From Gottschalkia acidurici 9a (GTDB lineage: Bacteria; Bacillota; Clostridia; Tissierellales; Gottschalkiaceae): a stretch of 64,000 bases of DNA. Shown here in pieces: positions 1-64,000 of this stretch. Under the pieces are notes generated by a model that did not search any database, was not told where the DNA came from, and worked only from the letters and a program-made list of their open reading frames with translations. Location of the stretch: NCBI RefSeq assembly GCF_000299355.1, contig NC_018664.1:865115-929114 (forward strand), read 5' to 3'. The translations under genes and the position numbers were made by a program. The stretch's first letter is position 1. Every line of letters starts with the position of its first letter.

Positions 1-1236
1 TTTGTTGATAAGGATTTTAAAGTGCTATTTTGTATTATAATATTTATTCTTTTGAGTTCAACTATATCAGGACAATTAGTAGTAAATATTCTTACAGATA
101 ATTATAGAAAAGAAATGATAGAACATGACTATAAGATTGCAGGATATTTATACCAAAATAATATTGATCAGTCTGAAATTATAAATGCCTTTACTATATC
201 AAAGACAGAAAAAGAGTTTGAGCTGGGAAAAGAGATATTGAAAATGGCAGGATATAATGATAGTATACAGAATAATTTAATTCCTCAAATAAAAAACTTT
301 CATCAAAAGTATTCAATACTCTTTATGATAACTTCTATATTTTTTTCTATAACTATTATCACTGCCTTATTAATCTTTGACACACATCAACAAAGAAAAA
401 TTGAAAAAGCCAGTAAAGATATTTCAAAATTTATGGATGGAGATATAAGAATACGCTTAGATGACAATAAGGAGGGAAATTTGTCAAAACTTTTTACCTC
501 TATTAATAGAATGGCAACATCTTTAACATCACATATATTAAAAGAAAAGCAAAACAGAGAGTTTTTAAAAGACATAATTTCAGATATATCACATCAGTTA
601 AAAACTCCTATTGCTGCACTAAAGATGTATAATGAGATTATAATAGATGAAAAAATAGAAAATGAAGTAGTACATAATTTTGCACTTAAAAGTGATAGCG
701 AATTAAGTCGTATGGAAAGTTTGATTCAGAGTCTGTTAAAACTAGCAAGGTTAGATGCAGGCACCATCGAACTTGATAGAAAAAATCATAATTTAAAAAG
801 TTCTCTTGAACAATTGATAAAAAGATTCTATACTTGTGCTGAACTAGAAAATAAGTTACTCATACTAAATTGTAATGATAATATTATTTTAAACTTTGAT
901 GAAGAGTGGTTACTAGAAGCTATAAGCAATATAATTAAGAATGCATTAGACCACACTGCGTGTAATGGCATAGTTGAAATTATATGTGATAAAACATTTT
1001 TATCAACAACTATAACAATCAAAGATAATGGAAGTGGTATTCATTCAGAAGACATTTACTATGTTTTTAAAAAGTTTTATAGAAGTAGATTTTCAAAAAA
1101 TAAACAAGGAATAGGTATTGGACTTACTTTTTCTAAATTTATCGTAGAAAAACATGGCGGAACCATAGCTGTTGAAAGTGAACTAGACAAAGGAACTATT
1201 TTTTATTTAACCTTCCCTAAACTTACTAATATGTAA
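1..1236 (+). CDS. Sensor histidine kinase (5' end outside window)
   Basis: Membrane sensor kinase that would phosphorylate a response regulator probably encoded just upstream of the window. The frame is open from base 1, so the gene is cut by the window edge; the GTG at 22 is only the first start codon visible. A membrane segment lies near residues 100-122 (counted from 22), followed by a HAMP-like linker, the phospho-acceptor H-box (SDISHQLKTPIAALK), an N-box (NIIKNALDHT) and the ATP-binding G boxes (DNGSGI, GIGIGL). The ABC ATPase and permease that follow on the same strand form the classical kinase plus ABC module, which usually senses and exports antimicrobial peptides or lipid-targeting drugs. 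The ligand is not visible. Confidence 0.88.
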   Translation, partial: FVDKDFKVLFCIIIFILLSSTISGQLVVNILTDNYRKEMIEHDYKIAGYLYQNNIDQSEIINAFTISKTEKEFELGKEILKMAGYNDSIQNNLIPQIKNFHQKYSILFMITSIFFSITIITALLIFDTHQQRKIEKASKDISKFMDGDIRIRLDDNKEGNLSKLFTSINRMATSLTSHILKEKQNREFLKDIISDISHQLKTPIAALKMYNEIIIDEKIENEVVHNFALKSDSELSRMESLIQSLLKLARLDAGTIELDRKNHNLKSSLEQLIKRFYTCAELENKLLILNCNDNIILNFDEEWLLEAISNIIKNALDHTACNGIVEIICDKTFLSTTITIKDNGSGIHSEDIYYVFKKFYRSRFSKNKQGIGIGLTFSKFIVEKHGGTIAVESELDKGTIFYLTFPKLTNM

Positions 1237-1308
1237 GATTAAATTCACTTGTAAGTAAGATTACTATATTATTATCTTTTTAAAAGAACAGTGAGTGAGG
1301 TGCTTATA

Positions 1309-1989
1309 TTGGATATATTAGTAACTGAAAATTTGTGTAAAACATATGGAAAAGGTGAAACAAAGGTAGAAGCATTAAAGAACGTGACAATTTCTGTTGC
1401 AAAAGGAGAATTTGTTGCTATCGTAGGACCATCAGGCTCAGGAAAAAGTACACTTCTTAATATGCTTGGAGCATTAGATGTGCCTACATCAGGAAAGGTA
1501 TTTTTAGATGGTAATGATATATTTACTATGAAAGAAAAAGAACTAACAGTTTTTCGCAGACGCAATATCGGATTTGTTTTCCAATCTTATAACTTAGTAC
1601 CAGAATTAAATGTTGAAGAGAATATTACATTACCTTTATTGCTTGACTATAAAAAACCAGATAAGAACTATATTGAAGAATTGCTAGAAGTCCTTGGATT
1701 AACGGAGAGAAAACACCATCTTACTAATCAATTATCGGGTGGACAGCAACAACGTGTAGCTATTGGTAGAGCCCTAGCAACTAAACCCTCTATTATTTTA
1801 GCAGATGAACCAACTGGAAATCTTGATACTAAAAACACTAAAGATGTAATTGATCTATTGAAGTTATCTGTTCAGAGATATAATCAGACTTTAATAATGA
1901 TAACTCATAATCCAAATATAGCTTCATTTGCAGACCGAGTTTTAAATGTAGAGGATGGTATTGTAACAGAATTGGGGTGTGTTAAATAA
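1309..1989 (+). CDS. ABC transporter ATP-binding protein, MacB/Bce type
   Basis: ATPase subunit that powers the adjacent permease. Walker A (GPSGSGKST), ABC signature (LSGGQQQR), Walker B (IILADEPTG) and the H-loop (MITHN) are all present. Length about 226 residues is normal for this family. I choose the TTG at 1309 because GAGGTG lies six bases upstream; an in-frame GTG at 1291 has no such site. The stop codon overlaps the permease start (TAATG), so the two are translationally coupled. Substrate unknown; by family and by the kinase upstream, peptide resistance is an inference. Confidence 0.92.
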
Positions 1990-4403
1990 TGAAAGTCTAT
2001 CTTGACTTTGCCTCAAAGTATTTAAAGGTTCATAAGAAGAAAACACGATTAACTGTTATTAGTGTTGCAATATCTGTTGCTCTTATTACAGGAATATTCT
2101 CTATGTTGGATATTTTCTTACGATTTGAAAGGATACAGGTAATAAATGATGTAGGGAATTATCATCTTTTGATTAAAGATGCGTCTGAAGAAGATATATC
2201 TATAATATCAAGTCGCATTGATGTACAAAATTCAGGAACATGGTTAACTTTTGAAGATGGAAGTATAGAAAATGTAAAGTGTAAGTTAGGAGCAATTGAC
2301 GAAAAATTTGCTACAAATATGAATTTAAAGGTTGCTGAGGGAAGATATCCTACAAATAAAAATGAAATTATGTTAGAAAAATGGGCAACAGAAGTATTTA
2401 ATAAGAATTTAAAAGTAAATGATAGTGTTAAGATTGCCTTTTCAGATAATATTGAAAGAGAATTTGTGATAAGTGGTATATATAATGACTTAGGAAATAT
2501 GAAAGCATCAGGAATACCAGGAGTAATTATGTCTACTAGTGGTGCTAAAGATATAATGGTAAAAAAACAAAGCCTTTATCTTATAGAGTTTAAAAATGGA
2601 GCTAATATAATTAAAGCAGAAAACGATATAAAGAAATTATTAGATATACCAGATGATAATATAGGACGTAACGAACGTTTACTTGCTATTATGGGGCAAA
2701 GTACAAATAACACAGTTATGGGATTATATATTACTGGATCGGTATTATTTTTTATTGTTCTCATTGCTGGTGTTATGATGATATATAATACATTTAATAT
2801 TTCTATTATGGAAAGAGTAAGACAGTTTGGACTCTTAAGATGTATTGGTGCATCAAAGTCACAAATTAAAAAATTAGTTAGAAGAGAAGCTTTTATTATA
2901 GTTATTAAAGCAATACCTATTGGATTGCTTATAGGTATGTTTTTGACTTTTGTTTGTTCAGCTATATTGAAGCTTTTTAATAAAAATCTTTTTTCTGACA
3001 TTTCACTATTTACCTTTAGCACTATAGGAATAGTTTCAGGAATTTTAATTGGTTTTTTTACTGTATTCATAGCGTCACTTTTACCAGCTAAAAAAGCATC
3101 ACGGATTTCTCCTGTAAATGCAGTAACAGGAAGTGAAGACATAAAAGTTTTTAAGAAAAAGAAACTAGGTACATTGACTAAAATACTTCATGCCGAAATT
3201 GCAATGGGAATAAATAATGCTATTATGAAAAAGAAAACTCTTTTTTTAATGTCATGTTCTATAGCTATAAGTATTGTCATGTTTTTAGGATTTCAGGTAT
3301 TTATTGACTTTCTTAATATAAGTCTTAAAACTACTAAACCATATACACCAGACATTACACTTGTATCAGAAGAAGGTATAAATAATGATTTGTATAAAAA
3401 GTTAGAAAAAATTGATGGTGTTAAAAGGGTTTATGGAAGAATGTTTGATTATGTAAATGCTACTTTCGACTCAAATAGACTAACTGAATCATATAAAAAG
3501 GACATGGGAAATATTACAATTAAGGATGATAGTTTATTTATTCCTCCTGAAAAATCTTGGCTCATATCTTATGATAGAAATCAATTAAACTGGGCGAAAG
3601 AAGATTTAGTTGATGGAGAACTGTCGGAAGATAAACTTAATAAAGAGAATGGTATAATAGCGGTTGCTATGAATTTAAGAAATAATATTTCTATACAAAC
3701 AGCTGACCTGAAACTTGGAGATAAAATTTATCTTCAAACTTCTAATGGAGTAAAAGAAATGAAAGTAATGGGTATAATACGCTCTGTTCCATTTAGTAGT
3801 TCTCAACTAAATTTAGCTACATTCATAACTACAGAAAAGCAGTTTACAGAACTAACTGGTAAATCACAGTTTAAAACTATTGATATTCAACTTGACAAAA
3901 AATATCAAGATCAAACAGTTAATAAAATAAAGGATGCCACAAATGATTCAATTACTTTCTTGGATTCACGTCAACAAAATGCTGAAATGGATCAAACTTT
4001 TTTTACTATGGCAGTTTTTATATATGGGTTCGTTATAGTAATTGCTTTGATAAGTATTTTAAATATAATAAATACTATGAATACAAGTGTTGAGTCTAAG
4101 GTTAGATACTTAGGGGTAATGAGGGCTATAGGCATGTCAGATACTCAATTGAATAAGATGGTTTTAATTGAAGCTACCACATATAGTTTTATAGGATGCA
4201 TCTCAGGCTTTATAATTGGAACCTTGCTACAAAGAACATTAATTTCAAACTTCCTTTCACATTACCATGTAGTTTGGAAACTTCCTTTCATTCAAATTGC
4301 ATTGATATTAATAATAACTATAGCTATGACACTAGTTTCTATTTTAGGGCCATTGAAACGTATTAAAAATAAAAGAATTTCAGAAATAATAGGATCAATA
4401 TAA
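1989..4403 (+). CDS. ABC transporter permease with two FtsX domains
   Basis: Membrane partner of the ATPase at 1309-1989. The 804-residue protein has the duplicated FtsX/MacB_PCD layout: an N-terminal membrane helix (about 20-42), an extracellular domain, three helices (about 245-370), then a second repeat with a helix near 415, another extracellular domain and three terminal helices (about 680-800). The cytoplasmic motif after each first helix (RQFGLLRCIGASKSQIKK; RYLGVMRAIGMSDTQLNK) is typical of FtsX domains. Such permeases often work by mechanotransmission on peptides or lipids, not by simple substrate passage. It is distantly related to the permeases at 44404 and 49374. Confidence 0.9.
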   Translation: MKVYLDFASKYLKVHKKKTRLTVISVAISVALITGIFSMLDIFLRFERIQVINDVGNYHLLIKDASEEDISIISSRIDVQNSGTWLTFEDGSIENVKCKLGAIDEKFATNMNLKVAEGRYPTNKNEIMLEKWATEVFNKNLKVNDSVKIAFSDNIEREFVISGIYNDLGNMKASGIPGVIMSTSGAKDIMVKKQSLYLIEFKNGANIIKAENDIKKLLDIPDDNIGRNERLLAIMGQSTNNTVMGLYITGSVLFFIVLIAGVMMIYNTFNISIMERVRQFGLLRCIGASKSQIKKLVRREAFIIVIKAIPIGLLIGMFLTFVCSAILKLFNKNLFSDISLFTFSTIGIVSGILIGFFTVFIASLLPAKKASRISPVNAVTGSEDIKVFKKKKLGTLTKILHAEIAMGINNAIMKKKTLFLMSCSIAISIVMFLGFQVFIDFLNISLKTTKPYTPDITLVSEEGINNDLYKKLEKIDGVKRVYGRMFDYVNATFDSNRLTESYKKDMGNITIKDDSLFIPPEKSWLISYDRNQLNWAKEDLVDGELSEDKLNKENGIIAVAMNLRNNISIQTADLKLGDKIYLQTSNGVKEMKVMGIIRSVPFSSSQLNLATFITTEKQFTELTGKSQFKTIDIQLDKKYQDQTVNKIKDATNDSITFLDSRQQNAEMDQTFFTMAVFIYGFVIVIALISILNIINTMNTSVESKVRYLGVMRAIGMSDTQLNKMVLIEATTYSFIGCISGFIIGTLLQRTLISNFLSHYHVVWKLPFIQIALILIITIAMTLVSILGPLKRIKNKRISEIIGSI

Positions 4404-5255
4404 TATTTTAGGGTTAAGTAGAAAATAAACTAATGATAGGAAAAGTAAAGTTTATACTTCTAGATACATAACGTTACTCTAAGAGGAAAGTAAATATATT
4501 GATTTATTAAAATTTGTTTGCAAAACACTTAGTGGAGATTTAACAATATAACATTTAAAAAATAATATCCAGAACCTATTTATATTGTATATGGGGTTTG
4601 GATATTATTTTTTTGAGAATAAGAGAAAAATTTTAATTGTGAAGATCATAGATTTAAGCATTTATTTAACTTTTTAAGAAGTAATTTTAATATTATCATA
4701 TCTTGCAGTTTTTAATCTTAATTTTATTTAATATTTCAAACTAAATCTTTAAATATCCAGTTTATCTAATCTATCTCTCTTATACATATTTGAAACTTCT
4801 AAAATTCACTTCTAAAAATATTTATACTATCTGGTAAAGGTTTTACAATGGTTAACATACGTAAAAGTAAAAATTAGATAATCTTTAGGCGTATATCTTT
4901 TAATGTTTTTAAATAATTGTATTAGCTATAATTCTATAATAGTATCAAACGTTAATTATATAAATTATGTACTAATTATAAATATAAAATAACGAATATT
5001 ACCAAAATATGATAACTTATTATATATATATATATAAATCATTTTAGTATAGTAATATGAAAACAAGAAGTGATAAAAATTGTATATACATTTAACTTAT
5101 ATAACTACTAACTAAATATTTACACTTTTGAAAATATAATTGAGTAATATATAAACTAAGATGTATAAAAAAATATTTATATAAGGTATAACGATATTAA
5201 AAATAAATTAGTTATTAATATATGGTGTAATTATAAAACTAGACATGATATTTTA
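4404..5255. other. AT-rich intergenic region
   Basis: About 850 bases without a supportable gene. It holds the terminator at 4561-4613 and then long A/T-rich sequence with alternating TA runs near 5023-5037. No ribosome binding site with a reading frame was found until the peptide gene at 5384. Confidence 0.6.
4561..4613 (+). terminator. Intrinsic terminator
   Basis: Stem AATAATATCC...AACC pairs with GG.TTTGGATATTATT and is followed by TTTTTT. It lies about 160 bases after the permease stop and would end the kinase-ABC operon. Confidence 0.75.
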
Positions 5256-5284
5256 TTGGACAAGTATAACATTATTTATACTAT
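5256..5284 (+). promoter_or_regulatory. Putative sigma-A promoter of the RiPP locus
   Basis: TTGGAC (5256-5261) and TACTAT (5279-5284) are separated by 17 bases, about 100 bases upstream of the precursor ATG. It is the best promoter-like pair before the peptide gene. Confidence 0.5.
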
Positions 5285-5383
5285 AGAAAATATGTTCACA
5301 CCTGTATATTAACCATATAGATAGAAAGAAATATATTTATGCTATATAAGCTATTATAAAAAATATGAAGGGAGTTAGATAAA

Positions 5384-5512
5384 ATGAAAGATAATAACTT
5401 AATTAAACCTATCAATGAGGAGATAACTGAGGATAAAAATGATTGGATACTATGTGGTAATGACGATGTGTGTGATGACTGTATAGGAATCTGTGATCCA
5501 ACATTTCATTAA
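5384..5512 (+). CDS. Small Cys-containing RiPP precursor peptide
   Basis: A 42-residue peptide with a good ribosome binding site (GAAGGGAG, about eight bases before ATG). The first 21 residues are a charged leader ending KNDW. The C-terminal half is acidic and holds four cysteines at 24, 30, 33 and 37 in the pattern C-x5-C-x2-C-x3-C, with the tail CDPTFH. It directly precedes four radical SAM/SPASM maturases, so it is very likely their substrate, with the cysteines as sites of thioether (sactipeptide or ranthipeptide) links. It resembles in size and setting the clostridial Cys-rich peptides made with CcpM/SCIFF-type maturases, but I cannot assign it to a named family. Its product and activity are unknown. 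Confidence 0.75.
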   Translation: MKDNNLIKPINEEITEDKNDWILCGNDDVCDDCIGICDPTFH

Positions 5513-5522
5513 AAACTAAAGA

Positions 5523-5567
5523 TACACATTTATTAAAATTAATTAATTAACTAATAAATAATGTGTT
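5523..5567 (+). terminator. Hairpin after the precursor gene
   Basis: ACACAT and TTATTA pair with TAATAA and ATGTGT around an ATTAATTAATT core, followed by TTTTA. Placed ten bases after the precursor stop, it could be a leaky terminator that makes precursor mRNA more abundant than maturase mRNA. Confidence 0.5.
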
Positions 5568-5621
5568 TTAGGTGATACATACAAAACACAAGTAAAAACA
5601 TAAATATATTTCTTCTAATAA

Positions 5622-5657
5622 AATAGTAAGTATAGACTATAGTCTATACTTACTATT
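5622..5657. repeat. Perfect 36-bp palindrome
   Basis: The 36 bases centred on 5639/5640 equal their own reverse complement (half-site AATAGTAAGTATAGACTA, then T/A at the centre). As RNA it folds into a stem of about 16 bp; it has no T tract, so it looks like an mRNA processing or stability element, or a dimeric protein site, and not a plain terminator. It ends ten bases before the Shine-Dalgarno of the first maturase. Confidence 0.9.
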
Positions 5658-5667
5658 AATAATTATA

Positions 5668-5706
5668 AGGAGGAAGTCAGAATAAATCTGACAAAATTAA
5701 ATTATG
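5668..5706 (+). promoter_or_regulatory. Shine-Dalgarno with hairpin in the spacer
   Basis: A perfect AGGAGG (5668-5673) lies 30 bases from the ATG at 5704. An in-frame stop (TAA 5698-5700) and the lack of ATG, GTG or TTG nearer to it rule out another start. Between them GTCAGA (5676-5681) and TCTGAC (5687-5692) form a six-bp stem with loop ATAAA. Folding it would reduce the effective spacing to about 13 bases. Confidence 0.7.
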
Positions 5707-7095
5707 CATCCTATAAATACCAACTCATATGAAATACTTAATTATAATAGCAAAAAATTTATTTTCATTGGAAACTATAAAACTTTATTCGAATACACAG
5801 ATTTACTTAATGACATTTTAAAACTTCTATCTAATCATAATGATGATGAAATAGTTAATAAGTTAGAAGGAAAGTATTCTAGTAAGCTTGTAAGAGAACA
5901 AGTTTCTATTATAAAGGAATGGATATTAAAGATTAATTCTCATAATGAAAATCAATATAATTTAAATAATAACATTGAAAGAGATTATTGGCACAAAGAA
6001 AAAGTGCTTAAATCATTATGGTTAAATATATCCCATGATTGTAACTTGAGATGTATATACTGTTATGGAGATGGTGGAAATTATGGAAAAAGAACAGAAC
6101 TTATGACTGTCGAAAAGGCTAAAGAAATAATTGATTATTGGTTTAAGTATTTAAATAAAGAGTCCAAAGAAGTAAATGTTGTTTTTTTTGGAGGAGAACC
6201 TTTAATGAACAAAGATGTTCTATTTTTTGCTGTAGACTATATAAATAATTTAATTGGCCATAACAAAAATATCAAATACATGTTGACGACTAATGCTACT
6301 ATTATGGATAGTAAACTTTTGGACTTGTTTACTAAAAATAAATTTAGTATTACTCTTAGTATTGATGGTGAGAAAGAAATACAAGATAAAAATAGACCAT
6401 ATTGTTCTGGTGAAGGAACTTTTAATAAAGTTATAGAAACTATAGGTTTGTTGAAAAAAAGTTATAATAAATTAACCGCAAGATTAACTTTAACACATGA
6501 TAATGTTCCAAGATTAAAACAATCTATAGAAGATTTATGGAACTTAGGTATTACAAATGTTAACTTTGAAATAGTTTCTTCTAAAGACAAAAGTCTTAAA
6601 TTAACAGAAGAAGATATCAAAATATTAAAACCACAAATACAGGATTTGGCAAAAATAACCTATCGTAATATTATTGATAATAATAATAAATATATTTTGA
6701 CCTTTATAAAATACGGAAAAATATTACATAATTATTTGGATAATAGCTGTACTTTCTATTCTAAAAATAGTCTAATGGTAGATCCTGACGGCGAAATTTT
6801 CAAATGTCATAGATTGATTGAACAAGAAGAATTTATGGTTGGAAATATATCGAATGAACTAGACTGGGGAAAGTATAATAAAAATAAAAACACAAATTCA
6901 AAATGTGATGATTGTTGGATAAATAAATTATGCTTTCAATGTCCGCAGATAAACTATACATTTAATAACAATATTTATGACCCATATGAATTATCATGTG
7001 AGCTTACAAAAATAATTGTTGAAGAAAGTCTAAAATTATATTGTAGTATATATGAAAATTATCCTAAGCTATTAAGTCAAATTTATAAATGCTAG
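5704..7095 (+). CDS. Radical SAM/SPASM peptide maturase 1
   Basis: Predicted iron-sulfur enzyme that modifies the precursor peptide. Residues 1-90 are probably a peptide-binding (RRE/PqqD-like) region. The radical SAM cluster motif CNLRCIYC puts Cys at 113, 117 and 120, followed by GGEPLMN. From residue 349 a SPASM region holds many further cysteines (DPDGEIFKCHR, CDDCWINKLCFQC) for two auxiliary clusters. The hallmark SHDCNLRC.YC..DGG is shared with the clostridial Cys-rich-peptide and SCIFF maturases. The 463 residues are normal for the family. Closest relatives in the window are the maturases at 8895 and 10325. Its last codons form part of a long hairpin (7070-7117), and its start uses the structured ribosome binding site. 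Confidence 0.88.
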   Translation: MHPINTNSYEILNYNSKKFIFIGNYKTLFEYTDLLNDILKLLSNHNDDEIVNKLEGKYSSKLVREQVSIIKEWILKINSHNENQYNLNNNIERDYWHKEKVLKSLWLNISHDCNLRCIYCYGDGGNYGKRTELMTVEKAKEIIDYWFKYLNKESKEVNVVFFGGEPLMNKDVLFFAVDYINNLIGHNKNIKYMLTTNATIMDSKLLDLFTKNKFSITLSIDGEKEIQDKNRPYCSGEGTFNKVIETIGLLKKSYNKLTARLTLTHDNVPRLKQSIEDLWNLGITNVNFEIVSSKDKSLKLTEEDIKILKPQIQDLAKITYRNIIDNNNKYILTFIKYGKILHNYLDNSCTFYSKNSLMVDPDGEIFKCHRLIEQEEFMVGNISNELDWGKYNKNKNTNSKCDDCWINKLCFQCPQINYTFNNNIYDPYELSCELTKIIVEESLKLYCSIYENYPKLLSQIYKC

Positions 7096-7117
7096 TATTT
7101 ATAAATTTGACTTAATA
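7070..7117 (+). repeat. Perfect 21-bp stem-loop across the stop codon of maturase 1
   Basis: Bases 7070-7090 and 7097-7117 are exact reverse complements with a six-base loop GCTAGT that contains part of the TAG stop (7093-7095). There is no T tract after it, so it is more likely a 3' stability or processing element than a terminator. Confidence 0.9.
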
Positions 7118-7540
7118 GTAAGGCCTTAAAGAAAGAGAGAAAGAAATAAATATTTTTTTATTAGCTAAGAAAGGCATTCAAATATAAAAAGATATAAGAA
7201 AAACTTTTAGTAAAATTAACGTAAGTGTCTACTTTTATTATTTATGTAAAATCTACTGTAAAACATTTCTCACAACTTCTTTTTCTCACTTATTAATATC
7301 TCTGTTACAAAAATAATTACGTTTTAGATTATATTATTAAGAAATATATGGAACTCATAGTTAGTATAACCGTATTCTTTATATCGTTATTGTTGTGACA
7401 TATTTACTTTAATAGAAGGGCATATAAGTTTAAATAAAAGTTTAACAATCAAAAAGTGCACTTTTAAATAAGATACAGTAAAAAGTTTAAACCAATACAA
7501 TAAGAATAGATATATTAAAATTTCTTAGTTAAAGAAAGTT
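7118..7540. other. Gap between maturases 1 and 2
   Basis: About 420 bases with no supportable gene; I looked for a second Cys-rich peptide on both strands and did not find one. A clear AGGAGG before the next gene closes the gap. Confidence 0.55.
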
Positions 7541-7557
7541 AGGAGGAATAAGAAAAA

Positions 7558-8877
7558 ATGTTTCATACTATAGATATAAATAAAAGGAAATACTTATTTT
7601 TACCTAATTCCCTTTTTTTATTTGATTTTGATAGTGAAATAATGCAAATTGCAAATGATATAGGAAAAATAGATGGATTTAATAATAGAATTGATACTAA
7701 TAATAAGAAAGTTATTAAAGATTATTTAGAAAAAGATAAAAAGGCGGAACAATATAACAAAGAATTTATTAATAAATTTAACAGTAGCAAAATTAGAATA
7801 ACTGGGTGTGAAATTAATGTATTTTATGGATGTAATCTTGCGTGTAAATATTGCTTTGCATGTGATGGAGGACACGGAAAACAATATACTATGACAAAAG
7901 AGATTGCTAGGAAAACAATAGATTATATTTTAGATAACTCTGAAGAATCCCCAAAAATAAAAGTTACAATAATAGGAGGAGAGCCCCTATTAAATATGTC
8001 AGCGTTTAAGGAGATAATTGAATATGGTAGTATAGAAGCTAAAAAAAGGAACAAAAAAATATATTTTGCTACAACTACAAATGGAACATTGTTAGATGCT
8101 AATAACGTTAATATATTTGAAAAACACAATATCCCTTATATGGTTAGCTTAGACAGTCACATAAAGGAAACTAACGATTATCTAAGACCAGGTAAAAATG
8201 GAGAAAGTTCCTACGATGATATTATGAGTAATTGGCCACTTATAACTAAGACAAAAAAAAGCAGTGTTCACGTTACAGTAACTCCACATAATAAAAATAT
8301 ATTTGAAATAGCACAAAACTTATTTGACCAAGGTGTGTATCATATACACTTTTTTGAAGTTAAAACTGATAATGAAGATCTACAATTTACAGTAGATGAT
8401 ATAGAATACCTAAAAAAAGAATATGAAAAATTGTCTGATTTAATAATACAAAAAATAACAGAAGGTAAGAATATTAGCTGTTATCCATTACTAAATTATT
8501 TAGATAAACTTCACTATAAGAAACCTGTATTCCTAACATGCGGTACATTCAATAATAGAGTTTCATTTGCTCCAGATGGAAATATTTATCCATGTGATAT
8601 GCTTATGTGGGACAAGTATAAAATTGGTAATATAAATGAAGGAATTTATAAGGATAGAATTATAGAAATAAAGGAGCTCTTAAATAATGAAGATAACTGT
8701 GAAGAATGTTGGGCTAGATACTTGTGTGGTGGTGAATGTTTAGCAGATAAGCTTTGGGAAAATAAAGAACAGAAAGCTTTAAGATGTGATCTAAAAAGAC
8801 ATGTTCTATCTTTAAAATTGTATATTTATGATTATATTGTTAAAAACTTTAAAGATTTTGATTTTAATAAATACTAG
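7558..8877 (+). CDS. Radical SAM/SPASM peptide maturase 2
   Basis: Second predicted peptide maturase, 439 residues, with AGGAGG upstream of ATG. Radical SAM cysteines are at 92, 96 and 99 (GCNLACKYCFACDGG), followed by GGEPLLN. The C-terminal SPASM region has CGTFNNRVSFAPDGNIYPC, then CEECWARYLCGGEC and CDLKRH. It is the most divergent of the four: the short N-terminal region starts with a peptide-binding-like strand pattern (KYLFLPNSLFLFDFDSE), and it lacks the SHDCNLRC form. It may act on a different residue or step. Follows a 460-base gap but is tightly linked to the next gene (18 bases). Confidence 0.87.
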   Translation: MFHTIDINKRKYLFLPNSLFLFDFDSEIMQIANDIGKIDGFNNRIDTNNKKVIKDYLEKDKKAEQYNKEFINKFNSSKIRITGCEINVFYGCNLACKYCFACDGGHGKQYTMTKEIARKTIDYILDNSEESPKIKVTIIGGEPLLNMSAFKEIIEYGSIEAKKRNKKIYFATTTNGTLLDANNVNIFEKHNIPYMVSLDSHIKETNDYLRPGKNGESSYDDIMSNWPLITKTKKSSVHVTVTPHNKNIFEIAQNLFDQGVYHIHFFEVKTDNEDLQFTVDDIEYLKKEYEKLSDLIIQKITEGKNISCYPLLNYLDKLHYKKPVFLTCGTFNNRVSFAPDGNIYPCDMLMWDKYKIGNINEGIYKDRIIEIKELLNNEDNCEECWARYLCGGECLADKLWENKEQKALRCDLKRHVLSLKLYIYDYIVKNFKDFDFNKY

Positions 8878-8894
8878 TACTATAGGAGGAACTA

Positions 8895-10319
8895 TTGGAT
8901 ATGGAGAAAGCTATAGAAAGTCCTTTTCTACCATTAATAGTAGAAGATAAATTTTTTATATATGATGGAGGTAGCGCTACTTTATCAGAAGTGAATAGAA
9001 TAATATATGATATTTTGAATCTAAATAAAATGTATAACTTATATGATGACGATGATTGCATTGACATAATAAGGAGTTTGAAAAAAGACTTTTCATCTAA
9101 AGAGATTAATGAAGCTATACAAACAATAAAAGATTATAATAAAGATGGTTTTTTAAAATATAAAGGTAAGGTATATGAATTATTTAATGAAAAATACGAG
9201 TGTGATGAAAGAGATTCATTTACAGGATGTTTGTGGATTAATATTTCACATGATTGTAATTTAAGGTGTAATTATTGCTTTGGTAATGGGGGTGATTATG
9301 GACATAAAAGGATGCTAATGACCAGAGATACTGCTAAAAAGTGTATTGACTACTGGTTTAGCAATATAAATAAAGAACAAAAATTTTTTGAGGTTGCTTT
9401 CTTTGGAGGAGAGCCACTAATGAATCAAGATACTATGTTTTTTACAGTTGACTATATAAATAGTTTACTACAAAGCATAAATGCGAAAGCAAGATATAAT
9501 ATTACTACAAATGGAACGATTTTGAATGATGATATTATTAAATTATTTTGTGATAATAACTTTAAAATAAGTATAAGTATAGATGGAATTGAGAAAATGC
9601 ATAATAAGAATCGTCCATATGCTTCTGGAAAAGGAAGCTTTAATGATATAGTTAATAATGTTAAAAAATTACAACCACACATTAAAAATATATCATCTCA
9701 AATTACTTTAACTAAGAGCGATATTCCTTTCCTGAAACAGTCAGTTCAAAAGCTTTGGGATATAGGAATAAATCTAGTATATTCAAATCTAGTTTTTAGT
9801 AAAGATGAACTTTATGAATATGAGGATTATGAAACACTAGACTCACAAGTAAGAGAACTATCAGAGATAACCTATAACAACATAATAGAAGGCAGAGAAC
9901 ATACGTATAATGGTCTTGTTAGGCTAGTAGGTAATATACATAAAAAAAACTTCTCTACTAACTGTTTTTTCTGGCATAATGGAGCTTTTATATTTTCTCC
10001 AGAGGGTATAGCCCATAAGTGTTATAGATTTATTGGGAATGAAGAGTATAGTATTGGAAATATAGAAGATAAAGACCTTGAATTGCTTAAACATAGATTT
10101 AAAAAAGAGAAGATAGAAAAATGCTTAAACTGTTGGGCTCAACTTTACTGTGGAGATGGATGTGCATACGAAAACTATATATATGGTAATAATATAAATA
10201 CTCCATCGGATCAATGGTGTACGAAAACTAAAATATTACTTAAAGAAAGCTTAACTCTTTATGCTAAACTAATGTCAAATAATCCTGAGAAGGCAAAAGA
10301 ATTTTTTAAGTGGAGATGA
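8895..10319 (+). CDS. Radical SAM/SPASM peptide maturase 3
   Basis: Third predicted maturase, about 474 residues. Radical SAM cysteines at 121, 125 and 128 (CNLRCNYCFGNGGDYG), then GGEPLMN; SPASM region with FSPEGIAHKCYRF and CLNCWAQLYCGDGC. The N-terminal 110 residues follow the peptide-binding pattern FFIYDGGSATLSEV. AGGAGG (8884-8889) precedes a TTG at 8895 by five bases and an ATG at 8901 by eleven; either may be used. The body closely parallels maturase 1 (SISIDG...KNRPY.SG.G.FN), showing gene duplication. Only five bases separate it from maturase 4. Confidence 0.88.
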   Translation: MDMEKAIESPFLPLIVEDKFFIYDGGSATLSEVNRIIYDILNLNKMYNLYDDDDCIDIIRSLKKDFSSKEINEAIQTIKDYNKDGFLKYKGKVYELFNEKYECDERDSFTGCLWINISHDCNLRCNYCFGNGGDYGHKRMLMTRDTAKKCIDYWFSNINKEQKFFEVAFFGGEPLMNQDTMFFTVDYINSLLQSINAKARYNITTNGTILNDDIIKLFCDNNFKISISIDGIEKMHNKNRPYASGKGSFNDIVNNVKKLQPHIKNISSQITLTKSDIPFLKQSVQKLWDIGINLVYSNLVFSKDELYEYEDYETLDSQVRELSEITYNNIIEGREHTYNGLVRLVGNIHKKNFSTNCFFWHNGAFIFSPEGIAHKCYRFIGNEEYSIGNIEDKDLELLKHRFKKEKIEKCLNCWAQLYCGDGCAYENYIYGNNINTPSDQWCTKTKILLKESLTLYAKLMSNNPEKAKEFFKWR

Positions 10320-10324
10320 TAAAC

Positions 10325-11680
10325 ATGCTTAACAAAAGATATTTTTCATATGACTTCGACAATAAATATTTTCTATATGATTCAGATACAGGTTTAGTAT
10401 TTACTTCAACTGAAACTATGAATCGAGTTGTTGAACTAATAAATTTAAAGTATGGTAAACAAAATATTATAGATTCATTATATAGGCTTGATAAAAATGA
10501 AGTAGAAAATAGTATAAACTTTCTCAAGCAGCTTTCTAAACAATATAACCTAAGAGAAGGACAAAATAAAGACCTTGTTAGAAAAAATAAAAATATAGAA
10601 GAATCTTTATGGTTGGATGGACAAGTTTTGAGTAAGATGTGGCTGTCAATATCATACTCATGTAACATGAAATGCACCTACTGCTTTGCTGATAGTGGAA
10701 CCTATGGAAATGAATCTATGATGACTATTGAAACTGCAAAGAAATGTATAGATTATTTTTTTAAATATGTAAATAAAAAAGCTAATAGGTTTAATGTTCA
10801 ATATTTTGGTGGTGAACCTTTACTCAATAAAGAGGTATTTATTTTTGCTACAGAATATATTAATCAAAAATCAAGTGAATTAGGCTTGAAACCCAACTAT
10901 ATAATAACTACAAACGGAACAATCATGGACAATGATATTTTAGATGTGATAATAAGTAATAGAATGTATGTACACATAAGTATTGACGGTTCAAAAGATA
11001 TTCATAATTTAAATCGTAAGTTCTCTAGTGGAGAAGAAACTTTTGGTATAGTTGCAAATAATATAAATATGATTAAAGAACGAGGCTACAGAAATATTGG
11101 AGCGAGGGTAACATTAACTAAGCCTGGAATTAAATCGCTAAAAGAAGATGTAAAGTTTCTTTGGGACTTTGGTTTTAATCATGTATTCATAGATATTGTT
11201 AAGACAGATATAAAAGAGTTAGCAATCGACAAGGACTCAATATGTTTACTTAAACAAGAATTAGAAGAAATTATGATAATGATGAAAGAAGAACTATTAA
11301 ATGGCAATATGAAGTGTATTAGAAATATAACTGATATGGAGAGTATTATTAAAAATAGAACTATAAAAGCAGAGTGTACATACTTTAATCCCTTTACAAT
11401 AAAGTTTACTCCTAAAGGGGAAATATATAAGTGTGAATTTGCCTTAAATGAAAAAGAAAATTATGTAGGAAGTATATCTAAAGGAATTGAATGGGATAAG
11501 TTTAAAAAGACATTTACTCCAGAAGAAAGATGCCTCAACTGTTGGGCAAAAAGGTTGTGTGGAGGCGGATGTCACTTGTATTCAAATGATGATGTATCAT
11601 GCGAATATTCAAAAATTATTATGGAAAATGCTCTAAAATACTACTCTTTTTTTGAAAGTAATGAGGAGCGCGCATTATAA
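10325..11680 (+). CDS. Radical SAM/SPASM peptide maturase 4
   Basis: Fourth predicted maturase, 451 residues. I start at ATG 10325, preceded by GGAGATGA; an upstream in-frame ATG at 10310 overlaps maturase 3 and has no ribosome binding site. Radical SAM cysteines at 113, 117 and 120 (CNMKCTYCFADSG), GGEPLLN, and a SPASM region (FTPKGEIYKCEF, CLNCWAKRLCGGGC, CEYSK). The N-terminus again has the RRE-like pattern (YFLYDSDTGLVFTS). Same operon as maturases 2 and 3. With four paralogues and four precursor cysteines, a division of labour is possible but unproven. Confidence 0.88.
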   Translation: MLNKRYFSYDFDNKYFLYDSDTGLVFTSTETMNRVVELINLKYGKQNIIDSLYRLDKNEVENSINFLKQLSKQYNLREGQNKDLVRKNKNIEESLWLDGQVLSKMWLSISYSCNMKCTYCFADSGTYGNESMMTIETAKKCIDYFFKYVNKKANRFNVQYFGGEPLLNKEVFIFATEYINQKSSELGLKPNYIITTNGTIMDNDILDVIISNRMYVHISIDGSKDIHNLNRKFSSGEETFGIVANNINMIKERGYRNIGARVTLTKPGIKSLKEDVKFLWDFGFNHVFIDIVKTDIKELAIDKDSICLLKQELEEIMIMMKEELLNGNMKCIRNITDMESIIKNRTIKAECTYFNPFTIKFTPKGEIYKCEFALNEKENYVGSISKGIEWDKFKKTFTPEERCLNCWAKRLCGGGCHLYSNDDVSCEYSKIIMENALKYYSFFESNEERAL

Positions 11681-11830
11681 AATTAAGTTGGGACTAATAA
11701 GCAACATAGTAACAATAGAGAGGTTAAACAAAGTTAGTTTTTTTATAATAAAATTATATATATTTATATGAATTAACTAACTGAAGTACAAAAATAGCTA
11801 ATAAGCACATAAAATTAGGGGGTTAAGAAT
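11681..11830 (+). other. Intergenic spacer with inverted repeat
   Basis: AGTTAGTT near 11733 pairs with AATTAACTAACT near 11771, forming a possible weak hairpin between maturase 4 and the fifth radical SAM gene. Not a clear terminator. Confidence 0.35.
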
Positions 11831-12767
11831 ATGCAACACTATTTATTAGCACTTATATATACGTATAAATGTACTGCGTCATGTGATATCTGTTGTTTTT
11901 CATGTTCTCCTGAAAGAGAGGAAAAGATGAGTTTATCTGATGCAAAAAGATATGTAAGTGAAGCTAAGAAATGTGGAGTAAAAATGGTAGGAATAGCTGG
12001 TGGAGAACCACTTATATTTTTTGATGAAATCATCGAACTTGCAAAATATACAAAAAGTCTTGGAATGAATATTACACTTACAACAAATTGTTTTTGGGCA
12101 GAATCTTATAATATCTCACTTGAAATTTTAGAAACTTTACGTAATGCGGGTATAAATCATATCAAAATAAGTTCAGATGAATTTCATGGCAAATATATTC
12201 CATATGAAAATATAAAAAATGTATTAAATGCTGCAAAAAATATAAATTTAAAAGTAGTAGTAGGGTGTACTGTCACGAAAAATAGTGATCGTCTAAGAGG
12301 TTTATTAAGTCATATTGAGGATGAATCAACAGGTACAATTTTACTAGAGCAAACATGCTATCCTTTAGGTAGAGCAAAGGAATACTTTAAAGAGGATCAA
12401 TTTATTTATAAAAAAAATATAGATAGATTCTGTAAAGACGGTGGAATGATAACAATAACACCGGATGGAAGTGTATATCCTTGTGGCTCTATGTTTTCAA
12501 TTATATCTAATAGACTAGTTGGATCTATGTGTGAACATTCTTATGAGTTAATCGCTAAAAAAAGTACATGAAAATAAGCATAATAAATTTATAAGTAAAT
12601 ATGGGATAAAGCCATACTATGAATATATAATAGAAAATAATTTACCAATAAATATCAAAAAGGAGTTTGTAGACTCATGTCATGCATGCTACGAACTTTT
12701 TAATAATGACCAAAATATACAATATCTTGATGACATAGTAGATAGACTTGAAAAGGTATATGGATAA
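11831..12767 (+). pseudogene. Fifth radical SAM protein, frameshifted at an A7 run
   Basis: A shorter radical SAM enzyme without the full SPASM set. Cysteines 14, 18 and 21 form the cluster motif (CTASCDIC), followed by IAGGEPL. The first frame stops at 12571. The protein clearly continues in another frame to a TAA at 12765-12767, reading VHENKHNKFISKYG and later SCHACYELFNN with paired cysteines. The switch falls in a run of seven A (12557-12563); six A would give one protein of about 311 residues. It may be a true mutation, a sequencing error or slippage. AGGGGG upstream supports the ATG at 11831. Probably a RiPP-modifying enzyme of the same cluster; exact family not recognised. Confidence 0.8.
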
Positions 12768-12835
12768 AGTCGAGGTACAATTATTATATTGAGAAATTTT
12801 TTAGTAAGTTGTTATAGAAAGATAGGTGATACAAA

Positions 12836-15577
12836 GTGGAGTTTAAGTTAATATCAAAAACTTACTTAAAAGGCTTAAAAACATATGGACATGAGTATAA
12901 GCATAAAAGTGGGTTAACTTTGATTTTTGTAAAAGATAAGAACTGTAACCAAAAGACAAGTATAAATATATCAATATATACTCCAGCAATAGATAATAGA
13001 GGAGCAGCTCATATAATAGAACATTGTATAGCTAGTCAGATGAATAGTATGAAATTTTTAAAACATTTTGCTAAAACCTATCAAGATAAAACAAGTTATG
13101 AATATGTTCTAAATGAAAATGATATAGAGGAAATTGATAGCATAATTAATGGAATATTTGTGCCTTCTTTTAAAAAAAATAAAAATATTTTCTTAAAAGA
13201 AGGCTGGCGGCTTGAAGAATACAACAATAAGTTGTCTATAAAAGGAGTAGTTTTCGATGAGATTAGAGACGCGTTTGCATCGCCTATTTATAATATTATA
13301 AACTATATACCATTCACTTTATATAACGGCTCTGTGTATGGAAATGTATCTGGGGGATTGATAGAGGACATTCTAGATTTATCTTATGATGATCTTATAG
13401 AGTACTATAATAGGTACTATACGTTACGTAACTGCTGTATATTTATACATGGCAATCATTGTATCAATAATATAATAAAAATCTTATCTCCGATCATTAA
13501 TAAGCTTTCGATAGGTAATGAAGTTGATTTTATAGAGGACATAAAGTTAAAAGAATATGAGAAAATATCTAATTATAGTGGTGCATATCTATCAACAGTT
13601 GAAGATATAGATGGTTATAACTTCAAAAGTGTTAACTTTGCAATTGACAAGCCCAAAAATCAATTTGAATATAATATATATTATCTAATATGTAGAGACA
13701 TGCTGGAACATAAAAATGAAATATTTATAAAAGACATAAAGAAATATAAAATTGGAAAAAAAGTTAGTGCAATTTTTAAAAACTCATTATATAAGCCCTT
13801 CTTTTCCATAATATTATATTACTGCAGAAGTAATACAAATGATATTTTCTTAAAAATTTGCAAAGAGATTTTAAGTGATGTGATTAGTAATATTAATATA
13901 GATCAAATACCTAACTTTGTACTAGGTGATATATTTGATAATTATTATAATATTGATGGACTAAAACTAGGTACTTATGTTATGGAGGCTTTTTTTTCAA
14001 ATATTCCTTGCTTTTCTTATATAGTAGAGAGCAAGGACGATAAAGAAAAAATTAAGTTCATAAATAAGATTAAAGAGGAACTAATTGCTTCTCCTAATTA
14101 TTCAATTATAACATTATATCCATATGTAAAACCTGAAAAGATAAAAAGTAATGATTTGATAAGGAAAGCTAGAAAAAAGAGTATTGTAAATGAATACAAT
14201 CCAATAAGAGCTAGTACACATTTGATAACAGATAGCTTCATAAATATTAATAAAAATATCTTCAATGAAGTAAAGAGAAACTTATTATTTGAAAATCCTG
14301 AATTAAAAATACATGATGATATAAAGTATTTCTTTTATAGCAAAAATGATTCAAAAATAAATACTCATATATACTTTGATATAACAGAATTTACATATGA
14401 GGAATTATGCTTAACAAGTATTTTAAATATATATTTTAAATCTTACTTAGACAGAATTAATTGTAAAGATAAAATTAGAATAGGTATTTATCCAATATTT
14501 GATGAAAAAAATAATTCGGTTTCATCAAAATTAGTAGTACACTTATCTACTAATGAAGTTGATTTTAAAGATTTATTGATTAAATTGAAAGAATTATTAA
14601 CATTAAGTAACTTATACAAGGATTCAGATATAATAAAAGAAAAATTATGTGACTTAAAAGTAAATATTGATATAAATCTAGTAAACAATATAAGAAGTCT
14701 ATTACCTATAAGGTTATTGTCATACTTTTCAAATTGTAATTTTCATAAAGATGCTACCAATGGAATTGGATTTTATAATTTTCTGACTACAATGCTAAAT
14801 AATAATGATAATTATGATTTGGTAATTAAAAAGATATTTGATATTTCTAAACATATCTTTACAGTAGATAAATTGTTTGTCAGTATTTATGCTAAAAATA
14901 AAGATTATGTTTTTAATAATATTAGTGATTTTTTATTACAACTAAAAAAAGGTAGATTTAAAAGAACTAATGCACTATACACTAATAAGAAAAATGAAGG
15001 ATTTATTTCTACTATAAAAACAAACTATATAGCCCTTGGGTTTAATTATAGCGAACTTGGATTTAAATATTCTTCAAAATACAAGATACTGTGTAATATA
15101 ATAACTCATAATTATCTATTTTCAAGTTTAAGAAATAAATATAATGTTTATGCATCAGAATTATCTATAATCGAAAATAATTTAATCTTTTTCTCAATGA
15201 AGGATCCAAATTTTGCTACTACGTTTGAAGTATTCAGAAATACCGGTAAATATATAACTACTAATATAAATACAATACTTAAAGACTTTAACTTATACAA
15301 GTATAATTACATAATAAAGGCTAAAGATCCCATAATAACATGTGAAAATGATTTGGCAACTATTAAATTACTATATCCAAATCTATTCAAAGATAGATCG
15401 AAAATATTATCAGAGTTAGAGGACAATATAACAAAAGAAGATATTTTTATTTTTTGCGATATGGTTGAAAAAGCAGTAACTGAAAACTATTATTGTATAT
15501 TCGGAAATGAAGAAATTATAAAAGAGAATGAAGAATTATTTTCTTCTATAAATTATTTACCTATTTATCAAATATAA
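12836..15577 (+). CDS. M16 family zinc metallopeptidase (PreP-like)
   Basis: A 913-residue insulinase-superfamily peptidase of the one-chain M16C (presequence protease) type, starting at GTG 12836. The inverted zinc motif HIIEH (His59, Glu62, His63) is intact, and the distal zinc ligand region FLKEGWRLEE follows at the expected distance, then VVFDEIRDAFASP, a family signature. Such enzymes cut short unfolded peptides inside a closed chamber. Placed between the maturases and the exporter, it is the best candidate to remove the precursor leader or to degrade unmodified peptide. It is cytoplasmic: no signal peptide is seen. The C-terminal half diverges from housekeeping relatives, which suggests a dedicated role (inference). 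Confidence 0.85.
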   Translation: MEFKLISKTYLKGLKTYGHEYKHKSGLTLIFVKDKNCNQKTSINISIYTPAIDNRGAAHIIEHCIASQMNSMKFLKHFAKTYQDKTSYEYVLNENDIEEIDSIINGIFVPSFKKNKNIFLKEGWRLEEYNNKLSIKGVVFDEIRDAFASPIYNIINYIPFTLYNGSVYGNVSGGLIEDILDLSYDDLIEYYNRYYTLRNCCIFIHGNHCINNIIKILSPIINKLSIGNEVDFIEDIKLKEYEKISNYSGAYLSTVEDIDGYNFKSVNFAIDKPKNQFEYNIYYLICRDMLEHKNEIFIKDIKKYKIGKKVSAIFKNSLYKPFFSIILYYCRSNTNDIFLKICKEILSDVISNINIDQIPNFVLGDIFDNYYNIDGLKLGTYVMEAFFSNIPCFSYIVESKDDKEKIKFINKIKEELIASPNYSIITLYPYVKPEKIKSNDLIRKARKKSIVNEYNPIRASTHLITDSFININKNIFNEVKRNLLFENPELKIHDDIKYFFYSKNDSKINTHIYFDITEFTYEELCLTSILNIYFKSYLDRINCKDKIRIGIYPIFDEKNNSVSSKLVVHLSTNEVDFKDLLIKLKELLTLSNLYKDSDIIKEKLCDLKVNIDINLVNNIRSLLPIRLLSYFSNCNFHKDATNGIGFYNFLTTMLNNNDNYDLVIKKIFDISKHIFTVDKLFVSIYAKNKDYVFNNISDFLLQLKKGRFKRTNALYTNKKNEGFISTIKTNYIALGFNYSELGFKYSSKYKILCNIITHNYLFSSLRNKYNVYASELSIIENNLIFFSMKDPNFATTFEVFRNTGKYITTNINTILKDFNLYKYNYIIKAKDPIITCENDLATIKLLYPNLFKDRSKILSELEDNITKEDIFIFCDMVEKAVTENYYCIFGNEEIIKENEELFSSINYLPIYQI

Positions 15578-15734
15578 TAAAAGATTATTGTATTTACAAT
15601 CTTCAGACTAAAAATACTTAAATATTAGCAATAATTATTTAGATATAATATTATAATAAAGTAACCTTAGTGACAAGTATATAGTTCATAAGTTGAAAAG
15701 TATACCAAAAGTACTGCGATGATTTGTTACTTTA

Positions 15735-15764
15735 ATCTTAAGTAAATTACTTAAGATAATATTT
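15735..15764 (+). terminator. Intrinsic terminator after the M16 peptidase
   Basis: ATCTTAAGT pairs with ACTTAAGAT around AAATT, followed by AATATTTTTA. The surrounding gap (15578-15950) shows no gene. Confidence 0.65.
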
Positions 15765-15950
15765 TTATAGAGACTTAGTAGAAGTATAATATAGACCTAA
15801 AGAATATATTATTAATAAACAGTTGAAAAAAGATATATATATTATTTAGATAAAAATGGAGTTAAAGTTAGATAACTAAATATAGTTAATAAAAATATAA
15901 AGTTACTGAAAGCTAATGATTAAGATAATATTAGCATTGGAGAGGATAGA

Positions 15951-17690
15951 TTGAATAATATAAAAAAGTTTCTAAAAATAATATTTAAGGGAAATAAGCT
16001 AATTGGATGCTTATCATTTGGAATTATGCTAATTATATGTATTTTAGATTTGTTAACACCACAGTTAACTAAAATGATATTAGATGACGCTATAAAACTT
16101 GGTGAAAAGAGTTTATTAATGAACCTAATAATTATATACGCTGTAATAAGTATTATATCGGCTTTATCTGATATAGTTTTAGGGTACATAAATTCCATAA
16201 TGCAAAAAAGAGCTTTAGTTAATTTAAAAATAAAATTATTAAGGCGTATAGGCAATTTATCAGGAGATTATTACACAAATGTAAAAACAGGAAATATATT
16301 AAGCATAATAGAAAATGACATATCTACTTTAAAAAACTTTGGAGCAGATATACTATTTTCTTTAATAATAGAGAGTATTACAGCTTTAATAGCCTTAATA
16401 TTCTTGATAAGAATGGAATTTGACTTATTACTCATGATAATAGTACTTCAAATATTAATAGGATTTAGTCAATCAAAATTTGCTGAAGTTATATTAAACA
16501 AAACTAGAGAGGTTAGAAAAGATGAGGGAAATATATCTGGTATAGTTCAAGAGTACATATCTAATATAATAAATATTGTGTTGTCAAAATCCAACTTTAT
16601 GTTTTTTCAAAATTATATAAATAAAGAGAAGGAACTTATAAAAAAATCTATTAACTTAAATATTACTGTTTCGAGTAATATAGCTATATCGAGTATCTTA
16701 AATAGATTGATAACGATATGTATTTATGGATACGGTGGTTTAAAGGTAATAAAAGGACAGATGACAATAGGTGAGCTTATTGCATTTCAACAATATGCAA
16801 ACAGGCTCATAGGTCCATGTATGAAAATAATAAGGTCTAATGCCCAAATTCAACAATCTATTGTATCTATGAATCGCATATTTAGTATAATAGAAGAACC
16901 TATAACTATAAATCAAAATAATAAAGGAAAAAAGTATGTAGACAGCTTTAATGGGGATATAAGTTTTAATGAGGTTAGTTTTTTTTATGAAAAGAATACT
17001 AAAGTTATAGATAATATAAATATAAGGTTTGAAAAAGGAAAAGTAACTGCATTAGTTGGTTCAAGTGGTTGTGGTAAGTCTACTATAGTTAAATTGCTAT
17101 TTAGGTTATGGGATGTCGATGATGGAAACATATTTATAGATAATATATCATTAAAGAATTATAATCTTAAGTATATAAGAAAAAATATATCTATAGTTAC
17201 CCAAGACCTATTTCTATTTGATGATACCGTACTTAATAATTTAACATTAGGTAATAAAAATATATGTAAAGAAAGAGTAATAGACATATGTAAAAGAGTT
17301 GGTATTTATAACCTCATACTTAACCTGTCAGACGGATTTAACACTAGAGTTGGGGAGAATGGTATAAAATTATCTGGTGGTCAAAAACAAAGAATATCAA
17401 TTGCAAGGACACTATTAAGTAATCCTAAAATTGTAGTGTTTGACGAGGCTACCTCTGCACTAGACAATATATCTCAAAAACATATATTAGAGAATATAAG
17501 AGAATATTTAATGGATAAAACAACTATTATTATAGCTCACAGACTATCAACGATAAAAGATGCTGATAATATATATGTTCTTGATAAAGGTAAAGTTATA
17601 GAGGAAGGTAATCATGAAGAGCTTATTGAAAATGAGGGATATTACTATAACCTTTTAAATGAGCAATGTTTGGAAACTAGCCTAGGATAA
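15951..17690 (+). CDS. ABC exporter, fused membrane and ATPase domains
   Basis: A 579-residue half-transporter that would dimerise. Six membrane helices occupy about residues 15-300, and the ATPase domain has Walker A (GSSGCGKST), signature (LSGGQKQR), Walker B (KIVVFDEATSALD) and H-loop (IIIAHRLS). It has no N-terminal C39 peptidase domain, so leader removal must be done elsewhere, which agrees with the M16 peptidase upstream. Starts at TTG 15951 after GGAGAGGATAGA. Likely exporter of the mature peptide or a self-protection pump. Confidence 0.9.
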   Translation: MNNIKKFLKIIFKGNKLIGCLSFGIMLIICILDLLTPQLTKMILDDAIKLGEKSLLMNLIIIYAVISIISALSDIVLGYINSIMQKRALVNLKIKLLRRIGNLSGDYYTNVKTGNILSIIENDISTLKNFGADILFSLIIESITALIALIFLIRMEFDLLLMIIVLQILIGFSQSKFAEVILNKTREVRKDEGNISGIVQEYISNIINIVLSKSNFMFFQNYINKEKELIKKSINLNITVSSNIAISSILNRLITICIYGYGGLKVIKGQMTIGELIAFQQYANRLIGPCMKIIRSNAQIQQSIVSMNRIFSIIEEPITINQNNKGKKYVDSFNGDISFNEVSFFYEKNTKVIDNINIRFEKGKVTALVGSSGCGKSTIVKLLFRLWDVDDGNIFIDNISLKNYNLKYIRKNISIVTQDLFLFDDTVLNNLTLGNKNICKERVIDICKRVGIYNLILNLSDGFNTRVGENGIKLSGGQKQRISIARTLLSNPKIVVFDEATSALDNISQKHILENIREYLMDKTTIIIAHRLSTIKDADNIYVLDKGKVIEEGNHEELIENEGYYYNLLNEQCLETSLG

Positions 17691-17747
17691 CCAAGGTACA
17701 GAGTTATTTACATTCTAGACCTCCTGACCTTTTAAGCATGAAAAAGC

Positions 17748-17801
17748 TCTCTTTATAGTTTTTCAGGTTTTTTATACTTATTCTGATCTACTATAAAGAG
17801 A
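17748..17801. terminator. Long-loop inverted repeat between convergent genes
   Basis: TCTCTTTATAGT (17748-17759) and ACTATAAAGAGA (17790-17801) are exact complements 30 bases apart, between the exporter and the convergent response regulator. A bidirectional terminator is plausible but weak. Confidence 0.35.
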
Positions 17802-17928
17802 TGAGATTATTGTCTATGAAGTTCTTGACTTTACCTAATTAAGAAAGTCATATAAATTCAAAACCATAACATATACATTTATATGTGGAAACTTAACATA
17901 GTGTTTATAATATATACACTTTTGCTAT

Positions 17929-18657
17929 TTATAGAAAATCAAGTCCTCTAATTCCACGTACAGAAGCCATGCATGTTTCACCATTGATCATATGTATTAT
18001 TCTATTAGTTTTATCTATTTCTTTAATATTATCTTTATTAACTATAAATGATTGGTGACATCTATAAAATCTTTTATCTAACTTTTCTTCTATACTTTTC
18101 ATTTTACTATAAAACTCCACTTGTCTATCTATCGCATGTAGCCTTAATTTATGTACAGTATCTGACGTTTCAAAAAATAAAATTTTATTATATTCTATAG
18201 TAATAACTTTAGAGCCAATATTTAAGATAAATATGTTCTGGATAGTATTAGACAAGGATGAATATCTCTTATGAGCATTCAATATACAGTCACGCACCCT
18301 ATAACAAACTTCAGTGAAATTATCTTTGATTATATAATCCATAGCCTCAGCTTTATACTTAAAAGTTAAATAACTCATTTCGGCATGTGTTGTTACGAAT
18401 ATAATAAAGCCCCTAGGATCATACTCTCTTATTCGTTCGGACAACTGAATACCATTTATAGAAGACTTTAAGTCAACATCTAAAAAATATAGTCCGTTTA
18501 CTTCATTATCCTCTAAATACTTTAAAACCTCATAAGGATCTTCAGTTGCTAAGGTTAGTTCCATGTCTAGGTCTTCAATAATTATTGCGTTTTCTATAAT
18601 TTTTTTTAGCTTATCCATATAATTTCTATTATCCTCACATATAAAAACTTTAAGCAT
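17929..18657 (-). CDS. LytTR response regulator (AgrA-like)
   Basis: DNA-binding regulator of the agr type. The receiver domain has the acidic pair (CEDN) and phospho-acceptor Asp (YFLDVDLKSS), and the C-terminal LytTR domain includes ILFFETSDTVHKL and FYRCHQSFIVN. I start at the ATG at 18657, nine residues into the longest frame, because AGGAGTGA sits about ten bases upstream. It follows the sensor kinase by 16 bases. By analogy with AgrA it should activate agrBD and target operons on binding the peptide signal; the RiPP locus next to it is the obvious target. Confidence 0.9.
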   Translation of the reverse strand: MLKVFICEDNRNYMDKLKKIIENAIIIEDLDMELTLATEDPYEVLKYLEDNEVNGLYFLDVDLKSSINGIQLSERIREYDPRGFIIFVTTHAEMSYLTFKYKAEAMDYIIKDNFTEVCYRVRDCILNAHKRYSSLSNTIQNIFILNIGSKVITIEYNKILFFETSDTVHKLRLHAIDRQVEFYSKMKSIEEKLDKRFYRCHQSFIVNKDNIKEIDKTNRIIHMINGETCMASVRGIRGLDFL

Positions 18658-18673
18658 ACTTATGAAGTCACTC

Positions 18674-19980
18674 CTATTCATTTTGAATTTCTAAAATCTG
18701 ATTAAACTCATTGTTTTCTAAAAAGGTGTCTAAACAAATATTGTTATATTGAGATAATATTTTTTTAGGTTACTTAATCCTACACCTCTATTTAAACCTT
18801 TAGTAGAAAAACCATTTTCATAAATTTTAAAAATTTCAATAGTATCATGTGGACATGAATTAATTACTATAATAGTCACAGAATTTTTCCTACTAACTAG
18901 TCCAAACTTTATAGATTTACTAGAAGTTTTTTTAGCCGCTTCTATAGCGTTGTCTAAAAGTATACCTATTACTCTACACAAGTCCACTATATTCATATTA
19001 ATATTTTGTATAGGTTCTAATATATCTATAAATATATTAATATTATCTTTATGAGCTCTTATAATTTTTGAAGATACTATACCTTTTAACTCCGGTATCT
19101 TTATATTTTGAATCAAACCTAGCTTAAAATCTCTGCTATCTATATCTTTACTTATAGATAGTATGTTATTATCAAAATATTCTTTCAAATTCTCCATATC
19201 ATTTTGATTTATATACTCAGCCATAGATATTAATATATTTATGTAATCATGTTTAAAACTTTTCATTTCATTATATAAAGACTCTATATTTTGTGTATAT
19301 TCTTTCAAATTCTCAAATTCAGTTTTTCTATGTATAAATTCAGATTCTTTTTTTACATTTTGTGAAAATGCATAATAAATTAAAATTAACAAAACAAAAT
19401 ATAGTAGAAACATAAATATATTAATATTTACTTGATTCTGGGACAAGAGGTTACTATTAAAAAATAAAACTGAATTAATGTAAAAAATTAAAAAAGTTAG
19501 CAACAAACTAGATAAAACAAAAATACTGAATTTATTTTTAAAGTTTAAATTAATCAACATTAGTTTTTGTTTGAAAAATTTATTAATTAAAAAGCATATA
19601 GAATATGATATTAGATAGTGAAAACAATAAAATAAGGTATAGTAAAAAAAGTTGGCTTTAATATCTAAAACACTATCTAATGGTAGTATACTTAACGCTA
19701 AGGTACAAGATAAGAAATCTACAAATAAAAACAGTATGAAACTTAATGTTACAGACACTAGTGTGGGAATTAATTGCTTTGTTTTAATATATATCATTAC
19801 AATTAAAAATATTATTAATACAGGTATTCCTAAGTCCTCATACTTGAAAATTGGAATTAAGATAATAGATGATATTATTGATAAAAATATATAATAATTT
19901 CTAGATAGTATAGTAATATTAAGTTTATAAACTATAAAAATAATTAAATATATGCTTAATAAAGAAAATATATAATACAT
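18674..19980 (-). pseudogene. AgrC-like sensor kinase, frameshifted near the C-terminus
   Basis: Peptide-sensing histidine kinase: about six membrane helices in the first 200 residues, the AgrC-type H-box (FKHDYINILISM), an N-box (GILLDNAIEAAKK) and a G-box (GVGLSNLKK). The plain frame stops at 18730, soon after the G-box. A different frame continues from the same point as ILSQYNNICLDTF and ends at 18674, exactly the expected AgrC tail. The switch lies in a seven-T run on the plus strand (18760-18766); eight would restore the protein. The start is best placed at the ATG at 19980, with GGTGGTG upstream; a longer GTG form begins at 20025. The catalytic core is otherwise intact. Confidence 0.82.
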
Positions 19981-20256
19981 ATGACACCACCAATATAAAA
20001 AATATACATAAATAAATCTTATCACATTATGGTAATAAAGTCACTAAAATGTAAAGGTGATAACAAAAATGTAAAGTATAACCTGTATCGAGCATAAATT
20101 ATAAAGACTATTAATCAACGGTTAAAAGATAATTTCTATATTGAATATAAGTTAAATTCTTTAATCACTATTGACTTATATAAATATTATAGTAAGACAT
20201 ATACTCATCGACTTTGTTCTTTGAATTAATCTAAAACTTGAAAGCTGTTAATTAAT

Positions 20257-20406
20257 TTATATATCGTAATTATTGATATATTTACAGTAAAATTCATTTA
20301 ATAAGATATATGCAACTATTTTATCAGTAGATACATCCTTACTAGTGAATAAATTTAGTTTTTCAGAAAATGTCTCATCAGTAGGTCTACTAGTTTTCTT
20401 TACCAT
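20257..20406 (-). CDS. Possible 49-residue ORF in the agr intergenic region
   Basis: An open frame on the minus strand with protein-like composition (starts MVKKTSRPTDETFSEKLNLF, ends INNYDI). No strong ribosome binding site. It could be a small gene or the remnant of a larger one. The rest of 19981-20898 shows nothing recognisable; it should hold the agr promoters. Confidence 0.3.
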   Translation of the reverse strand: MVKKTSRPTDETFSEKLNLFTSKDVSTDKIVAYILLNEFYCKYINNYDI

Positions 20407-20898
20407 ACTCTAAATAAGGTTTAAAACTTAGTTTTGAAAAACTTCATAATCAAGCTTTTGTTTCTATTAAATTCTAATGAAAATTGGGAAAATTTATTGT
20501 GTTTCTTAATGAAGTAAACTTAACTATATAACGCTTTACCTTATATTACTTAGAAATTATACCATTTATAATGATTTGCAAATGTCTGGTTTAAGATTTA
20601 GTTAAATATAAATGGGATTTGATTTTAAAAAAAACTGTATATTTATAGTTTGTTATAACTAAGTTTTGAAATATTTGCGAATGACTTCTTTTTTATACTT
20701 TGTATAAGAACTTAATTATAACAGAACTTTGCATATATACTTCTTACTTTATTTAATTATAAAATTATAGAGGTATTTTACATGATTAATAGAATTGATA
20801 TAAAAATATACAATTATTATGGAAAAGGGAGCATTTGTTATATTAATATAAAGATATTTGAAGAATGTGTTAATATAGTGTGGGGTGAGTTGAGTTAT

Positions 20899-21492
20899 AT
20901 GTATGAAAAAATAGCTATAAAGCTTACAAGAGGTATAAGTAAGCATACGAATAGGACGGACATAGAGCTAACAAAGATAAAGTTTGGAATAGAAGTACTA
21001 ATTATTAATATATCGAAATTTTTACTGATAATAACTATATCGTACTTTTTAAAGATAATACCTTTAACCCTGATTCTTTTTATTAGTTTTGGACTAATAA
21101 GAAGAAGTGCATTTGGTTTGCATGCAAAAAATAGTATAGTATGCACAATAATAAGCACTTCATATTTTATAGGTGGGGCATATATAAGTATATACTATCC
21201 ACTAGAAATGAAAATTATGGTACTAATATTTTTAATACAAATAGGTTTATTTATGAAATATGCACCATCAGATACTGAATCAAGGCCTTTAGTAGGAAAA
21301 AAACTTAGAAGTAAATTAAAAAGAGATACTATAGTTACAGTTTTAATATTATTAGCTATTGCATTAATAGTTAACAATGGAACTATAAGTATGTTAATTA
21401 CTTTAGGTGCTACTATGGAATGCATATCTATACTACCAATAACTTATAAAATATTAAAAAGGAGGTACAATAATTATGAGCAATATAAATAA
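20899..21492 (+). CDS. agrB: AgrB-like peptide-processing membrane protease
   Basis: Membrane cysteine protease that cuts AgrD and forms its thiolactone ring. The catalytic pair is seen in GLHAKNSIVC, His and Cys seven residues apart as in Staphylococcus aureus AgrB, and the family motif MKYAPSDTESRPL follows. Several membrane helices cover the rest. I start at ATG 20899 (MYEKIAIKLTRGIS) because this fits AgrB N-termini and a GGGGTGAG site precedes it; a longer frame begins at 20782. Its end overlaps agrD by 17 bases. Confidence 0.9.
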   Translation: MYEKIAIKLTRGISKHTNRTDIELTKIKFGIEVLIINISKFLLIITISYFLKIIPLTLILFISFGLIRRSAFGLHAKNSIVCTIISTSYFIGGAYISIYYPLEMKIMVLIFLIQIGLFMKYAPSDTESRPLVGKKLRSKLKRDTIVTVLILLAIALIVNNGTISMLITLGATMECISILPITYKILKRRYNNYEQYK

Positions 21493-21649
21493 AAACTCTA
21501 TATCTAAGTTTGAAGAAAAGTTTTTTGATGTATTAGCAAGCATATCTGAAAAGATAGCAGACCGTTCAATGGGAGCATGCATAGCTTACTTTGCATATGA
21601 ACCAAAACTTCCAGAAGAACTAATACAAAATATGAAAGAAGAAGATTAA
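21476..21649 (+). CDS. agrD: AgrD-like autoinducer precursor peptide
   Basis: A 57-residue propeptide with AGGAGG upstream. The first 31 residues form an amphipathic leader. The signal region is MGACIAYFAY, with one Cys for the thiolactone, followed by the acidic recognition tail EPKLPEELIQ that is typical of AgrD (x-P-x-x-P-E-E-L). Comparison with known AgrD peptides suggests a ring CIAYF or CIAYFA; five or six ring residues cannot be decided from sequence. Overlaps agrB and is followed by a terminator. Confidence 0.9.
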   Translation: MSNINKNSISKFEEKFFDVLASISEKIADRSMGACIAYFAYEPKLPEELIQNMKEED

Positions 21650-21671
21650 GTTACAAACATACATAATAGAA

Positions 21672-21713
21672 AATTATTATCTCATGACTTCAAAGTTATG
21701 AGATAATTTTTTA
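21672..21713 (+). terminator. Intrinsic terminator after agrD
   Basis: ATTATCTCATGACTT pairs with AAGTTATGAGATAAT (one mismatch) and is followed by TTTTTT, about 22 bases after the agrD stop. Confidence 0.85.
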
Positions 21714-21749
21714 TTACATCTATTAAATAGATAAAGAAGATTAGAATGT

Positions 21750-22110
21750 TTCAAAATATAGAATTTATAACGGATCATTATTGCTGAAAGTACTTATAGC
21801 CTTCTTCCTCGATGAGTTATCTTAATATAAGCAAACCTTCCATCATCTTTGAGAGTCTATAAGTATAGCGTATTCTATTTCTTTCACTGTACATATACTG
21901 AGTAATGCTCTTTAAATATGTGTTCTTAAAGCATATTCATATTGAAAGCTTTTAGGGAACACTTTGATAAGCCGAAGTGTTTTTCCATATAAAATACTGC
22001 CTTTTTCAGAAAGTTACTTTCTACAATTTTTATAAGTATCAAATATCTCATCATGATTTAAAGTATACTGTTTTGTAACTATTTGCTAGTCAAGATAGAA
22101 GAATTTCTGT
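21750..22110 (-). pseudogene. Decayed coding remnant, family not recognised
   Basis: The minus strand shows protein-like stretches in alternating frames, for example LSEKGSILYGKTLRLI and DDGRFAYIKITHRGRR, broken by stops and frameshifts. I cannot name the parent family. Confidence 0.35.
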
Positions 22111-22179
22111 ACTTTTCATAATATACAGGAGAGATTGGACAATAGATAAGTTTTAAATACTACTTAATTTACAAAATAC

Positions 22180-22770
22180 TATTGATTAAAAATAATTTTG
22201 ATGAATAATTAAAAGCTAATATTTCTAGAAAGCTTGCGGATATTGATAAAAAGTTTGATTTATTATATTGTAGCCGAAAAAAGGTAAGATGTTCTACAAA
22301 ATTATATAATAACTACGTAATAAAGAAATATAAATGCTCAAAAAGTTTCAATTATTAAGAAGATGATCGAGTAGACAAGCAATTCAGTTCTATGAGAGAA
22401 GTATCATCGTATTTTTAAATTAATAATATAATCGGTATGGAAGAAAGAGTAGGATATATACAGGATTTCATTAATAAAGAAAATACATCTACTGGATACG
22501 AATATGATAGGTATATGGAATATAGATCATCTAACTTTTCAAGTGTTATCACGGAGGGTTCTGGAAATAAGGAGGAATGTATAATGTCATGTGTTAATCA
22601 TTATTTAGGTTTAAATATAATGATTTATTTAAAACTATGATAAGATGCGTAACCTACGACAAACAAGGAATAATATTTTTTATTTCAAAAAGAAGAGAAA
22701 TGTGTGTCATCATCATTTCAAAGAAACCTAATAAACTGATTAAAGAAAAAAATCTATATTTACTCCAAAA
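22180..22770 (+). pseudogene. Decayed coding remnant with one open stretch
   Basis: An open stretch at 22437-22640 (starts MEERVGYIQDFINKEN) is followed, after a frame change, by LFKTMIRCVTYDKQGIIFFI. The latter resembles the C-terminal strand region of large serine recombinases, and lysine-rich coil-like sequence lies before it. This assignment is a weak guess; decay is clear. Confidence 0.3.
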
Positions 22771-22887
22771 TGCCTATAGCCCAATAAACTAGTATCTATG
22801 GGGAATGAAGCTTTTACAAAAGCAGAAGATAATATGATATTTTTACTTATTAAGTATTCTTTATGTGGTAAAAAGTTAACTTACATA

Positions 22888-22928
22888 AAAAAGCAATTCT
22901 AAGTTATTAAACTTTAGAATTGCTTTTT
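22888..22928 (+). terminator. Strong intrinsic terminator
   Basis: AAAAAGCAATTCTAA pairs exactly with TTAGAATTGCTTTTT. It has A and T tails on both sides and could work in both directions. It closes the decayed plus-strand remnant. Confidence 0.85.
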
Positions 22929-23059
22929 ATATATTAAGAGGGTATATATGATTTATATTTACTATCTTGTGTTTTGAGAGTTGTTATTTTATAGTTGGTC
23001 ATTTGGTGTTGATATGATGTACATTAGCTCTTTTTAATCAATAAGTATCACAATTATTG

Positions 23060-23340
23060 ATGTTCAGTTACATATACAGTTACTTTTGAACTAATCAATT
23101 TTCTTATATCAGGACTAATAGATTCTGTTGCCTCGAGTGGTAAATAACTTATATCAAACTTTTGAATCTTCAAATACTTTAACACATCAGATCATATTTC
23201 TTTATCTCCTAAAGTTATATTTTCTTAAAGTAAATTATCTAATATTAATATTTAACCTTTATTTGACGCAAATCTGATGCTTCATATGGTGCTAATTCTA
23301 AATTATTCACTTTCAAATCCTATTTCATATATTTTCCCTA
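23060..23340 (-). pseudogene. Decayed minus-strand remnant
   Basis: Reading leftwards, fragments LELAPYEASDLRQIKV and LEATESISPDIRKLISSKV appear in different frames with stops between. Family not recognised. It lies between the terminator and the cyanophycin operon. Confidence 0.35.
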
Positions 23341-23514
23341 ATATATTATCCAAATTTTGGAATAACACTTTGTAATTATATTAAAATCTTCATAAAAGTT
23401 TTATTTGATACTTAATTAATTTAATATTAAAAGACTATTAGAACAAATAATTGGTATTTTTTAAAGTTATATGTCAATACTAACAAGAGTCTAATAAAAA
23501 TCGGGAGGATATTT

Positions 23515-24660
23515 ATGTTTATACTGCTTAAGAGTGGAGAGTGTTACACTCCAGAAAGTATAGGTAAAAAAGATATTTTAATTGCATTTGACAAAATATA
23601 TAAAATAGAAGATGAAATTTCTAAGGAAAAATTATGGGATACAAATATTATTGACTGTACTGACAAGATAATTATCCCTGGTTTAATTGATCAGCATGTT
23701 CATATTACTGGAGGAGGCGGTGAAGAAGGTCCAGTTAGTAGAATTCCGGAGATACAATTAAGTGAAATTGTTAGTGCTGGAGTTACTACGCTAGTAGGAG
23801 TTTTAGGGTTTGATAGTATTACAAGAAACATATCAAATCTTTTAGCGAAAGCTAATGCACTCCAAACTGAAGGTATTACATCATATATTTATACTGGAAG
23901 CTATTCTATTCCAACTTCAACCCTAACAGGAAATGTAGTTAGTGATATATCTCTTGTAGATAAGGTTATAGGTGTTGGAGAAGTTGCCTTGGCTGATTAT
24001 AGATCATCACACCCTAATCTTCAAATGTTAAAAGAACTTGCAAGTGAAGCAATGACAGGTGGACTAATAGGATCAAAAGCTGGGATTGTTCATATTCATG
24101 TTGGAGATGGAAAAGAGGGTCTAAAGCTTCTATTTAGACTAATTGAAGAATCAGACTTTCCAATTGACATGTTTATTCCAACTCATATAAATAGAAATAA
24201 GAAACTCTTTGAACAAAGTCTAGAATTTCTTGATATGGGAGGATTTATTGATATTACAGCAGGTGAGTCTTCAGAAAAAGGCTATAGTTTACCTGATGCT
24301 ATAGAAAAACTTATAAAAGATAATAAAAATTTAGATAATGTAACAGCATCTTCAGATGGTAATGGTAGTAATGGGGGAAATGGCATATGTAAAATGTCTC
24401 AACTATTTGATGATATGAGAGACTGTATTATTGAGAAAAAAATAGATATAACATCTGTTTTAAAAGTTTCAACAACAAATGTGGCCAAGTTTTTAAAAAT
24501 TTATCCCCAAAAAGGCACTATTAAAGATGGAAGTGATGCTGATATTCTTATTTTAGATAAAGAGACACTTAATATAGATACTGTAATTATAGGTGGAAAA
24601 ATTTTTATGAAAAATGGAGAGATAATTAGGAAAGGTAAATTTGAAAGTAATATTAACTAA
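23515..24660 (+). CDS. iadA: Isoaspartyl dipeptidase (beta-aspartyl peptidase)
   Basis: Zinc amidohydrolase that splits beta-linked aspartyl dipeptides, here most likely the beta-Asp-Arg released from cyanophycin. The TIM-barrel metal motifs are visible: QHVHITGGGGEEGP near residues 61-75, the region of the bridging lysine (GSKAGIVHIHVG), PTHINRN, and the catalytic Asp in ASSDGNGS. The 381 residues match the IadA family. GGGAGG precedes the ATG. First gene of a three-gene operon with cphB (27 bases later) and cphA, which supports the assignment to cyanophycin breakdown. Confidence 0.92.
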   Translation: MFILLKSGECYTPESIGKKDILIAFDKIYKIEDEISKEKLWDTNIIDCTDKIIIPGLIDQHVHITGGGGEEGPVSRIPEIQLSEIVSAGVTTLVGVLGFDSITRNISNLLAKANALQTEGITSYIYTGSYSIPTSTLTGNVVSDISLVDKVIGVGEVALADYRSSHPNLQMLKELASEAMTGGLIGSKAGIVHIHVGDGKEGLKLLFRLIEESDFPIDMFIPTHINRNKKLFEQSLEFLDMGGFIDITAGESSEKGYSLPDAIEKLIKDNKNLDNVTASSDGNGSNGGNGICKMSQLFDDMRDCIIEKKIDITSVLKVSTTNVAKFLKIYPQKGTIKDGSDADILILDKETLNIDTVIIGGKIFMKNGEIIRKGKFESNIN

Positions 24661-24687
24661 TTATGTTTAAGGAGGTCACGGCTGTAT

Positions 24688-25494
24688 ATGGAATCAGATA
24701 AAAGAGGAGTTCTTCTAATAGTAGGAGGAGCAGAGGATAAAGAAGATAAAATGATAATACTTAAAAAATTCACTAGACTTTTGAAACATAATGATTCAAA
24801 ACTTTTAGTATTAACTACAGCGACTAAAGAGCCAGATGCTGTTGGAAATGAATATCGTAGAGTATTTGAAAAACTAGGTATGACTAATATTGACATATTA
24901 AATATAGATAGTAGAGAAGATGCAAATGATGAAGAGTACACTGAAGAAATAAGAAGATCTGAGGGTATTTTTTTTACCGGTGGAGATCAATTAAGAATAA
25001 CTAGCATAATTGGAGGAACTAAAGCTTCTGAAGCCCTACATGAATGTTACTTAAATGGTGGAGTTATAGCTGGAACCAGTGCGGGTGCTTCTGTAATGAG
25101 TAATATTATGATAATTGAAGGAGATAATAATGAGCCAGCCAAAAAGTGTGTTTTAAAGGTTGCGCCAGGATTAAATTTATTAAACAATACGATAATTGAT
25201 CAACATTTTGCTCAAAGAGGCAGAATTGGACGCTTACTTTATGGCGTAGCAGAAAATCCAGAAATTTTAGGAATTGGAATAGATGAGGATACTTCTATAA
25301 TTGTATACCCAGATAATACTTTTGATGTACTTGGAACAAATTCAGTAACTATTGTTGATGGTAAATCTATTAAAAGTTCTAATGTTTCTGAACTTAAACC
25401 AGATGAGGTTTTAGCAATAACAAACATAACATTACATGTATTGCCAGAGGGATATGGTTTTGACTTAAAAAATAGAGAAGTTTTTAGAGCATAA
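24688..25494 (+). CDS. cphB: Cyanophycinase
   Basis: Serine exopeptidase of the S51 family that releases beta-Asp-Arg dipeptides from cyanophycin. The nucleophile elbow GTSAGAS (Ser near residue 132), the GGDQ motif (FFTGGDQLRIT) and the QHFAQRGRIGRL segment are all typical. Length 268 is normal; no signal peptide, so it acts inside the cell on stored polymer. An AAGGAGGT site lies ahead of the ATG. Between iadA and cphA in one operon. Confidence 0.93.
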   Translation: MESDKRGVLLIVGGAEDKEDKMIILKKFTRLLKHNDSKLLVLTTATKEPDAVGNEYRRVFEKLGMTNIDILNIDSREDANDEEYTEEIRRSEGIFFTGGDQLRITSIIGGTKASEALHECYLNGGVIAGTSAGASVMSNIMIIEGDNNEPAKKCVLKVAPGLNLLNNTIIDQHFAQRGRIGRLLYGVAENPEILGIGIDEDTSIIVYPDNTFDVLGTNSVTIVDGKSIKSSNVSELKPDEVLAITNITLHVLPEGYGFDLKNREVFRA

Positions 25495-25535
25495 TAACTG
25501 ATATTTTATAAGAAGAATTTGGGAGGGAAAGAGTT

Positions 25536-28175
25536 TTGAGGATTATAGATACAAAGATATTTAGTGGAAGAAATATATACAGCCATAAACCTGTGATAAA
25601 GGTATTAGTGGATCTTGAAGAATTAAGTGATAAAACTACAGTAGATTTTGATGGTTTTAATGATCATTTGCTAGAACTATTTCCAAGTTTAATAGAGCAT
25701 CATTGTGGGCTTCGAAAACATGGTGGCTTTGTTGAAAGGATTAATGAAGGAACCTACTTTGCACATGTTGTTGAACACTTGATTCTAGAACTGCAAGCAA
25801 TCTTAGGATATGAAGTATTTTTTGGTAAAACGCGCATGGAAGAAAGCCCTTCTTTATATAATATGATAATTGAATATTGTAATGAAAATGTGGCTGTTGA
25901 ATGTGTTAAACAATCAATCTATATTATTGAAAGTATTATAAAAAATGAAAGTATTGATTTAGATAATATATTATATGATTTAAATGAAATTAAGGAACGT
26001 TATGAATTAGGACCAAGCACTAAAGCTATTTTTGATGAAGCGAAGAAACGAGGAATACCTGCAAGAAGATTAGGAAATGACAGTATACTAGAACTAGGTT
26101 ATGGAAAATACTCAAGGTTAGTTCAAGCTGCTTTAACTGATTCAACTAATTCAATATCTATAGATATTTCTTGCAACAAGCAATTGACTAAACAACTTCT
26201 TATGGAAAATAATATTCCTGTTTCATATGGGGATACAGCTAATTCAATAGATGAAGCATTAGAAATTGCTAAAGAAATTGGATATCCAGTAGTTTTAAAG
26301 CCTTTAGATGGAAATCAAGGCAAGGGAGTTGTACTTAATATCAATTCACCTGAAGAACTAGAAGATAATTTTAGGATACCAACAAGATATAGTGACAGTA
26401 TATTAGTAGAAAAATATATACAAGGAAAAGACTATAGGGTACTTGTAGTTAAAGATAAGGTATCAGCAGTTGCTGAGAGGAGAGCACCAAAAATAGTTGG
26501 AGATGGAGTACATACAATTAAAGAATTAGTTAGTATGGAAAATGAAAATAAATTAAGAGGTTATGGTCATGAGAAACCTCAAACTAAAATAAGGCTTGAT
26601 AGAGTCGCATTAAACTATTTAGAGAAAAACAATTTAACAGAGGACTCAGTTCCAGAAGTAGGTCAGATTGTTAAGCTAAGATCAAATGGGAATATTAGTA
26701 CAGGAGGAAGTGCTATAGAATGTACAAATAATATCCACCCATATAATATAGAGCTTGCCATAAAAGCAGCTAAAATAATAGGTTTAGATATTGCTGGAAT
26801 TGATATTATTGCAAAAGATATATCAAAACCTATTACAGATTGTGGAGGTGCAATAATAGAGGTTAATGCAGTTCCAGGACTTCGTATGCATCTACATCCA
26901 ACTATAGGCAATAGTATTAATGTTGCTTCTGATATTCTAGATTCTATTTATCCAGAAGGTACTCCATACTCTGTTCCTATTGTTGCTACAACTGGAACGA
27001 ATGGAAAAACTACAACTACAAGATTAATTGGTCATTCACTTTCAAGAGCTGGAAAGAAAGTTGGAATGACAACATCAAGTGGAATTTATATTGATAATAA
27101 ATGCATATTAAAAGGAGATAATACAGGACCAGTTAGTGCAAGAAATGTATTAAGCTCTAAAGAAATAGATATTGCATTACTAGAGGTGGCTAGAGGTGGG
27201 CTTGTAAGAAGAGGTTTAGGGTATGATGTTGCAGATATTGCAATACTAACAAATATCGGAGACGACCATATTGGTCTAGATGGTATAGAAAGTGTCGAAG
27301 ATTTAGCCTTTGCAAAAAGTCTAGTTTTAGAAGCGGTAAAGCCAAATGGATATTCTGTTATAAACGCTGATGATAAAATGGCTGAATATTTGATTAATAG
27401 AGCAAGTGGAAAATTAATTCTATTTTCACAAACTCATAAGAATGAAATTTTAATTAAACATATTAAAGAAGGCAATATAGCATTATGTATAGAAGAAGAT
27501 AGCATATATATATATAATAATTTTGAAAAAACCAAACTTATTGATTTAAATAGCATTCCAATTACGTTTAATGGAACACTAGAATGCAATGTAGAAAACG
27601 TACTTGCAGGATCTAGTGCTTTGTATGGTTTAGGAACACCACTAGATACTATTAGAGAGGGACTAGAGACATTTAGATGTGATGTAAAGATGAATCCAGG
27701 TAGGTTTAATATTTTTGAATTAGGAAATATAAAAGTAATGATAGATTACGGACATAATATCGGAGGTTACGAGGAAGTTGGAAAGTTTATAAGTAAGTTA
27801 AATGTTTCTAGATCTATTGGAATAATAGGAGTACCGGGTGATAGATCAGATGAACAAATTTTTAATATAGGAGTAAGATGTTCTGAAATTTTCTCAAAAG
27901 TATATATAAAAGAGGATATGGTTTTAAGAGGAAGGAAGCCAGGTGAAGTTGCTAATATACTTTATGAAGGACTACTGAGTGGCAATTTTAACGAGGATAA
28001 TATTAAAATTGTACCATCAGAAATTGAAGCATTAAAAATTGCAGTTTCTGAATCTGAAGATGGAGATTTTGTTACACTATTTTATGAAGAGCTTAATCCA
28101 GCCGTAAAATTAGTCACTCAACTTCAAAGTGAAAAGTTAAATAAAAACAACGTTATGTTATCAGCACTAAGTTAG
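25536..28175 (+). CDS. cphA: Cyanophycin synthetase
   Basis: Makes the Asp-Arg storage polymer cyanophycin from aspartate, arginine and ATP. The 879 residues show the three-part layout: an N-terminal domain (1-160), an ATP-grasp domain (about 165-475, VVLKPLDGNQGKGV) that adds aspartate, and a Mur-ligase-like domain (about 480-870, P-loop TTGTNGKTTTT) that adds arginine. Starts at TTG 25536 after GGGAGGGAAAG. Ends at a strong terminator. Synthetase, cyanophycinase and dipeptidase in one operon give a complete make-and-use cycle for nitrogen storage. Confidence 0.94.
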   Translation: MRIIDTKIFSGRNIYSHKPVIKVLVDLEELSDKTTVDFDGFNDHLLELFPSLIEHHCGLRKHGGFVERINEGTYFAHVVEHLILELQAILGYEVFFGKTRMEESPSLYNMIIEYCNENVAVECVKQSIYIIESIIKNESIDLDNILYDLNEIKERYELGPSTKAIFDEAKKRGIPARRLGNDSILELGYGKYSRLVQAALTDSTNSISIDISCNKQLTKQLLMENNIPVSYGDTANSIDEALEIAKEIGYPVVLKPLDGNQGKGVVLNINSPEELEDNFRIPTRYSDSILVEKYIQGKDYRVLVVKDKVSAVAERRAPKIVGDGVHTIKELVSMENENKLRGYGHEKPQTKIRLDRVALNYLEKNNLTEDSVPEVGQIVKLRSNGNISTGGSAIECTNNIHPYNIELAIKAAKIIGLDIAGIDIIAKDISKPITDCGGAIIEVNAVPGLRMHLHPTIGNSINVASDILDSIYPEGTPYSVPIVATTGTNGKTTTTRLIGHSLSRAGKKVGMTTSSGIYIDNKCILKGDNTGPVSARNVLSSKEIDIALLEVARGGLVRRGLGYDVADIAILTNIGDDHIGLDGIESVEDLAFAKSLVLEAVKPNGYSVINADDKMAEYLINRASGKLILFSQTHKNEILIKHIKEGNIALCIEEDSIYIYNNFEKTKLIDLNSIPITFNGTLECNVENVLAGSSALYGLGTPLDTIREGLETFRCDVKMNPGRFNIFELGNIKVMIDYGHNIGGYEEVGKFISKLNVSRSIGIIGVPGDRSDEQIFNIGVRCSEIFSKVYIKEDMVLRGRKPGEVANILYEGLLSGNFNEDNIKIVPSEIEALKIAVSESEDGDFVTLFYEELNPAVKLVTQLQSEKLNKNNVMLSALS

Positions 28176-28221
28176 AAAGTCAGTAATCCGTAAGTAAACC
28201 ATAAGTACTATAAATTTAATT

Positions 28222-28270
28222 GGGGATGACTCAAAATAGGAATAAATCCTATAGCAGTCAGCCCCTTTTT
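28222..28270 (+). terminator. Two-part hairpin terminator after cphA
   Basis: GGGGATGACT pairs with AGTCAGCCCC, with an inner stem TAGGA/TCCTA, followed by TTTTT. Confidence 0.88.
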
Positions 28271-28280
28271 AATAGGTCAA

Positions 28281-28550
28281 CGTATTTGCTAGTCTATTGT
28301 ACCACCGTATTCATTAACCAGTTTCCCATAAGTCTCGAAAAGTTCATCACGATTTTCCACAAAATATTTGAAACTTCCTTCAATAACATCTAGACTACCA
28401 AAGTAATCTCTCACTATATCTTCAACTCATACTTTAATATGTTTATAATACATTATGTGTTAAAAGTTAGCTTGGTAAATTATATATCTAGAAATTATTT
28501 TACCATTTACAAATACTACATAATCTTGTGGTAGATAAAGTTATAATTAA
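28281..28550 (-). pseudogene. Decayed gene remnant, minus strand
   Basis: The last 45 or so codons are open (VEDIVRDYFGSLDVIEGSF ... ETYGKLVNEYGGTID) and end at a stop near 28293. Upstream, QDYVVFVNGKIISR appears in another frame. No start or ribosome binding site remains. Family not recognised. The rest of the gap to 28916 has a possible hairpin (28717-28768, CATTTAAACTATTT/AAATAGTTTAAATG) and no gene. Confidence 0.45.
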
Positions 28551-28916
28551 ATATGTAGATACTCATAAGCAAAAAACATTCAATGGTCAAAGATATAATA
28601 TCCATTGACGATATTATACTTAAGTAATTAAAAAGAAAAAAGTGTGAGTTTATTTCTTTTTTGTTAGCAACCTAGCTAAAAATACAATTATAGGATATAA
28701 AGTATTGATTTATATCATTTAAACTATTTATAATACTTATAAGCATTTAAAATAGTTTAAATGTATTTTTACGGTAAAAGAAAATTAGGTGATCATTCTC
28801 CTTATTATTAATTTTCTAATAGACAAAGGTACTAATTTAAACTTATTTGGAGTGATTATAATGGTATTCTAAGACAGAAATGGTAATAGGTTTAGTTCTT
28901 AAGGAGGTATTCATAT

Positions 28917-30359
28917 ATGCTGAAACATATGCATGAACAAGAGGCAAGTTATATTTTAGAATCAAAAAAGAGGTGTAGGAACTTAGGGATGGATCCTAAT
29001 AAGCTTAGTGTACCTCAAAATATTATGTCAGAATTGGAATTAGCTAAAAAGAAAGAAGCTTATAAAGAAATTTTAGATATTGTGATATCCTCTGGTAAAA
29101 AGATAATTAGATCATTAAAAGGTACTCCTATACTAATAGGTATTTCAGACGAAAAGGGGTATGTGTTAGATACTTTGGAAGATGAAACGATAAAGCCAAT
29201 GGCAGATAAACTGTCAATTAAACCGGGTGTTCAATATATTGAAGAACATGTAGGCACAAATGTAGTTACATTAACACTTGAACAAGATCATCCTATACAG
29301 TTAATAGGAACTAATCACTATCATAAACACTTCCATAATAGTGTTTGTTATGGAGTTCCGTTTCATCACTTAGATAATAATAAATTATCGGGTACTATAT
29401 GTATTATGACTGGAGCAGTACTACCGAATCCTTTTTTCTTGATGATACTGACTGCCATAGTGGATACAATAGGGCGTGAATTACTACTTAGAAAACAAAG
29501 ACGTAGAATTGATAAGCAGCAGGAACTATTGTATAAATTTGAAGAAAAGCAAAGAGAGCTTCTTGAAAAAGACATTAGCATGAAAGACGAGTTCATAACA
29601 CTTATGACTCATGAATTCAAAACTCCGATAAACGTTATTTATTCTGCTATCCAATTGATTGAACATGTACATATTAATAAGGTTCCTAAGGATGTTAGAA
29701 ATCTTATAGGTAGCATAAAACTGAATACATTTAGACAATTGCGCCTTGTAAATAATTTACTAGATATTATCAAACTAGACTCAGATCAGTTTAAATTAAA
29801 TTTGAAGAAGATAGATATTGTATTTTTAACAAAACTAATAACAGAATCTGTAAAACCATATGCGGAGCAGAAGAAAATTAATATATACTTTAAATCTACT
29901 ATCAATAGTAAGAATATCATGATAGATGATGAGAAGTATAATCGTGTAATTTTAAATCTTATGTCAAATGCTGTGAAATTTACACCTGAGGGTGAAAGTA
30001 TAAGTGTAAAGATTAAAGAAAACACAAATGAAAATACAATAACTGTTGATGTAAGTGATACTGGTATAGGAATTCCAAAGGAAAAGTATGAGAAGATTTT
30101 TGATCAATTTGAACAGGTTGAAAATATTCTTTCTAGACAAGTTGAAGGAAGTGGTATTGGACTAGCTATTGTAAAGATGCTAATAGATATTATGGAGGGA
30201 GAAATACAAGTAGATAGTGAACTAGGTGTTGGAAGCACGTTTACTATAACATTGCCAATAAAAGAAGGTATAGTTGATGAAGAAAATCAAGTCTGTATAG
30301 ACTCTGGAAATGGACTAGCGAATGCCATTAAAGTGGAATTTTCCGATATTTACTTTTGA
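28917..30359 (+). CDS. Orphan histidine kinase with GAF-like sensor domain
   Basis: Soluble sensor kinase of 480 residues. The N-terminal 200 residues resemble the sensor region of sigma-54 activators (ILIGISDEKGYVLDT, EEHVGTNVVTLTLEQ, a His-rich NHYHKHFHNS), suggesting a small-molecule GAF-type domain. Then a coil, the H-box MTHEFKTPINVIYS, N-box LMSNAVKFTPEG and G boxes DTGIGIP and GSGIGLAI. No membrane helices are seen. AAGGAGG lies upstream of the ATG. No response regulator is adjacent, so its partner is elsewhere. The His cluster might bind metal or heme (speculative). Confidence 0.85.
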   Translation: MLKHMHEQEASYILESKKRCRNLGMDPNKLSVPQNIMSELELAKKKEAYKEILDIVISSGKKIIRSLKGTPILIGISDEKGYVLDTLEDETIKPMADKLSIKPGVQYIEEHVGTNVVTLTLEQDHPIQLIGTNHYHKHFHNSVCYGVPFHHLDNNKLSGTICIMTGAVLPNPFFLMILTAIVDTIGRELLLRKQRRRIDKQQELLYKFEEKQRELLEKDISMKDEFITLMTHEFKTPINVIYSAIQLIEHVHINKVPKDVRNLIGSIKLNTFRQLRLVNNLLDIIKLDSDQFKLNLKKIDIVFLTKLITESVKPYAEQKKINIYFKSTINSKNIMIDDEKYNRVILNLMSNAVKFTPEGESISVKIKENTNENTITVDVSDTGIGIPKEKYEKIFDQFEQVENILSRQVEGSGIGLAIVKMLIDIMEGEIQVDSELGVGSTFTITLPIKEGIVDEENQVCIDSGNGLANAIKVEFSDIYF

Positions 30360-30636
30360 GAATACTATTTAAGAACTTGTATATACAATGATATATTTAT
30401 AGCGTATAATTTGAAAAAACTTACATACGTATGAATTACTGTTTGTAGTTATCAATAAAAGCTAGAACGCAGATAGCAGATATTGATTTAAGACGATAGC
30501 GTATTATACAATAAGGGTGAATCTTAAATATACTAAGCTATAATAAAAGATAGAAATATTTAAAAGAGATCAGGAAAATACATACATATAAAAATAGTAG
30601 ATTAAGCAAATGCTTAACAAAAAACTTTATAAATGA

Positions 30637-30665
30637 TTGACATTATACGTTAATTAATATAAAAT
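30637..30665 (+). promoter_or_regulatory. Promoter of the TetR gene
   Basis: TTGACA (30637-30642) and TAAAAT (30660-30665) with a 17-base spacer. The operator at 30670-30684 covers the expected transcription start. Confidence 0.75.
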
Positions 30666-30669
30666 AAAT

Positions 30670-30684
30670 ATGAACATTGTTCAT
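30670..30684. promoter_or_regulatory. TetR operator copy 1
   Basis: ATGAAC-ATT-GTTCAT, a perfect 6-3-6 palindrome directly after the -10 box and before the repressor gene. Placed to give autorepression. Confidence 0.75.
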
Positions 30685-30699
30685 GAGGTGGTTAAAATA

Positions 30700-31266
30700 A
30701 TGGATAGAAGTAGTAAAAATTATAGAGAAAAAATACTATTATCAGCCCAAGAAATTGCTTTAAAGCAAGGTATAACAAATATTGATATTCGTTCTGTTGC
30801 AAAAAATTGCGGTATTGCATCTGGAACAGTATATAACTATTTTCCTTCAAAGGGAGATTTACTTGTTGCAGTTATTGAGAGTTTTTGGGAGGATGCCTTT
30901 AGTAATATTGAATGTAAGCATTTTACGCATAGTAGTTTTTATATCAACTTAGAGAGAATGTACAGCATCCTAAATGAATATCTGAAAAAATTCAAAGAAA
31001 ACTGGTTAGAGGAGCTTTCATTTTTAAAGACTCATGAAAAGCAACTTGGTAAGCAAAAGCAAAGTGAATATTTTAAAATAATTACCAATAGAATTATGGC
31101 TATGATGGATATGGATGATGATTTAAGAACTTATCCATGGAGTGAGGGAATTTCAAAAGAAAAAATGGCAGAGTTTATCTTTGACAACATGTTTATTAAG
31201 CTTCGAAAAGGTGAACCAGATATAAGTTTCTTTATTATTGTTATAAAAAAAATATTAGCTTATTAA
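30700..31266 (+). CDS. TetR family transcriptional repressor
   Basis: One-component regulator of 188 residues. The N-terminal helix-turn-helix is clear (ITNIDIRSVAKNCGIASG, VYNYFPSKGDLL). I start at ATG 30700, with GAGGTGG upstream; the longer frame from 30670 begins inside the operator and is unlikely. Three copies of the same palindrome occur nearby (30670, 31305, 31944), the last in front of the HsmA-like gene, which makes this protein its probable repressor. Ligand unknown; heme is a reasonable candidate because of the target. Confidence 0.9.
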   Translation: MDRSSKNYREKILLSAQEIALKQGITNIDIRSVAKNCGIASGTVYNYFPSKGDLLVAVIESFWEDAFSNIECKHFTHSSFYINLERMYSILNEYLKKFKENWLEELSFLKTHEKQLGKQKQSEYFKIITNRIMAMMDMDDDLRTYPWSEGISKEKMAEFIFDNMFIKLRKGEPDISFFIIVIKKILAY

Positions 31267-31291
31267 AAATCATACTTAAAGTATGATTTTT
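31265..31291 (+). terminator. Intrinsic terminator after the TetR gene
   Basis: AAAAATCATAC pairs with GTATGATTTTT around TTAAA; it overlaps the stop codon of the TetR gene. Confidence 0.82.
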
Positions 31292-31304
31292 AATATAAGC
31301 AACC

Positions 31305-31319
31305 ATGAACATCGTTCAT
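31305..31319. promoter_or_regulatory. TetR operator copy 2
   Basis: ATGAAC-ATC-GTTCAT, matching copy 1 except in the spacer. No gene is readable in the 600 bases that follow (31320-31943), which carry a terminator-like hairpin at 31904-31931 (ATCATATC/GATATGAT then TTTT); a lost target gene is possible. Confidence 0.7.
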
Positions 31320-31943
31320 GAAAAATGCTAAGACAGCATTAGCATAACTAAGGAATTTATTTTTAATAGAATCTATCTAGTCATGTACTATGCTTTAATT
31401 AAGAATGAGCACAAAGGAAGACAACAATAACAGTTTGGTAGAAGAATGTTTTTATTAAATGTAAGATATGTATTTAGTCTCATGTATGGTTCAATACGGA
31501 TTAACTACAACACAAATTGTAGAGCGTAATAGAATTACTATTTTAATGTATTTATAAGTATTACTTGTATTACATTATATCTTTTCCACATGAATAGTGA
31601 CTTAATTATTATAATTCGTATCTTAGAGTATTTACAGAAATCTTATTTTCTCCATTATGACATAATAACCATCTCTATTTTATACTCAGAGAAAAGTATA
31701 ATGATAATAATTTTAAATTTGTGTAGCCAGCAATTACTGATATAGGAGTTTTGATGACTATAGAAACTCTTGCATATGCTTGAATGATTATTATAGGATA
31801 AAAGAAATTGAGAGGATATAAGAAAAAACTATAAATAATTTGTTATTCAAAGAAAAACTCAAGTGATATGCAATATATCAACAATCTGTGGCTTATTGGG
31901 TAGATCATATCTTAAGATAGATATGATTTTTAAATGGAATCTA

Positions 31944-31958
31944 ATGAACGATGTTCAT
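31944..31958. promoter_or_regulatory. TetR operator copy 3
   Basis: ATGAAC-GAT-GTTCAT, 55 bases upstream of the HsmA-like gene start. Confidence 0.75.
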
Positions 31959-32012
31959 AAAATTTATACGTATGAACACTCTAAGTTTATGCTTTAATAT
32001 TAGGAGGAATAT

Positions 32013-32384
32013 TTGATGATAATATATGCAATAGTAACAATTACATTGGCTCTTGCACTATATACTATAGGTGTATGGAGTGAAAAAATACAGGGTAAAT
32101 TAAAGAAGTGGCATTTAGGTGTATTTTATCTAGGATTAGTATTTGATACTATAGGAACAGTAATAATGAGTAAGATTGCATCAGGTGGATTTAAAATTAA
32201 TTTTCATGGTGTCACAGGACTGTTAGCAATTATTCTAATGCTATTTCATGCACTTTGGGCAACCGTGGTATTAATTAAGAATGATGAAAAAGCTAAGGCA
32301 GATTTCCATAAGTTAAGTATTGTTGTTTGGATCATATGGTTAATACCTTTTATTTCAGGTGCTATATTCGGTATGGTTAAATAG
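32013..32384 (+). CDS. HsmA-like integral membrane protein
   Basis: A 123-residue protein with four membrane helices and the conserved pattern of the family once called TIGR03987 and now HsmA: TIGVWSEKIQGKLKKWHLG, FHGVTGLLAIILMLFHALWA, and DFHKLSIVVWIIWLIPF. Conserved His residues within or next to helices fit heme binding; in Clostridioides difficile an HsmA protein is part of a heme-sensing and protection system (from memory). AGGAGG precedes the ATG. Its operator links it to the TetR repressor upstream. Function as a heme-handling protein is inferred from the family. Confidence 0.78.
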   Translation: MMIIYAIVTITLALALYTIGVWSEKIQGKLKKWHLGVFYLGLVFDTIGTVIMSKIASGGFKINFHGVTGLLAIILMLFHALWATVVLIKNDEKAKADFHKLSIVVWIIWLIPFISGAIFGMVK

Positions 32385-32391
32385 CGTAAAT

Positions 32392-32430
32392 AAAATCTGA
32401 GGCATATTATAATATGACCTCAGATTTTTT
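32392..32430. terminator. Bidirectional terminator
   Basis: AAAATCTGAGG pairs with CCTCAGATTTT between the convergent HsmA-like and YitT genes, with A and T tails on both sides. Confidence 0.85.
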
Positions 32431-32466
32431 ATATAGATGAACTTAAGAGTTATTTATATCTAAAGA

Positions 32467-33330
32467 TTACTTATATAACTTGTCTATAGTAAAGCCACGT
32501 CCTTTTACCTCATTCACTTGGCTAATAATCATAAAAGCATTAGGATCTATAGAAGTAACAAGTTTATTTAGTTTAGGTAATTCACGACTTGAGACTACTG
32601 TAAGAACAACTAGGTTTTCATCACGACAATATCCTGTCTCAGCATGAATTAAAGTGGATCCCCTATCAAGATGATGTGTAATTATCTCATTAATTTCCTC
32701 ATACTTTTTACTAATTATTTTTACTTGCGTACGCGATCTTCCTAATAGAAGTACTTTATCTAATACAATAGTATAAATAATAACTAATAAAAGTCCATAC
32801 AGTACTTGCTCTTTGCTTGCAAAAATAATTTGTGATATTAGAATAAGGAAGTCAAATACATACATCGAGAGTGAAATTGAAACTCCAAATTTCTTATTAA
32901 GTATAATGGGAGGTATACTCATACCGCCAGTAGAAGCCTCTGCTTTAATTACAATGCCTATGCTGAAACCAATCAGAATACCAGCATAAATAGCTGAAAG
33001 TAGTTTATCAGATGTAAAGTCCTGAAGCCAAAAAACGTTTTGAAAAACACCTAGAATAAAGGGATAAAAGAATGTACTTATCAATGTGGTAAGTGCAAAC
33101 TTTCTACCGAGCATCATTGCTCCCAAAACAAACATTATAATATTGAAAATTGAAACAAATACTGAAATAGGAATACTCATTTCATGATAAAATAATAATG
33201 CTAATCCTGTAGTTCCTCCAGTAATCAGACCATTTGGAAGAATAAAAGAGGTAACTGCCAAGGCATAAAGGGTATTACCCATAAGAATCAATCCTATATT
33301 TTTTAAGATTGCTGATTGTCTCTTAAACAT
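32467..33330 (-). CDS. YitT family membrane protein
   Basis: A 287-residue membrane protein of the YitT/DUF161 family with a C-terminal DUF2179 domain (about 215-287, KIISKKYEEINEIITHHLDRG, ending VKGRGFTIDKLYK). Five to six helices fill residues 12-200, including the glycine-rich loop NGLITGGTTGLALLF. Function is unknown; some relatives are proposed amino acid or small-molecule transporters. GGAGGAG precedes the ATG. Monocistronic. Confidence 0.88.
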   Translation of the reverse strand: MFKRQSAILKNIGLILMGNTLYALAVTSFILPNGLITGGTTGLALLFYHEMSIPISVFVSIFNIIMFVLGAMMLGRKFALTTLISTFFYPFILGVFQNVFWLQDFTSDKLLSAIYAGILIGFSIGIVIKAEASTGGMSIPPIILNKKFGVSISLSMYVFDFLILISQIIFASKEQVLYGLLLVIIYTIVLDKVLLLGRSRTQVKIISKKYEEINEIITHHLDRGSTLIHAETGYCRDENLVVLTVVSSRELPKLNKLVTSIDPNAFMIISQVNEVKGRGFTIDKLYK

Positions 33331-33596
33331 ATAAACTCCTCCTTATTAAGCTACTAATCTTATACGTTATTTTTTAGCGAAAAAATCAACTATAATTGTA
33401 TCATAAAACTTCTAATTAATATAAAATTTTAATAATAATCTTTTACTTCAGAATACACATAAATAGTGGAATAGAATAAAAAACGAAAAGAAATTATTTA
33501 AGAACTTGCTAAATAGTGTAGTTTATATGAGATTATGATATGAAGATCCTCTTATGGTTGAAATAATAGTAAATAACTTATAAGAGAAGGTGTAAT

Positions 33597-33830
33597 ATGA
33601 ATCTAACAGAAAGAAAGTCCAATAGACTGATTGAAGAGAAAAGTCCTTATCTATTACAACACGTATATAATCCAGTAAACTGGCATCTTTGGGATGAAGA
33701 AGAATTTGAAAAGGCAAGACAATAAGATGAACCAATCTTCTTAAGTGTTGGATATTCAACATGCCATTGGTGTAAGGTTCATTGAGAATACCAAGTGTTA
33801 AGTTTTTTAGAAATATGTTCATATATAATA
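33597..33830 (+). pseudogene. Decayed N-terminal fragment 1 of a DUF255 protein
   Basis: Begins with a ribosome binding site and ATG and matches the start of the intact gene at 53664 ([38 protein letters not shown]). A TAA at 33723 interrupts it, and homology ends just after the CHWC motif, at a TGA. The following bases resemble those after fragment 2. Confidence 0.88.
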
Positions 33831-33957
33831 AAAAGCATCTGAAAGCGGAGGGTACTTTTTATTATACTTGAATATATTTACATATTTATCTTGATGCTTA
33901 TTCAACTTATGATATAATATAGATTAGAATAAAATTTAAAAGGAGGGTGATTTATAA

Positions 33958-34164
33958 GTGATCAATAGAGAAGTTTTAGTAAAGAGAATACAAAAATCAC
34001 CACCTTATTTACTAGAGGAAGTATCTAATTATATAGACTATATAGAATTTAAAAGAATAAAAGAAAATATATACGAAGTAGAGGATATAACATTAGCGAG
34101 TGAAAAAAGTTTATCTAAAGACTGGCTTAAACCTGAGGAGGATGAAGCGTGGGCAGATTTGTAA
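33958..34164 (+). CDS. Antitoxin-like small protein
   Basis: A 68-residue acidic protein, GTG start after AGGAGGGTG. The N-terminal pattern SPPYLLEEVSNYIDYIEFK is typical of DUF2281-type antitoxins, and the C-terminus (LKPEEDEAWADL) would wrap the toxin. It overlaps the toxin frame by 16 bases, the usual coupling for a MazEF/PemIK-type pair. Confidence 0.75.
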   Translation: MINREVLVKRIQKSPPYLLEEVSNYIDYIEFKRIKENIYEVEDITLASEKSLSKDWLKPEEDEAWADL

Positions 34165-34481
34165 AAGGTGATGTTGTAGTAGTTCCTTTTCCATTCTCAG
34201 ATTTATCTCAGTCTAAAAAGAGACCAGCACTAGTGCTAGTGGACTTAAATGGCGATGACCTAATACTATCTCAAATAACAAGTCAAAATATATATGATAA
34301 TTATTCAATAAAAATAGAAACTGATGATTTTGGCGAAGGCTCACTAAATAGAACAAGTAACATCAGACCTAATAAAATATTTACAGCTGATGAAGATATT
34401 GTTTTATATAAGATTTGACAATTGAGTGAAGAAAATATGAATGAAGTTATAAGAAAAGTTATTGAAATTTTCACTAAATAA
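34149..34481 (+). pseudogene. PemK/MazF-like toxin with an internal TGA
   Basis: Ribonuclease toxin of the PemK/MazF fold: GDVVVVPFPFSDLSQSKKRP, then ALVLV and SNIRPNKIFTADEDIV. The frame stops at TGA 34416-34418 after 89 codons, but continues in the same frame (QLSEENMNEVIRKVIEIFTK) to a TAA at 34479. The tail matches the last helix expected of this family, so one substitution has probably truncated a 110-residue protein. Whether the short form is active is uncertain. Confidence 0.78.
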
Positions 34482-34497
34482 TAAAAAAATTTTGTAC

Positions 34498-34670
34498 ATG
34501 AGAGATATAGAACAGATTATTAGAGAAGTAAACGGAACTGTGACTATTGATGTCATGCCTTTAGGTTAAGCGATAAAGAAATAGTTAAAGAGTGCTTAAC
34601 TGAGAAAATAAGTTTTGAAGAAATGAAAAAAAGAATTATTGAAAAGTATACTGTAGATATGCAAGTTTAG
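34498..34670 (+). pseudogene. VbhA-like (Fic antitoxin type) remnant, frameshifted
   Basis: Reads MRDIEQIIREVNGTVTIDVM then, after a frame change near 34565, LSDKEIVKECLTEKISFEE and MKKRIIEKYT. This matches the small antitoxin VbhA pattern found with Fic toxins. No Fic toxin gene is present. Confidence 0.55.
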
Positions 34671-34680
34671 TATAAAGAAT

Positions 34681-34857
34681 AAAATATTTATAGCAAGAGG
34701 CGTTTATACTATTGCTACAGTATCATTTGATAAAGAGATAGTAGTAATGGAACCAGAATCTATTGAAAGGTTCATAAGCATAGTTTTAGAAGATGAACAA
34801 TTGATTTGTATATATAAAGAAAAATTATCTAATAAAATGGTGGCAAAAGGAGAGTAA
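34681..34857 (+). pseudogene. Unrecognised coding fragment
   Basis: An open stretch without a start (VSFDKEIVVMEPESIERF ... SNKMVAKGE) directly after the antitoxin remnant. Family not recognised. Confidence 0.4.
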
Positions 34858-34911
34858 TTATTAAGACAGTATCTATCTCGATAGCACTATAATAATTGAT
34901 TAAGTATAGTT

Positions 34912-34950
34912 AACACTTTCTTTAATAGAAGGTGTTTTATTATTTTTTGA
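34912..34950 (+). terminator. Intrinsic terminator
   Basis: AACACTTTC pairs with GAAGGTGTT and is followed by a T-rich run. Confidence 0.65.
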
Positions 34951-35009
34951 TAACATTTTGGGCATAATACACTTTAATAAGCATGAAGGGCGTGTGATAA
35001 AATGCCAAA

Positions 35010-35260
35010 AGAAAATATGCATCAAAACCTAATAGACTGGTAAATGAAAAAAGTCCATATCTATTACAACATGCATATAACCCTGTAGACTGGTTTTCTT
35101 GAGATGAAGAAGCTTTTAAAAAATCTAAAATAGAAAACAAACCAATGTTTCTTTCTATAGGGTATTCTTGACGGTGCAACAAATCAACTTGTCATTGATG
35201 TCACGTTCATTAACGATACTACGTGTTGAGTTCTTAAAAACAAATTTTAATATAATAAAG
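35010..35260 (+). pseudogene. Decayed N-terminal fragment 2 of a DUF255 protein
   Basis: Matches the start of the intact gene at 53664 ([37 protein letters not shown]) with a TGA inside, a short insertion, and stops after TCH*CHVH. Homology ends at the same place as in fragment 1, and the next 40 bases are alike in both copies. Confidence 0.87.
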
Positions 35261-35477
35261 AGGATTGAAATAAATTCTGTTCGCTATGTAGTCTAAGAAT
35301 GAAAATATTATATTTAATATTTACTTACCATGGATATAATAACAAATTTATATACCAAAATAATTAGTAAGATATACTTAATTAGTAGAGTATAAATAAA
35401 AAACATTAAAAATCAGTTGCAAATAACCTTTGATTGTGTTAATATATTTTCACAACATACCAAGGGGGTACTGTAAA

Positions 35478-36767
35478 GTGCTGGATAAAGAAAAAATACG
35501 AGACATAATGGAGAAAAAAGGTATAAAGACACAAGTAGAATTATCAGAAAAGATGGGAATAACTAAAAATCAATTATCTGTTATATTATCAGAAAAATTT
35601 GATCCAATAAAAAGCAACGTAAGAACCTTATGTGAAGTATTAGAAGTAAATATACAAGAGATATTAAGTAATGAGAATCAAGCTATCCAAAATAAGAACC
35701 AAGTCAAGCAACTAACGATGGATATTAATGACATACAATTTATTGATACTTCAACAATTAAGCCTACTAGAAATTTCACAGGAATAGAATTATTTGCTGG
35801 TGCTGGTGGACTTGCCTTAGGTTTAGAAAAAGCAGGATTTAGAACACTTGGACTAGTTGAAATTGATAGATTTGCTAGTGAAACACTTAGAAAAAATAGA
35901 CCACACTGGAATGTTATAGAAAAAGATATAGTAAAGGTTTCAGAAGATGGAATAAGGAAATACATAGATAATGATATAGAAATTGATTTATTATCGGGAG
36001 GATATCCTTGTCAAACTTTTAGTTACGCAGGAAATAAGAAAGGATTAGAGGATACTAGAGGAACAATGTTTTACTATTATGCTCAGATTTTAGATCAACT
36101 AAAACCTAAGGTGTTTTTAGCAGAGAATGTAAAAGGATTAGTATCACATGATAATGGAAGAACATTACAAACTATGATTGATGTTTTTAGTGAACTAGGG
36201 TATAAAATACAATGGAAAGTTCTAAAAGCATTAGATTATGGAGTTGCTCAAAAGCGTGAAAGAATAGTTATTGTAGGTATAAGAAAAGATATAGATATAG
36301 AGTATAAGTTCCCTAAACCATATGAGTATAAACCTGTACTTAAAGACGCTTTAAAAGATGTGCCAATTTCTGATGGTGCTAAGTATCCAAGCAAAAAGAA
36401 AGCTGTGCTAGACTTAGTTCCACCGGGAGGTTATTGGAGAGACTTACCAGAAGAGATTGCTAAAGAGTATATGGGAAAGAGTTATTACTCAGGGGGAGGT
36501 AGAACTGGAATGGCAAGAAGGATTTCATGGGATGAACCTTGTCTAACATTAACGTGTAGTCCAGCTCAAAAGCAAACTGAAAGATGTCATCCTGATGAAA
36601 CACGACCATTTAGGGTAAGAGAATATGCTCGTATTCAAAGCTTTCCAGATGAATGGGAGTTTCACGGATCAACTAATCAACAATATAAACAGATAGGTAA
36701 TGCTGTTCCTGTAGAATTAGCAAAAGCAGTAGGATTATCTATAATAGACTTTTTAAATAAAATCTAA
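35478..36767 (+). CDS. Cytosine-C5 DNA methyltransferase with N-terminal HTH
   Basis: Modification enzyme of a type II restriction-modification system. Residues 1-65 are an XRE-type helix-turn-helix (TQVELSEKMGITKNQLSVIL), which probably lets the enzyme repress its own operon. The methyltransferase part has motif I (GIELFAGAGGLALGLEKAG), motif IV with the catalytic Cys (GGYPCQTFSYAG), motif VI (LAENVKGL), motif VIII (QKRERIVIVG) and motif X (QIGNAVPVELAKA). Motif IV has Tyr where Pro is usual. I start at GTG 35478, with AAGGGGG nine bases upstream. Convergent with the endonuclease gene; predicted target GGNCC from the partner's family. Confidence 0.92.
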   Translation: MLDKEKIRDIMEKKGIKTQVELSEKMGITKNQLSVILSEKFDPIKSNVRTLCEVLEVNIQEILSNENQAIQNKNQVKQLTMDINDIQFIDTSTIKPTRNFTGIELFAGAGGLALGLEKAGFRTLGLVEIDRFASETLRKNRPHWNVIEKDIVKVSEDGIRKYIDNDIEIDLLSGGYPCQTFSYAGNKKGLEDTRGTMFYYYAQILDQLKPKVFLAENVKGLVSHDNGRTLQTMIDVFSELGYKIQWKVLKALDYGVAQKRERIVIVGIRKDIDIEYKFPKPYEYKPVLKDALKDVPISDGAKYPSKKKAVLDLVPPGGYWRDLPEEIAKEYMGKSYYSGGGRTGMARRISWDEPCLTLTCSPAQKQTERCHPDETRPFRVREYARIQSFPDEWEFHGSTNQQYKQIGNAVPVELAKAVGLSIIDFLNKI

Positions 36768-36804
36768 AAATAGAAGTAGGATATAAATACCTACTTCTAT
36801 TTTT
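36766..36804. terminator. Strong bidirectional terminator
   Basis: A 15-bp perfect stem (AAAAATAGAAGTAGG / CCTACTTCTATTTTT) with a nine-base loop between the convergent methyltransferase and endonuclease genes; it overlaps both gene ends. Confidence 0.92.
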
Positions 36805-37562
36805 TAAAATCCATAGTAATTAGTAAAATTATCTTTCATAATTTGAGTAAGAATATCTACATTATTATTATTTGATCTTTGAATAAGTGAACTTAAAACA
36901 GCATTCTGATTAAGAACATCGTTATTTTGTTGAGCAATATTAGATAGAAGTATTTGTGTTGCTTTTGGAATAGCGGAACACAACTCATAAAAAGCATTTT
37001 GCTTACCAGTTACTAATGCATAAAATCTATCAGCAGAGATTCTACGCACTTTAGGGTGACTATAATATGTACCGTTAAAAGTTCCTTGCCATTGTATATC
37101 TTGGCTTTGGGTGGCTATAATTTCTACTAAATAGCAAGTAGCATTAGGATACTCATCTGCAAACTTGATAAGTTTCTGGTATGTCGACTCTTGAGAACTA
37201 CTATTCATAGTATTATGTTTATTTTTAATCTCTGCAAAAATTGTATTATCTAAACTTCTTATATCACAACCTCCACCTACTCCTAAACTTTCCAATCCAG
37301 AAATTCCCCCTAATAACTCTTGATGAAAGTGTCCGATTGCATTGCTAATAGTTTTATCATTTTGTCGTGTAACTTCTAGATTTATATACTCCTCTAAATT
37401 CAGATTATTAAAAGTCATATCAAATTGTAACTTTATAGGGTCAATCTTGTTTTTATAAAATTTTGAAAGAGTCATATTGTTTTTACAACTAACATAAGTT
37501 TTATGCAAGTCAATAAGACAGTTAAATAGATGAGTATCATCTAAAAATGAAACCAAATTCAT
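36804..37562 (-). CDS. Type II restriction endonuclease, Eco47II/Sau96I family
   Basis: Partner of the methyltransferase. The 252-residue protein matches the Eco47II family, whose known members cut GGNCC: the core GISGLESLGVGGGCDIRS followed by FAEIKNKHNTMN provides a PD-(D/E)XK-type centre (Asp in CDIRS, E-x-K in AEIKNK), and HPKVRRISADRFYALVTG is a family block. The start is the ATG at 37562 with GGAGG six bases upstream. Intact. The GGNCC target is an inference from family membership. Confidence 0.86.
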   Translation of the reverse strand: MNLVSFLDDTHLFNCLIDLHKTYVSCKNNMTLSKFYKNKIDPIKLQFDMTFNNLNLEEYINLEVTRQNDKTISNAIGHFHQELLGGISGLESLGVGGGCDIRSLDNTIFAEIKNKHNTMNSSSQESTYQKLIKFADEYPNATCYLVEIIATQSQDIQWQGTFNGTYYSHPKVRRISADRFYALVTGKQNAFYELCSAIPKATQILLSNIAQQNNDVLNQNAVLSSLIQRSNNNNVDILTQIMKDNFTNYYGF

Positions 37563-37610
37563 ATGAATTCCTCCAATGTCTAATAATGTAGTTTGATTAG
37601 ATATTAACAC

Positions 37611-37919
37611 ATATATATAGTTTTGTGAAATATTGCATTTGAAGAGTGCAGAGTTTTGTTAATGAGTGGACTTTTGAACGTTAAGAGGTATATCATTATA
37701 AATAAATTGAAATATCATTCCAGTATAGTTGAAAAAATCCATGACACTTACAACAATAGATGTTTAATGATTACTTGATAGTATGTTTTATTTGGACTAG
37801 GGTATAGACTATTATGAATTAGTTAAGATATATATGGTAAAATATTCATATGGTTTTAGTATGATTATAATATTAATAAATCAAAATTAAATTAAGAATT
37901 AAAAAATGGGGCTGATAAA
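37611..37919. other. Intergenic region
   Basis: About 300 bases with no recognisable gene or hairpin; it should contain the promoters of the divergent endonuclease and cold-shock-domain genes. Confidence 0.5.
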
Positions 37920-38657
37920 ATGAGGGGAAGAGTAAAAAAATTTGAAAGAGGGCTTGGAGTTATTATTAGTGAAAATAAAAAAGAAATACCTGTACATTTT
38001 GTTAATATTGAAATGAAAGGATTTAAAAGTCTAACAGTAGGTCAGCTTGTTGAATATAATATCGGAGAATATTATGGAAAAGAAACAGCTATTAATGTTA
38101 AAGTAATAGATGAATATATTACTCCTGGAATGGAAATAAATCCGAAAATCACACATGATGTAGAGGACAAAGGATATTGGTGTAAAAAGGGCAGTAAATT
38201 GGAAGAAGAGTTTGTTAAAGAAATTGTTCCTAAATTGAAAACAAATATTATTATAAATCCAGAAAAAGTTAAAAATCCTAAGGTTATAGATTTATTAAAT
38301 TTAGATTTAAACAGGAAAGCTGATCTAAAAACACAAGAAACCCCTTTTTTTACAGCCTATAGATATGGATATAATCCGCAATATACAGTTACATTTAATC
38401 ATAAAGATTATATAAATTATAAAAAAAATTATCCAAATGTAATAATATACTGGTGGGTTAATTGGAAGCAATTGAGCTTGAGAAAATTTAGTGTTGATCC
38501 GTTATATGGTGTATGGGAAATTGAATTCAAATTTATGTTAGAAAAAATACAAAAGGGAGAAGCTCCTTTACATAAGTATAAACAAAGAGTAGATGACCCA
38601 ATTAATGCTACAGAAAGCTATTTGTTTGATTTAAATTCATTTAGAAGATTACTATAA
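37920..38657 (+). CDS. Cold-shock-domain protein with nuclease-like C-terminus
   Basis: A 245-residue protein of unusual design. Residues 1-65 follow the cold-shock OB-fold (MRGRVKKFERGLGVIISE, PVHFVNIEMKGFKSLTVGQL), which binds single-stranded nucleic acid. Residues 75-245 form a second domain with LNLDLNRKADLKTQETPFF, which resembles the D...(D/E)xK centre of PD-(D/E)XK nucleases, followed by hydrophobic VIIYWWVNW. No family name comes to mind for the C-terminal part. Next to a restriction-modification system, it may be a defence nuclease; this is inference. Confidence 0.65.
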   Translation: MRGRVKKFERGLGVIISENKKEIPVHFVNIEMKGFKSLTVGQLVEYNIGEYYGKETAINVKVIDEYITPGMEINPKITHDVEDKGYWCKKGSKLEEEFVKEIVPKLKTNIIINPEKVKNPKVIDLLNLDLNRKADLKTQETPFFTAYRYGYNPQYTVTFNHKDYINYKKNYPNVIIYWWVNWKQLSLRKFSVDPLYGVWEIEFKFMLEKIQKGEAPLHKYKQRVDDPINATESYLFDLNSFRRLL

Positions 38658-38809
38658 TAGAGTATAGTAGTACTTTAAAATAATAAAAAGTAAAGAAATA
38701 GATGTATTTATACTAGATACAAAGATACCTTATATTTATAGTATAAAAATTACAGAAAAAATAAGAAAAATATGAATTAAATAATATTATATTTATTATA
38801 TATAAATAG

Positions 38810-38853
38810 AGTAACCTGTTGTGTTAGTTGGTTAGCTAATACAACAGGTTACT
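38810..38853. repeat. Solo inverted repeat with IS982-like ends
   Basis: AGTAACCTGTTGTGTTAG and CTAATACAACAGGTTACT are complements with one G-T wobble, separated by eight bases. The core CCTGTTGTG.TAGT is the terminal repeat of the IS at 47787-48863 and of the small element at 52794-52919. It may be two joined element ends, now possibly used as an RNA hairpin. Confidence 0.75.
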
Positions 38854-38955
38854 TTAGAGGACTTACAAAATCTAATGAAGAATTGAAATAAGAAGAGATT
38901 AATATAAATAACAATAAAATAAGTCAACTAAATTAAAAAAAAGGAGGTATTGTAA

Positions 38956-40734
38956 TTGATAAACGATAGAATAAAACTAGCAATTACTTTCGTTTTGTTA
39001 ATAACATCATTTGAAATGTTAAGTACTACTACCTTGGCTAGTGAACAAAATGAATCCCGTATATCAGAATATAAACCCCAAAATCTACGTAATGATTTAG
39101 ATGAAGAAAAAGTAGATAATTATGTACTATATATTAATTTAGATGGCTTTAGCTATAGGTATTATGAAATAGCAAACGATACAACTTATAAAGGAACTAA
39201 AAATATAAATTCATTATTAAAAGATGGAGTACTGTTTAAAAATACGATAACAGGCATACCTAGTATTACTGCATCTATGAATCAATCAATCGTTTCTGGA
39301 GCATGGTCGATAGACACAGGTAATTGCTATAGATATTATGATTTAGAAAAAGATCAAGTTATTCAATATGACAGAGATAACGTTCTAGAAAATATAGCAG
39401 AAGCAGCATATAAAAATAACATTAAATTAGCGGCTGTAAATGCTTGGTATTTTGAAAATCGTGGAGCAATCGCTGGAGATAAAGATAGATTATATATTCA
39501 AGCTTCTGATTCGAGAAGTTCAAAAGAGAGATTTGATATATTAGAAAAAATTATTAGAGGAGAGAAAGTATGGTCAGGTAGTAACTATATTGAGTATAAA
39601 GCTCCACCACAATTCATGTCAATATATGTTGATGACCTAGACACTATAGGTCACAACTTTCATAATACATATAGTGATACTGGAAGAGCAAAAAACATAA
39701 ATGAGCTCAGGAACTTATTAGTAGAGAGATTAATAAAATTAGATGAAGAGATAGGAAAGATTGTAGAAGCTCTTAAAGATAGAAAAATATATGATAGAAC
39801 CACAATTGTAATAACTAGTGATCATGGAATGGTAGCTTATGGTTCGGATGAGGTAGATAATAATTTACACCCAGCTACTTATAGTAGCATGCCTGATTTG
39901 ATTGATACTATATCTAATGTGGGACAGAAGTTTATAGGAAAAAATTACAAGGTTGAAATGGTAAATACCGGGGAGGCAAAAGCTTCCGCAGATACTGATA
40001 TAATACTAACTACGGTAGGACTTCAAGTACAAGTTAAGTTTAGAGAAAAGATATCTAGAAAAGTATTAGAGGAGATTGTTAATAGTGTAAAATATAAAGC
40101 TTATTACGGTACCCATATGTATCAAGAGGACTTAATAAAACGTGGAACACCTGCTAAATTTGCAGACCTGCTTATTTCCCCAAAGCAACCATATCATTTT
40201 AAGCATAATTTTCAGAGCGCATATAATGTTATGGGGCAACATGACTCATTAGATGAAGATGCTCAGAGGGTATTCACTATGATTTCAGGTGCAAATGTTA
40301 AACATGATATAATTTATGATGAACAAATCTACAATATAAGTATGACTCCATTAATGGCAAGATTATTAGGATTTGAGGGTCCTAACAATGCAACAGCCAG
40401 GGTTATAGATGAAGTTTTAGTAGATAAATACAAAGGTCCTATACTAGAAATTATAAACTTTAATGGCAATGAAAAAGTAGTTGGGCAAGATACTGTTGAG
40501 ATTAAATTAAAAACGGAAAAAAATGCTCTGGTAAAGATTAAAGATAAAGTAATAGGTAATGCTGATATTAATGGTACATTTAACACATTCACAAAGCTTT
40601 CTTTAGGATTAAATAGATTAATCGTGCAAGTTGAATTAGGGAATAAACAAACTAGAAAAGAACTTTTTGTAATATATGTTGAATCTAATGAGAACATAAA
40701 TTCTCATCAGGACAACAACTACCACCACTTATAG
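38956..40734 (+). CDS. Secreted alkaline phosphatase superfamily phosphodiesterase
   Basis: Exported enzyme of 592 residues. An N-terminal signal peptide (LAITFVLLITSFEMLSTTTLA) ends about residue 29. The two-metal site of the nucleotide pyrophosphatase/phosphodiesterase type is visible: Asp in YINLDGFSYR, nucleophile region GIPSITASMNQSIVSG, DDLDTIGHNFH, TSDHGMVAYG and a late His in MGQHDSLDEDA. About residues 490-580 look like a beta-rich surface domain. TTG start at 38956 after AAGGAGGT. Substrate unknown; teichoic acid, phospholipid or nucleotide esters are possible. Confidence 0.85.
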   Translation: MINDRIKLAITFVLLITSFEMLSTTTLASEQNESRISEYKPQNLRNDLDEEKVDNYVLYINLDGFSYRYYEIANDTTYKGTKNINSLLKDGVLFKNTITGIPSITASMNQSIVSGAWSIDTGNCYRYYDLEKDQVIQYDRDNVLENIAEAAYKNNIKLAAVNAWYFENRGAIAGDKDRLYIQASDSRSSKERFDILEKIIRGEKVWSGSNYIEYKAPPQFMSIYVDDLDTIGHNFHNTYSDTGRAKNINELRNLLVERLIKLDEEIGKIVEALKDRKIYDRTTIVITSDHGMVAYGSDEVDNNLHPATYSSMPDLIDTISNVGQKFIGKNYKVEMVNTGEAKASADTDIILTTVGLQVQVKFREKISRKVLEEIVNSVKYKAYYGTHMYQEDLIKRGTPAKFADLLISPKQPYHFKHNFQSAYNVMGQHDSLDEDAQRVFTMISGANVKHDIIYDEQIYNISMTPLMARLLGFEGPNNATARVIDEVLVDKYKGPILEIINFNGNEKVVGQDTVEIKLKTEKNALVKIKDKVIGNADINGTFNTFTKLSLGLNRLIVQVELGNKQTRKELFVIYVESNENINSHQDNNYHHL

Positions 40735-41307
40735 AAGTATACGACTTCCTATTCAATACTATCAATGTAGCGAGTTTATCTAGGCTCTAAAGGTTGCACA
40801 ACCTCGAAATGCAGTGCAAGAACTCTTGTAACTGACATATATGCTTGTTTTTAGCTATGCTAGTTTTGGAGAGTGCTTGAATAATTTACGGTGTAGAGCA
40901 TTTTCTACACCAACTCCATATATTCAGTCTTTAATTGTTCTTAGGACTATCATAATTTAGCAAATACATAGAGTATTCACTAAATTGATGTTATCCATCT
41001 CCTGTTCAAAGAGGATAGGAGAATACCACAGCATCTATTTAAATAAACATTATGACTTTATCATAGAAGAAATATAAAGTTTTTATGAAAATAATACTAT
41101 ATGTTAGGAAGTGTAGTTGAATTGATAAGCTTATAAAAAAATCTCCTTCCTAGAGCATTCATATTTTGATTCTCACTAGAAAGGAGTTACTTACTGCACT
41201 AAATGCGGAGTTATTCAAATAGTCAAATGTTATATTAAATTTCTATTTGACAGTAAATAATTATAGCTTATAAATGAAAATCAAAACTAGTAAGTAGGTA
41301 TTTATAT
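40735..41307. other. Gene-free region with short inverted repeats
   Basis: No supportable gene on either strand. A hairpin GGTGTAGA/TCTACACC (about 40890-40911) and a palindrome GGTTGCACAACC (about 40792-40803) stand out but are not clear terminators. Confidence 0.5.
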
Positions 41308-41649
41308 CTATTCACAAGTTTTCGTCATGATCATTACATCTGATGACTTTACAAATGCAGTAACTGTTTTACCTAAAGTGATTTCTAAATCTCTTAAAGA
41401 AGCCATTGTAATGATAGAAGTTATAAGATTATTACATCCAACGTCAATAACTACTCTTGCATTAACAGCTCCTTCTTCTATATCAACTACTTTTCCTGTT
41501 AATTGATTTCTTGCGCTAATTTTAACATCACAACGAGTCCCCTTATCATTTCTCTGATATACATTAGGGTGTATTGGATATGGATATGATCCATAGATTA
41601 AATTTGGGTTAAAGTGTACATTACTATTTGGATAATAGTATGAATTCAT
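41308..41649 (-). CDS. TOBE/Mop-domain protein with Tyr/Pro/Asn-rich N-terminus
   Basis: A 113-residue protein. Residues 45-113 form a Mop/TOBE domain (ISARNQLTGKVVDIEEGAVN, ... LGKTVTAFVKSSDVMI), which in relatives binds molybdate, tungstate or other oxyanions. The first 40 residues (MNSYYYPNSNVHFNPNLIYG) are rich in Tyr, Asn and Pro, unlike usual molbindins and reminiscent of spore coat or surface proteins. I start at ATG 41649, with AAAGGAGA upstream. No molybdate transport gene is next to it. Confidence 0.78.
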   Translation of the reverse strand: MNSYYYPNSNVHFNPNLIYGSYPYPIHPNVYQRNDKGTRCDVKISARNQLTGKVVDIEEGAVNARVVIDVGCNNLITSIITMASLRDLEITLGKTVTAFVKSSDVMIMTKTCE

Positions 41650-41699
41650 ATATATTCTCCTTTCAAAAGGCAATTTTATATTTCTATATTTTCATATTT

Positions 41700-42160
41700 T
41701 TATATTATTCAGCTTATATCAAATAGTTCTGTATATCCACTCTTCTAAGGTGTTTTATGTTAACAACAAATAAAAGATATCTCATCTGAATTGATTTACA
41801 CATGGTTAACAAATTAATTTTTATGAATAGAAGTTATTTAAATTAGACAAAGATCAACTCATTAGAGGTGCTAACTAGCTGTGTACTATGCCCCTTTTCT
41901 AAGATAGATAATAAATCAGGACTAGAGAGGACAAGCTAAAAATAATCGACTAAAAGTTTAATAGTGTAAGTATAGCTGAGAAGATCTAAAATAGTTCAGA
42001 TTGAGTCTTATTAGCTGAAATAATATTACAATTAGAGTAGAAACTTGATATAATTAATATACATATGTTAAGTATTGTGTACTTAAGTTTAATAAATTCA
42101 TAAAAAGAACAAAAAATAGATATGCTAAGCATTGGATAAATTAAGTAATAGAAATGAGCA
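41700..42160. other. Intergenic region before the LytTR system
   Basis: About 460 bases without a recognisable gene. It should hold the promoters for the minus-strand TOBE gene and the plus-strand regulator. Confidence 0.5.
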
Positions 42161-42176
42161 GGGGGATTGAAATTAG

Positions 42177-42887
42177 TTGATAAAAATAGTAATATGTGAA
42201 GATGAAAAAGAGCAACAAGAGTTATTGAGACTATATATAGTTCAAATATTTGAGGGATTATATGTTGAATATAATTTAGAAATATTTAACTCAGGAGAAG
42301 AATTACTAGAAAGCTATCCAAAAGGTACGGATGTACTTTTATTAGATATACAAATGGAACAAATAAATGGAATAGATACAGCAAGAAAAATTAGGGAACT
42401 AGACGACAAAGTAGAGATAATCTTTATTACATCATTAATAGAATATGCACTAGAAGGTTATGAAGTAAGAGCTTATAGATATTTAATAAAACCAATAAAA
42501 TACGATGATTTAAAAAATAATATAATAAATTGTATAAAGGAAATAGATATAAAAAATAAGTACATTATTATAAATGAACAAGGAAATAGAATTAAGTTAG
42601 ATATAAATGAAATAACTTACACAGAAGTTCAAAAAGAAAACCTAACAATACATACCCTAGATCAGATATATAAAATAAAAGGTACAATGAATAATATTGA
42701 AAAAGAAATAAACTGTTGTAGATTTTTCAGATGCCATAAAAGTTATTTAATAAACTTAGAATACATAAAGAGCATAAAACAATATGTTGCTATACTTGAA
42801 AATAAAGAGGAAGTACCCATAAGTAGATATAGATTTAAAGCTACAAAAGATAAATTTTTCGACTTAATTGAGGAAAAGTTATGTTAG
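42177..42887 (+). CDS. LytTR response regulator
   Basis: Transcription regulator of 236 residues: receiver domain with acidic pair (CEDEKEQ) and phospho-acceptor Asp (LLLDIQMEQINGID), then a LytTR DNA-binding domain (ITYTEVQKENLTIHT, FFRCHKSYLINLEYIKSI). TTG start at 42177 after AGGGGGAT. It overlaps the kinase gene by seven bases. A direct repeat typical of LytTR targets lies before the ABC permease at 44404 (see 44274-44305), making that transporter its likely target. Confidence 0.9.
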   Translation: MIKIVICEDEKEQQELLRLYIVQIFEGLYVEYNLEIFNSGEELLESYPKGTDVLLLDIQMEQINGIDTARKIRELDDKVEIIFITSLIEYALEGYEVRAYRYLIKPIKYDDLKNNIINCIKEIDIKNKYIIINEQGNRIKLDINEITYTEVQKENLTIHTLDQIYKIKGTMNNIEKEINCCRFFRCHKSYLINLEYIKSIKQYVAILENKEEVPISRYRFKATKDKFFDLIEEKLC

Positions 42888-44221
42888 CTAGCGGCTATAG
42901 CTTAGCAGTTTTAAATATGTTATCGTTTATAGGTTTATTTTTTATGCTAATGAGTAAAAAAGGTTATGTTTATAGTTATAAATTTGATTTTATATTTATA
43001 TTGACAAGTATTGCACTATTTCTTATAACTATAAGTGGATTACCCTTTGGAGTTATATCTGTGAAAAAGCTTTTGCTCATGCTTATAAGTATATGTTTAA
43101 TTTGTAAAATCTATTACAAATTTAACTTTAAAAAGTCCATTCCTACCTCAATAATATATAGTCTAGTATATGTTTTAATACAAGGTTGCATTTATTGGTT
43201 TTTACAACGTTTACTTAATTATGTAGATTTAAAGTATCTAATAGAAATAACTCTTATAACTAGCTTTCTTATTTTTTTCACAATAATATATTTCATTAAT
43301 ATATTTGAAAAAATATATACAAATAAAAAATATTATTTATATATTATACTAACTACTATAATTAACTTACTAATAATCTTATTTGTAAATAAATCTTATA
43401 CAGATATAGGTTCTTTATACGATATGATAGTTAAAAATAAAATAGATTTTTATCATGTTTCAGATATGCTTAAGTTTTCGGGAATGGTCAAAAATACATT
43501 TCCATACCTTTTATTAATAGTTAATGTATTATTAATACTGATGTTTTTAAACGCTATAAAATCAGCACAAAAAAAAGCTGAATCAGAATTTGTAAATGAA
43601 AAGTTAGATATGCAGTATAAGTATTATTTAATGGTTAAAGAATCACAAGAGAAAATGAAACAAGTTTATCATGATATGAATAACCATATACAAAATATAA
43701 AATATTTAAAAAATAGTAGTGGAGATGTAGATAAATATATTAATAACATAGAAGATCAAGTTAAAGAAAATAGAAATATTTATAATACAGGAAATGTACT
43801 TTTAGATATTATATTATATGAAAAAAGTAAAATTTGTAGGGAAAATAATATAGACTTTAATGTAGGCATAGATTTTAGTAAATGTGAGTTTATTGAGATG
43901 ATAGATATAAGTAGTATTTTTTCAAATCTAATAGATAATGCAATTGAAGCCTGTGATAAAATTTGCGATAATAAGGTAGAAAAATACATAAATATAAAAA
44001 GTACTTTTATAAAGGGATACTATGTAATTAGATGTGAGAACAGCAAAATCAATAAAATAATAATTAAAAATAATAGGATTTTTACCTCTAAAAAAGATAA
44101 ATTCTTTCATGGAATAGGCATAGATAGTATAAAATCTTCAATAAAAAAATATAATGGAGAATTAAAAATAAAAGATAGTGAGTATAAATTTATAGCTACT
44201 GTTCATATACCAATTGAATAA
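42881..44221 (+). CDS. GHKL sensor histidine kinase (AgrC type)
   Basis: Membrane kinase of 446 residues with about six helices in residues 10-230, the H-box VYHDMNNHIQNIKYL, N-box NLIDNAIEACDK and a G-box FHGIGIDSIKSS. This layout is that of peptide-sensing kinases such as AgrC. ATG at 42881 overlaps the regulator gene (translational coupling). Unlike the agr locus at 17929, no agrB or agrD lies nearby, so the signal may be an imported or foreign peptide, such as a bacteriocin handled by the transporters downstream. Confidence 0.9.
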   Translation: MLASGYSLAVLNMLSFIGLFFMLMSKKGYVYSYKFDFIFILTSIALFLITISGLPFGVISVKKLLLMLISICLICKIYYKFNFKKSIPTSIIYSLVYVLIQGCIYWFLQRLLNYVDLKYLIEITLITSFLIFFTIIYFINIFEKIYTNKKYYLYIILTTIINLLIILFVNKSYTDIGSLYDMIVKNKIDFYHVSDMLKFSGMVKNTFPYLLLIVNVLLILMFLNAIKSAQKKAESEFVNEKLDMQYKYYLMVKESQEKMKQVYHDMNNHIQNIKYLKNSSGDVDKYINNIEDQVKENRNIYNTGNVLLDIILYEKSKICRENNIDFNVGIDFSKCEFIEMIDISSIFSNLIDNAIEACDKICDNKVEKYINIKSTFIKGYYVIRCENSKINKIIIKNNRIFTSKKDKFFHGIGIDSIKSSIKKYNGELKIKDSEYKFIATVHIPIE

Positions 44222-44273
44222 AAATATAATACAGTCACTTACTTATAAAACTTATTAATTAAGCTTTAGTATG

Positions 44274-44305
44274 CTAGTTGTCGGTAAAAAAAGACTACTT
44301 GTCGG
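44274..44305 (+). promoter_or_regulatory. Direct repeat, probable LytTR binding site
   Basis: CTAGTTGTCGG (44274-44284) and CTACTTGTCGG (44295-44305) are in direct orientation exactly 21 bases apart (two helical turns), as in AgrA, ComE and VirR sites. A possible -35 (TTGAAT 44313-44318) and -10 (TATCTT 44336-44341) follow. The cognate regulator is probably the product of 42177-42887. Confidence 0.65.
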
Positions 44306-44331
44306 ACTTATATTGAATCAATTTTTCAGAA

Positions 44332-44372
44332 ATGTTATCTTTTACACAAAGAAGGTAGCATTTTTTTATGTA
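44332..44372 (+). terminator. Hairpin before the ABC permease
   Basis: ATGTTATCTT pairs imperfectly with GAAGGTAGCAT and is followed by TTTTTTTA. It could end the two-component operon or attenuate the ABC operon. Confidence 0.6.
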
Positions 44373-44403
44373 AAGATTTAATACAAGAAAGAGAGGGAAA
44401 GTT

Positions 44404-46977
44404 TTGATTACATTTAAATTAGCAATAGCTTATATGAAAAAACAAAAGGGGAAAACAATAGCACTATTATCATGTATAGCACTTTCGGTAATACTTATTT
44501 TCTCAATGATTGTAATTCGTGATTCAGGATATGATTCTCACATCCAAGAAGCAAAAGACTTACATGGAGATTATCAAGTATGGTTTGAAGGAATTGATAT
44601 AGATAAAGTTAAGAAACTGGAAAATGATAATGAAGTGAAAAAATCAAGTAAAGTTAAATATTTCTGTGAAGCCGTCAACAAAACCAATGGTGTTAAAGTT
44701 GATGTAAATTCCTTTGATATAGACTTTATAGAATCCCTTAACTATAAGATGGTAGGAAAAGAGCCCTTAAAAGATGGAGAAATAGTTGTAGAAAAAGAAG
44801 CTATTAGTCAAATGGGAATAAGTGACCCATTGAATAAGAATATTGATTTAATGTTAATTAATAAATATCTGGATGACAAGGGTGCTAATCAAATAGATAG
44901 CGTAAATAAAACTTTTAAAATCGTTGGTCTAATTGAAAAGCCAGATAGATATTATAGTTCAGCATCTAATTCTATGGGTGGGTTTAATGCTCAAGCCTAT
45001 GTATATAAGGAAGCAAATTACCCACTAAAAACTGAGAATACCTACAAGGGAATTGTATTCCTTAAAAATGAAAAAAACACCACTAAATTTTTAAGTAAAA
45101 TGAAAAAAGAACTAAATCTTAGTTATAGTTATTTGCGTGAAAATGATGAGGTTAGCACTGCTAAATTATTTAAAAGTATGTCTACTAACAATAAGGAAAA
45201 TATTAAAAAGATAATTCTTTTAGTTATTGTATCTAGCCTTGTAATATACAATATTTTCAATATTATACTAAAAGACATGATAATTCAAATAGGACTCATG
45301 AGAGCTATTGGAATGTCAAAGAAGAAAACCCAACTTATGTTTGTTAAGCTAAGTCTTATTTATATAGTTTTAGGAACCTTGATTGGTATGTTATGTGGAA
45401 TAGTTTTATCATACATAGGAGTAAGATTAGTATACGGATACAGCACTACCCTAACAATAAGAGCTTTAAGTATAATTTATTCTTTTATAGTTTCAACATT
45501 ATCAGTATCAATAAGTAGTTTTATAGTAATTAGAAAAGCTATGAAAATGTCTATAATTACCTCAATAAAAAGTAGTGAGAAGTATGAAAGAAAGTCAAAA
45601 TTAAAGAAAATAAAAATAAATACAACACATGGAAACATAATCAAAAGTATTGCGAATAGAAACATATGGAGAAATAAATCTAGAACTATTATAACCATGC
45701 TTGCAATTACTATGGTTGGTACAATGTTTATACTTCACTTTGGTATTAAAAGTCACTTAAAGCACAACATAGAGGAAGGTATAACAGGTGGTAGTTGGGG
45801 AATGTCCTATGGAAGTGTAGATAAGTCCGTAAGCGGTAGTTTAAATGGTACGGAAAGTTTATTTTACAAACTAGATAAAAATATGCTAGAAAAAATAAAT
45901 AATATAGATGATGTTGAAAGTATAGAGCCTAATTTCTTTAGTCTAGATGGATATATTTTACTTTATAAAGATAAAATATCTAAAGCTTATCAAGATGAAT
46001 TAAACAGAAGAAATGAATTATTTCAAGAAGAACATAATAATGAATATCCACTTCTTATAAGAGGATATAGTGATAAGTTATTAAAGAGTAGAGAGTCTTT
46101 TATTGAAGTAGGAGAAAACTTGATAAATACAAAAGAAGGACAGTACAAAAAAGTTATACTAGTAAACAATACTAACTCCCTAGTTACACACTCATTTGAA
46201 GCTAAGGTTATTGAAGATGCAAGGGTTGGAGATATTATAGACATCAAAATACCTGTATATAAAGATAATATAGAAAAGTATGAAAATATAAAGGTTGAGG
46301 TTAGTGCGATTATGAAGGAAGTTTATGCAGCATCACAAGATGGAAATGTTGGTGCAGATGGAGCACAGGTTATATTTAGGGAAGATGATTATAGAGAATT
46401 AACTAATCAAAAAGATTATAATAAGCTATATGTGATGACTAAGAAAGGTAAAATATATTCTGTTGAAAAAGAATTAGAAGAGTTAACAAAGAATTATGCA
46501 AACACATCTATTGGAGGTAAAGGTGAAGATTTACAATTTATTGGAGCTCAGCAAAATTCAGAGGATAGACTTGCAGTGATATATCAGTGCTTAATTTTAC
46601 TTATACTTTGCGTTAATAGTATTTTTATTATGAGAAGTAATATAATTGCAAGAAGAAAAGAAATATCAACGTTAAGAGCGTTGGGAATGAGTATTAAGGA
46701 TATTAAAAAAACCTTGATAATTGAAAGTGAGTTTTATGGAGTAGTTGCTTCTATTATAGGGGCTATAATTGCAACTATAAATAATAATTTAGGGATTTTA
46801 AGAGCGAATAAAATTCTTAGAGCGGGAAGTTTTGAAAGAGCTATAGCCTATAAAATTCCTTTAAATCAGATACTTATATTATTTGCAATTTTTATAATTA
46901 TAGGATTTATATCAGTATATTTATCTAAGGATAAGATAGAAGGAGCAATAACAGAGGGAATTTCAGAAAATGATTAA
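44404..46977 (+). CDS. FtsX-type ABC permease, copy A
   Basis: A 857-residue permease with an N-terminal helix (about 18-40), a 230-residue extracellular domain, three helices (about 265-375), a second helix and extracellular domain (about 425-710) and three terminal helices. FtsX-type intracellular motifs (IGLMRAIGMSKKKTQ; ISTLRALGMSIKDIKK) are present. TTG start after GAGAGGG. It forms a unit with the ATPase 40 bases downstream. The protein at 49374 is a close paralogue. Probable role: export of, or resistance to, peptides, under control of the LytTR system upstream. Confidence 0.9.
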   Translation: MITFKLAIAYMKKQKGKTIALLSCIALSVILIFSMIVIRDSGYDSHIQEAKDLHGDYQVWFEGIDIDKVKKLENDNEVKKSSKVKYFCEAVNKTNGVKVDVNSFDIDFIESLNYKMVGKEPLKDGEIVVEKEAISQMGISDPLNKNIDLMLINKYLDDKGANQIDSVNKTFKIVGLIEKPDRYYSSASNSMGGFNAQAYVYKEANYPLKTENTYKGIVFLKNEKNTTKFLSKMKKELNLSYSYLRENDEVSTAKLFKSMSTNNKENIKKIILLVIVSSLVIYNIFNIILKDMIIQIGLMRAIGMSKKKTQLMFVKLSLIYIVLGTLIGMLCGIVLSYIGVRLVYGYSTTLTIRALSIIYSFIVSTLSVSISSFIVIRKAMKMSIITSIKSSEKYERKSKLKKIKINTTHGNIIKSIANRNIWRNKSRTIITMLAITMVGTMFILHFGIKSHLKHNIEEGITGGSWGMSYGSVDKSVSGSLNGTESLFYKLDKNMLEKINNIDDVESIEPNFFSLDGYILLYKDKISKAYQDELNRRNELFQEEHNNEYPLLIRGYSDKLLKSRESFIEVGENLINTKEGQYKKVILVNNTNSLVTHSFEAKVIEDARVGDIIDIKIPVYKDNIEKYENIKVEVSAIMKEVYAASQDGNVGADGAQVIFREDDYRELTNQKDYNKLYVMTKKGKIYSVEKELEELTKNYANTSIGGKGEDLQFIGAQQNSEDRLAVIYQCLILLILCVNSIFIMRSNIIARRKEISTLRALGMSIKDIKKTLIIESEFYGVVASIIGAIIATINNNLGILRANKILRAGSFERAIAYKIPLNQILILFAIFIIIGFISVYLSKDKIEGAITEGISEND

Positions 46978-47016
46978 GTTTAGAAAGTATAAGATAAAAA
47001 TAAGGGAGACGGAGCT

Positions 47017-47700
47017 ATGAAGAAATTAATAGTTAAAAATATAGAGAAGGTATATGGTAAAGATAATAATAAAGTATATGCACTAAATGGTATAAATTTA
47101 GAAATAGAACCTGGAAAATTTACATCTATAGTTGGCCAAAGTGGTTCGGGTAAAAGCACATTGCTTCACTGTATGGCGGGGATTGATAAACCTACTTATG
47201 GAAAAGTATTTATAGATGCTTTAGATTTATATACTTTAAATGATGACAAGCTGTCAAAAATAAGAAGGAAAGAGTTTGGATTTATATTTCAAAGCTTTAA
47301 TTTAATACCGGTTGTGAATGTTTATGATAATATAGTTTTGCCTATTTTACTTGATGGAGGAAAAATAGATAAAAACTATATAGATGATTTAATAGTTAAA
47401 TTAGGAATAGAATCTCAAATAAATAAATACCCAAATGAACTGTCAGGTGGACAACAACAAAGGGTAGCTATTGCAAGAGCACTTGCTAATAAACCTTCAA
47501 TAATATTTGCAGATGAGCCTACCGGAAACTTAGATAGTAAAACTACTGACGAAGTTATAAACTTACTAAAGTCTTGCGTAGATGAGTATAAACAGACATT
47601 GGTTATGATAACTCATAATAATGAAATTGCGAATAGTGCAGATAATATTATAAGTATTAGTGATGGCAAGGTTATTTCAAGAGCACAGGTAAACATATGA
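47017..47700 (+). CDS. ABC transporter ATP-binding protein, copy A
   Basis: Partner ATPase of copy A. Walker A (GQSGSGKST), signature (LSGGQQQR), Walker B (IIFADEPTG), H-loop (MITHNN). 227 residues, good GGGAGACGGAG site before the ATG. An IS remnant begins 87 bases downstream. Confidence 0.93.
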   Translation: MKKLIVKNIEKVYGKDNNKVYALNGINLEIEPGKFTSIVGQSGSGKSTLLHCMAGIDKPTYGKVFIDALDLYTLNDDKLSKIRRKEFGFIFQSFNLIPVVNVYDNIVLPILLDGGKIDKNYIDDLIVKLGIESQINKYPNELSGGQQQRVAIARALANKPSIIFADEPTGNLDSKTTDEVINLLKSCVDEYKQTLVMITHNNEIANSADNIISISDGKVISRAQVNI

Positions 47701-47786
47701 TAATCATATGTATTAATATTTTAAGTATATTTATTATACTGTAAACTAAATGAGAATGTAAATGTCATTTAATTATTATCCTAATT

Positions 47787-48863
47787 TAATCCGTTGTGCT
47801 AGTGAAACTTACTAATAAAAAACTTTAACAATTATGGTAACCTACCACTGATGCCAACAACGAAATCAAGATAGGATGATAATATATGCTAGAGCTATAT
47901 AAATATTCTATAAAAGAATTAGAAAGTCTAAAGGATCTTTTCTTGGTAACTTATGTAGTCATTGATGATCTGTACCAAGAATTTACTCCAGAATACATTT
48001 AATCACGTAAAAATATTAACTATTCAAAATTATCTGATAGTGAAATTATCACAACCGGTATCGTAGGTGAAGTACTGTCTATAAACTCTGAAAAAACTTG
48101 GTTTAACTTTTGTAGAAAAAACCTAAGAGATATATTCCCAAAGTTTTGTAATAGAACTAGATTTAACAAAACACATAGAAATCTACATTCCATTTTAGAT
48201 GAAATTAGAAAAAAGCTTTCTTCTAAACTTGGATATACTAGTAACAGTCATAGGATTATTGATAGTATACCTATACCCGTTTGTAAATTTGGTAGAGCTG
48301 TATTTCATAAGGCATTTAAGGGTATACCACTTATGGTAAATGTCCATCTAAAAAAGAGACCTATCTTGGTTTTAAGATTCACATGTTATTTATTTTAGAT
48401 GGTTACATTACAGACTTTGTTTTAACAGATGCTAGTAAGGGTGACCCTAGTGCTGTTTGGGATTTAGTTTCATCCTATAATTTCTTTAACCATTACAGGA
48501 CATAAAGGTTATACAGGTGAAAAATTGGCCCTGGAGTTAAAATAGGAAAAAGAAATAGAGTTAATTTCTATGAAAAGAAATAACAGTAAGTCTCAATTTC
48601 TAAAGACCTTTAGACAGTTAAATTTTAAAGCTAAGTCTCTATGAGGCTTAATTACAAGACTAAGAACTAAAATTTTAGGTCATAATATTTGCTACTTTAT
48701 TAATAAATGTTTAAACAAGACTGTTAATTTAGCAAATATCAAAGAATTAGTATTTGGATGAATAACCCATATATGTTGACTCTAAATTCCTAAGATTAGT
48801 CTAACTTTATGCATTACCGTATTTTCCTTATAGATGATTAATTTTAACTATCACAACAGGTCA
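47787..48863. mobile_element. Decayed IS982-family element
   Basis: About 1,077 bp bounded by related inverted ends TAATCCGTTGTGCTAGT (47787-47803) and, in reverse, TGACCTGTTGTGATAGT (48847-48863). It encloses the broken transposase. Size fits IS982 elements. Target duplications were not clear. Confidence 0.8.
47886..48761 (+). pseudogene. IS982-family transposase, multiple stops and frameshifts
   Basis: DDE transposase remnant. Readable stretches include SDSEIITTGIVGEVLSINSE, NRTRFNKTHRNLHSILDE and HRIIDSIPIPVCKFGRAVFH, which match IS982 transposases, where the Asp in IIDSIPIPVC is catalytic. Stops (for example near 48000) and frame changes (from about 48345 on) prevent activity. Confidence 0.85.
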
Positions 48864-48876
48864 AGTTACTTTGATT

Positions 48877-48945
48877 TTAATTAAAAAATTTTTCAAAATC
48901 ATTAGAAATATCATAAAGGTTTAATTGCTTAGCTGGAGCTGGCAT
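48877..48945 (-). CDS. 22-residue ORF with strong ribosome binding site
   Basis: Starts MPAPAKQLNLYDISNDFEKF. GAAAGGAGAAG precedes the ATG. It ends 14 bases from the IS982 end, so it may be the N-terminus of a gene cut by that insertion, or a small peptide. Family not recognised. Confidence 0.4.
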   Translation of the reverse strand: MPAPAKQLNLYDISNDFEKFFN

Positions 48946-49109
48946 AAATCTTCTCCTTTCTTTTTTGTTTCGAGTCATACACATCTAGGCAATGTATATA
49001 TACCTAAAATGGGAGAAACTTAGTCATTTCTATAGATTTAAATACAATATTTATGTAAGTTGTAGAGTTTTGCAACGAGCTATATAGAGTTGAAGAAAGG
49101 GGGACTGAT

Positions 49110-49270
49110 ATGAAAGAAAAAAATTATAAGTTAGCATAATTGAGGACCAGATTGAACTTGAAGATGTAGAAATAAAATCTAATGATCCGTATAAAGATAA
49201 AATTCCTGGAGTAGTTGACTGTTTAAGAGATTGTGTTAATCAAACTCGAAAAGGTGGTATGTGTTACTAA
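49110..49270 (+). pseudogene. Small Cys-containing peptide gene, broken
   Basis: AAAGGGGGACTGAT and ATG (49110) open a frame that stops after nine codons (MKEKNYKLA). Another frame continues IEDQIELEDVEIKSNDPYKD and ends in VDCLRDCVNQTRKGGMCY. One inserted base near 49138 would join them into a peptide of about 53 residues with an acidic leader and three Cys plus Thr, as in a bacteriocin or RiPP precursor. It lies directly before ABC copy B, so the transporter may once have handled it. Confidence 0.5.
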
Positions 49271-49373
49271 TATTGTTAAAAAGCCGTTGTTAGTCAGTTG
49301 ATATTCATAAGCAGGTGATTCATTTTTAAAATTAGTTGCTCGCATATATTGTTTTTATAAAGGAGTGAGAGAT

Positions 49374-51929
49374 TTGATAACAATTAAATTAGCTCTTTCT
49401 TATATGAAAAGGCAAAAAGAAAAAACAATAGCAGTTTTATCCGGTATAGGATTAGCAGTTATGTTGATTTTTTCAATGTTTGTAATTAGGGATTCAGGAT
49501 ATGATAGTCAGATGAGAGAAGCAAAAAACTTACATGGAGATTATACTTTATTTTTTGATGATCTCGATAAAAATACAGTTAAAAAGTTAGAAGAACAGAA
49601 AGAAATAAAAAAGTTAATTGGTGTTAAATATTTATGTGAAATAGTTAATACAAATAATGGAGTTACACTCGATCTAAATACATATGATAGAGAGTATATT
49701 GATTCTCTTAATTATAAGTTTATAGGAAGAGAACCAATGAAAGATGGAGAAATTGTAATAGAAGAAAAAGCAATTCAACAAATGGGAATTAAAGATCCAT
49801 TAAATAAAGATATTGATTTAATGTTATTAAATAAATATTTAGATAAAAATAATATTCCACAAATAGATAGTGGTAATAAGAAATTTAAAATAGTTGGTTT
49901 ATTACATAAACCTGATAAATATTATGAAGCATTAAATGGTTTTAAGTCACAAGCTTTTATTACTGAAGAATCTAAGTTACCAATATCAAAAATAGAAGAT
50001 AAATATAAAGGGAACTTGTATCTTAAAGATGAGAAGAACAAATCTCAGTTTGTAAATAAAATGTATAAAGAATTAAATCTCCATGAATATAACTTATACT
50101 ATAATATTGAGGTAAAGCAAGCAGAATACAACAAATTAGCATCAAAATATAGCATAGAGAATATTCAAAACTCAATTATTTTAATTATTGTATCCAGTCT
50201 TGTGATGTACAATGTACTTAATATTATATTAGCAGATATGATAAATCAAATTGGAATGCTAAGAGCTATTGGTATGCCAAATAAAAAAATTAAGCGAATG
50301 TTCAGAGTATTAAGTTTAATTTATATAATAGTTGGAACATTAATTGGTATGTTAGCTGGATCGATTTTTTCATATATAGGTGTTAGGATAGTTTATGGAT
50401 ATAGTTCAACATTATCCATAGACAAAATGAGTATACTTTATTCTTTCTTAGTTTCAATAATAGCAGTAACAATTTCAAACTTTATAATAGTTAGAAAATC
50501 ATTAAAAATGTCTATAATTGATTCTATAAAGAAAAGTGATAAATATGAAAAAAGATCAAGAAAAAGCTTTAGTGGAAAGGAAAAGACTGGTGGAAATGTA
50601 TTGATTAAATTTGTAAATAGAAATATATGGAGAAATAAATCAAGAACTATTTTAACAATTACAGCAATGTGTTTAGTTGGAGTACTGTTTATAGAAACGT
50701 CTGTTATTAATGATCTAATGAAACTTAAAACTAATATAACAAGTGGACTGAGGCCTATTTCATATGGAAATATTGATATAACCTTAACTGGAAACATTAG
50801 AAACACAGAGGATATATTTTATAATATAAATGATACTATTATACAAAAAATAAAAAAAGAAAAGGGTGTAAAAAAAGCCGAACCTATTTTTTATAACAAA
50901 GACAGTTTTTTATCAATTAATAAGGAGAAAGTATCTAGTGATTTAATAAATGAATTAAAGCAAAGAGATCAAAAATATGATTCTGATTATGATAAAGAAT
51001 ATCCACTACTTGTAAAAGGCTATAATGATAATTTATTAAAAAATATAGACTCATTTGTGGATAAAGGAAAAAATATAATTGATGTTAGTTCAGGAGATTA
51101 TAAAAAAGTAATATTAGTTAACAACATTTACTCTAGAGTCATTGATTCATATTCAACAGAAGTTATTAATGATGTAAAAGTTGGAGATATTTTAGAAATA
51201 AAATTACCTATTTATAGAGATGGACTAGAGAAATATGAAAAATTTAAAGTAGAGGTTGCAGGCATAATGAAGAATTCTTATATCGCAACTCAAGATGGTG
51301 ATCCTGAATTTTTAGGTGGACAGGTAATTTTTAGGGAAGAAGATTATAAAGAATTAACTAATCAACAAAATTATAATAAACTTTTTGTGATGGTTGATGA
51401 TGGCAAGTTAGAGCCAGTTGAAGAAAAAATAGAACAAATGGTTAAAGACTATTCTTTTTCTTTAGTAGGTGGTAAAAATGAAGATAAGAAGTATACAGTG
51501 CGAACTTCAGAAAAGAAACTAGGTATAATATACCAGACTTTAATGATTCTAATATTATCCGTAAATATCATTGTTATTGTGAGAAGTAATATTGTTTCAA
51601 AGATAAAAGAATTATCAATTTTAAGAGCGATTGGGATGAGTACTAAAAGTTTAAAGAAGATAATACTACTTGAATCTAATATGTATGGTATTATTACTTC
51701 AGCATTGGCTGCAATTATTGGAATATATATCTGTTATAAAGGCATTTCAGGAATAAATAGTGCAAGTTTAGAAGCGGGTTATACTCAAACTGTTTCATAT
51801 GTCATCCCTTTTAAGCAGATACTAACAGTCTTTATAGTTTCTATTATAATGTGTTTTATTGCAGTATATATTTCTAAAGATAAAATTGAAAATCTTAATA
51901 TAACTGAAGGAATTTCAAAAAATGAATAA
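49374..51929 (+). CDS. FtsX-type ABC permease, copy B
   Basis: An 851-residue paralogue of the permease at 44404, with the same order of helices and extracellular domains and many shared blocks (RDSGYDSQMREAKNLHGDY, VIFREEDYKELTNQQNYNKL). I start at TTG 49374, with AAAGGAG upstream; this aligns exactly with the start of copy A. The extracellular parts differ more than the membrane parts, which suggests a changed ligand. Paired with the ATPase at 52056. Confidence 0.9.
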   Translation: MITIKLALSYMKRQKEKTIAVLSGIGLAVMLIFSMFVIRDSGYDSQMREAKNLHGDYTLFFDDLDKNTVKKLEEQKEIKKLIGVKYLCEIVNTNNGVTLDLNTYDREYIDSLNYKFIGREPMKDGEIVIEEKAIQQMGIKDPLNKDIDLMLLNKYLDKNNIPQIDSGNKKFKIVGLLHKPDKYYEALNGFKSQAFITEESKLPISKIEDKYKGNLYLKDEKNKSQFVNKMYKELNLHEYNLYYNIEVKQAEYNKLASKYSIENIQNSIILIIVSSLVMYNVLNIILADMINQIGMLRAIGMPNKKIKRMFRVLSLIYIIVGTLIGMLAGSIFSYIGVRIVYGYSSTLSIDKMSILYSFLVSIIAVTISNFIIVRKSLKMSIIDSIKKSDKYEKRSRKSFSGKEKTGGNVLIKFVNRNIWRNKSRTILTITAMCLVGVLFIETSVINDLMKLKTNITSGLRPISYGNIDITLTGNIRNTEDIFYNINDTIIQKIKKEKGVKKAEPIFYNKDSFLSINKEKVSSDLINELKQRDQKYDSDYDKEYPLLVKGYNDNLLKNIDSFVDKGKNIIDVSSGDYKKVILVNNIYSRVIDSYSTEVINDVKVGDILEIKLPIYRDGLEKYEKFKVEVAGIMKNSYIATQDGDPEFLGGQVIFREEDYKELTNQQNYNKLFVMVDDGKLEPVEEKIEQMVKDYSFSLVGGKNEDKKYTVRTSEKKLGIIYQTLMILILSVNIIVIVRSNIVSKIKELSILRAIGMSTKSLKKIILLESNMYGIITSALAAIIGIYICYKGISGINSASLEAGYTQTVSYVIPFKQILTVFIVSIIMCFIAVYISKDKIENLNITEGISKNE

Positions 51930-52055
51930 TTAATATCTTATCAATATGGGGTAAAAAGAATGTCTAATGATATAAAAGTTATAGTGTATTACTTATATAA
52001 TAAAAAATTATGAAAAGTTGATGACGATAATTTATGAGGGGTAAGGTAAGAAGTT

Positions 52056-52736
52056 ATGAAAAAATTAAAAGCAAATAATCTAAAGAAAATCTACGGAAAA
52101 GGAAAAAATGAAGTTCATGCGTTAGATGGTGTAAGTGTTGAGATAGAATCAAATAAATTTACATCTATAATCGGTGCAAGTGGATCAGGTAAGAGTACAA
52201 TTTTACATTGTATAGCAGGACTTGATAAACCAACATCAGGAAAGGTATATTTAGATGATATAGATATCTATACTTTAAAAGATGATGAATTATCAAAAAT
52301 AAGAAGACAGGAATTTGGGTTTGTGTTTCAAAGCTATAACCTTATTCCTGTAATAAATGTATATGATAATATAATACTTCCAGCTTCAATAGATGGAAAC
52401 AAAGTGGACAAACAGTATATAGATGAACTTATAGAAAATTTTGGTTTAAAGTCACAAATAATGAAGTTTCCAAACGAACTTTCAGGGGGACAACAACAAA
52501 GAGCTGCAATAGTAAGGGCACTTTCAAATAAACCTTCTATAATATTTGCAGATGAGCCAACAGGAAATTTAGATTCAAAGACAACTAGAGAAGTAATGGA
52601 TATATTTAAAATGTGCGTAAAAGAATTTAATCAAACTCTAGTTATGATAACTCATAATGATGAGATAGCAGAAACTGCAGATAGAATAATAACTATAAGT
52701 GATGGAAAGATAATTAAAGATTCAAAAAACAAGTGA
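52056..52736 (+). CDS. ABC transporter ATP-binding protein, copy B
   Basis: ATPase partner of copy B, 226 residues. Walker A (GASGSGKST), signature (LSGGQQQR), Walker B (IIFADEPTG), H-loop (MITHND). Very similar to copy A, consistent with duplication of the whole permease-ATPase unit. The MITE-like element at 52794 follows. Confidence 0.92.
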   Translation: MKKLKANNLKKIYGKGKNEVHALDGVSVEIESNKFTSIIGASGSGKSTILHCIAGLDKPTSGKVYLDDIDIYTLKDDELSKIRRQEFGFVFQSYNLIPVINVYDNIILPASIDGNKVDKQYIDELIENFGLKSQIMKFPNELSGGQQQRAAIVRALSNKPSIIFADEPTGNLDSKTTREVMDIFKMCVKEFNQTLVMITHNDEIAETADRIITISDGKIIKDSKNK

Positions 52737-52793
52737 TTTAGGAACTCCAGTTAAAGAAGACAAAATACCAGAAATATAGTTAAGGTAATAATT

Positions 52794-52919
52794 TAACTCG
52801 TTGTGCTAGTTGATTACTTATGCTAAAATTACAGGCTTAAGCATACTAAGTTATTCACATAAAAAAATATCAATATAGTATTTTCAACATTCTTACGACT
52901 TTACTAGCACAACAGGTTA
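52794..52919. mobile_element. 126-bp MITE with IS982-like ends
   Basis: TAACTCGTTGTGCTAGT (52794-52810) and the reverse of TAACCTGTTGTGCTAGT (52903-52919) are 17-bp inverted ends with two mismatches. The 92-base interior codes for nothing. The ends match those of the IS at 47787-48863. No gene was seen between it and 53180. Confidence 0.75.
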
Positions 52920-53179
52920 TTTTAATAAAATTGTAGGGCATACTGTAGCAGTTAAAAGAAAAAATAAAACAAGAAAAATTATAGGTGTTAGGAACTTAAT
53001 ATATTATTACAAAATAGTTAGGTGTTTTTACTATGTAAAAAAATATATATACATATAAGTAAATTTCAAATGACCTTTATTAAAAAGAGATTATATTGCT
53101 TAAAAGTGATATAATAAATAATGGTGATTTATCCTATAGAGGTCAGGTGGTCGGGTATATAGAATAGGAGTGAGAATAA

Positions 53180-53422
53180 ATGGATATAGAAACTTTAGTA
53201 ATAGAAGAGTTTAAAGAAGATAAAGAACTAATAAACGTTGCAAGATATGAGCAAGTTTATGGAATAAATGCAGATGACTTAGGCAAAGCAGTTGAATCTT
53301 TGAAGAAAAAAGGTATTTTATCAGGCGGTATAGTAAGTAAGGGACGTATTGGTAAAAAAGATACTCAGAAAAAAGTGAAAAGTGTTAACTTACTAAATGC
53401 TAGTTTGTTAGTCCAAGAATAA
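53180..53422 (+). CDS. Small hypothetical protein
   Basis: An 80-residue protein with AGGAGTGAG before the ATG. The order of helices (IETLVIEEFKEDKELINVAR, ... GKAVESLKKKGILSGGIVSK) looks like a small winged-helix or DUF-type fold. No family recognised. Followed by a terminator. Confidence 0.6.
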   Translation: MDIETLVIEEFKEDKELINVARYEQVYGINADDLGKAVESLKKKGILSGGIVSKGRIGKKDTQKKVKSVNLLNASLLVQE

Positions 53423-53542
53423 GATATTTTACTTGTTAGATTTGTTAAGTTTGGTAACTGAAACATGTGTTAATTACTTAAAAATAGCATATATGATAGA
53501 TATTATAGGTACAATAAACTCAATAACATATTAACTTTAATT

Positions 53543-53592
53543 AATAGAGGAAACTTAAATACTAAAAGTATATAAGTAACCTCTATTTTTTA
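53543..53592 (+). terminator. Intrinsic terminator
   Basis: AATAGAGG...ACTT pairs with AAGT.ACCTCTATT and is followed by TTTTTATA. Confidence 0.8.
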
Positions 53593-53663
53593 TACCTACT
53601 AATAATTTAATAATCAAAAGGACATTATAACTATGATAATAACTAACCTAGGAGTTGATACAT

Positions 53664-55712
53664 ATGAATTCAAATGTTAAAACCAATAGACTTATTAATG
53701 AAAAAAGTCCTTATCTATTGCAACACGCATACAACCCAGTAAACTGGTATCCATGGGATGAAGAAGCTTTTGAAAAAGCGAAGCAAGAAGATAAGCCAAT
53801 ATTTTTAAGTATCGGATATTCGACTTGTCATTGGTGTCATGTAATGGAAAGAGAATCTTTTGAAGATGATGAGGTAGCAGAAGTTTTAAATAAATACTTT
53901 ATATCTATAAAAGTAGACAGAGAAGAAAGACCAGATATAGACAGTATATATATGAACTTTTGTCAGGCTATGACTGGAAGTGGTGGATGGCCTATGACTA
54001 TTATTATGACACCAGATAAAAAACCGTTTATAGCGGGAACATACTATCCAAAGCATAGCATGCATGGAAGGATAGGAATAATAGAGCTCTTAAACAAAGT
54101 AAATGAAAAATGGAAAAGCAATAAAGATGATCTTATAAATTCAAGTGAAGAAATATTAGAATTTATGAAAACAAATATAGTTGCTAGTGAACAAGGTAAT
54201 TTAGATATGGAAGACATAGAGAATGCATTCAACTTACTTAAAAACTCTTTTGATCCTGAGTATGGTGGATTTGGTAAAGCACCAAAGTTTCCTACACCGC
54301 ATAACCTTAACTTTTTACTTAGATATTATAAAGTCAAGGGAGATGAAAGTGCCTTAGAAGTAGTAGAAAAAACATTAGAATCAATGTACAAAGGTGGAAT
54401 ATTTGATCATATAGGTTATGGATTTGCTAGATATTCTGTAGATGAAAAATGGTTAGTTCCTCATTTTGAAAAAATGCTATATGACAATGCACTACTTGCA
54501 GTTGCATATATAGAAGCATATCAAATTACAAAGCGAGATTTATATAAGGAAATCGCAGAAAAAATATTTGAATTTATAGAAAGAGAAATGACTTCAGAAG
54601 AAGGAGGATTTTATTCTGCTATAGATGCTGATTCAGAAGGTGTAGAAGGAAAATTCTACTTATTTGACCATAGTGAAATATCAGAACAATTAGGGCTCGA
54701 AGATTCAGAACTATTTGCACATTACTATGACATAACTTATGATGGTAACTTTGAAGGAAAAAACATACCTAATTTAATAATAACAGGGCTACCTAATATG
54801 GACACAAACAGTGTTTTGCAAGAAAGACTAAGAGCTTGTATAAAAAAACTATACACATATAGAAACAAAAGAGTCTATCCTCATAAAGATGATAAGATAC
54901 TTACATCATGGAACGGACTTATGATAGGAGCTTTAGCCCTGGGTGGAAGAGTATTTAAAGATGATAAATATATAGAGAGAGCTGAAAGAAGTGCTAACTT
55001 TATATTAGAAAATCTTATAGATAGAGAGGGTAGGTTACTAGCTAGATATAGAGATGGAGAAACTAAGTACAAAGCATATTTAGAAGACTATGCATACTTG
55101 GTTCACGGGCTTATAGAACTTTATCAGAGTACTTTTAAAATGGAGTATCTAGAAAAAGCTATAAAGCTAAATCAAGATATGTTAGATCTATTTTGGGATG
55201 ATAATGAAGGTGGATTATTCATATACGGAAAAGATAGTGAACAACTAGTATTACAGCATAAAGAAATTTATGATGGTGCTCAACCTTCAGGGAACTCAGT
55301 GGCATCTTTAAACTTAATAAGGTTATCTAAGATTTTAGAAGATCCTTCTTTAGAGGAGAAGAGCAAAGCGATATTAAAAGCATTTGGAGGAAACGTAAAA
55401 AATACTGTAATAGGTCATTCTTATCTACTAATGTCTTGTTTGTTCAATATAGTTTCAACTCAGGAGATAGTTATATTAGGTAATAAAAATGACTCTGATA
55501 CTCAAGAAATGATAGATAAAGTAAATGACAATTTTACACCGTTTACAACAGTTGTACTAAGTAATAATAGTGAAGAAGAATTAAACGTTATACCAAGGCT
55601 AAAAGACTATAAAAAAGTAGAAGATAAAACTACAGCATATATTTGCAAGAATTTTACATGCAATGACCCAACAGCAGACGTAGAGCAGTTTTCGGGTCTA
55701 TTAAAAGATTAA
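53664..55712 (+). CDS. DUF255 thioredoxin-fold protein (YyaL/SSP411 family)
   Basis: An intact 682-residue protein: a thioredoxin-like N-terminal domain with the CHWC motif ([16 protein letters not shown]) at about residues 50-60, then an alpha/alpha toroid region like that of N-acylglucosamine 2-epimerases ([27 protein letters not shown]). The catalytic activity of the family is not established. I start at ATG 53664 (AGGAG nine bases upstream); the TTG at 53655 abuts that site. Two decayed copies of its N-terminus lie at 33597 and 35010. Confidence 0.9.
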
Positions 55713-55722
55713 TACCAATAGT

Positions 55723-55771
55723 AAAAATCTTCATGAGTATGATAAAAGAGTATACTTATGAAGATTTTTTT
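55723..55771 (+). terminator. Intrinsic terminator after the DUF255 gene
   Basis: AAAAATCTTCAT.AGTAT pairs with ATACT.ATGAAGATTTTTT. Confidence 0.85.
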
Positions 55772-55819
55772 AATGTCCAAAAACATAGACAAATGTATAT
55801 TTTGTGCTATAATAAAAAA

Positions 55820-56320
55820 ATGAAAAGAGACATTTTGAAACCAAATGAGTTAGCAAAACTATTAAATGTATCAGTTAAAACGTTACAAAGATGGGATAAT
55901 GACGGTATATTAAAAGCATACCGTACACCAACAGATAGGAGGTACTATAAGTACGAGCAGTACTTAGAGTTTATAAGGCGTTCGTTTAATGAAGAAAATA
56001 GAGGTAAGACTGTAATCTATGCTAGAGTACTAAGAAATAGAATAAAGGATGGACTAAAAAAACAGGTAGAGACATTAAAACAATATGCTGAAGATAATAA
56101 TATTATAGTAGATGAAGTATATGAAGAAGTAGGAAGTGGATTTAATTTTAACCGAGAAAAATGGAATGAAATAATAGAGAGATGCAGAGACAATGAAATA
56201 AGAAGAGTAATAATATACAGTAAAGACAGATTTGTAAAAATCGGATATGAATGGTTTGAAAGATTCTTAAATTCACTAGATGTAGAGATAATAGTAGTAA
56301 AAGAAAACTCAGCTGGATAA
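55820..56320 (+). pseudogene. Degenerate IS607-type serine resolvase
   Basis: MerR-like helix-turn-helix (KPNELAKLLNVSVKTLQRWD, RTPTDRRYY) followed by a resolvase domain, the IS607 TnpA layout. The catalytic serine of the usual YARVSS motif is missing: here the residues are YARVLRNRIKD. The C-terminus also ends about 30 residues early (after VEIIVVKENSAG). No tnpB gene follows. The start ATG is at 55820; TATAAT and TAGACA promoter boxes lie just before it, so it may still be expressed. Either a dead transposase or a protein kept for DNA binding. Confidence 0.75.
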
Positions 56321-56369
56321 ACACAAATAATAAACTATTTTTAAGCTAAAGTAAAAGGAGATTATATAC

Positions 56370-58652
56370 ATGGACTTTTTGAAAGTGTTTTTAAGTGAGA
56401 TTAAAAATATTAAAAAAAGCAAGTATTTGATAATAGCCTTAATCGTAATTACGCTAATGCCACTTGCTTATGGTGGATTATATTTAGCAGCTTTCTGGGA
56501 TCCATATGGAAATACAGAAGACATACCGGTTGCAGTAGTAAATCTTGATAAGGGTGCAAACAGAGAAAATAAATTATATAATTTTGGAGACGAACTAGTA
56601 GATAATTTAAAAGGTAACGACAGCTTAGGTTGGAAATTTGTAAAGACTGTAGAAAGCGCAGAAAAAGGAGTTAAAGGTGACAAATACTTTGCTATGGTAG
56701 TAATACCTGAAAATTTTACTAATCAACTATTAGATGTTGAAAAAGGAAAAATAAATAAACCTAAAGTTATATTTGAAACTAATAAAAAGAAAAACTATAT
56801 AGTTGGGATTATTACAGATAAAGCTTCAGATGCTATAGAAAAAGGAATAAGAGAAAAAACAAGTATTAAATTCACAGAATTAGTAATGGATAATTTAAGT
56901 GAATTGAGAGATGGATTTAAAAAAGCATCTGATGGAAGTACACTTTTGAAAGATGGTATTTTAACTATGAATGGAAAGATGCCACAATTATCAAATGGAG
57001 TAGAAAGTCTTGCAGATGGAGCTAATAGTATAAGTTTAGGGATTGGAGAATTAAATAATAAAATACCACAAATGATAGATGGAACGGAGAAACTCAAAGA
57101 TGGTTCAAATCAACTTAAGTTAGGGTTATCACAATTATCACAAGGTATGGATAATCTAAATAACAAAGATAAAGGACTACCTGCTATAAAAAGTGGATCT
57201 GATAAAATGAAAAACCGAATAGCTCATCAAGTGTACAATGGATTAACAAGTAATAATGATTTATCTAATGGGATATCACAATTATCTGCTGGTATCACTC
57301 AAATAGGGCAGATAATTGATTCTAAAAATATTCCCATTTCAAGCGAAATGAAATCGAGCTTACAAAGAGATATAAATAATATAAACAGTTTAAATTCCAT
57401 ATTAAGTAGTATAAAGTCTAATAGTAATAAAGGTAATAGTGAAGAATTACTATTAAAGCTATCAGCTATCCTTAATGGAACTAATCCAGATTCACCAGTA
57501 TCTAGTATATATACTTCAGGAAAGGATTTAGAAAAGATATCTGATGAAATAAAAAACATGCCTAATTACGGAACTACAGAGAGTCTTAAAGCTTTAGATA
57601 CTAATATTAAGACACTATCTCAAGGTATGCTAGGTCTTGATGCTAGCCTTTTAGAGTTAAAGACAGCACTTAGCTTGTATCAAGGAATATATACTATATC
57701 AGATGGAATAGGACAAGCCACAAGTGGAGTAAGTAAGTTACAGACAGGTGTTAATGAACTATATAATGGCTCTGAAAACTTATATTCAGGACTAGACACA
57801 ATGAATAAAAAGACTAAAGAAATGCAAAATGGAGTAGGGGCTTTATATGAAGGTTCTCTACAATTGAAAGATGGGGCACAAACCTTAAGTGGAAAAATTC
57901 CAGAACTTAAAGATGGTGTAGGTAAACTTTATGAAGGGTCTGATAAACTAAATTCGAATCTTTTAGATGGAGAAAAAAAATTATCAGATAAGCTAGTAAC
58001 AGATAAAGAAAAAATGAGTAATTTTGTATCAAAGCCCGTGAATATGGATAATACTGCATTATATGATGTAGATAAATATGGTGTTGGTCTTGCTCCAAAC
58101 TTTGTATCACTAGGATTATGGATGGGAGCATTGATGTTGTTCTTTATAATAAACGATAAAGTTGATAATAGTTTAGGGAATGTAAAAGCTTCATCAGTAA
58201 TGCTTGGAAAATATCTTTTCTGTTGCATTATAGGAGTATTTCAAGCTATTTTATTAAGTTTAGCTGTTATGAAACTAGGACTACATCCACCTAATATATT
58301 ACCTTATATAGGATTTAATATATTTTTATCATGGGTATTTATTTCTATATCTATGACTTTAGTATTTTTATTGGGGGATATAGGAAGACTTGGTGTAGTT
58401 ATAATGTTACTCTTACAACTTACATCTTCGGGAGGAACATTCCCAAAAGAACTTTTACCAGGATTCTTTAAGAATGCAAATCCACTACTACCATTTACCT
58501 ATTCAATATCAGCCTTAAGAGAGTTAGGATTAGGGGCGGATAAAATGGTAGTAAGAAAAGATATATTAGTATTATCAATAATTCTTATTGGATTTTTAGG
58601 GCTAGGAGTTATAATGAAGCAGCGTACAGATAGAATAAAAGAAAGTATATAA
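56370..58652 (+). CDS. YhgE/Pip family membrane protein
   Basis: A 760-residue protein related to the phage infection protein Pip and YhgE. One N-terminal helix (about 20-40) is followed by a long extracellular region with repeated L-x-DG / L-x-xG units (GTEKLKDGSNQLKLGLSQL and others, about 190-570), probably a coiled-coil stalk, and five to six C-terminal helices (about 580-755) of the ABC-2 type. Relatives act as phage receptors or in type VII secretion-linked export. GGAG site before the ATG. Monocistronic. Confidence 0.88.
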   Translation: MDFLKVFLSEIKNIKKSKYLIIALIVITLMPLAYGGLYLAAFWDPYGNTEDIPVAVVNLDKGANRENKLYNFGDELVDNLKGNDSLGWKFVKTVESAEKGVKGDKYFAMVVIPENFTNQLLDVEKGKINKPKVIFETNKKKNYIVGIITDKASDAIEKGIREKTSIKFTELVMDNLSELRDGFKKASDGSTLLKDGILTMNGKMPQLSNGVESLADGANSISLGIGELNNKIPQMIDGTEKLKDGSNQLKLGLSQLSQGMDNLNNKDKGLPAIKSGSDKMKNRIAHQVYNGLTSNNDLSNGISQLSAGITQIGQIIDSKNIPISSEMKSSLQRDINNINSLNSILSSIKSNSNKGNSEELLLKLSAILNGTNPDSPVSSIYTSGKDLEKISDEIKNMPNYGTTESLKALDTNIKTLSQGMLGLDASLLELKTALSLYQGIYTISDGIGQATSGVSKLQTGVNELYNGSENLYSGLDTMNKKTKEMQNGVGALYEGSLQLKDGAQTLSGKIPELKDGVGKLYEGSDKLNSNLLDGEKKLSDKLVTDKEKMSNFVSKPVNMDNTALYDVDKYGVGLAPNFVSLGLWMGALMLFFIINDKVDNSLGNVKASSVMLGKYLFCCIIGVFQAILLSLAVMKLGLHPPNILPYIGFNIFLSWVFISISMTLVFLLGDIGRLGVVIMLLLQLTSSGGTFPKELLPGFFKNANPLLPFTYSISALRELGLGADKMVVRKDILVLSIILIGFLGLGVIMKQRTDRIKESI

Positions 58653-58723
58653 AAGAAATGAGTATAGAATAGTTATTCTTTAGAGATACAATATAAACGT
58701 AGATTAAATCGTTATTTATGTAT

Positions 58724-58751
58724 TTTACAAATCTTCACACTGTTGTATAAT
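58724..58751 (+). promoter_or_regulatory. Putative trpS promoter
   Basis: TTTACA (58724-58729) and TATAAT (58746-58751) with a 16-base spacer, upstream of the hairpin at 58780. Confidence 0.5.
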
Positions 58752-58779
58752 AGTAAATAATAAAATAATTTTAAATTTT

Positions 58780-58816
58780 AGACTTTCATCATAACTATAA
58801 TGATGAAAGTCTTTTT
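58780..58816 (+). terminator. Terminator hairpin between promoter and trpS
   Basis: AGACTTTCATCAT and ATGATGAAAGTCT are perfect complements with a seven-base loop, followed by TTTT, 28 bases before the trpS ATG. No T-box motif is visible. It either ends the YhgE transcript or attenuates trpS. Confidence 0.8.
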
Positions 58817-58843
58817 ATATGAAAGTTAATAGGAGATGATAAT

Positions 58844-59845
58844 ATGACGGAAAAGAAAATTATATTCAGTGGGATACAGCCTTCTGGAGCACTAACATTA
58901 GGAAATTATCTAGGAGCTCTAAAAAACTGGGTAAATTTACAAGAAGAAAATGATTGTTACTTTTGTGTAGTAGATCAACACGCAATAACAGTTCCACAAG
59001 AGGCAAAAAATTTAAGAAAAAATACATTAGAAGTATTGGCATTATATATAGCTTGTGGAATTGATCCAGAGAAAAGTTCACTATTCATTCAGTCCCATGT
59101 AAGTGCGCATGCAGAATTAAGCTGGGTATTAAATACAATGACATATATGGGACAACTGAATAGAATGACTCAGTATAAAGAAAAATCTGAAAAAAGTGAA
59201 GCAAACTTAAATGCAGGTCTTTTTACATATCCTGTATTAATGGCTGCAGATATATTACTTTATCAAACAGATGCAGTTCCAGTTGGTGATGATCAAAAAC
59301 AACATATAGAGTTAGCTAGAGACTTAGCAGAAAGATTTAATAGTAGATATAGTGAAACATTCAAAGTTCCAGAGCCAATGATATCTAAATTTGGTTCTAG
59401 AATAATGAGTTTACAAGAACCAACTAAAAAAATGTCAAAATCAGATAGTGATGCAAATGCATTTATACTTTTATTAGACGATGCAGATACTATTAAGAGA
59501 AAAATTAAGAGAGCAGTTACAGACTCAATAGGAGTAGTTAGTTATAATGATGAACAATTAGGAGTAAAGAATTTAATGACTATATACTCTAAACTATCTG
59601 GAGAAAGCATAGAGTCTATACAAAATAAATATGAAGGTAAAGGTTATGGTGTATTTAAAGAAGATTTAGCTGAAGTAGTAGCAGAAGGATTAAGACCAGT
59701 TAGGGAAAAAGCAGAATATCTTTTAAAGAACAAAGATCAGTTAGAATTGGTTTACACTAAGGGAGCGGAAAAAGCAGAAAAGGTTGCTAGAAAAACACTA
59801 AGAAAAGTTTATAAAAAGATAGGATTTATTGAAAGAAAGTACTAA
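58844..59845 (+). CDS. trpS: Tryptophanyl-tRNA synthetase
   Basis: Class I aminoacyl-tRNA synthetase, 333 residues. HIGH-like motif in PSGALTLGNYLGALKNW, KMSKS loop in TKKMSKSDSDANAF, and the tryptophan pocket segments VGDDQKQHIELARDL and MAADILLYQTDAVPVG. AGGAGATGATAAT precedes the ATG. Full length. Confidence 0.97.
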   Translation: MTEKKIIFSGIQPSGALTLGNYLGALKNWVNLQEENDCYFCVVDQHAITVPQEAKNLRKNTLEVLALYIACGIDPEKSSLFIQSHVSAHAELSWVLNTMTYMGQLNRMTQYKEKSEKSEANLNAGLFTYPVLMAADILLYQTDAVPVGDDQKQHIELARDLAERFNSRYSETFKVPEPMISKFGSRIMSLQEPTKKMSKSDSDANAFILLLDDADTIKRKIKRAVTDSIGVVSYNDEQLGVKNLMTIYSKLSGESIESIQNKYEGKGYGVFKEDLAEVVAEGLRPVREKAEYLLKNKDQLELVYTKGAEKAEKVARKTLRKVYKKIGFIERKY

Positions 59846-59853
59846 AATAAAAA

Positions 59854-59901
59854 CTGTCATTCTGAATAAGTAAAATTTTACTAACTTATTCGGAATGACA
59901 G
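59854..59901. terminator. Long hairpin between trpS and a convergent gene
   Basis: CTGTCATTCTGAATAAGT pairs with ACTTATTCGGAATGACAG (one G-T pair). The T-rich tail is on the minus strand side, so it is best suited to end the leftward gene. Confidence 0.8.
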
Positions 59902-59924
59902 AATCAATCATATGTAAATAGAAG

Positions 59925-60335
59925 TTATCTATAAAGCAAAGTTTTTAACTTGCTGGTATCATCTTTCAAAATAGCATATCCCTTGCTAGTATCTTTAGCA
60001 TTTACATATATTCCACTATTAGAATTATCACTTATCCATAGGTAAAAAGTATCTTTTTTCTTTTTAGAATATAAAATATCCACCACATAATTAGGTGAAG
60101 TTAAATTTAATGTATCTTGAATTTTATTACTAGAGTTAATAGTATTCACGAGTATATTTATAAGTTCTTTTTTATTTAATAGTATAGTTGGTGAAGGACT
60201 TTTAGATTTATAATTTTCGTAAGTGTATATATGTACTTTCTCTACTTTAAAATTATAGACGTTACTATTATTAAAATATAAAAATCCTGAAATTCCAAAT
60301 GCTATAGACAAGATCAATGGAAAAAATTTTTTCAT
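59925..60335 (-). CDS. Small membrane-anchored hypothetical protein
   Basis: A 136-residue protein with one N-terminal helix (MKKFFPLILSIAFGISGFLY) and a mixed extracellular domain (KVEKVHIYTYENYKS, KDTFYLWISDNSNSG). Start at ATG 60335, with AAGGAG upstream. Family not recognised. Confidence 0.7.
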   Translation of the reverse strand: MKKFFPLILSIAFGISGFLYFNNSNVYNFKVEKVHIYTYENYKSKSPSPTILLNKKELINILVNTINSSNKIQDTLNLTSPNYVVDILYSKKKKDTFYLWISDNSNSGIYVNAKDTSKGYAILKDDTSKLKTLLYR

Positions 60336-60419
60336 ATTAAGCTCCTTCATAAGATATATAAATAATAGTTAGATTATACTAAAAAGAAATGATATTTTCA
60401 AATTAGGCATAAAATAAAT

Positions 60420-60456
60420 AAAAATCAAAGTAATATTTAAATATTACTTGATTTTT
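60420..60456 (-). terminator. Intrinsic terminator of the binding-protein gene
   Basis: On the minus strand AAAAATCAAGTAATATT pairs with AATATTAC.TTGATTTTT and a T-rich tail follows. Confidence 0.8.
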
Positions 60457-60470
60457 ATTTTTAAAAAACT

Positions 60471-61499
60471 TTATTTATTGTTGATATCGTCTAGTTTAAT
60501 GCTTTCTATAGCTTTTTTAGCAAAATCGGTTATAACTAAGCTCTCATAAGGAACTTTTTTATCCAATTGTCCAGCTTCTATCATAATATTCTGAATGTGA
60601 TCAAATCCTTCTTCAGTCATTACAGGATCTGGCTTCCAAGTATCTTGATCTTTATATCTGGCAACTAAAGTAGATAAAGTATCTTCATCAGCATCTGGAA
60701 AATGCTCTTTTAAAACACTTGCTACTTCTTCAGGAGAGTGAGACTGTACCCACAACATTCCTTTATAAATGGCATTAGTAAACTTTTGAACAGTATCAGG
60801 ATTTTTCGCTAGATAGTCTTTAGTTGTACTATAAGATGTATAGGGAATATATCCACCTTCTGCACCTATTGAGGCAACAATGTGCCCTTTACCTTCTTTT
60901 TCAATAGAGGTTGCAATAGGCTCAAAGAGTGCTACATAGTCTCCTTCCCCACCTACAAAAGCACCAGCCATAACATCAAACTGAATATCAGTACGTAGCT
61001 TAACATCTTTACTTGGATCTATTCCATTTTTTCTAAGCACATATTCAAGTGTCATCTCAGGCATACCACCTATACGCCCACCTATTATAGTCTTTCCTTT
61101 TAAATTATCGAAAGAAAAGTTTTTTTCTTTTTCTCTAGAGACTAAAAAGGAACCATCTTTTTGAGTTAATTGAGCAAAATTTATAGCGAAGTCATCTTTA
61201 CCTTGATTATAAACGTAAATAGAAGCTTCTGATCCCATGAAACTAATATCAGCCTCACCACTTAAAAGAGCAGTCATACACTTATCAGCGCCCTTACCAT
61301 TAATTAGCTCTATCTTAATACCTTCTTCTTCAAAAAAGCCTTTAGACATAGCAACATATTGAGGTGCATAAAAAAACGAGTGAGTAACTTCTATAAGGCG
61401 AACTTTAGTTAAGTTGCCTTTTTCCTGACAACCAACCAAGAATAAGCTAGATATTATTAAAACTATTAAAAGCAAAGATAATAATCTCTTTTTATACAT
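60471..61499 (-). CDS. ABC substrate-binding lipoprotein, NMT1/THI5-SsuA type
   Basis: Exported binding protein of 342 residues. The signal peptide ends in a lipobox (LFLVGCQEKG; Cys near residue 24). The body has the NMT1/THI5 fold signatures: VRLIEVTHSFFYAPQYVAMS, GFFEEEGIKIEL, SGEADISFMGSEAS and LKGKTIIGGRIGGMPE. Relatives bind thiamine precursors, alkylsulfonates, taurine or nitrate. No permease or ATPase gene is next to it, so the substrate cannot be inferred. GGAGG upstream of ATG 61499. Confidence 0.88.
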   Translation of the reverse strand: MYKKRLLSLLLIVLIISSLFLVGCQEKGNLTKVRLIEVTHSFFYAPQYVAMSKGFFEEEGIKIELINGKGADKCMTALLSGEADISFMGSEASIYVYNQGKDDFAINFAQLTQKDGSFLVSREKEKNFSFDNLKGKTIIGGRIGGMPEMTLEYVLRKNGIDPSKDVKLRTDIQFDVMAGAFVGGEGDYVALFEPIATSIEKEGKGHIVASIGAEGGYIPYTSYSTTKDYLAKNPDTVQKFTNAIYKGMLWVQSHSPEEVASVLKEHFPDADEDTLSTLVARYKDQDTWKPDPVMTEEGFDHIQNIMIEAGQLDKKVPYESLVITDFAKKAIESIKLDDINNK

Positions 61500-61701
61500 A
61501 AGAAAACCTCCTAATACTAAAAAAATCTTAATTTTAATATATTCTTACAAAAAACAATGGTTACAAGATTAATATCTAGGAAATAAGTTTTATTATGTAA
61601 ATCAATTATCTAAAATACTTAAAATGTATGTTATAATGTAGACTATATTACGAGAAAAATTAATATTAAGACTATGTAGGATGATAAGAGGTGTGATAAA
61701 T

Positions 61702-62238
61702 ATGACAAACTTGCCAAATTTGATAACAACTATGAGATTTTTTTTAATACCCGCATTTGTAGTTATGTTTTTTTCTTCTGTAGAGAATAGTTTGATGTAC
61801 TCAACACTGATATTTGCAATAGCTGGGGTCACAGATGTAATAGATGGTTACATAGCTAGGACTTATAACATGGTTACTAAGTTAGGAATAGTATTAGATC
61901 CGTTGGCTGATAAACTTATGCAACTTACTGTACTGATTTGTTTCACTATTAAAGATTATATACCTATGTGGGTTATAGTTGTAATAGGTATAAAAGAGGT
62001 ACTGATGATATTTGGAGGAATATTCTTGTATTATTTTGGAGACAAGACTGTAATACCTGCAAATAAGTTTGGTAAAATAGCGACGATATCATTCTATGTT
62101 GCTATATTTATAGTAGCAACAAATATTAGTAGTATACTGAGCTTAGTACTAATATCACTTACAGTAGTATTAACTATAATAGCTTTTATTAACTATTTTA
62201 TGGATTTCACACAAGCACACAAAGACTTAAAAAAATAA
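61702..62238 (+). CDS. pgsA: CDP-diacylglycerol-glycerol-3-phosphate 3-phosphatidyltransferase
   Basis: Membrane enzyme that makes phosphatidylglycerol phosphate. The CDP-alcohol phosphotransferase motif is complete: D-V-I-DG-Y-I-AR, eight residues, G, three residues, D-PLA-D. 178 residues with five to six helices. I start at ATG 61702, with AAGAGGTG upstream; a longer frame begins at 61681. Confidence 0.93.
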   Translation: MTNLPNLITTMRFFLIPAFVVMFFSSVENSLMYSTLIFAIAGVTDVIDGYIARTYNMVTKLGIVLDPLADKLMQLTVLICFTIKDYIPMWVIVVIGIKEVLMIFGGIFLYYFGDKTVIPANKFGKIATISFYVAIFIVATNISSILSLVLISLTVVLTIIAFINYFMDFTQAHKDLKK

Positions 62239-62336
62239 AGAAAGTATAAAATACTTTAAATATGGAAGCATGAAAATAGAGAAGTTTAAATTGAAATATT
62301 AATATAATTCGATTTATAGGGGGAGATTAAAAAAAA

Positions 62337-63686
62337 ATGAACATTAAATTACCAAATGAAGTACAAAGGGTATTTGAAATATTGGAATCATATAATCATG
62401 AAGCATTTTTAGTTGGTGGCTCTGTTAGAGATAAATTGCTTGGAAAAGAACCAAAAGATTATGATTTTACTACGGATGCAGTACCTGAAAATATAATAAT
62501 GATATTTGAGTCTATGGGATATAAGACAATACCTACAGGGATAGAATATGGAACTATCACAGTTATAATAGATGATGAATCATTTGAAATAACTACTTAT
62601 CGTGCAGATGGTGATTATAATGATGGAAGAAGGCCAAGTAAAGTCAACTTTTCTAAGTCAATAGATGAAGATTTAAAACGCAGAGATTTTACTATAAATG
62701 CAATGGCATATAATCCGAATAAAGGACTTGTAGACAATTATGGTGGAAGAGTTGATTTGGAGGAAGGAATAATAAGAGCTGTAGGAAATGCAGAAGATAG
62801 GATGAAAGAAGATTTCTTAAGAGCTTTCAGAGCAGTGAGATTTGCAAATCAACTAGATATGAAGATAGAAAAGTCAATAAAAGTTACTATAGATAAAAAT
62901 AAGAGTTTAGTTAGAAACATTAGTAAGGAAAGAATAAATGAGGAATTAACTAAGACTCTACTATCGAATAATAGACTAAAGTACATAAGATTAATGTCAA
63001 TTTTACTAGAAGACGTACTACCTGAATTATCTGAGAGTTTAGAGACACCGCAGAATCATCCATACCATATGTATAATGTAGGCATACATACAATAAAGGT
63101 AGTGAATAGTGTGGATAATGATATAGTGTTAAAGCTTTCAGCATTACTACACGACATGGGAAAACCAAAGTGTAGGACTACGGATGAAAAAGGTATAGAT
63201 CATTTTTATGGACATAATAAAGTGAGTACAAAGGTAGCAAAAAGATTCTTAAAAGAATTAAGATTTAGCAATGATATATTAAACAAAGTTGAAAGATTAG
63301 TTTATTATCATGATAGACCTATAGAACCAAGAGAAAAAAGCGTAAGAAGAGCATTAAATCAAGTAGGAGAAGATATATTTTTAGATTTATTAAAATTAAA
63401 AGAGGCAGATATAAAGGGACAAAATATAGAATATATTGATAGGCTTGATACCATAGAAAAAATAAAAGAGGTTTATAAGGAAGTTGTAGAGCAAGAACAG
63501 TGCTTTAGCTTAAAAAACTTAGCAATTAACGGTAGAGACTTAATAGATATAGGGATAGAGCCAGGTAAAGAAATTGGTATAATTTTAAATAAACTTTTAG
63601 AAAAAGTTATAGATAAGCCTGAATTAAATGAAAAAGGTATTTTGCTAGATAAAGTGAAAAGTATGAAAAAAAATAAGTCTGAATAA
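62337..63686 (+). CDS. cca: CCA tRNA nucleotidyltransferase with HD domain
   Basis: Adds or repairs the CCA end of tRNA. The class II nucleotidyltransferase core is clear: FLVGGSVRDKLLG, the catalytic DYDFTTDA, RRDFTINAMAYN and the ERMKEDFLRAFRAVRFA-like segment. An HD domain follows (LSALLHDMGKPKC, about residues 265-280, and YYHDRPIEPR). 449 residues is usual for clostridial Cca. AGGGGGAG before the ATG. Confidence 0.95.
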   Translation: MNIKLPNEVQRVFEILESYNHEAFLVGGSVRDKLLGKEPKDYDFTTDAVPENIIMIFESMGYKTIPTGIEYGTITVIIDDESFEITTYRADGDYNDGRRPSKVNFSKSIDEDLKRRDFTINAMAYNPNKGLVDNYGGRVDLEEGIIRAVGNAEDRMKEDFLRAFRAVRFANQLDMKIEKSIKVTIDKNKSLVRNISKERINEELTKTLLSNNRLKYIRLMSILLEDVLPELSESLETPQNHPYHMYNVGIHTIKVVNSVDNDIVLKLSALLHDMGKPKCRTTDEKGIDHFYGHNKVSTKVAKRFLKELRFSNDILNKVERLVYYHDRPIEPREKSVRRALNQVGEDIFLDLLKLKEADIKGQNIEYIDRLDTIEKIKEVYKEVVEQEQCFSLKNLAINGRDLIDIGIEPGKEIGIILNKLLEKVIDKPELNEKGILLDKVKSMKKNKSE

Positions 63687-64000
63687 GAAAAAGATGATTA
63701 CAAATAAATCTATTTTTATATTTATCATACTGAACATATATCAAAAATTTAAAAAATTAGTTTTGAATAGTAGGGAAACTTGACTATATTTTAGTTATTT
63801 TTTATGTTTACAAAAACTTCTCACTATAAATGCTCTGGTTTCTCTACAGGACTATAAAAACATTAGATATCTAGTGAACTTGTTATAAACTTTTCTAAGT
63901 ATTATTTCAATACAGATAATTTAGTATAAAAAATATAAACATCTACAAAAATAAAAGAAATTAGCTATTTTTAATAGCTAGCTTCTTTATAACATTCTTA
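63687..64000. other. Intergenic sequence at the window end
   Basis: About 310 bases; no gene or clear terminator could be seen. Confidence 0.5.

Follow-up and report, generated by a model that had tools for sequence, protein, structure and literature searches.

Can four radical SAM/SPASM maturases serve one small peptide, and what would each of them contribute? The question is raised by a locus of Gottschalkia acidurici 9a at positions 5256–17690 of the window, the whole 64,000-nucleotide stretch analyzed (NC_018664.1, positions 865,115 to 929,114). The original prediction had described a RiPP locus, and its layout was confirmed: a precursor gene, four radical SAM/SPASM genes, a fifth radical SAM gene, an M16 peptidase gene, and an ABC exporter gene, all on the plus strand.

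Organization of the locus and the precursor peptide

The precursor ORF (5384–5512) encodes a 42-residue peptide, MKDNNLIKPINEEITEDKNDWILCGNDDVCDDCIGICDPTFH, with the leader motif IKPIN and the core C24-x5-C30-x2-C33-x3-C37, and is directly preceded by a Shine-Dalgarno-like sequence, AAGGGAG. The peptide matched zero NCBIfam or Pfam models. It is encoded in a single copy in its own genome, and no second precursor was found in the gaps of the cluster in the window. With this ORF, its ribosome-site-like sequence, and its relatives elsewhere (see below), the predicted small four-Cys precursor is well founded. The approximately 980 bp ahead of it (4404–5383) are very A+T-rich and contain no convincing gene and no Rfam match.

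The maturase genes, designated A to D, encode proteins of 463 (A, 5704–7095), 439 (B, 7558–8877), 474 (C, 8895–10319), and 456 aa (D, 10310–11680). Because C and D share 10 bp and the gap between B and C is 17 bp, B-C-D are very likely one transcript. Between the precursor and A lies a perfect 18-bp inverted repeat on the plus strand (5622–5657; MFE -27.3, folding z -6.2), and stable hairpins are likewise present 3′ of two of the related precursors described below, that of the genome G032 and the second one of Pseudobacteroides cellulosolvens. The hairpin at 5622–5657 is likely a transcript end or an attenuator that would keep the precursor mRNA in excess, in line with RiPP loci in general, where precursor transcript usually exceeds enzyme transcript. 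Scans for promoter and terminator consensus sequences gave nothing above shuffles, and no Rfam RNA elements were found in the window.

Related loci in G032 and Pseudobacteroides cellulosolvens

The genome search for related gene sets that the original prediction had proposed yielded two loci. When 249 genomes of the taxonomic order of the window were searched with a profile, a second quartet was identified in G032, with the gene order A-precursor-B-C-D and a single precursor of 41 aa, MKAIKPLNDNFISPIGGLCPLDCGSDDYCGKCEGICKPWCR; no YydG-like gene, M16 gene, or dedicated exporter gene was found beside this quartet. The other locus, in P. cellulosolvens (L031, L071), was the sole match when 84,980 species genomes were scanned with C, a scan that requires exact peptide patterns and so reaches close relatives only. 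It encodes two precursors with identical 49 residues, MEDKIIKPINQANYDHDDAFVSFNIDFCDVPYLCDGDTCADCPSVCKKD (the first ORF has a possible start six codons earlier), followed downstream by counterparts of B, C, and D, an ABC-2-like gene set, a YydG-like gene, an ABC exporter gene, a B12-binding radical SAM gene, and an M16 gene; it has no maturase A.

The precursors were compared by pairwise alignment and reading. All three share an IKP[IL]N leader, a C-x4/5-C-x2-C-x3-C core, and an Asp at position -2 relative to the second core Cys. The alignment score of the window and G032 precursors was 69, against a shuffled mean of 25.8, and 0 of 5000 shuffles scored as high; the real score was reached by 12 of 5000 shuffles for the window and P. 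cellulosolvens precursors and by 8 of 5000 for the G032 and P. cellulosolvens precursors. At the first core Cys, the window (C24-D28) and G032 (C23-D27) peptides have CX3D and the P. cellulosolvens peptide has CX2D.

No further quartet was found in 391 class, 249 order, and 398 phylum genomes or in 58 genomes from the same order as P. cellulosolvens, where the remaining maturase matches peaked at approximately 310 bits with the A2 profile and 233 bits with the B profile. Among plasmids, only remote relatives of B and of the YydG-like protein were found and no cluster, and the B orthologues retrieved nothing from IMG/VR but distantly related radical SAM proteins of 22–38% identity. At first look, the maturase profile picked out 57 candidates in the G032 genome and 47 in G019, of the same genus, both far above most relatives; radical SAM proteins may be very numerous in G032.

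Phylogeny of the maturases

In a 48-protein tree constructed with IQ-TREE, A of the window paired with A of G032 (support 100/97), and the B (100/100), C (99/91), and D (99/96) proteins of the three loci each formed a group. A, C, and D together formed one clade (100/99), with B outside at a weakly resolved position, and all four types were outside the sampled SCIFF-like group. Sequence identity was 32–38% among A, C, and D and 24–30% between B and these. The earlier description of four paralogous maturases therefore holds only in a wide sense: A, C, and D are the closer paralogues, and B is a separate, older lineage.

Because each of the A, B, C, and D clades has a support of 99–100, the four types predate the separation of the three loci, and they were kept together with the precursor. 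This joint retention of orthologous types is our strongest evidence, and it argues that A–D are not redundant copies. The claim that one precursor serves several maturases likewise gained support: the precursor is in single copy in its own genome, the G032 quartet has one, and the three P. cellulosolvens maturases have two identical ones; in neither of the latter loci is each maturase paired with its own different precursor, the arrangement that the original prediction had named as refuting it. Judging from gene content, what is conserved is several maturases per one precursor. Another species has the four enzymes together again, grouped with a peptide related to this one, so the locus seems to be a genuine, as yet undescribed route to a peptide natural product, with several enzymes working on a single small substrate. 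Our preferred reading, to which we give about an even chance, is a dedicated ranthipeptide-like RiPP pathway whose maturases divide labor on one Cys-rich precursor. The ranthipeptide class is defined by a thioether between Cys and a non-alpha carbon.

Family assignment and predicted structure of A–D

All four proteins contain a radical SAM domain (54–64 bits, Pfam), and the top NCBIfam model for each of them was NF047865, the PapB ranthipeptide maturase, with 231.5 (A), 224.3 (B), 222.0 (C), and 199.1 bits (D) against a curated cut-off of 340 bits. The next-ranked model, the SCIFF maturase (TIGR03974), gave 173–206 bits against a cut-off of 425 bits. The precursors gave a similar picture: each of the three has one CX3D at most and not the repeated CX3D/E of a PapB-type precursor, and none is of the SCIFF type, with six Cys in forty-five residues. 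The Clo7bot maturases (TIGR04334) were dropped as an identity for A–D at 65–83 bits against 600. The closest solved structure by sequence was CteB (5wgg/5why; 295 bits with the family profile). A–D thus look like thioether-forming SPASM maturases, yet lie outside the PapB and SCIFF families by the curated tests, and their chemistry is not readable from family, because they are far under the curated cut-offs of PapB, SCIFF, and other RiPP maturase families.

A–D could accordingly make chemically different modifications (thioethers, C-C or C-O cross-links, desaturation) in place of four thioethers. SPASM enzymes catalyze many reactions (PMC8326336), the B lineage is separate from A, C, and D, and no named maturase family has a cut-off that A–D reach; however, the closest families and the closest structure (PapB, SCIFF, and CteB) are all thioether formers and the core is Cys-rich, and we regard mixed chemistries as unlikely.

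Structures were modeled for B and C. The best fold match of C (pLDDT 76) was CteB 5wgg, with a Foldseek E-value of 4.4e-26 and a TM of 0.67–0.71, and its N-terminal 85 residues are predicted to form three strands and three helices (beta-beta-beta-alpha-alpha-alpha) in an RRE-like arrangement. The N-terminal domain of B is reduced and predicted with low confidence, and D of G032 is shortened in this domain. The domains may be shared on this account, as in an obligate hetero-complex like TrnC/TrnD, in which one or two maturases carry out the radical chemistry while the rest hold the substrate or supply domains. A purely structural partner, however, need not keep its cluster ligands, whereas CX3CX2C and the seven SPASM Cys (spaced CX2CX5CX2C in A) are invariant in 7/7 aligned maturases and the G032 maturases keep the radical SAM motif. 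Such a complex is accordingly doubtful, and these motifs together with the RRE-like domain of C are those of SPASM maturases with an RRE, in keeping with the preferred reading of maturases that divide labor on one precursor.

The fifth radical SAM gene

This gene (11831–12767) is related to YydG/EpeE. Its open frame stops at 12571, and the remainder is in the +1 frame, which runs from 12564, just after a seven-A run (12557–12563), to a stop at 12765–12767. The C-terminal part in the +1 frame carries the conserved CxxC, as in P. cellulosolvens and EpeE; the site may be a sequencing error or a true or programmed frameshift. The truncated frame scored 123.4 bits with the YydG/EpeE model TIGR04078, under its cut-off of 300.

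The window protein is 45% identical to the P. cellulosolvens protein across the shared part, and both align with EpeE (PDB 8ai1–8ai6) nearly over the full length, CxxxCxxCCF included. Unlike in EpeE, where Cys223 is the proposed hydrogen donor (PMC8326336), the aligned residue is Gly in the window (Gly219) and in P. cellulosolvens (YPCG), the residue aligned to Asp210 is also not Asp, and a Cys-rich peptide and PapB-like maturases are encoded alongside. In the deposited chains, 8ai3 has Ala at Cys223 and 8ai6 has Ala at Asp210. A homologue in a different type of locus (G392) has YPCC and so keeps the CC. Because the hydrogen-donor Cys223 is Gly and Asp210 is also replaced, epimerization by the EpeE mechanism is not supported. 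The predicted fifth radical SAM gene is present, but it does not add to the thioether maturases: it encodes a relative of YydG/EpeE without Cys223, and is frameshifted as sequenced.

Other YydG-like loci (G392, G047, G480, G431, and G317) had no adjoining PapB-like maturases in the flanks checked and are therefore different systems. Two loci of one genus (L067 and L068, in G392 and G431) contain arrays of at least three consecutive YydG-like genes, also without PapB-like maturases.

The M16 peptidase and the ABC exporter

The peptidase gene (12836–15577) encodes a PreP-like M16C protein of 913 aa with the Pfam domains PreP_C and Peptidase_M16_C, HXXEH as HIIEH at 59–63, and the distal Glu in FDEIR at about residue 142; it is the only such protein in its own genome at an E-value of 1e-20. 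It clusters with the M16 protein of the P. cellulosolvens cluster, apart from 29 M16C proteins of the order (SH-aLRT 100), a grouping that could be attraction, as both branches are long. The exporter gene (15951–17690) encodes a permease-ATPase fusion (ABC_membrane and ABC_tran) in which no N-terminal C39 peptidase domain was found with Pfam. Both an M16 peptidase and an exporter devoid of a peptidase domain had been foreseen, and both are present. Neither belongs to the invariant core, since both occur in P. cellulosolvens and are absent beside the G032 quartet.

The P. cellulosolvens M16 gene is split by an ORF-less group II intron (L071:10368–11153, minus strand; RF02004 155 bits, RF00029 55 bits), beyond which the C-terminal coding sequence resumes; production of the peptidase would need splicing of this intron.

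PQQ synthesis combines a short peptide, a radical SAM/SPASM enzyme, and an M16 peptidase, and PreP-type M16C enzymes degrade short peptides. By the same logic, the M16 enzyme here could cut the precursor to free a small modified amino acid or cofactor, with the exporter being secondary. This is very unlikely, because the exporter is present in both loci having M16, the conserved core of 14 residues with four Cys has the look of a structural product, and M16 is absent beside the G032 quartet. That the neighborhood is due to chance, the maturases serving unrelated peptides and the 42-residue ORF being no substrate, is largely excluded: small ORFs do arise by chance, but in two other genomes a related precursor with the same leader and core adjoins orthologues of these enzymes.

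Proposed pathway

The pathway with divided labor builds on gene content, homology, and the conservation of the quartet with the precursor; a small precursor beside radical SAM/SPASM genes, conserved in other genomes, is the hallmark of a radical SAM RiPP cluster. From these we infer the thioether chemistry, a division of one enzyme to one site, leader cleavage, and export, as well as any antibiotic or signal role. The conserved IKP[IL]N of the leader would be recognized by the RRE-like domains, as its conservation and the fold suggest. A–D would then cross-link the four-Cys core, Cys to other residues, through thioethers, for which the nearest models (PapB and the SCIFF maturase) and the nearest structure (CteB) argue, and each would probably be responsible for one site or step, given the conserved orthologous types. 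The YydG-like enzyme, its gene being frameshifted as sequenced, may add a further change in this genome. Finally, the M16C peptidase may remove or trim the leader and the ABC protein may export the product, both steps being suggested by the neighborhood in two of the three loci. These two steps and an action of the maturases in sequence, all put forward in the original prediction, are plausible.

Some points count against this pathway. Four enzymes are not needed by the number of links, because PapB alone makes six (PMC9413430); the number of Cys per precursor does not track that of the maturases (4 and 4 in the window, 6 and 4 in G032, and 5 and 3 in P. cellulosolvens); and only three loci are known. 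A stricter version, an assembly line in which the four maturases install one specific cross-link each in a fixed order on the same core of approximately 14 residues, and an EpeE-fold enzyme without the hydrogen-donor Cys ends an alpha-carbon radical other than by epimerization, is a speculative proposal that we consider rather unlikely.

Comparison with known systems

PapB of Paenibacillus polymyxa, the freyrasin ranthipeptide maturase, forms Cys-Asp links in CX3D (PMC9413430). The system resembles the present one in its radical SAM/SPASM enzyme and its short Cys/Asp-rich core, CX3D being found in the window and G032, but there one enzyme makes all the links, whereas here four enzymes accompany a core without the six-fold CX3D repeat. 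The SCIFF system, CteB-CteA, shares a Cys-rich precursor in Clostridia and provides the best structure by sequence and fold, whereas SCIFF precursors, with six Cys in 45 residues, are served by one maturase.

Two maturases per peptide are known from thuricin CD, where TrnC/TrnD form an obligate complex (PMC12093266), and from thuricin Z/huazacin, with ThzC/ThzD (PMC8172795). These clusters likewise assign several radical SAM maturases to a pair of peptides or to two identical precursors, but they are Bacillus sactipeptide clusters with two maturases and not a conserved orthologous set of four. The ruminococcin C cluster has two radical SAM/SPASM maturases (RumMC1/RumMC2), with the SPASM spacing of A; unlike here, RumMC2 alone installs all four bridges (PMC8188230), and there are five precursors.

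No description of one precursor served by four radical SAM maturases was found in the open-access papers searched. The statement in the original prediction that no described locus is known with this set agrees with these papers, although a prior bioinformatic mention is possible. Single radical SAM maturases often suffice for every link of their peptide, as PapB does with six and RumMC2 with four. If four diverged maturases do act on one peptide of 41–42 residues, this would show why a pathway needs several. With one peptide, four enzymes, and two natural replicates, the system is compact enough for tests of order, site choice, and enzyme-enzyme dependence, and the YydG-like enzyme without the hydrogen-donor Cys offers a separate test of how that Cys decides the fate of the alpha-carbon radical.

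Neighboring genes

Just 3′ of the exporter gene is an agr-type set (17929–21649) encoding a LytTR regulator, a GHKL kinase, AgrB, and a 57-aa AgrD-like peptide, which, from its position, may control the cluster. FtsX-type ABC transporter gene sets are located at 22–4403, 42177–47700, and 49365–52736 of the window, with a sensor kinase or a regulator-kinase pair next to the first and second of them; the set at 22–4403, just upstream of the cluster, could provide self-protection. Further downstream (23515–28175), beta-aspartyl-dipeptidase-like, cyanophycinase-like, and cyanophycin-synthetase-like genes, recognized by reading only, are arranged in a row.
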